IMG/VR virus record: IMGVR_UViG_3300037508_000741
Location: 1 to 21,713 of that record
From: a virus
Length of the DNA: 21,713 nt
Reading direction: 5' to 3' (one strand)
Shown: positions 1 through 21,713 of the stretch, one piece after another
Layout of the letters: every line of letters begins with the position of its first letter
How positions within the stretch are numbered: the stretch's first letter is position 1
Notes under the pieces: model-generated
Seen by the model: only the letters and a program-made list of their open reading frames with translations
Databases searched by the model: none
Told to the model about the DNA's origin: nothing
Made by a program: the position numbers and the translations under genes

Positions 1-1853
1 ATTGTAGGAACGGGTGGGAAAAATCCACTTCCAGCACCAATAACATCAATTCTATCAATTGTGTCTCCAGATAATACCGCTTGAACGTTTGCTACTCCGC
101 TAACTCCAGCACTATCAATCACCAAAACCTTTGGTGGGTTTAAATATCCACTACCTTTGTTAGTTACTTGAATATTTGTGATCTCGCCAAAAGTTATTGT
201 TTCTTCGTCTTTTACACCTCTTATGGGAACACCATTGATCAATACACCGACATCTTTATTACTGGTTTCGTAAATCTCTGTAGTTCTTGTGGGAGTTTTT
301 CTGATTAATTTTAAGTGTTTTTGGTCAGCAAGAGTAATATTCCATGTATTCTTACCAATATTGTAATTAGGATACCCAGAAGAAGCAATATAATAATACT
401 GTTCGTCTTCATAAACAGCGGAAACATTTACTGGTACTTCCGCTAATGAAGTTATAGAAGAAAATGTGTTGTTTTCATTTAATAACCAACGAATACTATT
501 TGTTTGCTTTCTGAAAATGATTGGATTTTTTGTTTCAAATCCAGATGGAGCAATCTGAATAGAATCTCCAACAGAAGAATATGGAGTTGGAGTTTTTTGG
601 TCTAAATTATATAAAATACCTAAAATCAATAAACCCTTTGTTTGAGTAGCTCCTGTACTATCAATATAAGAAACAGAAACATTAGATTTCTCATATACAG
701 GAGTATTTGCTGAATATGTTATTGGGTTTGAACCCCTTGATTCAATAATAAATTGATTTACTGTTTTTGATCTAAATTTTACGATTTCTGTACCGACAAC
801 AAACTGCCCGCTTGTATTTTTCCACCCAGCAGTTGAATATACATTTACTCTATTATTTGTAGAAGCGGTGGATAACAGTGGTGAGGTTAGGTATGTTTGC
901 GAAATTACAGAAAATTGACCTATTACACTGGATTCTGCGAGGATAACCTCGTAAAATCCCTCACCAATAGAAATAATATTATCAATAACAGCAGAAGCAT
1001 AAAGAATAGAAGAATTACTGGGATCTTCTACTTGATTAATCCTGGAACCAATTAATTGACGAATATCTGATACACTTCCTAAGATTTTAACTTTTAGCGA
1101 ATAATTATTAATCCATTCGCCGCTCGAAGCTTTGTATGTTGAGTCTTTTGGATACCAAACCGTAGGGTCATTTGGTAAATCTGATGGAACTAAAGAATTG
1201 AATAAAAACTTGATTGATGACTCTGTTCCCTTAGCAGCATAAAACTTTTTGATATTCTTGATCAATAAAGATTTGTCTGCTGTTGTTTTAAGATTTGCTT
1301 CTGGGAAAGATGACAAATATTCTTTTTCAAAATTTTTAACTAAAGAATATAGAAAAAGATTACTGATATTAAGGACAACATCTCCAGACAAAAATCCTAC
1401 CGTTGTTGGTGTTCCTACACCAACTTGATTGTTTGGAACTGACTTAAAATCAATCGAAGAATAAAGATCACCTAGTTTAGTTGCTGCGCTTACATTTCTG
1501 TAACAGTTTACGAATGAAGTAGCAGTTTTGGTTTTGTAAAAAATAACTTCGCTGCCAATCAGAACATATCCATTTGTACTTGGGAATGAAGAAGTATTTT
1601 CTACTAAAATCGTAGTATCTGTTGGTAATACGTTTTGCGTTAGAACAGTTTCTTGACGTAATAAATCGTGAGCATAAGTATCAATATCACGATACTTAAC
1701 TACGTTATTAACTAAATCAAGAGGTTGTCCTGGCAACTCAAGTTGTTCATAATATTTCTGTATGAACGCAGAAAATTTAGGGTACTCAGATGCTATAAAA
1801 TCTGGTAACTGATGATCAACGAGAGCAGAAAGACTTTTTACTTTGGATGCCAT
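1..1853 (-). CDS. Large virion/baseplate-associated structural protein, C-terminus cut by window
   Basis: An open frame runs from an ATG at 1853 off the left edge, giving at least 617 residues that begin MASKVKSLSALVDHQLPDF. The gene starts 6 nt downstream of the gp6 stop, so it belongs to the gp25-gp6 late operon. T4-like cyanophages commonly carry a very large structural protein just after gp6, and this position and size fit. Near the cut end (about residues 566 and 609) are two GSG(Y/F)-x-x-PP motifs, a repeated element I associate with cyanophage structural proteins. No catalytic motif is visible. The role as a baseplate or tail-fibre-connector component is inferred from position; the exact T4 counterpart is not clear. 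Confidence 0.8.
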   Translation of the reverse strand, partial: MASKVKSLSALVDHQLPDFIASEYPKFSAFIQKYYEQLELPGQPLDLVNNVVKYRDIDTYAHDLLRQETVLTQNVLPTDTTILVENTSSFPSTNGYVLIGSEVIFYKTKTATSFVNCYRNVSAATKLGDLYSSIDFKSVPNNQVGVGTPTTVGFLSGDVVLNISNLFLYSLVKNFEKEYLSSFPEANLKTTADKSLLIKNIKKFYAAKGTESSIKFLFNSLVPSDLPNDPTVWYPKDSTYKASSGEWINNYSLKVKILGSVSDIRQLIGSRINQVEDPSNSSILYASAVIDNIISIGEGFYEVILAESSVIGQFSVISQTYLTSPLLSTASTNNRVNVYSTAGWKNTSGQFVVGTEIVKFRSKTVNQFIIESRGSNPITYSANTPVYEKSNVSVSYIDSTGATQTKGLLILGILYNLDQKTPTPYSSVGDSIQIAPSGFETKNPIIFRKQTNSIRWLLNENNTFSSITSLAEVPVNVSAVYEDEQYYYIASSGYPNYNIGKNTWNITLADQKHLKLIRKTPTRTTEIYETSNKDVGVLINGVPIRGVKDEETITFGEITNIQVTNKGSGYLNPPKVLVIDSAGVSGVANVQAVLSGDTIDRIDVIGAGSGFFPPVPT

Positions 1854-1859
1854 TTACTT

Positions 1860-3665
1860 CTATTCTTGAATTAGTGTAAAAGAACTCTTTTCAATGTCTA
1901 CATCAAGATAAATTTGACGCTTTGCGATAATATCATTATATTGTGGTTTTAATCTTATTTCTATTTTGTTGTCGGAGAATGATCCCTTGATGATATTTAA
2001 ATTATATAATCTGACATCACCTTTCGCATAATCAATTTCGCCTTGTTCAGAATTTAGGACTATCTTATCACCAGTTTGCGAATCTAAGCGATATAAAACT
2101 ACTTTGGAACCTCTATCCTCAAGGTAAACAATATTATTTGGATATTGCTGAACAACAAATCCAGTAGACACTAAAGTTTGTGTATCAATGTCATCATCAA
2201 ATGGATTACTCAAGCAAAATTCATAATAAGCACTACTATTTAATGCTGGATAAAAATCTTTTCTCATGATAACATCAGTCAAATTAGATTTGATTGCCTT
2301 TTCAGAAGCATCAATTGTGCTAATTGCTTTACTGTATCTAAATTTGCCACCAAATTTTTCAGTATCTGATAACTGAATATACTTAGTTAAATTAGAGATA
2401 ACTTTTTCCTTAAGTTGATTTGAATTTAAGTTTGTTGAGGACTGGTCATAATAGACTCTCGAATTCAATTCTACAAAAATAATTGAAGGGTCAACAATTT
2501 CAGGAGTGACAGCAGCCACCGCATATTTTTTAATTTCTTGTAGAATTAAATTTTTGGTGTACGATGAAAGAAAACTTAACTCTCTTGGTTTGATTGATAC
2601 CTTTACTTTTCCATATTCAGGTGGATTATCTTCTTCGCCACCATATGAAATAATATCAGCGATTGCTGGGTATATTCTTCTTACAATCGCTTCATAGTCT
2701 AGTGTCGTAACAGCACGATTCTGCGCTCCAAAACTCGCTGGAGCGTTCTGTTTGATGCTTTCTATACTTTCTATGCCAGCGCCACCAAACGCCTTCGTGA
2801 GCGTTGTAACGTTATTAACAGCAACGGTGAAATTGGTATTTCCAGCAACGTCTGCGATTAGACCGTTGTATGTAAAAACAGAAGCTCCATTCGTCGCATC
2901 GGCGTTTGTTGTTAAGTAACTTATTTCAATAACTTGACCAGCAATGAGTTTCTTACCAAAAATTCCGTCGCCAAATGTAATCTTATAATTTTCATCTTCA
3001 ACTTCAGTGACAAAATATGTCGGAGAAGTGGCGCCAACATTTAAAATATTATCTGACTGTACAAATTTTTGAAAAGAAGAGGAATTAGAACTCTCATAAA
3101 CATTGATTCTAATTGATGAGGTATCAATGTTTTGGTTTTGTAAAAGTACGCTATATGAACCAGTATAAGCAGGAACAGTATATGTGTTTGAAATGTATAG
3201 TCCCTCGTAAATTTTAACGTCTGTGAAATTTACAGTATTGTCGGGCAAAACATTTGCCTGTACATCATCAAGTAAAACATATTGATATACAGTTTCATCT
3301 ATATTTGTTAAAAATGAATTTCCTCTTTTTAAAAATACAGATTGTGGCAAGTTAACTCCACTTAGAATAATATTCAGATTTACAGCAGCTGATGCTGCCA
3401 CCGCTGAACGTGGAGTGTAACCCAATTCTTTTGCTCTCGCAACAACATTATCTCTTAAAGTTGCTGAGTCAAGAAAAGTCTCATTAACGCTCATGTTAGC
3501 GTTAAATGATGTGTAATACGTGTTATATGCCAACACGTCAAGCAATGTTCCAAGGGTTGATCCCTCGAAGTCATAATCAGTAAATTCAGAATTCGCTCTC
3601 AGATAATCTCTAAGAGCATTTTTTATTTCAAAATAATCTAAACTTGTTAACTGATTATATGCCAT
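1860..3665 (-). CDS. 6: Baseplate wedge subunit gp6
   Basis: This 601-residue protein matches the T4-like gp6 / baseplate J-like family, which forms the ring of wedge subunits in the tail baseplate. The N-terminus has the family pattern: an FEGSTLGTLLDVLAYNTYY stretch, then NE-x-FLDSA-x-LRDN and KELGYTPRS (residues about 34-88). A conserved FGDGIFGKKL block lies near residue 230, with an I-x-YL-x-T and NG pattern after it. The length is close to T4 gp6 (660). The ATG at 3665 shares one base with the TAA of gp25 (TAATG), so translation is probably coupled. It is late-expressed with gp25 from the TATAAATA promoter at 4082-4089. Confidence 0.95.
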   Translation of the reverse strand: MAYNQLTSLDYFEIKNALRDYLRANSEFTDYDFEGSTLGTLLDVLAYNTYYTSFNANMSVNETFLDSATLRDNVVARAKELGYTPRSAVAASAAVNLNIILSGVNLPQSVFLKRGNSFLTNIDETVYQYVLLDDVQANVLPDNTVNFTDVKIYEGLYISNTYTVPAYTGSYSVLLQNQNIDTSSIRINVYESSNSSSFQKFVQSDNILNVGATSPTYFVTEVEDENYKITFGDGIFGKKLIAGQVIEISYLTTNADATNGASVFTYNGLIADVAGNTNFTVAVNNVTTLTKAFGGAGIESIESIKQNAPASFGAQNRAVTTLDYEAIVRRIYPAIADIISYGGEEDNPPEYGKVKVSIKPRELSFLSSYTKNLILQEIKKYAVAAVTPEIVDPSIIFVELNSRVYYDQSSTNLNSNQLKEKVISNLTKYIQLSDTEKFGGKFRYSKAISTIDASEKAIKSNLTDVIMRKDFYPALNSSAYYEFCLSNPFDDDIDTQTLVSTGFVVQQYPNNIVYLEDRGSKVVLYRLDSQTGDKIVLNSEQGEIDYAKGDVRLYNLNIIKGSFSDNKIEIRLKPQYNDIIAKRQIYLDVDIEKSSFTLIQE

Positions 3666-4060
3666 TAGACTCTAGTTCTTTCTAGGAAGAGGGTAATACT
3701 GTCGGTTTTTTCTGGTAATCCAACAATAGAGTAATCAATCTCTACGTCATACCCATCATCACTATCATTTATATCAACACTTACTGAGTTTAATAGCACT
3801 CTTGGTTCAAACGCATTGATGGTATATTCGATTTCTTCTCTAATAGAAGTGGCATTAATGAAATCTAATGGTTCAAATAGTAGTTGGGTGATGCGACTGC
3901 CAATATTTGGATTGAAAAATCTTTCACCAGGGTAAGTGGTCAAGAGATTTTCGACGGATTTTTTAATCGCAACGAAATCCTTGACCACCATAAGATCATT
4001 TGTAATAGGATTTTTAGCAAATGTAATGCTAAGATCTTTAAATGACCTACTTTCAGGCAT
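3665..4060 (-). CDS. 25: Baseplate wedge subunit gp25
   Basis: This 131-residue protein is almost the length of T4 gp25 (132) and belongs to the gp25/GPW family of baseplate wedge proteins with a lysozyme-inhibitor-like fold. The key block is visible near residues 47-66: FFNPNIGSRITQLLFEPLD, followed by an alpha-helical EEIEYTINAFEPR segment typical of the family. It contacts gp6 and the sheath-initiating ring in T4. It is the first gene after a perfect late promoter core, with a 22-nt gap from the end of the TATAAATA box to the ATG. The downstream gp6 start overlaps its stop by one base. Confidence 0.95.
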   Translation of the reverse strand: MPESRSFKDLSITFAKNPITNDLMVVKDFVAIKKSVENLLTTYPGERFFNPNIGSRITQLLFEPLDFINATSIREEIEYTINAFEPRVLLNSVSVDINDSDDGYDVEIDYSIVGLPEKTDSITLFLERTRV

Positions 4061-4081
4061 GAGAATACTCTATTTTATTAT

Positions 4082-4089
4082 TATTTATA
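4082..4089 (-). promoter_or_regulatory. T4-type late promoter core TATAAATA
   Basis: The minus strand reads GGGTATAAATAATAAT here, an exact match to the T4 late consensus TATAAATA recognised by gp55-type sigma factors. It lies just upstream of gp25, so it most likely drives gp25, gp6 and the large structural gene. No other exact copy was noticed in the window. Confidence 0.85.
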
Positions 4090-4097
4090 CCCCATTC

Positions 4098-4289
4098 TCA
4101 ATGCCAACGCTCCACATAATCATCAAATCCACCCTTGCCCCCACAAGGTCTAGACATTCTATCTTCTGGTGGGTTGTTTTTTCTTGAGTTATTTGTCGGA
4201 GTCATCGCTCCATAGTCTGTAATTAGCTTTGTAGTACCCCAATTTTCTTTCATAAACGAAATATCGCGGTCTACTTGATATTTTGCCAT
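4098..4289 (-). CDS. Small hypothetical late protein (63 aa)
   Basis: A 63-residue protein beginning MAKYQVDRDISFMKENWGT, with a glycine-rich GGKGGFDDYVERWH C-terminus. A Shine-Dalgarno-like GGAG lies 9 nt before the ATG (minus strand GGAGAAAAACAG). It sits between the 219-residue conserved protein and the late promoter for gp25, all on the same strand. Most small genes at this place in cyanophages are uncharacterised. No known domain is recognised; the gene is supported by its ribosome site and by tiling the space between neighbours. Confidence 0.65.
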   Translation of the reverse strand: MAKYQVDRDISFMKENWGTTKLITDYGAMTPTNNSRKNNPPEDRMSRPCGGKGGFDDYVERWH

Positions 4290-4334
4290 CTGTTTTTCTC
4301 CAAAAAGGTTAAAACAGAACTTTTTACGGGGTTC

Positions 4335-4994
4335 CTATCCCGTTATATCTTTTTCTTCGGTAGTTTTCCAAAAATATTCATCGGTATCCCCCAATCTTCC
4401 CCACTTCAGACCAATCTCAGTGCGATAAAACCGAGTAGATATCTTAAAATCGGGAGTTTTGGGTACTTCTGGCGTCCTAGACGGACTATAAACGCGCATA
4501 CGATTGTTAGGATACAAGACAAATTGCCCATTTTCTAACAAAATACAGTTGTGAGACTTGTGCTCTTCGGGCAATTCACTTGTTCCACAGTCAATTTTGT
4601 CGTTGTATGGGTGATAATTGTCTAAGCTAAACAAATATTGCCCGCGCAACTGACCAAAATCGCGGGTGAAGACCTCAAAATCCAGTTCTCCAATGTGTTT
4701 TTTCTGTACACAGACGACTCCATAGCTCATACAATCCCAAAATTGTAGATTTTGAAGGTTCATATCTGGGTTTGGAGTCTGCGGAGAACCACAAAATGCG
4801 CTAATTGGTAGTTTATCGTAGAGTGCTCCGTATTCTGGGAGGTACGTTTCAAAATAAAAAGCACGCCCAGGTATGCTTTTCGCACATACCCAGACGCCCT
4901 CTACAAATTCACCATGACCATCTTGTAGGTCTCGCAAATATTCTTTACGAACCCAGACCTTTTGAGGTGGCAGATTGGTGATTAATTGACTCAT
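4335..4994 (-). CDS. Conserved cyanophage hypothetical protein (219 aa)
   Basis: A 219-residue soluble protein beginning MSQLITNLPPQKVWVRKEYL, rich in aromatic residues. It contains WVCAKSIPGRAFYFETYLPEYGALYDKLPI (described in parts) and a central LDNYHPYNDKIDCGTSELPEEHKSHN segment with several His, Cys and Asp residues. There is no transmembrane segment or signal peptide. It starts 3 nt after the small basic gene upstream and lies among PAAR, gp25 and gp6 genes, so a virion or assembly role is inferred only from position. I have the impression of a protein conserved in T4-like cyanophages, but I cannot assign a function. Confidence 0.8.
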   Translation of the reverse strand: MSQLITNLPPQKVWVRKEYLRDLQDGHGEFVEGVWVCAKSIPGRAFYFETYLPEYGALYDKLPISAFCGSPQTPNPDMNLQNLQFWDCMSYGVVCVQKKHIGELDFEVFTRDFGQLRGQYLFSLDNYHPYNDKIDCGTSELPEEHKSHNCILLENGQFVLYPNNRMRVYSPSRTPEVPKTPDFKISTRFYRTEIGLKWGRLGDTDEYFWKTTEEKDITG

Positions 4995-4997
4995 TTT

Positions 4998-5141
4998 TTA
5001 TGAACCCTGCCCACGATAGCGTTTTTTGCGTCCATTACGTGAGGATGCAGCAAGATTTGTATTTTTACTGCGACCTTGACGAGTACACTTAGGTTTTCCA
5101 GGGACATAACTTGACTTGTTGAAACTTGTTGTTTTTGCCAT
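4998..5141 (-). CDS. Small basic protein (47 aa)
   Basis: A 47-codon frame, too short for usual ORF cutoffs, begins MAKTTSFNKSSYVPGKPKC and ends RNGRKKRYRGQGS. It is very rich in Lys and Arg, with a C-terminal RKKRYRGQG patch suggesting nucleic acid or capsid-surface binding. It fits exactly between the PAAR-like gene (6 nt upstream) and the 219-residue gene (3 nt downstream). A longer overlapping frame at 4991-5200 runs into the PAAR gene and has unlikely composition, so this shorter frame is preferred. The function is unknown. Confidence 0.75.
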   Translation of the reverse strand: MAKTTSFNKSSYVPGKPKCTRQGRSKNTNLAASSRNGRKKRYRGQGS

Positions 5142-5147
5142 AATACA

Positions 5148-5492
5148 TTAATTCGAAAATACGTTACTTGTGACGGAGACAATTTTAATATTGTTCGCAA
5201 TATTTAGTTGATCTCCGATATGTGCGATAGGTTGCTTCATGTGAAACACTGTGCCATCGGCTTTTACTACTCTTTCGACGGAGCATGTAGATGAAGGATT
5301 CGTACATGTGTTGCCTTGAGAAGGACTCAAAGATTCTCCATTTACCATTACAGGAATTTTGTTGACATAAACTTTGTTACTACTTCCAGTTCCAGATAGT
5401 TCTCTCGGTGGAACTTGACAAGGGGTTGGGCATGTGCTTCCACTGTCAGATCCCCTATACGTTGCTACTGGTCTTCCTTTTCCTGCTGCCAT
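5148..5492 (-). CDS. PAAR-like baseplate spike tip protein
   Basis: This 114-residue protein starts MAAGKGRPVATYRGSDSGST and has the Gly/Pro/His-containing, beta-rich look of PAAR-type tips: MVNGESLSPS, then a VFHMKQPIAHIGDQLN segment with two His residues that could bind metal. PAAR proteins cap the central spike of contractile tails and sharpen it for membrane piercing. The C-P-x-P-C and CTNPSSTC cysteines may add metal or disulphide support. It lies in the baseplate cluster with gp25 and gp6. The start overlaps the end of the coiled-coil gene by 38 nt. PAAR or a PAAR-like relative is likely; the exact subfamily is uncertain. Confidence 0.75.
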   Translation of the reverse strand: MAAGKGRPVATYRGSDSGSTCPTPCQVPPRELSGTGSSNKVYVNKIPVMVNGESLSPSQGNTCTNPSSTCSVERVVKADGTVFHMKQPIAHIGDQLNIANNIKIVSVTSNVFSN

Positions 5493-5748
5493 TTGAACAT
5501 TTTGTTCCTTTCAATTTATTTAGTTTGTCATACAAATCATCCAAAGCCTCATTGAGTTTTACATAATCCTCCCCTTCGGGTGGTTTGTACATGATAATGA
5601 ATGGATCTGGTAGTTTTGTAAGGCGTTCTTCAATTTTTCTTATTCTTTTTTCTAGGCTTTGAAGTTGATTCTCCAAAACCCTGACCTGCTGATTCGTTTC
5701 GGATGTCAACAATTTGCTTAAGCTCGTCCTCCAAACTTGATTGTTCAT
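5455..5748 (-). CDS. Coiled-coil hypothetical protein (97 aa)
   Basis: A 97-residue protein beginning MNNQVWRTSLSKLLTSETN. A strong heptad coiled coil, VRVLENQLQSLEKRIRKIEE, spans about residues 22-45, followed by a proline-rich IIMYKPPEGEDY and a second helix LDDLYDKLNKLK. The ATG at 5748 is chosen because GGAGA lies 8 nt upstream; a longer in-frame version to 5805 lacks such a site. The first 119 nt overlap the end of the 114-residue gene in another frame, and the last 38 nt overlap the PAAR-like gene. It may be a small structural or assembly factor, judged only by location. Confidence 0.6.
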   Translation of the reverse strand: MNNQVWRTSLSKLLTSETNQQVRVLENQLQSLEKRIRKIEERLTKLPDPFIIMYKPPEGEDYVKLNEALDDLYDKLNKLKGTKCSNGSRKRKTSSNV

Positions 5749-5974
5749 CCATCGTCTCTCCAAATGTTGCTGTGTCGGTGTAAATAAGTTCGCCAGTCTT
5801 ATCAAATGTTGAAATCTCTAAAGAATCATCAGCATCATACAAACCATTATACCACTTATCCGCTAAAGTTAACATGTGATCTGCTAATTTGTCATAATCA
5901 TTAAATGATTGATCATCAATCACTTCACCGTTCTTGCCGATGATTTTGTACTGTATGGTTTTATCTTCAGTCAT
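5630..5974 (-). CDS. Acidic hypothetical protein (114 aa)
   Basis: A 114-residue protein beginning MTEDKTIQYKIIGKNGEVID, with alternating hydrophobic beta-strand-like and acidic stretches, a SLEDELKQIVDIRNESAG helix, and a basic tail ending KPRKKNKKN. The ATG at 5974 overlaps the AbrB-like gene stop by 8 nt; an upstream TTG in the same frame is less likely. The last 119 nt are shared with the coiled-coil gene in another frame, a long overlap by phage standards. No domain is recognised. It belongs to the small late genes between the AbrB-like protein and the PAAR-like spike tip. Confidence 0.65.
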   Translation of the reverse strand: MTEDKTIQYKIIGKNGEVIDDQSFNDYDKLADHMLTLADKWYNGLYDADDSLEISTFDKTGELIYTDTATFGETMDEQSSLEDELKQIVDIRNESAGQGFGESTSKPRKKNKKN

Positions 5975-6164
5975 TTTCTTCGCTTTCGTCAAAAAATTCG
6001 TCAACTTTTTCCAATGAAACTGAACCGTCTTTGTTCACTCTCCATTCTATTACATTACCTTCTTCCCAACCAACGGATTGAACAAGTTCGTCAGGTAACG
6101 TAAGAAAATATTCATCAAAATCTTCGTTGTATTCTACAGTTGTTTCGTATACTTTTGGTGTCAT
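5967..6164 (-). CDS. AbrB/SpoVT-like small DNA-binding protein
   Basis: A 65-residue protein whose centre follows the swapped-hairpin AbrB pattern: FLTLPDELVQSVGWEEGNVIEWRVNKDG (given as family pattern), that is L-x-hydrophobic-P-E/D-x-hydrophobic, GW-x-EGD/N, then V-x-x-DG and L-x-K. Such domains bind DNA as dimers and serve as transition-state regulators or antitoxins. No toxin partner is visible next to it; neighbours are baseplate and unknown late genes. The acidic C-terminus (EFFDESEEND) is unusual for a DNA binder. The family call is fairly good; the role is unknown. Confidence 0.6.
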   Translation of the reverse strand: MTPKVYETTVEYNEDFDEYFLTLPDELVQSVGWEEGNVIEWRVNKDGSVSLEKVDEFFDESEEND

Positions 6165-6191
6165 AATTGTAACATAACTGACTTTATATAG

Positions 6192-6359
6192 TTAGTAAAA
6201 ATATAAAATATGTTGCCTAAGCATACGTTGCTGTAAATATTCCAAAGCATTGTAAAAAGCAACCGAGTGAAATTTCAAATGTCTCTGAGATCCTCGGTTG
6301 CCAAATACAACGATTGTAAATTCTCGTTCGCTTACTAATACGTGAGTAACTTGCTCCAT
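6192..6359 (-). CDS. Small hypothetical protein coupled to the secreted protein (55 aa)
   Basis: A 55-codon frame beginning MEQVTHVLVSEREFTIVVF and ending LRQHILYFY. Its ATG shares one base with the TGA of the preceding secreted-protein gene (TGATG), so the two are probably translated together from the promoter at 6796-6824. The composition looks like a compact beta-then-helix protein with no transmembrane segment. It accounts for space that would otherwise look intergenic. No family is recognised. Confidence 0.6.
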   Translation of the reverse strand: MEQVTHVLVSEREFTIVVFGNRGSQRHLKFHSVAFYNALEYLQQRMLRQHILYFY

Positions 6360-6772
6360 CAGCAGTCGGAAGATTCTACATCAAAGAACAAAAACAAATT
6401 GATGCGTTTCTGACGACAGCGATTCGGTTGAGTATTAATTACAGTTGGAGGGACAACTACAGGACCACCAGATCCTTGAAAGAAACTCGGCGGGTGGTAT
6501 TGAATCTGAGATTGAGGTGCGTACTGAGCAACGTTAACGTAGTTTTGGCGTAGTTTGCCATACCTACGAATAAGATCTGCTTCTACCTGTTTCATATTCT
6601 GAGTGATGCCAGGTCCAGGGCTGATGCGAATCTTACCGCCGTCTGGGGTGTTATATACAGCACCTTGGGGTTTATCAGACCATTCGGTAGCATACTGTTG
6701 GGCAATAGCATGAGAGCTCAAAGGAAATGCGATGGTCGAAGCCATGGCACTCGCAATTACGAAGTGTTTCAT
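6359..6772 (-). CDS. Secreted/periplasmic hypothetical protein with signal peptide (137 aa)
   Basis: A 137-residue protein with a clear Sec signal peptide: MKHFVIASAMASTIAFPLSS, continuing to HAIA, with likely cleavage near residue 24. The mature part contains a YNTPDGGKIRISPGPGIT stretch and a Pro/Gln-rich region (YAPQSQIQYHPPSFF). The C-terminus has a basic RCRQKR followed by an aromatic patch. It has its own strong sigma70-like promoter ending 24 nt before the ATG, so it is probably expressed early. Export suggests action in the host envelope, for example interfering with other phages or with host periplasm, but this is inference. No homologous family is recognised. Confidence 0.75.
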   Translation of the reverse strand: MKHFVIASAMASTIAFPLSSHAIAQQYATEWSDKPQGAVYNTPDGGKIRISPGPGITQNMKQVEADLIRRYGKLRQNYVNVAQYAPQSQIQYHPPSFFQGSGGPVVVPPTVINTQPNRCRQKRINLFLFFDVESSDC

Positions 6773-6795
6773 AGTCTTATTGATTTCTTGCTTTT

Positions 6796-6824
6796 ATCCT
6801 AACAGGTTTTCTGGGACTTGTCAA
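6796..6824 (-). promoter_or_regulatory. Sigma70-like promoter for the secreted protein gene
   Basis: On the minus strand, TTGACA (6824-6819) and TAGGAT (6801-6796) are separated by 17 bp, and the ATG of the secreted protein follows 23 nt later. Confidence 0.8.
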
Positions 6825-7029
6825 GCTTTCTGTGAGCATCTTCAAAAGTTCTTTGAGGACTATGAAGATATACGAAAACTCTTCGCTTGGCGTGGTTCGA
6901 GTACTTAGAGGTTTTTGAGTCATTTTTTTGTGGGAAAAATTTTTTTTATGAAAGCGAAAACAGTCGAGCGTTTTCAAAGTTTTGTAGGTTAATAGTATCT
7001 ATCAATTTTGGTATCGCTCGGCCGCGCCG

Positions 7030-7049
7030 TTATAACGATAACGTTATAA
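7030..7049. repeat. Inverted repeat TTATAACG-ATAA-CGTTATAA
   Basis: Perfect 8-bp arms with a 4-nt spacer at the composition boundary. It could be an operator or a weak hairpin; nothing in the sequence decides between these. Confidence 0.6.
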
Positions 7050-7064
7050 AATAACTGTCCGAGT

Positions 7065-7083
7065 GCCCCCCTGCTCGGGGGGC
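7065..7083 (-). terminator. GC-rich hairpin after the HicA-like gene
   Basis: Perfect arms GCCCCCC/GGGGGGC with a 5-nt loop, 17 nt after the HicA-like stop codon. A T-rich stretch (GTTATTTTATAA) follows about 10 nt later on the minus strand, so this is probably a transcription end or 3' stabiliser for the island's last gene. Confidence 0.5.
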
Positions 7084-7099
7084 GTGGTAGGATGGCGGG

Positions 7100-7309
7100 T
7101 CAGGTGGCAGCGGCGAGCGCCTTGCGAACGACTGCCGACATGCCAGGTGAGATGGTGCTGCGTCCCTTGCTGCCATGGGTCGGGACGATCAGATCAGACT
7201 GCCAGGCGGGATGCCTCCAGACTTGATGCGACGCTGTGGTTCGCTTGAGCACAGCGCCAACCTGTCTCAGCTGGCGCTCGGCGTCTCGGCACTTGAGAGG
7301 GGATGCCAT
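7100..7309 (-). CDS. HicA-like mRNA interferase family protein
   Basis: A 69-residue protein following the HicA/YcfA pattern: LKCRDAERQLRQVGAVLKR, then the catalytic-type SH motif in TTASHQVWRHP, a LIVPTHG strand, and a C-terminal ISPGMSAVVRKAL helix matching the usual G-T/M-L-R-x-I-L-K ending. HicA proteins are dsRBD-fold toxins that cleave mRNA and depend on one conserved His, here in SHQ (about residue 28). HicA normally pairs with HicB just downstream; nothing like HicB is seen. Its partner here may be the 64-residue gene ending 3 nt upstream. It could be a toxin, an anti-host factor or a captured antitoxin-less remnant. Confidence 0.7.
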   Translation of the reverse strand: MASPLKCRDAERQLRQVGAVLKRTTASHQVWRHPAWQSDLIVPTHGSKGRSTISPGMSAVVRKALAAAT

Positions 7310-7312
7310 GGG

Positions 7313-7507
7313 TCAGTCCTCGTGGGTGAACAGGGGCAGGCGGGCGAGCGCCTCATCACGGTAGCGGTCGGCGTGGGCACCTGCCAACCACGATGCCTCT
7401 ACGGTGATGGGGACCAGGCGCCCCATGGTCTGCTGTGCGTCATCAGTCGGGCGACCTGCCCACACGATCTGGCGGGTCTGGAGGTCGGATGCCATGGAGA
7501 GGATCAT
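7313..7507 (-). CDS. Small hypothetical protein upstream of HicA-like gene (64 aa)
   Basis: A 64-residue frame beginning MILSMASDLQTRQIVWAGR and ending ARLPLFTHED. An internal ATG (MASDLQ, 7495) is an alternative start. Upstream on the minus strand CTGTAGACT at about 7542-7534 resembles the -10 part of the repeated island promoter. Its stop is 3 nt before the HicA-like ATG, so the two form a cassette. It does not show the HicB RNase-H-like pattern, so calling it an antitoxin would rest only on its position. GC-rich like its neighbours. Confidence 0.55.
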   Translation of the reverse strand: MILSMASDLQTRQIVWAGRPTDDAQQTMGRLVPITVEASWLAGAHADRYRDEALARLPLFTHED

Positions 7508-7552
7508 CGGTGTCTGTCGGTTGAACTGAGAGAAGTCTACAGGCGGCGCCGC

Positions 7553-7738
7553 TCAGTGGCGGTCGCTGATGTTCCAGATGCCCCACTGTCCACCGTTGGC
7601 GTGGGCGTCCCGAACTTCGATCGCTTCCATACGCTGGGCGCTGGTGTAGGTCGCCCAACCCTCAGCGGTCTCGCTGGCGAGGGTGCTGCCGTAGCAGGCG
7701 TTCCAGATCAGGTTGGCGGTTTCGAGGGTCATGGTCAT
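7553..7738 (-). CDS. Island protein starting MTMTL (61 aa)
   Basis: A 61-residue protein, MTMTLETANLIWNACYGSTL at the start, then EGWATYTSAQRMEAIEVRDA and a C-terminal GGQWGIWNISDRH. It shares its first five residues, the leader before its ATG and a GWATY motif with the 89-residue gene upstream, suggesting a diverged duplicate or a shuffled fragment. The repeated promoter element (7754-7775) lies directly upstream, with the leader ending AAACGACCC before ATG and no Shine-Dalgarno site. Function unknown. Confidence 0.55.
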   Translation of the reverse strand: MTMTLETANLIWNACYGSTLASETAEGWATYTSAQRMEAIEVRDAHANGGQWGIWNISDRH

Positions 7739-7753
7739 GGGTCGTTTCGTTTC

Positions 7754-7775
7754 GATGCTGTTAGTCTACAGGGTC
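7754..7775 (-). promoter_or_regulatory. Repeated island promoter element, copy 1
   Basis: Minus strand GACCCTGTAGACTAACAGCATC, 22 bp, the same as at 8107, 8287 and 8536 and, but for one base, at 9466. TAGACT can serve as a -10 box. No good -35 box is found 16-18 bp upstream. It precedes the ATG of the 61-residue gene by 15 nt. Confidence 0.65.
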
Positions 7776-7817
7776 GGGCGGCAGGATCGGGGGCATCAGT
7801 GGACACCCCCTCAACCG

Positions 7818-8087
7818 TCACAGCTCTGCCATCATGGCGTTCATCTCGTCGGCATCAATGGCGACGCTATCCCATGCCACCCCGTCACGGGTCTGCCCGA
7901 GGTGGCGACCGATCATGCCATCCATCATGCAGCGAACGAACTTCTCCCAGGGGGTCTCATCATCGCCACAGTACTCTACACATGCCTTGGCGGTGTTGTA
8001 GAGGAATTCATCGTTGCCGATCCACAGGGCGGCATTCCAGGTCTCGTAGGTTGCCCAACCGTTGTAGGTGCTGAGGGTCATGGTCAT
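7818..8087 (-). CDS. NGW-YETW family small protein (DUF7249-like)
   Basis: An 89-residue protein beginning MTMTLSTYNGWATYETWNAA and continuing LWIGNDEFLYNTAKAC. The NG-W-x-x-YETW-x-x-x-LW-x-x-ND/E pattern is that of a small family of unknown function found in many phages and bacteria (DUF7249 by memory). The C-terminal half is acidic, ending DADEMNAMMAEL. The repeated promoter element lies 19 nt before the ATG. A 5-6 bp GC stem-loop follows its stop before the next promoter. Function is not known for the family; abundance in phage accessory regions suggests host takeover. Confidence 0.65.
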   Translation of the reverse strand: MTMTLSTYNGWATYETWNAALWIGNDEFLYNTAKACVEYCGDDETPWEKFVRCMMDGMIGRHLGQTRDGVAWDSVAIDADEMNAMMAEL

Positions 8088-8106
8088 GGTCTCGTTTCGT
8101 TTGGTT

Positions 8107-8128
8107 GATGCTGTTAGTCTACAGGGTC
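8107..8128 (-). promoter_or_regulatory. Repeated island promoter element, copy 2
   Basis: Identical 22-bp element, TAGACT as presumed -10, directly upstream of the NGW-YETW gene. The TGA of the upstream 46-residue gene falls 4 nt before it, so gene end and promoter are fused together. Confidence 0.65.
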
Positions 8129-8131
8129 GGG

Positions 8132-8272
8132 TCAGCGGATCTCTGCCAGGATGGACACCTTCTCAGCTGTCACACGGTCAAGGGTCTGGGCGAGGGCGAA
8201 CACGCTGCCGAGGGTCTGAGCGAACATCAGGCAGATGCCAGCGATCAGGGAGAGGCGGATCAGGTTTGCCAT
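8132..8272 (-). CDS. Small membrane or exported peptide (46 aa)
   Basis: A 46-codon frame beginning MANLIRLSLIAGICLMFAQT, with one hydrophobic segment at residues 4-27 and a short polar C-terminus (AEKVSILAEIR). It could be a membrane-anchored peptide or a signal peptide with a tiny mature part. It is preceded by the repeated promoter element (8287-8308) with a 14-nt leader and stops just before the next copy. It is too short for most gene callers, but its promoter and fit between neighbours support it. Confidence 0.6.
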   Translation of the reverse strand: MANLIRLSLIAGICLMFAQTLGSVFALAQTLDRVTAEKVSILAEIR

Positions 8273-8274
8273 GG

Positions 8275-8310
8275 TTGTCTGTGGTTGATGCTGTTAGTCT
8301 ACAGGGTCAG
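8275..8310 (-). promoter_or_regulatory. Repeated island promoter element, copy 3 (36-bp repeat)
   Basis: Contains the 22-bp core at 8287-8308. The whole 36 bp is identical to 8524-8559, so the leader region before the ATG is duplicated as well as the presumed -10. Confidence 0.7.
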
Positions 8311-8319
8311 CGCCGCCGA

Positions 8320-8520
8320 TCAGGCGAGGCAGTGACGGTTCACCCACTGTCCCAGGGAGAGGGGGCGGATCACCAAGGCGCTCACCATGGCACGACGGGA
8401 GACACCTTCGAAGCGGTAAACCTTCCTGCTGCTGGTGAACTGTACCCGAGCGGTGCCCGTGATAGGATTGACGGTCAGGCGATGGATGGCGCTGCTGTTC
8501 TGGCGGATTCGGAAGATCAT
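8320..8520 (-). CDS. KTSC-domain-like protein (66 aa)
   Basis: A 66-residue protein, MIFRIRQNSSAIHRLTVNPI, then TGTARVQFTSSRKVYRFEGV, and a C-terminal SLGQWVNRHCLA. The order (SS-A-I, strand with TGT-x-x-V-x-F-x-S, Y-x-F-x-GV, then a helix ending S-x-G-x-x-x-N) matches the small KTSC domain, named after a lysyl-tRNA synthetase C-terminal segment and common as a stand-alone phage protein. The function of stand-alone KTSC proteins is not established. A second KTSC-like gene lies at 11951-12193. The repeated promoter element precedes it by 15 nt. Confidence 0.55.
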   Translation of the reverse strand: MIFRIRQNSSAIHRLTVNPITGTARVQFTSSRKVYRFEGVSRRAMVSALVIRPLSLGQWVNRHCLA

Positions 8521-8523
8521 CGT

Positions 8524-8559
8524 TTGTCTGTGGTTGATGCTGTTAGTCTACAGGGTCAG
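8524..8559 (-). promoter_or_regulatory. Repeated island promoter element, copy 4 (36-bp repeat)
   Basis: Core at 8536-8557; all 36 bp match copy 3. The TAA stop of the upstream membrane gene (8545-8543) lies inside the element, made from its TAGACTAAC sequence. Confidence 0.7.
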
Positions 8560-8707
8560 GGGGCGGCGTCTCGCTGCCTTGTGCCAGTTGATCAGGCGTC
8601 CCAGCCGTGAGTTTAATCAGGGCGACAATCGCCGCCACTCCTGCGGGTCCAAACCACATGCAGAGGATGATACCCAGCAGGAGATAACGCTTGCGAATGT
8701 TAATCAA
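8543..8707 (-). CDS. Small membrane protein with probable TTG start (54 aa)
   Basis: A 54-residue frame that would start at a TTG overlapping the ArdA-like stop (TATTGA). The product reads MINIRKRYLLLGIILCMWFG, then an AGVAAIVALIKL second hydrophobic stretch, so two short membrane helices or one hairpin, with a proline-rich PPPDPVD tail. The tail is encoded by the repeated promoter element itself. A start without Shine-Dalgarno but overlapping the upstream stop would work by translational coupling. The start is uncertain; the next in-frame ATG (residue 17) would leave only the second hydrophobic stretch. Confidence 0.45.
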   Translation of the reverse strand: MINIRKRYLLLGIILCMWFGPAGVAAIVALIKLTAGTPDQLAQGSETPPPDPVD

Positions 8708-9135
8708 TAGTCGCTGAAGATGTGGCAGGAACGATAGGACGTGCCATCATCACAAGAGGTGAAATCGTAGCGCAGGTTGCGATCGTAAGTTGCCTCCCAA
8801 TCAATCACCAAACCATCGGGAACATTCATGGTTTCGTTATAGTAATCCTCAGCGAAGTCTGCCTCAGAATCGTAACACCCACGGTAGCGATCATCGCAAC
8901 CTTCGATGTTATCAATTCCATCCTCACTGGCGAGTGCATCTACTGCCTCGTATCCGATCGCTTCACCACAGCGAACATACTCCTCGTAGATGTTAACGAA
9001 GGCACGCTCATTGTACTCATCAATGAACTCCAGAATGTCATCCAGAGCGTAGTTATCTTCGAGCAATTCTTCGATCTTCTCGACAGTTTCAGTGCTGAGA
9101 ACTTCTTTGTAGTTAGCGGTCAAAGTGATGGACAT
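8704..9135 (-). CDS. ArdA-like antirestriction protein
   Basis: A 143-residue, strongly acidic protein. The centre and C-terminus follow the ArdA pattern: EFIDEYNERAFVNIYEEY, AIGYEAVDAL, then D-x-Y-RGCYDSEADFAEDYYNE, P-x-GLVIDWEATYDRNLRYDF and a final HIFSDY. ArdA proteins mimic DNA and block type I restriction enzymes. The ATG at 9135 is preferred over the one at 9201, because the extra 22 residues (MGKILHHRRGD...) are basic and unlike the family. The gene is visibly less GC-rich than its neighbours. It has its own strong promoter at 9253-9281 with a leader of more than 100 nt. Confidence 0.7.
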   Translation of the reverse strand: MSITLTANYKEVLSTETVEKIEELLEDNYALDDILEFIDEYNERAFVNIYEEYVRCGEAIGYEAVDALASEDGIDNIEGCDDRYRGCYDSEADFAEDYYNETMNVPDGLVIDWEATYDRNLRYDFTSCDDGTSYRSCHIFSDY

Positions 9136-9252
9136 TTGTGAAGTGAAATGGTTTGGGGTGGGGCACCGATCTCCCCTACGGTGGTGAAGGATCTTACCCA
9201 TGACCTGTCCCGATGTCGGGTGGTTTCGCTGGGAGGGTTCGCTTCTGAAGGT

Positions 9253-9281
9253 AGTATGGAGCAGATCGGGGGGAAAGTCAA
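9253..9281 (-). promoter_or_regulatory. Sigma70-like promoter for the ArdA-like gene
   Basis: Minus strand TTGACT (9281-9276), 17 bp, CATACT (9258-9253). The -35 is followed by TTCCCCCC, like the promoters at 10653 and 11556. A CAAGTGG/CCGCTTG stem with one G-U pair lies just upstream and overlaps the -35. The leader of about 110 nt contains a CCCGA/TCGGG hairpin. Confidence 0.8.
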
Positions 9282-9306
9282 GCGGTCTGTGCCACTTGTT
9301 GAACTG

Positions 9307-9468
9307 TCACATCCCGTTCAGGAAATCGGCAAGCGCCTCCCTATACTCTGCCTCAGTCTCAAAGGTGCGACCGTGGATAGTACGGGGGTACTCTGCCTTA
9401 GGAGCAGGTGCCTTGCTGGGCTCCTTGCCCTGGGCGATGATCTGAGCGATGTAGGGGTTGTTTGTCAT
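9307..9468 (-). CDS. Small hypothetical protein (53 aa)
   Basis: A 53-codon frame beginning MTNNPYIAQIIAQGKEPSKA and ending EALADFLNGM. A short disordered Lys/Pro/Ala segment separates two helices (PYIAQIIAQG and TEAEYREALADFL). The fifth copy of the repeated island promoter overlaps its ATG by 3 nt: the element ends GCATG, so the message would be leaderless or nearly so. It ends just upstream of the ArdA promoter. No family recognised. Confidence 0.6.
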   Translation of the reverse strand: MTNNPYIAQIIAQGKEPSKAPAPKAEYPRTIHGRTFETEAEYREALADFLNGM

Positions 9469-9487
9469 GCTGTTAGTCTACAGGGTC
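9466..9487 (-). promoter_or_regulatory. Repeated island promoter element, copy 5
   Basis: Twenty-one of 22 bases match copies 1-4. Here the ATG at 9468-9466 is part of the element, only about 9 nt after TAGACT (9481-9476 region), which places translation start at or next to the transcript start. Confidence 0.6.
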
Positions 9488-9491
9488 AGGT

Positions 9492-9508
9492 GGGGGATCC
9501 GATCCCCC
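9492..9508 (-). terminator. Stem-loop between gene stop and promoter copy 5
   Basis: GGGGGATC-C-GATCCCCC, perfect arms. It lies between the TGA of the 63-residue gene and the next promoter element, so it can end one transcript before the next begins. There is no U-tract. Confidence 0.5.
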
Positions 9509-9521
9509 TTGTGCCAGTGTG

Positions 9522-9713
9522 TCAGGCGTCCATCCCCATCGCTGCCTTCAGGTCGTTGTATGCCTTCAGGTAGTAGTCTGCATCGCTGCCCTTACCTGCC
9601 ACGCGGCAGTCACAGGCAAGGCACAGGAGAGCGGTACGGATCGTGCTCCACTGTGCCTCGGTGAGGGTCACCGTGGCGAGGTCAAGGGGAAGGACGTTGG
9701 TTCGGACGGTCAT
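9522..9713 (-). CDS. Small helical hypothetical protein (63 aa)
   Basis: A 63-residue protein beginning MTVRTNVLPLDLATVTLTEA and ending YNDLKAAMGMDA. LTEAQWSTIRTALL and YYLKAYNDLKAAM look like two helices joined by a CLACDCRVAGKG segment with three cysteines. The ATG at 9713 is preferred over an upstream one because a -10-like TATACT lies at 9744-9739 and a leader ending AAACGACCCG precedes it. The pattern LTEAQW-x-x-I-x-x-AL resembles many small phage proteins of unknown function. Confidence 0.65.
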   Translation of the reverse strand: MTVRTNVLPLDLATVTLTEAQWSTIRTALLCLACDCRVAGKGSDADYYLKAYNDLKAAMGMDA

Positions 9714-9738
9714 CGGGTCGTTTGATTGAACTGGAATC

Positions 9739-9744
9739 AGTATA
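9739..9744 (-). promoter_or_regulatory. -10-like TATACT upstream of the 63-residue gene
   Basis: TATACT preceded by GTCAACCTC, similar in position to the TGACCCTG before TAGACT in the repeated element. No clear -35 box. Confidence 0.45.
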
Positions 9745-9763
9745 GAGGTTGACGGGGTGGGGT

Positions 9764-9786
9764 GGGAGTGGTAGTGTACCACTCCC
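9764..9786 (-). terminator. Stem-loop after the 44-residue gene
   Basis: GGGAGTGGTA-GTG-TACCACTCCC, perfect 10-bp arms and a 3-nt loop. It follows the stop at 9794 by 7 nt and precedes the next promoter, the same order as at 9492-9508. No U-tract. Confidence 0.6.
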
Positions 9787-9793
9787 TGAACTG

Positions 9794-9928
9794 TCACTCC
9801 TCGGGTCCGAAGCAGCACTCAAGGCAGAACGCCTCCAGCTCTGCATCATCATCCATGGGCCAGGGTTGATCGAAGATCTCACCCTCGCAGTCCTGAATCT
9901 CATCCCAAAGGCAGGTGTCGAAGTCCAT
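9794..9928 (-). CDS. Small acidic protein (44 aa)
   Basis: A 44-residue protein beginning MDFDTCLWDEIQDCEGEIFD and ending CLECCFGPEE. It is extremely acidic, with five cysteines including CLECC. The ATG at 9928 is preceded by a leader ending AAACGACCCG and by TATACT with a TTGTAG -35 at 16 bp. Highly acidic small phage proteins can mimic DNA or bind host polymerase, but nothing specific is seen here. Confidence 0.6.
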   Translation of the reverse strand: MDFDTCLWDEIQDCEGEIFDQPWPMDDDAELEAFCLECCFGPEE

Positions 9929-9953
9929 CGGGTCGTTTGCTGTTGACTCCCTT

Positions 9954-9981
9954 AGTATAGGGTCAGCAGCGCCCCCTACAA
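9954..9981 (-). promoter_or_regulatory. Promoter for the 44-residue gene
   Basis: Minus strand TTGTAG (9981-9976), 16 bp, TATACT (9959-9954). The spacer ends CTGACCC, as in the repeated island element. Confidence 0.55.
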
Positions 9982-10029
9982 CCCCCCCGTGTGCCACCTC
10001 TCAAACTGGCCGCGGCGACCTAGACAGAT

Positions 10030-10056
10030 GCCCTCTAGGCGACTAACCTAGAGGGC
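10030..10056. terminator. Perfect 10-bp stem-loop at the island's right edge
   Basis: GCCCTCTAGG, 7-nt loop, CCTAGAGGGC. It lies between the stop of the 64-residue gene (10103) and the promoter at 9981, near where composition returns to AT-rich. No U-tract on either strand. Confidence 0.55.
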
Positions 10057-10102
10057 GGGAGGGGAGGGAAGCAAGGGGGCAGCGAAGCGGCCGCTCAGTT
10101 TG

Positions 10103-10297
10103 TTATACTAATACGTGGCGATAATCAATGGATTTAATACACCAACCCATCGCACATGTAACCTCTTCAACTAGATCATCTTCATCATCTGCCTCCCAGA
10201 TGTGTCCTACTGTGTCACCGATAATGTCATCACGCTCTGCATCTGTGAGGTCTTCATCATCAAAATCAAACTCAATTTCAGTGATTTGGTACAACAT
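10103..10297 (-). CDS. Conserved acidic cyanophage protein (64 aa)
   Basis: A 64-residue protein beginning MLYQITEIEFDFDDEDLTDA and ending CIKSIDYRHVLV. A segment HIWEADDEDDLVEEVTCAMG looks typical of a small family I associate with T4-like cyanophages. Its start lies 2 nt after the stop of the preceding gene, in an operon led by the promoter at 10625-10653. No domain known. Confidence 0.75.
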   Translation of the reverse strand: MLYQITEIEFDFDDEDLTDAERDDIIGDTVGHIWEADDEDDLVEEVTCAMGWCIKSIDYRHVLV

Positions 10298-10299
10298 GA

Positions 10300-10482
10300 T
10301 CAGTCAAGAAGATCGGGATAGTAAGACTCAACCTCAGAAATTAACTCCTCATCAGTATAGCTGGTGAGATTTTCTTCCATCTGGTCACCAACAATACGGA
10401 GCAAATCTTTGGTGCTCATGTTATCAAGCAAACGATCAATGTATGCTTCAACCAATGCTTCACGATCAAAAGTGTTTGTCAT
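10300..10482 (-). CDS. Conserved small cyanophage protein (60 aa)
   Basis: A 60-residue protein beginning MTNTFDREALVEAYIDRLLD, with a second half SYTDEELISEVESYYPDLLD. The DNMSTKDLL and TDEEL-I-x-E-V-x-x-YYPDLLD segments look conserved in cyanophage early regions. It overlaps the upstream 41-residue gene by 4 nt (ATGA) and precedes the 64-residue gene by 2 nt. Function unknown; all-helical by appearance. Confidence 0.75.
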   Translation of the reverse strand: MTNTFDREALVEAYIDRLLDNMSTKDLLRIVGDQMEENLTSYTDEELISEVESYYPDLLD

Positions 10483-10604
10483 TTCCGAAGGGGAGAATTG
10501 TAGTAGCGAGTGAAGGCAGTTACGATGATAATCGCAGTGGAGATGACACCAACTAACCCGAGGAAAGTAACAGCGTCGCCAGTGAAAGTGTAAGTGTCAG
10601 GCAT
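10479..10604 (-). CDS. Small membrane protein (41 aa)
   Basis: A 41-codon frame, MPDTYTFTGDAVTFLGLVGV followed by ISTAIIIVTAFTRYYNSPLRK. One transmembrane helix covers about residues 12-31, with a positive C-terminus. It is the first gene after a strong promoter and its TGA overlaps the next ATG (ATGA). It is one of several tiny single-helix proteins in this window. Confidence 0.65.
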   Translation of the reverse strand: MPDTYTFTGDAVTFLGLVGVISTAIIIVTAFTRYYNSPLRK

Positions 10605-10624
10605 GAAATCTCGTGAACAAATGT

Positions 10625-10679
10625 AGAATAGATCATCAGGGGGTGAAAGTCAACCCCCTGAGCGATAAGCATTGCTTAT
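10625..10679 (-). promoter_or_regulatory. Strong promoter with 17-nt upstream element and -35 stem-loop
   Basis: Minus strand order: element ATAAGCAATGCTTATCG (10679-10663), 9 nt, TTGACT (10653-10648), 17 bp, TATTCT (10630-10625). CAGGGGGT/ACCCCCTG arms (10637-10644 and 10653-10660) enclose an 8-nt loop holding most of the -35. The upstream element is itself a perfect palindrome, ATAAGCA-T-TGCTTAT in its core. Confidence 0.8.
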
Positions 10680-10713
10680 GTTACATATTAGAGATAGTTA
10701 TTTGACAATGATA

Positions 10714-10851
10714 TCAGAATTCGATAGTCTCAAGGGTAGGAGAATTCTGATACTCATCCACCGAATCTTCGGTCAGAGTGTCAAGAACTGCCATCAGTTC
10801 GTTACCATCAGCGGCACGATTGAGCAGGGAAAGCATCACTTCTTTGGTCAT
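10714..10851 (-). CDS. Small acidic cyanophage protein (45 aa)
   Basis: A 45-codon frame beginning MTKEVMLSLLNRAADGNELM and ending YQNSPTLETIEF. The pattern LLNRA-x-DGNEL-x-x-x-LDTLTEDSVDEY looks like a small helical family common in cyanophage early regions. It lies 42 nt downstream of the 42-residue gene, separated from it by the hairpin at 10884-10910, and upstream of the strong promoter at 10625-10679. Function unknown. Confidence 0.7.
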   Translation of the reverse strand: MTKEVMLSLLNRAADGNELMAVLDTLTEDSVDEYQNSPTLETIEF

Positions 10852-10883
10852 AATGTTGTTGGGGGTAAGGTATACTAAAGGGA

Positions 10884-10910
10884 TTGAATATGATTAGATA
10901 TCATATTCAA
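10884..10910. terminator. Stem-loop overlapping the end of the 42-residue gene
   Basis: TTGAATATGA, 7-nt loop, TCATATTCAA; perfect 10-bp arms. The loop contains the stop codon of the 42-residue gene. On the minus strand it is followed by TTTAGTATACC, a possible weak -10 for the next gene. Confidence 0.45.
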
Positions 10911-11022
10911 TTTCCATTACATTATCAATGGAATAATCATCAACAATGTAACCATCTTCATCAAGGAAGATATCAGCCATTTCTTGTTCTACAATTTCAG
11001 TGTACATTTCAGAAGTGGTCAT
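10894..11022 (-). CDS. Small acidic protein (42 aa)
   Basis: A 42-codon frame beginning MTTSEMYTEIVEQEMADIFL and ending NVMEIEYDI, strongly acidic. It has the best Shine-Dalgarno site of this part of the window (AAGGAG 7 nt before ATG), unlike most neighbours, whose leaders lack one. A perfect 28-bp palindrome lies 26 nt upstream of the start. Function unknown. Confidence 0.7.
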   Translation of the reverse strand: MTTSEMYTEIVEQEMADIFLDEDGYIVDDYSIDNVMEIEYDI

Positions 11023-11047
11023 TCATTAACTCCTTTGATTGTTAATT

Positions 11048-11075
11048 AAATTTATAACTTTAAAGTTATAAATTT
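11048..11075. repeat. Perfect 28-bp AT palindrome
   Basis: AAATTTATAACTTT and its exact complement, centred between 11061 and 11062. It lies upstream of the 42-residue gene and could be an operator, a cruciform or part of an origin-like region. Confidence 0.7.
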
Positions 11076-11099
11076 TAAGTTTTGTTAGAATTTAAAAAC

Positions 11100-11192
11100 T
11101 TAAAGATTCTGAGGTTTCTGAGAATTTTAAGTTTTCAAGGTTTCTGAGAATTCAAGATTTCGTAAAATTCTCAGAAACCTCAGAATCTTTAA
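11100..11192. repeat. 30-bp perfect inverted repeat with 33-nt spacer
   Basis: Arms 11100-11129 and 11163-11192 are exact complements over 30 bp (arm begins TAAAGATTCTGAGG on the plus strand). The spacer carries another copy of the GGTTTCTGAGAATT part. The right arm includes the stop codon of the 104-residue gene, so the transcript end would fold into a long hairpin. Confidence 0.85.
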
Positions 11193-11503
11193 TTCAGACG
11201 CATTCCAGAAAAGAAAGGAATCGCGCCGCCCGCTTGACTCACAAACCACTGACCTTTCTTCTGAAAGACACGCTCACCAGGAACACCATGCTCGGTGAGA
11301 ATAGCATTCAGGCGAGACTTGGTGGTGACAGTCTGCCAACCACCATCAAACAGGCGAATCCAATTGTCACCAACCTCGGCAATCAAGTTACCATGAAGGC
11401 GAACCTGAGACACACCATCAATATTCATGACGCTGGTATTGTCACCACGCCAATCAACCTCACGGGTGATGGCAGCGTTCATTTGGCGTTCGATGAGGCG
11501 CAT
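11189..11503 (-). CDS. Conserved phage/bacterial hypothetical protein (104 aa)
   Basis: A 104-residue protein beginning MRLIERQMNAAITREVDWRG, with the pattern NTSV-x-x-x-x-G-x-S-x-V-x-LHGN-x-IA, W-x-T-VTTKSRLNAIL and VFQKKGQWFV. This arrangement is familiar from small proteins in many phages and in some bacteria; the domain is beta-rich and its role is unknown to me. The ATG at 11503 is supported by the leader ending AAACGACCC and the strong promoter at 11528-11556. Its stop lies in the 30-bp inverted repeat. Confidence 0.8.
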   Translation of the reverse strand: MRLIERQMNAAITREVDWRGDNTSVMNIDGVSQVRLHGNLIAEVGDNWIRLFDGGWQTVTTKSRLNAILTEHGVPGERVFQKKGQWFVSQAGGAIPFFSGMRLN

Positions 11504-11527
11504 GGGTCGTTTGCTCTTGACTTAGTT

Positions 11528-11582
11528 AGTATGGCAGGGGTGGGGGTGAAAGTCAACCCCCCTAACCATCACCTTTGCTTAT
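11528..11582 (-). promoter_or_regulatory. Strong promoter with upstream element and -35 stem-loop
   Basis: Minus strand: ATAAGCAAAGGTGATGG (11582-11566, a degenerate copy of the 17-nt element), 9 nt, TTGACT (11556-11551), 17 bp, CATACT (11533-11528). GGGGGT/ACCCCC arms enclose the same 8-nt GAAAGTCA (plus strand) loop as at 10637-10660. Confidence 0.8.
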
Positions 11583-11606
11583 GGGTCAGATTAGAGGGGC
11601 TTATAG

Positions 11607-11674
11607 AGTTTTCCACAGGGCTGTGGAAAACTTTCAATAGTTTTCCACAGGTTTTGTTATATCTGTGGAAAACT
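11607..11674. repeat. Two inverted pairs of DnaA-box-like TTTTCCACA
   Basis: AGTTTTCCACAG and its complement occur twice: 11607-11618/11621-11632 (2-nt loop) and 11639-11650/11663-11674 (12-nt loop). The 9-mer TTTTCCACA matches what I recall as the DnaA box of Synechococcus elongatus. The second pair begins 6 nt after the stop of the 54-residue gene, so a 3'-end hairpin role is also possible. Confidence 0.7.
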
Positions 11675-11679
11675 TTTAC

Positions 11680-11844
11680 TTACCATTGTATATCATCACC
11701 GTCAAACTTAAGTTTCTTCTGCTTCTTGGGAGTTCGTCCCTTGTTTTGTACTTTCACGCCATACTGGATTTCTAAATCTTGCTCATCAAATTCATCGAAG
11801 TCGTTATAGAATTCTTTGAAGTTGTTTCCCTTTGCTTTAGCCAT
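11680..11844 (-). CDS. Small charged protein (54 aa)
   Basis: A 54-codon frame beginning MAKAKGNNFKEFYNDFDEFD, then a basic NKGRTPKKQKKLKF and an acidic DGDDIQW end. The strong charge segregation (acidic middle, basic segment, acidic tip) suggests binding to nucleic acid or a host protein. No clear promoter; the region 11845-11950 has TTGTCA but a poor -10. Two TTTTCCACA hairpins follow its stop. It resembles small cyanophage proteins but no function is known. Confidence 0.7.
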   Translation of the reverse strand: MAKAKGNNFKEFYNDFDEFDEQDLEIQYGVKVQNKGRTPKKQKKLKFDGDDIQW

Positions 11845-11950
11845 TAGATTGAAATGTGTCCTGAGAGGTGTCTAGAATCGTCTGTAAGGGATATTGACAA
11901 CCAAATTGGTGTCTTTACCCCTTGACAAACTTATTTAGTGTGTGGTAGGG

Positions 11951-12193
11951 TCAGTCAACCAGCAGTTTCAGAGTGCCTTGATTGACACTCTGACTCACAA
12001 ATCGTCCCACCGAAACATCTTCGGTGTCGAATTCTGCCAACAGTTGCTGATCAAAACCCTCAGCATCTTCGGTACTGTAAGTATACTGTTTGTTACCATT
12101 GTTATATTCAATGGCTACAGTGTTCTTCTCAGTATCAATAACAATGTTTTTAATGGCAGAACTAGGAAGATCCTGGTAGTTTTTAACAGTCAT
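11951..12193 (-). CDS. KTSC-domain-like protein (80 aa)
   Basis: An 80-residue protein, MTVKNYQDLPSSAIKNIVID at the start, then KNTVAIEYNNGNKQYTYST, and VGRFVSQSVNQGTLKLL near the end. SS-x-I, a V-x-I-x-Y strand, NG-x-x-Y-x-Y and a late GRF-V match the KTSC domain, as in the island gene at 8320-8520, although the two proteins are quite different in sequence and base composition. It is alone on a transcript from a near-perfect promoter (12221-12249). Confidence 0.65.
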   Translation of the reverse strand: MTVKNYQDLPSSAIKNIVIDTEKNTVAIEYNNGNKQYTYSTEDAEGFDQQLLAEFDTEDVSVGRFVSQSVNQGTLKLLVD

Positions 12194-12220
12194 TGAATCC
12201 CTTTGATTGATTACTTAGTA

Positions 12221-12274
12221 ATAATACCAGTCTTTTCCAGTCTTGTCAACCCTTTTTTGATAAGTTCTGCTTAT
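12221..12274 (-). promoter_or_regulatory. Strong promoter with upstream element and start-site palindrome
   Basis: Minus strand TTGACA (12249-12244), 17 bp, TATTAT (12226-12221). ATTACTTAGTAAT (12210-12222) overlaps the -10/start. A weaker form of the 17-nt element, ATAAGCAGAACTTATC, lies 8 rather than 9 nt upstream of the -35. Confidence 0.8.
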
Positions 12275-12641
12275 TATAACCATAAGTTATAATTATAAGA
12301 CTTCAAAAATCTCAAAAATCTCAAAAAACTCAAATTTTAAGTTTTCTAAAAACTCGAAAAACTCGAAAACCCTTGGAAATACAGGATTCTCAGATTTTGC
12401 CGTTTTGAGATTTTTGAGATTTTTGGGGATTTTGAGATTTTTGAGTTTTCTGACAAAGGCTTGACAATCGTTAGGTCGCGTGCTAAGACTACAACAAACT
12501 CAGACATTTCGTAGCATATACGAGGTCTCTGAGGCACCTTGACAACTTAATACACCTTATTGCTAATGATTCTCAATAGCACTATAAAGAACCAATACCT
12601 ATTTTTTTAACCATTTAAATTATGTAACAATTTCAAACACT
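12275..12641. other. AT-rich non-coding stretch with long inverted repeats
   Basis: No convincing gene. It contains tandem 9-mers of CTCAAAAAT type near 12302-12330, their complements near 12403-12450, and a CTCGAAAAA pair near 12352-12370. A 63-codon minus-strand frame at 12346-12537 merely reads through the repeats. On the minus strand a possible promoter, TTGTCA with TATATG at 19 bp near 12510-12545, would transcribe the repeats as a non-coding RNA; this is speculative. Confidence 0.6.
12305..12424. repeat. 22-bp perfect inverted repeat built of CTCAAAAAT units
   Basis: Arms 12305-12326 and 12403-12424 are exact complements over 22 bp with a 76-nt spacer. The arms are tandem copies of a 9-mer, as in iteron-like arrays, and each side has further partial copies. 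Confidence 0.8.
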
Positions 12642-12662
12642 TTTTCCACAACCTGTGGAAAA
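12642..12662. repeat. Third inverted pair of TTTTCCACA
   Basis: TTTTCCACA-ACC-TGTGGAAAA. It starts 6 nt after the stop of the 83-residue gene, the same placement as the pair after the 54-residue gene. Confidence 0.7.
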
Positions 12663-12667
12663 CTCTA

Positions 12668-12919
12668 TTACTTATCTCTATATGGATTCCAATTATCATT
12701 ACCTACACTCTTATGATATGGTATAAAGAGTACGTTTTGTTTACTATCTGAATGTCTAGCAGCAAACCAATCAAAGAACTCTTCTTCTACTGCTTGAGCA
12801 TTAAGACGATAGTATGTTTTATTCTTTGGTGTTTTACGTTTCTTGGCTGTAGAAAGCAGGGAATCAATACGATCCCCCGCCCAGTCAATTAATTCATTGT
12901 ATTGTTGTTCATGCGACAT
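12668..12919 (-). CDS. Hypothetical protein (83 aa)
   Basis: An 83-residue protein beginning MSHEQQYNELIDWAGDRIDS, with a basic STAKKRKTPKNKTYYRLN segment, then EEEFFDWFAARHSDSKQNVL and a C-terminal NDNWNPYRDK. It overlaps the upstream gene by 11 nt and is the last gene of the three-gene operon led by the promoter at 13338-13366. A TTTTCCACA hairpin follows the stop. No family recognised. Confidence 0.7.
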   Translation of the reverse strand: MSHEQQYNELIDWAGDRIDSLLSTAKKRKTPKNKTYYRLNAQAVEEEFFDWFAARHSDSKQNVLFIPYHKSVGNDNWNPYRDK

Positions 12920-13112
12920 AGAGAGTCATGTTATAATGGTCATAGGAAGCGAAGGTTTGATCTTCGGGTAGAGCATCAATCAACATGTGAACAAACTCAG
13001 CAGGAAAGAGATCACGCTTTCTGAGTAACTTAGTGCGTTCTTCATCAGTAAGATCAGAAGAATCAATAATCACTTTGTAGCTAGTGGGAGTGAGCGGGGA
13101 GAGAGTAATCAT
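12909..13112 (-). CDS. Hypothetical protein (67 aa)
   Basis: A 67-residue protein beginning MITLSPLTPTSYKVIIDSSD, then LTDEERTKLLRKRDLFPAEF, ending SYDHYNMTLYVA. One beta-rich end surrounds a charged helix. It overlaps both neighbours (4 nt with the upstream gene as ATGA, 11 nt with the downstream gene), indicating tight translational coupling. Function unknown. Confidence 0.7.
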   Translation of the reverse strand: MITLSPLTPTSYKVIIDSSDLTDEERTKLLRKRDLFPAEFVHMLIDALPEDQTFASYDHYNMTLYVA

Positions 13113-13315
13113 TTTACTTTGTCTGTAAGTTGAAGTTGACGTTCACGAGCGAGACTGTTAATCTGCTCTATGTAGTAGAATAGAGACGCATAGAACTCAA
13201 TATCCTCATCATTATGATGAGTCATGGTAATACGTTCTGTTTTACCATTGGAGCGCACATAGAGACCATCAGGTTGTTGCCAGAAGATCTCATTACCAAG
13301 TGCGACGTAGTTCAT
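13109..13315 (-). CDS. Hypothetical protein (68 aa)
   Basis: A 68-residue protein starting MNYVALGNEIFWQQPDGLYV, then RSNGKTERITMTHHNDEDIE and a helical LFYYIEQINSLARERQLQL. The ATG at 13315 is chosen over a frame extension to 13381 because a strong promoter (13338-13366) lies inside the extension. The first half looks like a small beta sheet that reads a peptide or nucleic acid; this is a guess. First gene of a three-gene operon. Confidence 0.7.
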   Translation of the reverse strand: MNYVALGNEIFWQQPDGLYVRSNGKTERITMTHHNDEDIEFYASLFYYIEQINSLARERQLQLTDKVK

Positions 13316-13337
13316 AGCGTTAGTTGCGACTTGATTC

Positions 13338-13366
13338 AGTTTAACAGAAAATCTATTGAGTGTCAA
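13338..13366 (-). promoter_or_regulatory. Sigma70-like promoter for the three-gene operon
   Basis: Minus strand TTGACA (13366-13361), 17 bp, TAAACT (13343-13338), 22 nt before the ATG at 13315. The stop codon of the upstream 57-residue gene lies 6 nt from the -35. Confidence 0.85.
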
Positions 13367-13526
13367 GAGATCTACGAGCAAAGAACTTCATACAATTTTG
13401 AAAGTCATTCCATTCTTTATCAGTGATATTATCTGTAGCGTATGGAATGTTAAGCGCAGTGGCACAGAATTTTTGATGTTCTGGATTGTGTGCGATGAGT
13501 TGTGTAATAAGGAAGAGATCAATCAT
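13353..13526 (-). CDS. Hypothetical protein (57 aa)
   Basis: A 57-residue protein beginning MIDLFLITQLIAHNPEHQKF and ending MKFFARRSLDTQ. The start at 13526 (ATG) is preferred over a TTG nine bases earlier. The segment NITDKEWNDFQNCMKFFA is helical. Its start overlaps the stop of the upstream 40-residue membrane gene by 8 nt. Last gene of the six-gene operon that begins at 14426. Confidence 0.7.
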   Translation of the reverse strand: MIDLFLITQLIAHNPEHQKFCATALNIPYATDNITDKEWNDFQNCMKFFARRSLDTQ

Positions 13527-13641
13527 GATTCTCAAACTCTTTCATGAATCCTTCCAAACGTTTGTTGGCACGATAGTTTTGAATGATGTCCATGATAGAA
13601 TAACCAAACGAAAATCCAGCCATGATAGCAATAATAGTCAT
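13519..13641 (-). CDS. Small membrane protein (40 aa)
   Basis: A 40-codon frame beginning MTIIAIMAGFSFGYSIMDII and ending MKEFENHD. An N-terminal hydrophobic helix is followed by a charged tail QNYRANKRLEGF. The start overlaps the zinc-ribbon gene stop (ATGA) and its end overlaps the next start by 8 nt. Too short for common gene callers but firmly placed by overlaps on both sides. Confidence 0.7.
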   Translation of the reverse strand: MTIIAIMAGFSFGYSIMDIIQNYRANKRLEGFMKEFENHD

Positions 13642-13850
13642 ACAGTTTCTCCTTTAAGTGTACCGTCAAGATTAAAGATTGTGCCACAGTCAGGGCAATG
13701 GTAAGAATGTGTTCTATCTGTCTCCCACGATTGAAGAGCGATGACTCTCGAATAGAAATAGGGAGGAGAGTATGAATCGTGAAGATGTTCGGGAATAGGA
13801 ATCGTATGCCACAGCGCGTTACATGCGGGGCAGTGAGAGAGTTTTTCCAT
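13638..13850 (-). CDS. Zinc-ribbon protein (70 aa)
   Basis: A 70-residue protein with two CxxC knuckles: CPAC at residues 7-10 and CPDC at about 51-54, separated by a Tyr/His/Pro-rich middle (HLHDSYSPPYFYSR). This is the layout of a small zinc ribbon, usually a protein or nucleic-acid binder. It overlaps neighbours by 1 nt at its start (TAATG) and 4 nt at its end. It could act on host transcription, but nothing beyond the zinc site supports that. Confidence 0.8.
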   Translation of the reverse strand: MEKLSHCPACNALWHTIPIPEHLHDSYSPPYFYSRVIALQSWETDRTHSYHCPDCGTIFNLDGTLKGETV

Positions 13851-14011
13851 TATGCGGTCATGATTTTGTTGTACAAATCTTCGAAGATTTCACGCTCTGT
13901 TGTATCAAGATTACTGACAAACTCAGAATCCACCAGCATTAACAGTATATCCTGAAGTAGAATATACTCTTCATACAACAGCGGTTCACCTTGATAAATT
14001 GCGTGTGTCAT
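13850..14011 (-). CDS. Small acidic helical protein (53 aa)
   Basis: A 53-codon frame beginning MTHAIYQGEPLLYEEYILLQ and ending DLYNKIMTA. It is nearly all helical, acidic and leucine-rich (DILLMLVDSEFV). It is coupled on both sides: ATGA overlap with the upstream membrane gene and TAATG with the zinc-ribbon gene. No family recognised. Confidence 0.7.
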   Translation of the reverse strand: MTHAIYQGEPLLYEEYILLQDILLMLVDSEFVSNLDTTEREIFEDLYNKIMTA

Positions 14012-14169
14012 TTACAATCAGGATGCCAAACTTTCAGTTGCTCACAATACTGTTTCTGTTTCGCATCATAAGCATCAAACAATTTATTGTCACGCACAAT
14101 GAGAAATGCGTTCCAACCAAACATTGCCGCAAACAGCAATGTAAAAGTTACAATGTACTTAGAAGACAT
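14008..14169 (-). CDS. Small single-helix membrane protein (53 aa)
   Basis: A 53-codon frame beginning MSSKYIVTFTLLFAAMFGWN, with a transmembrane helix at about residues 5-25, then a charged RDNKLFDAYDAKQKQYCEQL and a C-terminal HPDCK. Two cysteines in the tail could form a disulphide if exported. The ATG overlaps the TGA of the upstream gene by one base (TGATG). Second gene of the operon. Confidence 0.7.
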   Translation of the reverse strand: MSSKYIVTFTLLFAAMFGWNAFLIVRDNKLFDAYDAKQKQYCEQLKVWHPDCK

Positions 14170-14426
14170 CAGCAAGCACCGTGAAAAGGATTACCGAGTT
14201 GAGGAAGATTCGAATTGTCGCGGGTTTCGATATAACCATGAGCAAGACGCTCACGAATATCCAGTGCCATCTCAATACGATTCAGAAACTTTTTAGACAC
14301 TTGACCATGAGGAGCAAAAGTCACAGCACGAAGAAACCATTCCTTGCTGATGTCACCATACGGCGTCTTCACAGGATAGAAATCAACAACCATGTTACCA
14401 TCTTTGCTGGTCAGTTGCGGGGTCAT
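14169..14426 (-). CDS. Hypothetical protein (85 aa)
   Basis: An 85-residue protein starting MTPQLTSKDGNMVVDFYPVK, then TPYGDISKEWFLRAVTFAPH and a helical FLNRIEMALDIRERLAHGYI. The start at 14426 fits a 24-nt leader after the -10 at 14451. It leads a six-gene operon whose genes all overlap. It could be a nucleic-acid or regulator protein, but no domain is recognised. Confidence 0.7.
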   Translation of the reverse strand: MTPQLTSKDGNMVVDFYPVKTPYGDISKEWFLRAVTFAPHGQVSKKFLNRIEMALDIRERLAHGYIETRDNSNLPQLGNPFHGAC

Positions 14427-14450
14427 GTCGGTTCCCTTGATTACCTTAGT

Positions 14451-14505
14451 AATATAGGGCATCAGTCAGCAAAAGTCAAGCGCCCAGCCGATGAGCGTTG
14501 CTTAT
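14451..14505 (-). promoter_or_regulatory. Strong promoter within the methyltransferase 3' end, with upstream element
   Basis: Minus strand: ATAAGCAACGCTCATCG (14505-14489), 9 nt, TTGACT (14479-14474), 17 bp, TATATT (14456-14451). ATTACCTTAGTAAT (14440-14453) covers the start region. The element and -35 encode the last residues of the methyltransferase. Confidence 0.85.
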
Positions 14506-15370
14506 CAATCACAGATTGTATTCTCGTTGTGCTTATGTCTGTGTAGTGTTGTGACAAATCAATTCCTACAAAATTTCTATTTTCTTCAATCGCCGCAACG
14601 CCTGTGCTGCCTGAACCACAGAAGGGGTCCAGCACCGTAGAATTGACAGGAGAATAGATTCTGATAAGATATGCCATCAAATCAATCGGTTTGACTGTAG
14701 GATGGTCGTTGAAATCTCCTTTCTCTTTACGAGTAGCACGGGGAGCATAGAAATACTTCTGATGCTCTGAATCTACTTCACCAATAATATTGGAAGGATA
14801 ACGCCCAGCAGGATTCGCATCCACTGTCCCACACTCAGCACCAGAACCTTTGGTGTTACCATCACGACCAAATGTACGGCGACTGGCACCACCTTTCACC
14901 CAACCAGTAGGAGGTTTCTTATCCCACGGCACACGAGTATTCTCAACATCAATCAGACCACATCCCCACTGCTCAAAGTTATCCTTGAGTGTGCCTTTGT
15001 AAGGCTTCTGTGCCACTACAATCGGTTCGTGTGCGGGTTTGAGACGATTGTGTTTAGGCATCTTGGTGGTGGTCATCCACATAATCTGATCCTTGATTTC
15101 AAACCCAGCATCCTCCACATTCACCGCCAGACGATGATACAATTCAGGAGAACAGAAAGCTAAACAAAAAGCACCAGGGCGAAGTGTACGAAACACCTCG
15201 CGCCAGATGTCTACACTGGGCACAGAATGATCCCAGTGATCCATACCCATACCATAGGGAGGATCAGTGATACAAGAATGAAAAGTGTTCTCCCCATATG
15301 TGGAGAGAACATCTTGACAATTACCAGTTGTGATTGAGAACGTTGAATTCACAGGTTTGTCTGTCGGCAT
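14462..15370 (-). CDS. DNA adenine-type (N6/N4) methyltransferase
   Basis: A 302-residue amino-methyltransferase of the type II modification family (N6/N4 MTase). The catalytic motif DPPYG is at residues 36-40, the S-adenosylmethionine motif FCGSGSTG at about 250-257, preceded by HPTVKP near 223, so motif IV comes before motif I (beta-class order). The DPPY form is typical of N6-adenine enzymes. The ATG at 15370 (MPTDKPVNS) is used; the open frame upstream belongs to the nuclease. It overlaps the nuclease gene by 50 nt. Target sequence cannot be read from the protein. It may modify phage DNA to protect it from the neighbouring nuclease or from host enzymes. Confidence 0.9.
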   Translation of the reverse strand: MPTDKPVNSTFSITTGNCQDVLSTYGENTFHSCITDPPYGMGMDHWDHSVPSVDIWREVFRTLRPGAFCLAFCSPELYHRLAVNVEDAGFEIKDQIMWMTTTKMPKHNRLKPAHEPIVVAQKPYKGTLKDNFEQWGCGLIDVENTRVPWDKKPPTGWVKGGASRRTFGRDGNTKGSGAECGTVDANPAGRYPSNIIGEVDSEHQKYFYAPRATRKEKGDFNDHPTVKPIDLMAYLIRIYSPVNSTVLDPFCGSGSTGVAAIEENRNFVGIDLSQHYTDISTTRIQSVIDKQRSSAGRLTFAD

Positions 15371-15854
15371 GAGTGAAATAATCGGTTTTGTCTTTACCAC
15401 CAGACTGAGTATACATGTTGCGAATGTAGAAGTCAAATCCACGATTATCGTTCTGCCATTCCTCATCCAGTTGATAAGTTTTGAGAACAGCGTTGAGATC
15501 TTCCACCAGTTGAGCGTAGAGTTCACGCTTACGGTGAGAAACTACATCATCAGCAAAGAAAATTGTTGTATCGTTGTATTTCTTGGTGCTGAAGATATAG
15601 ACTACACCTTCTTTAGGAAGTCCACCGTTGTATGTAGGAAATGTTTGTTTCGAAGACTTACATTCAATGTCAACAGTTTTACCGCTGGGAAGTGTCACGC
15701 GAAAGTCAGGCGATGCCTGTGAACCATTCGGTTGATACACATATGTATAACCATATTTGTCAAGCAAATCTTTTACTTGCTGTTCGTGAAGCGGATTGTC
15801 TTGCGAATTGGATTTGTAAGGAAGTGTAAGAACTTCTTGCCAGAATTGTTTCAT
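15321..15854 (-). CDS. PD-(D/E)XK nuclease, probable type II restriction endonuclease
   Basis: A 177-residue protein with a PD-(D/E)XK active site: E24 in an N-terminal helix (HEQQVKDLLDKYGY), SPDF with PD at 49-50, and VDIECKSS with ECK at 64-66. The spacing and a QTFPTYNGGLPKEGVVYIFS strand pattern match small restriction endonucleases. It overlaps the methyltransferase by 50 nt, the usual sign of a restriction-modification pair. The ATG at 15854 is preferred; a TTG further up lies at the transcript start. A promoter with an 18-bp spacer precedes it. It could also be a replication or repair nuclease. Confidence 0.75.
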   Translation of the reverse strand: MKQFWQEVLTLPYKSNSQDNPLHEQQVKDLLDKYGYTYVYQPNGSQASPDFRVTLPSGKTVDIECKSSKQTFPTYNGGLPKEGVVYIFSTKKYNDTTIFFADDVVSHRKRELYAQLVEDLNAVLKTYQLDEEWQNDNRGFDFYIRNMYTQSGGKDKTDYFTHADRQTCEFNVLNHNW

Positions 15855-15894
15855 GAATTTCTCGGACTCGATTGCCCGTTGAAAGAACAAATAG

Positions 15895-15924
15895 AATATA
15901 GCATGGGCGGTGGGAGTCTGTCAA
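15895..15924 (-). promoter_or_regulatory. Promoter for the nuclease-methyltransferase pair
   Basis: Minus strand TTGACA (15924-15919), 18 bp, TATATT (15900-15895), then 41 nt to the nuclease ATG. It overlaps the 3' end of the 62-residue gene. G-tract and CTCCC on either side of the -35 allow a weak hairpin. Confidence 0.8.
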
Positions 15925-16109
15925 CCCCCCTCAAGCGGCAATTTGCCCCGCCCCTTGGGCTTTTTTGTTTTCGTGTTTTTTTGTTGATTTCGAATGTAGG
16001 CGACCGCCTCTGCTGCCGAATTTACGTCCGCAATCTGCTGCCCATTGTAAAGTATAACGTATTTAGTGTCATACCAGGGCACTGCGGCATATCCATCTTT
16101 AGTAATCAT
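15921..16109 (-). CDS. Small hypothetical protein (62 aa)
   Basis: A 62-residue protein, MITKDGYAAVPWYDTKYVIL at the start, then YNGQQIADVNSAAEAVAYIR and a Lys-rich KNTKTKKPKGRGK tail. The first part looks like a small beta-beta-helix fold; the tail suggests nucleic acid binding. It lies between the helicase and the nuclease and may be cotranscribed with the helicase. No family recognised. Confidence 0.65.
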   Translation of the reverse strand: MITKDGYAAVPWYDTKYVILYNGQQIADVNSAAEAVAYIRNQQKNTKTKKPKGRGKLPLEGG

Positions 16110-16192
16110 AGGTGTTCGTTTGTACTTTGGTATTTTTCGGTGATCTGGCTGCGAGAAAGGGGCAACAGGTCATCCCGCTGCCCCCTTGACAA

Positions 16193-17449
16193 TTATGCGA
16201 TAATGGAAGTGGGAGGGACACCCTGAACGAAGATAGCATCAACAACATTCTGAAGACGCTTCTGAATCTGAGCACCGTAGTTGCCGTAGATAGGCACAGT
16301 CACGAAACCAAACGGTTTGCGATAGCTACCCAGGTCACCAGCAGTGATACGACCTTCCGCAATGTCACGCGCATCATCCATATTCATGCGGATAACGCGA
16401 CCGATCGTTTGCGCCATCTCCACAATGTTGAGGTTACGAAGGAGCACACAATGCGTCAGACCAGGAACATTCATGCCTTCAGACAGAATGCTGTAGTGAA
16501 ACACCACAAACTTACGATTAGGATCTTTGCCCCACGCAGTCAGCGTGTCAAAGAATACCTCACGATTCACTTTCTGCTTGTTGACATAGGCACCATGCTT
16601 GGCGGTGATGTGAAGCACATCATAACCACGCTCAGACAGTTCCTGAAGCATCGCAGTTTGTGCTACCATACCCCAGATAATCTTGCTGCTAGGTGCTGCT
16701 ACCAGAATCTTCTGACCAGCATCAGCATCAAGATTGTCAATAATATCAAGCACAGTGTTGCTGTCACAGTTGGCAGCATTATCCTTAGTGCGAGTCACCA
16801 TGTCCTGCTCATGAATAACAATCTGAGGAGGAATGATACTACCAGACTGAATCAGTTCTTGAGCAGGTACAGTATGAAGAACCTTGCCAAACACAAGCGA
16901 ATTGTTCATACCACGACCCATCGGATTCTTAGACTGACGAGGAGTAGCAGTAAAGAAATAGCAAGCGTCAGACATCTGCGAAACCATAGCAGTTTTAGGA
17001 AAGAACTGCTTGCTGGTAGCATTATGCGCTTCATCGAAGTAAGCTACATCAATGTCAATACCTGCCTCAACAATCTGGTGAAGAGAATGATAGGTGGTGA
17101 AGATAACCTGATGAGCACCAGCAGCAAGACAGACGCCAGTGTGAACAGCAATCTGAGCAGGTTTGGTGGTGCTGTAATAATGAGTGTCGCCAGAGTGAAC
17201 ATGAAGCACCTCAACATTCATGTTGTAGGTGTTGATAACCTCCATGTATTCCTCACACAACTGGTTGACCAGCAGCAACCTGGGACAAATAACAACCGCC
17301 GTGAGAGGGCGCTGAGAGGCGCTCAGACGGCGCACAAGGTCCATAATGGCAATCAGGGTCTTGCCACCGCCAGTGGGCACATAGACGCTGCCGTGGGTGG
17401 CAGTCAGCATCGCATCAATGGCACGTTGCTGGTGGGGACGAAGTTTCAT
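16193..17449 (-). CDS. SF2 DEAD/DEAH-type helicase (UvsW/restriction-subunit-like)
   Basis: A 418-residue superfamily-2 helicase: Q-tip LRPHQQRAID, Walker A PTGGGKT at 25-31, DEAH at 139-142, motif III TATPR at 167-171, and motif VI QTIGRVIR at about 347-354. This size and pattern fit the UvsW-type helicases of T4-like phages, which act in recombination, origin resolution and fork restart; single-chain type III-restriction-R-like helicases look similar. The ATG at 17449 is supported by the promoter at 17473-17501. A GC-rich hairpin follows its stop near 16160-16190. Confidence 0.85.
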   Translation of the reverse strand: MKLRPHQQRAIDAMLTATHGSVYVPTGGGKTLIAIMDLVRRLSASQRPLTAVVICPRLLLVNQLCEEYMEVINTYNMNVEVLHVHSGDTHYYSTTKPAQIAVHTGVCLAAGAHQVIFTTYHSLHQIVEAGIDIDVAYFDEAHNATSKQFFPKTAMVSQMSDACYFFTATPRQSKNPMGRGMNNSLVFGKVLHTVPAQELIQSGSIIPPQIVIHEQDMVTRTKDNAANCDSNTVLDIIDNLDADAGQKILVAAPSSKIIWGMVAQTAMLQELSERGYDVLHITAKHGAYVNKQKVNREVFFDTLTAWGKDPNRKFVVFHYSILSEGMNVPGLTHCVLLRNLNIVEMAQTIGRVIRMNMDDARDIAEGRITAGDLGSYRKPFGFVTVPIYGNYGAQIQKRLQNVVDAIFVQGVPPTSIIA

Positions 17450-17472
17450 GTGAATGTCGTTTGTATGAATAT

Positions 17473-17527
17473 AGTATGGCACGAAAAAGCAGGGAGCGCA
17501 AGCCCCCTGCCGATAAGCATTCCTTAT
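17473..17527 (-). promoter_or_regulatory. Promoter for the helicase with upstream element and -35 stem-loop
   Basis: Minus strand: ATAAGGAATGCTTATCG (17527-17511), 9 nt, TTGCGC (17501-17496), 17 bp, CATACT (17478-17473). GCAGGG/CCCTGC arms (17489-17510) form a hairpin with the -35 in its apical part. Confidence 0.75.
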
Positions 17528-17530
17528 TGC

Positions 17531-18574
17531 TCAGTTCCAAACAAGATAGTAAAGCTTAGCAGGATCTTCTTCTTGTAGATCTTGAGCAAGAAAGCGATGT
17601 TCACACTCAACATGATTCCAAGGAAAATTAGAACCACAACGTTCATGAATCATACCCATGATAGTACAGATTTGACGCTCAACGCTCTTCAAATCATCGG
17701 TAAATACCTTTGCGCGAGTAGTATCAAGTTCTTGTTTTTGATAGAGTTTAACCGAAATCAGCAGGTGAAGAGGTTTGTTGGCAGCAGATGCTTGTGCCGC
17801 CATGTTAATCAGACTATTGATTCGAGAATCAAAATTGTTCATGTTGATATACATGGTATACTCAGAAGTATTGTTCCAATACTCATTCACCCAAGGATCT
17901 TCAGTATTTTGAAAAAACAGATCCAGTTTCTCATCATTCCAATCAGTAAAACGAGTTTCTGAAGTTACTTTACCACTAAAGATACGCTCAGCAATCAAAC
18001 GATTGTATACAGATTTGATAGAACTTTCAGAAATAGCTCCAGTACCAAGAAAACGGACTTCGGTTTTAATATCTTCGTCAGTGATAATAGCACCAAGATT
18101 GATGAGAGCACGAATAGCAGATTCTACATCTTCGCGGGAAGGAGGATTGTAAACATCTTCACGCTTTTTATTAGAAGCAAGGGCAAACTTAATCTTTGCT
18201 ACTTCATCGGCAAAACGAACACCTTGCGCCATCCATCCATCAATACCAAGTATATTAGATGCAAGGAAACGATGCTCACCATTGATACGATCAAGCGTAT
18301 CTACATCATAGTAAATAACAGGTTTGTCAGTATCAATGCCATTAGTTTCAATATCCAATTTAAGTTTTTCTACCTGACCAAGATTAGCACCAAAAGCGCG
18401 ACCAGGATTCTTCCAAGGATTCAAAAGATCCCACTTCATCATATGAGGTGTGCCGACAAGTTCAACACCATCAATATTGTATGTACTAGGAGTGTAACAC
18501 CAAGAATCAGGATCACAAGCAATAGCATCCCAATAAGTAGAAACAAAATTGTGTTCGGCAACAGAAGCAATCAT
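17531..18574 (-). CDS. ParB/sulfiredoxin-like domain protein (347 aa)
   Basis: A 347-residue protein. LGQVEKLKLDIETNGIDTDK followed by PVIYYD and RINGEHRFLA (NGEHR at 98-102) matches the ParB/Srx nuclease-like fold, in which a G-x-H-R motif binds nucleotide. DEVAKIKFALASNKKREDVYNPP corresponds to the following ParB helix. The C-terminal two-thirds (about 140-347) is helical and without recognised domain. Such proteins occur in many phages and in DNA-modification or defence clusters; the function here is unknown. It is alone behind its own promoter, followed by the helicase promoter. Confidence 0.7.
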   Translation of the reverse strand: MIASVAEHNFVSTYWDAIACDPDSWCYTPSTYNIDGVELVGTPHMMKWDLLNPWKNPGRAFGANLGQVEKLKLDIETNGIDTDKPVIYYDVDTLDRINGEHRFLASNILGIDGWMAQGVRFADEVAKIKFALASNKKREDVYNPPSREDVESAIRALINLGAIITDEDIKTEVRFLGTGAISESSIKSVYNRLIAERIFSGKVTSETRFTDWNDEKLDLFFQNTEDPWVNEYWNNTSEYTMYINMNNFDSRINSLINMAAQASAANKPLHLLISVKLYQKQELDTTRAKVFTDDLKSVERQICTIMGMIHERCGSNFPWNHVECEHRFLAQDLQEEDPAKLYYLVWN

Positions 18575-18597
18575 GTGTTTGGATCAAGAATAGAAGT

Positions 18598-18626
18598 ATA
18601 ATACCAGTTTTGAGGGGATCTGGCAA
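18598..18626 (-). promoter_or_regulatory. Promoter for the ParB-like gene
   Basis: Minus strand TTGCCA (18626-18621), 17 bp, TATTAT (18603-18598). GGGG/CCCC arms flank the -35 (18614-18630), again placing it in a hairpin loop. Leader ends AAACAC before ATG. Confidence 0.8.
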
Positions 18627-18650
18627 CCCCATGTTAGCAATCCGTAACGA

Positions 18651-19058
18651 TTACTTATTCATCTGAAGTGTAGGCACAGGCATACCACCTTCAGTAGGCA
18701 CATAGATGGTCACGTTACCTTTCTGCGAACCTTCTTCAATACCAGTGATGTACAGATACTGAAGATACTCACGGTTATCTTTCAGTGAATCACCGATGAT
18801 TTGGTTTGCTTTAGCAACACCACCAGCACGAATAATCTCTGCCTCAGCAAGCTGTTGAGCACTATCTTTCTTTGCTTGTGCTTCCAACACTGCTACCTGA
18901 CGAGTATATTCTGCTTTTTGAAGTTCTGCTTTACCAGCAAGAGATTGTTGCCACACATTATATTGTGGACCACCGATGAATACGATGGCAGCAAACACAC
19001 CCACACCAAGCGCAACAGCAGCAACGGTAGGGTCAATAAATCCAGAATTACGAGTCAT
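18651..19058 (-). CDS. Prohibitin/SPFH-like membrane protein (135 aa)
   Basis: A 135-residue protein: MTRNSGFIDPTVAAVALGVG starts a transmembrane helix (residues 11-29). Then follows a long Ala/Glu/Gln-rich coiled helix (KAELQKAEYTRQVAVLEAQA), a GVAKANQIIGDSLKDNREYL segment, and an IYVPTEGGMPVPTL tail. This layout (membrane anchor, AEA-rich helix, GxAxA, L-x-x-YL-x-x-L) resembles the C-terminal half of prohibitin/HflC proteins without the band-7 domain. It has a strong ribosome site (AAGGAG 7 nt before ATG) and overlaps the upstream gene by 11 nt. It could modulate a host membrane protease such as FtsH; this is inference. Confidence 0.65.
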   Translation of the reverse strand: MTRNSGFIDPTVAAVALGVGVFAAIVFIGGPQYNVWQQSLAGKAELQKAEYTRQVAVLEAQAKKDSAQQLAEAEIIRAGGVAKANQIIGDSLKDNREYLQYLYITGIEEGSQKGNVTIYVPTEGGMPVPTLQMNK

Positions 19059-19272
19059 AATCAATCTCCTTGTAGGTATAACCAAAGCCGCGTTGTGCCT
19101 TGATGTTGTTTTGAATTTGTTTTTTCAGTTGTTTATACTTGTATGTTTGCTTTTTAAAATCTACATATTGACTAACGTAATTAACCCGAGTATTCTCTTC
19201 GGGAGAAGGAGAATTCTCCTCCTCCACCACTTCTTCAGATGTTACGTCAATAACTTGTTCTTCGTTCAACAT
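19048..19272 (-). CDS. Hypothetical protein (74 aa)
   Basis: A 74-residue protein beginning MLNEEQVIDVTSEEVVEEEN, very acidic in its first third, then basic and aromatic (DFKKQTYKYKQLKKQIQNNI). This charge split suggests binding to a nucleic acid or to a partner. It overlaps both neighbours (7 nt with the conserved phage gene, 11 nt with the membrane protein). Function unknown. Confidence 0.7.
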   Translation of the reverse strand: MLNEEQVIDVTSEEVVEEENSPSPEENTRVNYVSQYVDFKKQTYKYKQLKKQIQNNIKAQRGFGYTYKEIDYDS

Positions 19273-19658
19273 GCGAGTGCTCCAGTAGGAATTTCAGCGA
19301 TGGTGGGCATAGTGTTTTCTTCAAACAGATGAAGATTGTAGCACACCCAGTCACCATTTACATACAGGTAAGCATACTCTTCACCAGAGTTGTTACCACA
19401 GAGATAATCATATTTGTTTTCATCAAGGCGAGGAGGAGTATACTCTTCACCGCGATCAGTATAATACTCAGGTTCGTTGTTATCGTTCCAGCAAGTGCTC
19501 ATGTCACCACCATCAATCAGTTCAGCAACTTTATCTTTGGTGTTGTAATGAGTCTTCAGAATACGACCAAGCCACTCAGGATAACCATCCCAGTGATGAT
19601 ACACAGAGAGCACAGATTCGTCAGCGAGTTGAATACCAATGCGAGAGCGAGTTGCCAT
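19266..19658 (-). CDS. Conserved phage HWDGYP-family protein (130 aa)
   Basis: A 130-residue protein beginning MATRSRIGIQLADESVLSVY, then HHWDGYPEWLGRILKTHYNT and VAELIDGGDMSTC. The opening T-R-S-x-I-x-x-x, YxHWDGYP and KV-x-x-LI-x-x-G pattern is widespread in phages and in some bacteria as an uncharacterised small protein. The later part holds WVCYNLHLF. It is the third gene of its operon, 5 nt after the 28-residue membrane gene. Role unknown, but conservation implies a real gene. Confidence 0.85.
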   Translation of the reverse strand: MATRSRIGIQLADESVLSVYHHWDGYPEWLGRILKTHYNTKDKVAELIDGGDMSTCWNDNNEPEYYTDRGEEYTPPRLDENKYDYLCGNNSGEEYAYLYVNGDWVCYNLHLFEENTMPTIAEIPTGALAC

Positions 19659-19663
19659 GATGT

Positions 19664-19750
19664 TCAGCGGTAAATGGTTTTGAAAAAGAATACGATGCCA
19701 CCAACTAAAAGAATGTAGGTGGCAAGCACAGAAAGATTAACAATATCCAT
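19664..19750 (-). CDS. Very small membrane peptide (28 aa)
   Basis: A 28-codon frame beginning MDIVNLSVLATYILLVGGIV and ending FKTIYR: one transmembrane helix. Its ATG shares a base with the TGA of the upstream gene (TGATG) and it ends 5 nt before the next start, so it is translated as part of the operon despite its size. Confidence 0.55.
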   Translation of the reverse strand: MDIVNLSVLATYILLVGGIVFFFKTIYR

Positions 19751-19944
19751 CAGAGAAGACAGAAAGAACCACAATAGTTTTGTGCCCAGTTAAGTGCTTC
19801 ATTCAACGGGCGAGGATTAGAAACCACCATGCTGTTACCTTCAACCTCAGCAACACAGACATATTCAGGGTTGCGAAGAGACATAGAAGGAACAAGAGTC
19901 AGGGTGCCTTGCTTGCCGCGACCAGCAGTGTAGTGGAAGACCAT
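19750..19944 (-). CDS. Hypothetical protein (64 aa)
   Basis: A 64-residue protein beginning MVFHYTAGRGKQGTLTLVPS, then NPEYVCVAEVEGNSMVVSNP and a helical LNEALNWAQNYCGSF. A beta-strand-rich first part and a short amphipathic helix. It leads the operon that ends with the SPFH-like membrane protein, behind a very strong promoter. No family recognised. Confidence 0.7.
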   Translation of the reverse strand: MVFHYTAGRGKQGTLTLVPSMSLRNPEYVCVAEVEGNSMVVSNPRPLNEALNWAQNYCGSFCLL

Positions 19945-19970
19945 CGGGGGTGTGTCTCGATTACCTATGT

Positions 19971-20025
19971 AATATACTGGATTTGGGCGCTGGAGTCAAG
20001 GGGTTGAACGATCAGCGTTGCTTAT
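19971..20025 (-). promoter_or_regulatory. Strong promoter with upstream element and start-site palindrome
   Basis: Minus strand: ATAAGCAACGCTGATCG (20025-20009), 9 nt, TTGACT (19999-19994), 17 bp, TATATT (19976-19971). ATTACCTATGTAAT (19960-19973) overlaps the start region. The element encodes the end of the upstream 46-residue gene. Confidence 0.85.
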
Positions 20026-20152
20026 GCTGTTGCCGATACCGATAAGACGCGGACGGGTCGGGGTCATAGAGACCACCACCAGCACGGTCATCAAGGTAGA
20101 ACATAACAGAGAATGTGGCAAGAATAATACCACCAACGATTGCGGTTACCAT
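20012..20152 (-). CDS. Small membrane protein (46 aa)
   Basis: A 46-codon frame, MVTAIVGGIILATFSVMFYL at the start, one transmembrane helix, then a Tyr/Arg-rich tail (SYRYRQQHKQR). It overlaps the upstream stop (TGATG) and its own end carries the promoter element for the next operon. One of at least seven tiny membrane proteins in the window. Confidence 0.6.
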   Translation of the reverse strand: MVTAIVGGIILATFSVMFYLDDRAGGGLYDPDPSASYRYRQQHKQR

Positions 20153-20292
20153 CAGAATTTAACGTTGACTCCGATTACTTTTGCTTTGGGATTACGAGCG
20201 AGAGCAGTTTCCCTCGCATCTTGAGGATTTACAGCTTGGACTTCTTCGTTGAAGACCTTGCCACCGACGTAGAGTTGAACAACGTAAGTCAT
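20152..20292 (-). CDS. Conserved small phage protein (46 aa)
   Basis: A 46-codon frame beginning MTYVVQLYVGGKVFNEEVQA and ending KVIGVNVKF. The Y-x-V-x-L, V-x-A-x-x-P-x-DAR-x-x-AL-x-x-NP and I-G-V pattern is that of a small beta-alpha-beta domain seen in cyanophage early regions. Coupled to the downstream membrane gene by TGATG. Function unknown. Confidence 0.7.
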   Translation of the reverse strand: MTYVVQLYVGGKVFNEEVQAVNPQDARETALARNPKAKVIGVNVKF

Positions 20293-20299
20293 AATAAAA

Positions 20300-20665
20300 T
20301 CACTTCATGTAAAGGTAAGCGCCTGCCCAATCAGCGTGGGCAAACAGATATTCACGATCACGAATCAGACGCAGATCGTAACGAACGCCCTTGGCAGGTT
20401 GCCTCCAAGACGCAGACTTGTAGACTTCACCCGTCTTCTTGTCAACAAAAGCGTGAACAGAACGTTGACCACCATTGTCAATCATGATGATCTTGTGATA
20501 CTTCTTGCCAGACACAAAGGTATAATCATAACCTTCGGGAGCAGCATCACGCAGAGCATCACAGAATTGCCATACCCACTTGACAACATTAAGTTGAAGA
20601 GTATTGCGAGCATCTTGCTGAGCGCAATAGTCGCTGAAGTCTTTGGTGAGAAAAGCGGAAGTCAC
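20300..20665 (-). CDS. Conserved phage hypothetical protein (121 aa)
   Basis: A 121-residue protein beginning MTSAFLTKDFSDYCAQQDAR, with a helical first half and a basic second half: YTFVSGKKYHKIIMIDN, VHAFVDKKTGEVYKSASW and KGVRYDLRLIRDREYL. The VHAF-V-D-x-K-T-G-x-V-Y-K-x-A-x-W segment is familiar from many phages as an uncharacterised protein. It has its own very strong promoter (TTGACA, 17 bp, TATATT) and leads a three-gene operon. Confidence 0.8.
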   Translation of the reverse strand: MTSAFLTKDFSDYCAQQDARNTLQLNVVKWVWQFCDALRDAAPEGYDYTFVSGKKYHKIIMIDNGGQRSVHAFVDKKTGEVYKSASWRQPAKGVRYDLRLIRDREYLFAHADWAGAYLYMK

Positions 20666-20690
20666 TTGGGTGTCTCTCGATTACCTATGT

Positions 20691-20719
20691 AATATACAGG
20701 AGATCCAGCGCCGTGTCAA
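20691..20719 (-). promoter_or_regulatory. Strong promoter with start-site palindrome
   Basis: Minus strand TTGACA (20719-20714), 17 bp, TATATT (20696-20691), with ATTACCTATGTAAT at 20680-20693. The region about 9 nt upstream of the -35 (20729-20745) matches the 17-nt element only loosely. It lies in the 3' end of the coiled-coil gene. Confidence 0.85.
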
Positions 20720-21045
20720 GCACTCCACCCATTAGAGCTTCTCATGAATGCTTCAAGCACTGATAAGCGAGACTTAACATCGCACATATCACGCTGTAGA
20801 TATTCGTAATCATCCTTCAGATAGTTATGCTGAAGAGCTTCATTGATAAACTTATCACGATACTCATTCAGTTCATCTTCTGTTTCAACATAGATGTTTT
20901 GAAGTTCTTCATATTTAATTTTGAGTTCTTCAAAGTTACGACGCCACGAGTCACGCTCTTTCTTCACGGCATCGTATTCCATTTTCATCAACACTTCATC
21001 ACTATACTGTGCCATGTATTTAAGATCCTGTATTGTTTGATTCAT
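20716..21045 (-). CDS. Coiled-coil protein (109 aa)
   Basis: A 109-residue protein, almost wholly coiled coil from about residue 20 to 100: DAVKKERDSWRRNFEELKIK, then EELQNIYVETEDELNEYRDK and a final SRLSVLEAFMRSS. It may scaffold or bind a host protein. Its start overlaps the upstream gene by 26 nt, a longer overlap than most neighbours. No family assigned. Confidence 0.75.
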   Translation of the reverse strand: MNQTIQDLKYMAQYSDEVLMKMEYDAVKKERDSWRRNFEELKIKYEELQNIYVETEDELNEYRDKFINEALQHNYLKDDYEYLQRDMCDVKSRLSVLEAFMRSSNGWSA

Positions 21046-21217
21046 CTTCCTGACATTTTGCTATGAATTCTTCTAATGCTTTGGTAAAATACTCCTGTAG
21101 TTCTTCCTGAGTCATTTCATTAAAAATAGCATACTTTGGGTCATTTGGATCCCATTCAATAGCAAGGGTGCCGTCATCATTCTCACTGACTTTTAGAGAA
21201 TCTTCAGTATACGTCAT
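21020..21217 (-). CDS. Conserved cyanophage protein MTYTEDSLKV (65 aa)
   Basis: A 65-residue acidic protein beginning MTYTEDSLKVSENDDGTLAI and ending KCQEDESNNTGS. EWDPNDPKYAIFNEMTQEEL and a helix YFTKALEEFIAK follow. I recall this N-terminal pattern from small cyanophage early proteins. Overlaps its neighbours by 14 and 26 nt. Function unknown. Confidence 0.75.
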   Translation of the reverse strand: MTYTEDSLKVSENDDGTLAIEWDPNDPKYAIFNEMTQEELQEYFTKALEEFIAKCQEDESNNTGS

Positions 21218-21386
21218 TTGGTCTCTCCCAATCTTTTAGTGACATGGTATAATTAATCAACGCATCAATTTGTGCCTGAAGACGATTCTCCAGTTCATAC
21301 AATGCGTTGGTGGTTTCAATGTTTTCTTGTTCCAAAATTCTAACCTTGTCTTCAAGAAATGTCAAGCGTTCTTTGTCTGTCATCAT
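21204..21386 (-). CDS. Coiled-coil protein (60 aa)
   Basis: A 60-residue protein starting MMTDKERLTFLEDKVRILEQ, then ENIETTNALYELENRLQAQI, a continuous heptad coiled coil, with a short DWERPNDVY tail. Two adjacent ATGs (21386 and 21383) overlap the upstream stop; either could be used. A longer frame to 21437 overlaps the upstream gene and is less likely. Function unknown. Confidence 0.7.
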   Translation of the reverse strand: MMTDKERLTFLEDKVRILEQENIETTNALYELENRLQAQIDALINYTMSLKDWERPNDVY

Positions 21387-21592
21387 TCTTCCATCGGGTG
21401 ACCTTTGCGCCAAATAGTTGTGTCGGGGGGTTCGCACTTTGCGTCCCAGGAACGAACCAAAAGTTCGGTGAAAAGTTCCATCTTATCGGGGTGAACAGCA
21501 GCAGGATTTTGATTGATTTGCTTTTTCAAAGCTACCAACTCTTTCCATTCCTCTTGAGTTAGATCAGAATTGGTAGAATTTGAATAGGACAT
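21383..21592 (-). CDS. Conserved small cyanophage protein (69 aa)
   Basis: A 69-residue protein beginning MSYSNSTNSDLTQEEWKELV, then ALKKQINQNPAAVHPDKMEL and a C-terminal EPPDTTIWRKGHPMEE. The LTQEEW-x-EL-x-AL-K and HPDKMELFTELLVRSW segments look conserved among cyanophages. It leads a four-gene overlapping operon at the right edge of the window. Function unknown. Confidence 0.75.
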   Translation of the reverse strand: MSYSNSTNSDLTQEEWKELVALKKQINQNPAAVHPDKMELFTELLVRSWDAKCEPPDTTIWRKGHPMEE

Positions 21593-21713
21593 GGACTCAT
21601 TGCGATTTACTACACTAATTTATCAGCAAATCCACACAAATGGGGATTTCTTAATATTCTCTTTTTCTTTATGTATCAAAAAGTTACAATTATATAATTC
21701 CCATGTATTTGAG
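21593..21713. other. AT-rich upstream region of the last operon
   Basis: No gene recognised. On the minus strand TTGTGT and TAGTGT at 16 bp (21635-21608 region) could be a weak promoter for the operon beginning at 21592. The remainder is AT-rich and may belong to an upstream gene end outside the window. Confidence 0.35.

Follow-up and report, generated by a model that had tools for sequence, protein, structure and literature searches.

A near-palindromic box at a fixed distance upstream of T4-like cyanophage promoters is a candidate site for a phage activator

At the late promoters governed by P2 Ogr and P4 delta, the activator sites are dyads near -55 from which a phage activator contacts the alpha subunit. 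T4-like cyanophages are not known to have the MotA/AsiA route. A novel early-gene regulatory element was reportedly described in Syn9 and P-TIM40 by Doron et al. 2016 and is said to be conserved among T4-like cyanophages. In T4 itself, middle promoters have a MotA box centred at -30, where it takes the place of the -35 (PMC2988021). Composite early promoter/stem-loop (PeSL) cassettes of T4-type phages are ascribed to Arbiol 2010 and Comeau 2014 in PMC4503421, and host PhoB binds S-PM2d promoters (PMC10976474).

The window, that is, the whole stretch of DNA analysed here, is a 21.7-kb contig of a T4-like cyanophage in which a 17-nt near-palindrome with the core ATAAG-N5-CTNAT, hereafter the A-box, occurs seven times on the minus strand (Table 1). 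In all seven, the -35 begins 8 or 9 nt downstream and 17 nt separate it from the -10; G occupies position 5 in 7/7 and C position 11 in 6/7. The initial annotation had placed five copies 9 nt before a -35, with spacers of 17 nt, and one (12274-12258) at 8 nt; these coordinates and spacings are correct, the copy at 8 nt also has a 17-nt spacer, and A-box 7 is a seventh copy absent from its list. Matches to the 17-mer with up to three mismatches numbered 7 (two of them plus-strand readings of the same palindromes) versus 0.35 expected, and 0/100 shuffles reached 7. The copies cluster in a stretch of small genes. Two had been said to lie inside coding 3' ends, which holds for those at 14489 (methyltransferase ORF) and 20009 (46-aa ORF); apart from these and the copy at 17511, the window A-boxes look intergenic.

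Table 1 Boxes and associated promoter elements in the window
Feature	Sequence	Positions	Strand	Gap to -35 (nt)	-35	-10	Context
A-box 1	ATAAGCAATGCTTATCG	10663..10679	minus	9	TTGACT, 10653-10648	TATTCT, 10630-10625	small-ORF ATG downstream of promoter
A-box 2 (weaker)	ATAAGCAAAGGTGATGG	11566..11582	minus	9	TTGACT, 11556-11551	CATACT, 11533-11528	upstream of Kyano_Gp96 (PF23790) ORF 11189-11503
A-box 3	ATAAGCAGAACTTATCA	12258..12274	minus	8	TTGACA, 12249-12244	TATTAT, 12226-12221	upstream of 80-aa ORF 11951-12193
A-box 4	ATAAGCAACGCTCATCG	14489..14505	minus	9	TTGACT, 14479-14474	TATATT, 14456-14451	within 3' end of N6/N4 DNA methyltransferase ORF 14462-15526
A-box 5	ATAAGGAATGCTTATCG	17511..17527	minus	9	TTGCGC (poor), 17501-17496	CATACT, 17478-17473	begins 3 nt past a stop codon; upstream of helicase ORF 16193-17449
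A-box 6	ATAAGCAACGCTGATCG	20009..20025	minus	9	TTGACT, 19999-19994	TATATT, 19976-19971	overlaps 3' end of 46-aa ORF; upstream of 64-aa ORF 19750-19944
A-box 7 (degenerate)	ATGAGAAGCTCTAATGG	20729..20745	minus	9	TTGACA, 20719-20714	TATATT, 20696-20691	upstream of DUF7717 (PF24835) ORF 20300-20665
B-box	GTGACAGTTCAACAAGTGGCAC	9289..9310	minus	7	TTGACT, 9281-9276	CATACT, 9258-9253	upstream of ORF 8704-9201 with sub-threshold ArdA-like match
B-box-like	GTGACAGTTCAGGGAGTGGTAC	9776..9797	minus		no consensus	TATACT, in register	same sequence in record G003
Five repeats of one -10/leader	CCCTGTAGACTAACAGCAT	7763..9532	minus		no consensus	starts at 9480, 8550, 8301, 8121, 7768	ATG within 30 nt of each; degenerate B-box-like stretches at the expected spacing from all five

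The geometry is general across viral contigs. Among 140 distinct sites of viral contigs, the gap from A-box to -35 was 8 or 9 nt in 137 (gaps of 4-14 nt allowed) and the -35/-10 spacer was 17 nt in 136 (16 or 17 nt allowed). The inferred transcript start, about 7 nt past the -10, is conserved, with a purine at +1 in 133/134 and T at +2 in 120/134, both positions lying outside the search pattern. When the search used the box pattern alone, a -10 stood in register at 75/97 box readings from 11 box-bearing records, versus 5.9 expected from other offsets, and 68 of these 75 had TTG at the -35. The initial annotation had named a box equally common away from promoters as counting against its proposal, and this is not what is seen: in 12 box-bearing records, among which the window and G003 have sequence in common, 76/103 box readings fall in the promoter layout, while the 27 outside it include several that simply read these sites on the opposite strand. 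Chance or a single shared intergenic repeat is ruled out, as clustering at 80% identity over the segment between box and -10 divides 108 sites into 63 groups; upstream flanks and spacers, left free by the search, carry little information. The dyad centre lies 18-19 nt before the -35, at about -54, and the site spans about -61 to -44, giving the fixed-distance dyad upstream of the -35 that characterizes class-I activator sites. In the A-set, profiles of dyad symmetry upstream of promoters peaked 19.0 nt ahead of the -35 (34.0 second, 18.0 third), and in the other isolates at 18.5, then 19.5 nt; the differences were small (0.332 versus a mean of 0.264), and the tops vanished once A-boxes and the B-boxes described below were taken out.

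Many metagenomic contigs carry the box, and A-box sites were present in 100/141 loci examined. Two isolates with cultured hosts, S-CREM1 and S-H38, carry A-box promoters; five other isolates gave 0 boxes. Syn9 has no A-box and P-TIM40 has none in the promoter layout. With up to two mismatches, single A-box matches occurred in ACG-2014j and P-SSM2 (backward control there, 1 and 3). A literature search of open-licence PMC articles found no published description of the A-box. A Kyanoviridae-like ORF is missing from 4/73 loci (L251, L277, L283 and L292); two of these, L251 and L292, are fragments of G363 and G364, records with families in common with these phages, which leaves L277 and L283 as the exceptions. 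Departures from the layout comprise five contigs of one sequence (L013, L015, L028, L030 and L031) with the box 6 nt before TTGAC and no -10, and four A-box matches at gaps of 24-28 nt.

A second palindrome, the B-box (GTGNCA-N10-TGNCAC), is unrelated to the A-box and has the same centre, about -54. A -10 is in register at 47/53 B-box places, and TTG is absent from the -35 in 34 of these 47, unlike A-box promoters, nearly all of which keep it. B-boxes occur in Syn9 and P-TIM40, and the element that Doron et al. 2016 reportedly described there may be the B-box.

The best reading of the two boxes, to which we assign a probability of about 0.55, is that they are interchangeable operators, each for a dimeric activator that the phage probably encodes. 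We infer that a dimeric DNA-binding protein recognizes the A-box and, early in infection, acts at about -54 on those promoters of T4-like cyanophages that are of the host sigma-70 type; this protein would most likely be an activator that touches RNA polymerase (its alpha C-terminal domain, for instance) from a class-I-like position, and the phage, not the host, would supply it. At least two boxes, the A-box and the B-box, would then be exchangeable at about -54. An 'activator site' was one of two suggestions in the initial annotation and is the better supported, given the fixed-distance dyad, the lack of a clear host excess (below) and the B-box at the same spot, mostly on TTG-less promoters. 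It is plausible that A-box genes are early, their content being in keeping with this. Because nearly all A-box promoters keep TTG, the activator need not be required at them. More tentatively, and with somewhat less than even odds, the boxes may belong to a modular early-promoter code in which one socket at about -54 takes A or B palindromes, each recognized by its own dimeric activator, encoded by the phage or brought in with the virion. The B-type activator would let promoters dispense with a -35, and boxes would have been swapped among lineages, with some phages having only A-boxes, some only B-boxes and some both.

When ORFs of at least 40 aa were compared by blastp between phages with and without the box, none of the DNA-binding families followed the distribution of the A-box. 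A 74-aa helix-turn-helix (HTH)-like protein (phrog_1920) also occurs in box-less phages and has only a distant relative in S-H38; co-occurrence likewise fails for MazE/AbrB-like proteins and for an Arc-like annotated protein, also present in Syn9. A zinc-ribbon ORF (window 13638-13850) has no match in S-CREM1 or S-H38, a 61-aa family is shared with box-less S-CAM3 and S-B64, and a basic protein family found in nine box-bearing records extends to other phages too, S-PM2 and S-RIM8 among them, with 170 phage records in total. For the takeover of host RNA polymerase by T4-like cyanophages, a box of such rigid geometry offers a straightforward means of isolating the regulator, and it permits annotation of such regions in cyanophages that have not been cultured. 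If two palindromes of unrelated sequence do share one position, they would give a clear natural example of exchanged operator specificity.

The position of the A-box could also serve a repressor, and with their mostly consensus-like -35 and -10 elements these promoters could fire unaided, as would suit a phage-encoded repressor or shut-off factor that has its operator in the box and turns the promoters off later in infection. We consider this unlikely: the site lies outside the core promoter, its spacing suits polymerase contact over occlusion, and the mostly TTG-less promoters at the equivalent B-box position argue for activation there. Binding of a host regulator exploited by the phage, as PhoB is by S-PM2d genes, would account for promoters that fire first and must work before phage proteins exist, and it has that published precedent; nevertheless, we judge it distinctly unlikely. 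Across 350 host-family genomes the A-box gave 22 matches versus 14 for the backward control, a small excess obtained with the phage consensus as query and in one family only. None of the 350 genomes had the box at a gap of 8-9 nt from TTGAC promoters, the one match with TTGAC 0-22 nt downstream was at a gap of 1, and 0/6 host genomes in a subset of the 350 had an A-box; the box does not behave as a host regulon element of Cyanobiaceae, which would be enriched in host genomes and lie before promoters. NtcA sites (GTA-N8-TAC) were found in 0/108 A-sites, and the Pho box forms CTTA-N7-CTTA and PyTTAAPyPyW in 3/108 and 0/108, respectively. The B-box, for its part, was found in 3/101 host-family genomes versus 2 for the control.

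Direct reading of the A-box by the RNA polymerase alpha C-terminal domain, as an UP-like element, was the other suggestion of the initial annotation. Overlap with the usual UP region and a box G+C of 34% agree with it, but it fits poorly with the dyad symmetry, the G and C at positions 5 and 11 in the window, the rigid offset and host promoters that are not marked by the box, which is unused before host TTGAC, and we regard it as improbable. The sites also do not resemble T4-type early promoters with an UP element and TGn, as TG precedes the -10 in 22/108 and the box holds G5 and C11. Least probable, with only a slight chance, is that the box belongs to the gene upstream, as an RNA stem-loop or terminator, or is a mere recombination cassette of the PeSL kind. 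Stems of at least 6 bp do cross the -35 in 27/108 A-sites, with a mean stem length above all 200 permutations, and A-box 5 adjoins, without a break, a terminator-like hairpin of 10 pairs (17511-17488) that contains its -35 and is followed by TTTTC. However, TTTT occurs in the spacer of only 10/108, terminator overlap is a feature of a minority of sites, and on these counts, which took in stems across the -35, the sites do not qualify as PeSL promoter-terminator cassettes. Moreover, the box predicts an in-register -10, as would not be expected of a terminator or of the edge of a cassette. The search pattern fixed A-box positions 1-5, 11, 12, 14, 15, R10 and S16, and covariation is testable only at 6-10 and 7-9 in the A-box and at 4-19 and 7-16 in the B-box. 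A-box positions 6-10 pair in 58/134 (58.2 if independent) and 7-9 in 46/134 (49.9 if independent), and B-box positions 4-19 and 7-16 pair in 8 and 10 of 19 (9.5 expected each); the RNA hairpin is disfavoured because these free arm positions lack covariation. Position 13 pairs with A3 in only 41/134, and as A3 is fixed by the search this pair gives no covariation test.

As putative activator operators, the A-boxes share features with several described systems. The Pho box sites of S-PM2d (PMC10976474) are likewise upstream regulator sites in cyanophage promoters, but they bind a host regulator and differ in sequence. PeSLs, as cited in PMC4503421, are likewise repeated promoter cassettes in variable-gene regions, and some A-box promoters overlap a hairpin; here, by contrast, the constant part is the palindromic box at -54 and hairpins are in the minority. 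The sites for P2 Ogr and P4 delta resemble the A-box in having a dyad near -55 but differ in sequence, and no Ogr-type gene was identified here. The element reported by Doron et al. 2016 also belongs to T4-like cyanophages and is said to be of an early promoter type, and both of its phages carry B-boxes; the A-box has at least a different specificity, because Syn9 lacks it and P-TIM40 has none in the promoter layout. T4 middle promoters (PMC2988021) likewise use a phage element at a fixed position together with a sigma-70 -10, but A-box sites do not fit a MotA-dependent middle promoter: their centre is near -54, and most of them retain a -35.

The 21,713-base virus record is the window in its entirety, and its ORFs include T4-like baseplate proteins, recognized by eye, and the Kyanoviridae family PF23790. 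Isolate genomes match it partially, and four loci on longer contigs (L005, L006, L011 and L017) hold promoter sequences identical to those of the window. The initial annotation placed five copies of a 17-nt near-palindrome upstream of -35 boxes, and these positions are correct, four copies carrying at most one mismatch and one carrying three. When the conserved core (ATAAG-N5-CTNAT, the A-box) was scored, seven A-box promoters were found, all reading from the minus strand (the plus strand had none), with a gap between box and -35 of 9 nt in six and 8 nt in one, and 17 nt between hexamers in all seven. The 17-mer, with up to three mismatches permitted, has seven matches in the window, including two plus-strand readings of the same palindromes, versus 0.35 expected by chance.

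This geometry recurs across viral contigs. A first scan for the 17-mer followed within 0-30 nt by TTGAC gave 40 matches, with gaps of 9 (n = 27), 8 (n = 4), 6 (n = 5) and 24-28 nt (n = 4). All five gap-6 matches are one repeated sequence, possibly coding, in which ATAAGTAAAGCTCATCG lies 6 nt before TTGACA without a -10 (L013, L015, L028, L030 and L031). A looser scan requiring a -10 and permitting gaps of 4-14 nt yielded, among the matches listed, 140 distinct sites (141 loci), with gaps of 8 nt in 70, 9 nt in 67, and 6, 10 and 14 nt in one each; the spacer was 17 nt in 136 of the 140. Box positions left free by the search prefer C6, A7, A8, Y9 and C16 and disfavour C at position 13, and A usually stands 4 nt past the box. 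Among the matches listed, a purine lies 7 nt after the -10 in 133/134 sites, followed directly by T in 120/134, the pattern expected of a real start site; a start there would put the A-box at about -61 to -44, centred near -54. When the A-box alone was used (11 records, 97 readings) and a -10 sought at 30-33 nt, 75 readings had one in register, where other offsets predict 5.9, and TTG stood at the -35 in 68 of these 75. Some readings without a -10 are the opposite strand of the same palindromes.

A second, unrelated palindrome, GTGNCA-N10-TGNCAC (the B-box), emerged from the listed promoters of phages without the A-box. Of its 147 distinct matches beside TTGAC (gaps of 2-14 nt permitted), 79 have a gap of 7 or 8 nt; this puts the B-box centre 18.5 or 19.5 nt upstream of the -35, compared with 18 or 19 nt for the A-box. 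A dyad profile upstream of promoters, computed without using either motif, peaks at 19.0 in the A-box set (34.0 next, 18.0 third); in the other isolates its highest value falls at 18.5 and the next at 19.5. These maxima vanish once A and B sites are taken out. In 16 records the B-box occupies 53 places (106 strand readings, versus 2 for the pattern written backward), 47 of them with a -10 in register (chance, ~10/106 readings), and the histogram of offsets has its maximum at 30 and 31 nt, with 24 and 17 of 112 readings. TTG is missing at the -35 in 34 of these 47. In the window, a degenerate B-like stretch lies at the expected distance upstream of each CCCTGTAGACTAACAGCAT repeat unit, and the gene downstream of the sole B-box with a -35 shows an ArdA-like match below threshold, which would be in keeping with an early gene.

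Features of the window other than the minus-strand A-box series
Feature	Position	Strand	Remark
B-box with -35	9310	minus	sole such B-box in window
B-like site without -35	9797	minus	
Five near-identical -10/leader repeats, CCCTGTAGACTAACAGCAT	7763-9532	minus	no -35 consensus; ATG within 30 nt of each
TTTTCCACAG copies	11609-11672 and 12642-12662		five exact and one near copy, in facing pairs
A/T-rich stretches	11060-11185 and 12290-12450		repeated TCTGAGAATT/AAAACTCAAAA-like units (by eye)
70-aa zinc-ribbon-like ORF	13638-13850		relatives in G001, G005 and S-PM2
Sigma-70-like promoter, strong	15895-15924	minus	TTGACA, 18 nt, TATATT; neither A- nor B-box (by eye)
347-aa ORF	17531-18574		ParB/sulfiredoxin-like look (by eye); no Pfam match at E 0.01; A-box 5 just downstream of its stop codon

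The TTTTCCACAG copies, which resemble DnaA-box clusters, number 7 in the window at ≤1 mismatch versus 2.41 expected, a count reached in 3 of 100 shuffles.

In a first subset of 73 loci, 69 had one or more Kyanoviridae-like ORFs, and three or more were present in 64. Among 22 isolate records the A-box-promoter pattern was found in S-CREM1 (4) and S-H38 (6) and was absent from the other 20; whole records of five box-less isolates contained no A-box. The sites are clustered, at 65-86 kb in S-CREM1, at 68-77 kb with a further site at 148 kb in S-H38, and, in two viral records of ~245 kb that also hold B-boxes, at 103-118 kb in G364 (11 pattern matches) and at 232-236 and 1-7 kb in G363 (5 matches). 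By exact pattern, the A-box occurs without the B-box in S-CREM1, S-H38, G367 and G009, the B-box without the A-box in S-PM2, Syn9, S-CRM01, ACG-2014j and S-BM3, and both together in G001, G003, G004, G005, G363 and G364. In G007 the A-box is joined by one B-box place without a -10, and S-CREM1 holds degenerate B-like sites.

A near-palindrome could act as an RNA hairpin or as a protein site. A stem of at least 6 bp spans the -35 in a minority of A-box promoters (27/108), mean stem length exceeded all of 200 permutations, and the hairpin at A-box 5, upstream of the helicase ORF, is clearly terminator-like. The search had fixed most positions in the arms, leaving pairs 6-10 and 7-9 for covariation; their pairing is no different from independence, and position 13 complements A3 in only 41/134. 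This pattern would fit a site bound by a protein dimer and relaxed in one half, rather than a hairpin. The fixed distance, dyad symmetry and location just upstream of the -35 suggest a dimer in contact with polymerase. B-box promoters lacking TTG use this same position, which argues for activation there, at about -54; by analogy this argues for activation at the A-box, less strongly because A-box promoters mostly retain a -35.

Host genomes show no clear excess of boxes, which argues for a phage factor: 350 Cyanobiaceae genomes gave 22 A-box matches in 21 genomes versus 14 for the backward control, with one match, at gap 1, having TTGAC within 22 nt; six of these genomes, found through psbA loci, had no match to a pattern nearly identical to the A-box; and the B-box occurred in 3 of 101 host-family genomes versus 2 for the control. 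Comparisons of ORF families between box-bearing and box-less phages identified no box-binding protein. If the promoters are immediate-early, the factor would have to be brought in by the virion or else act from the first transcripts.

Among known systems, passages of PMC10976474 describe binding of S-PM2d promoters by host PhoB, passages of PMC2988021 place the box of T4 middle promoters at -30, and PeSLs, as cited in PMC4503421, are cassettes of promoter and stem-loop. The B-box is present in both Syn9 and P-TIM40. These two phages reportedly carry the novel early element of Doron et al. 2016, with which the B-box may therefore be identical. As the evidence stands, the A-box represents a new specificity within this kind of promoter.
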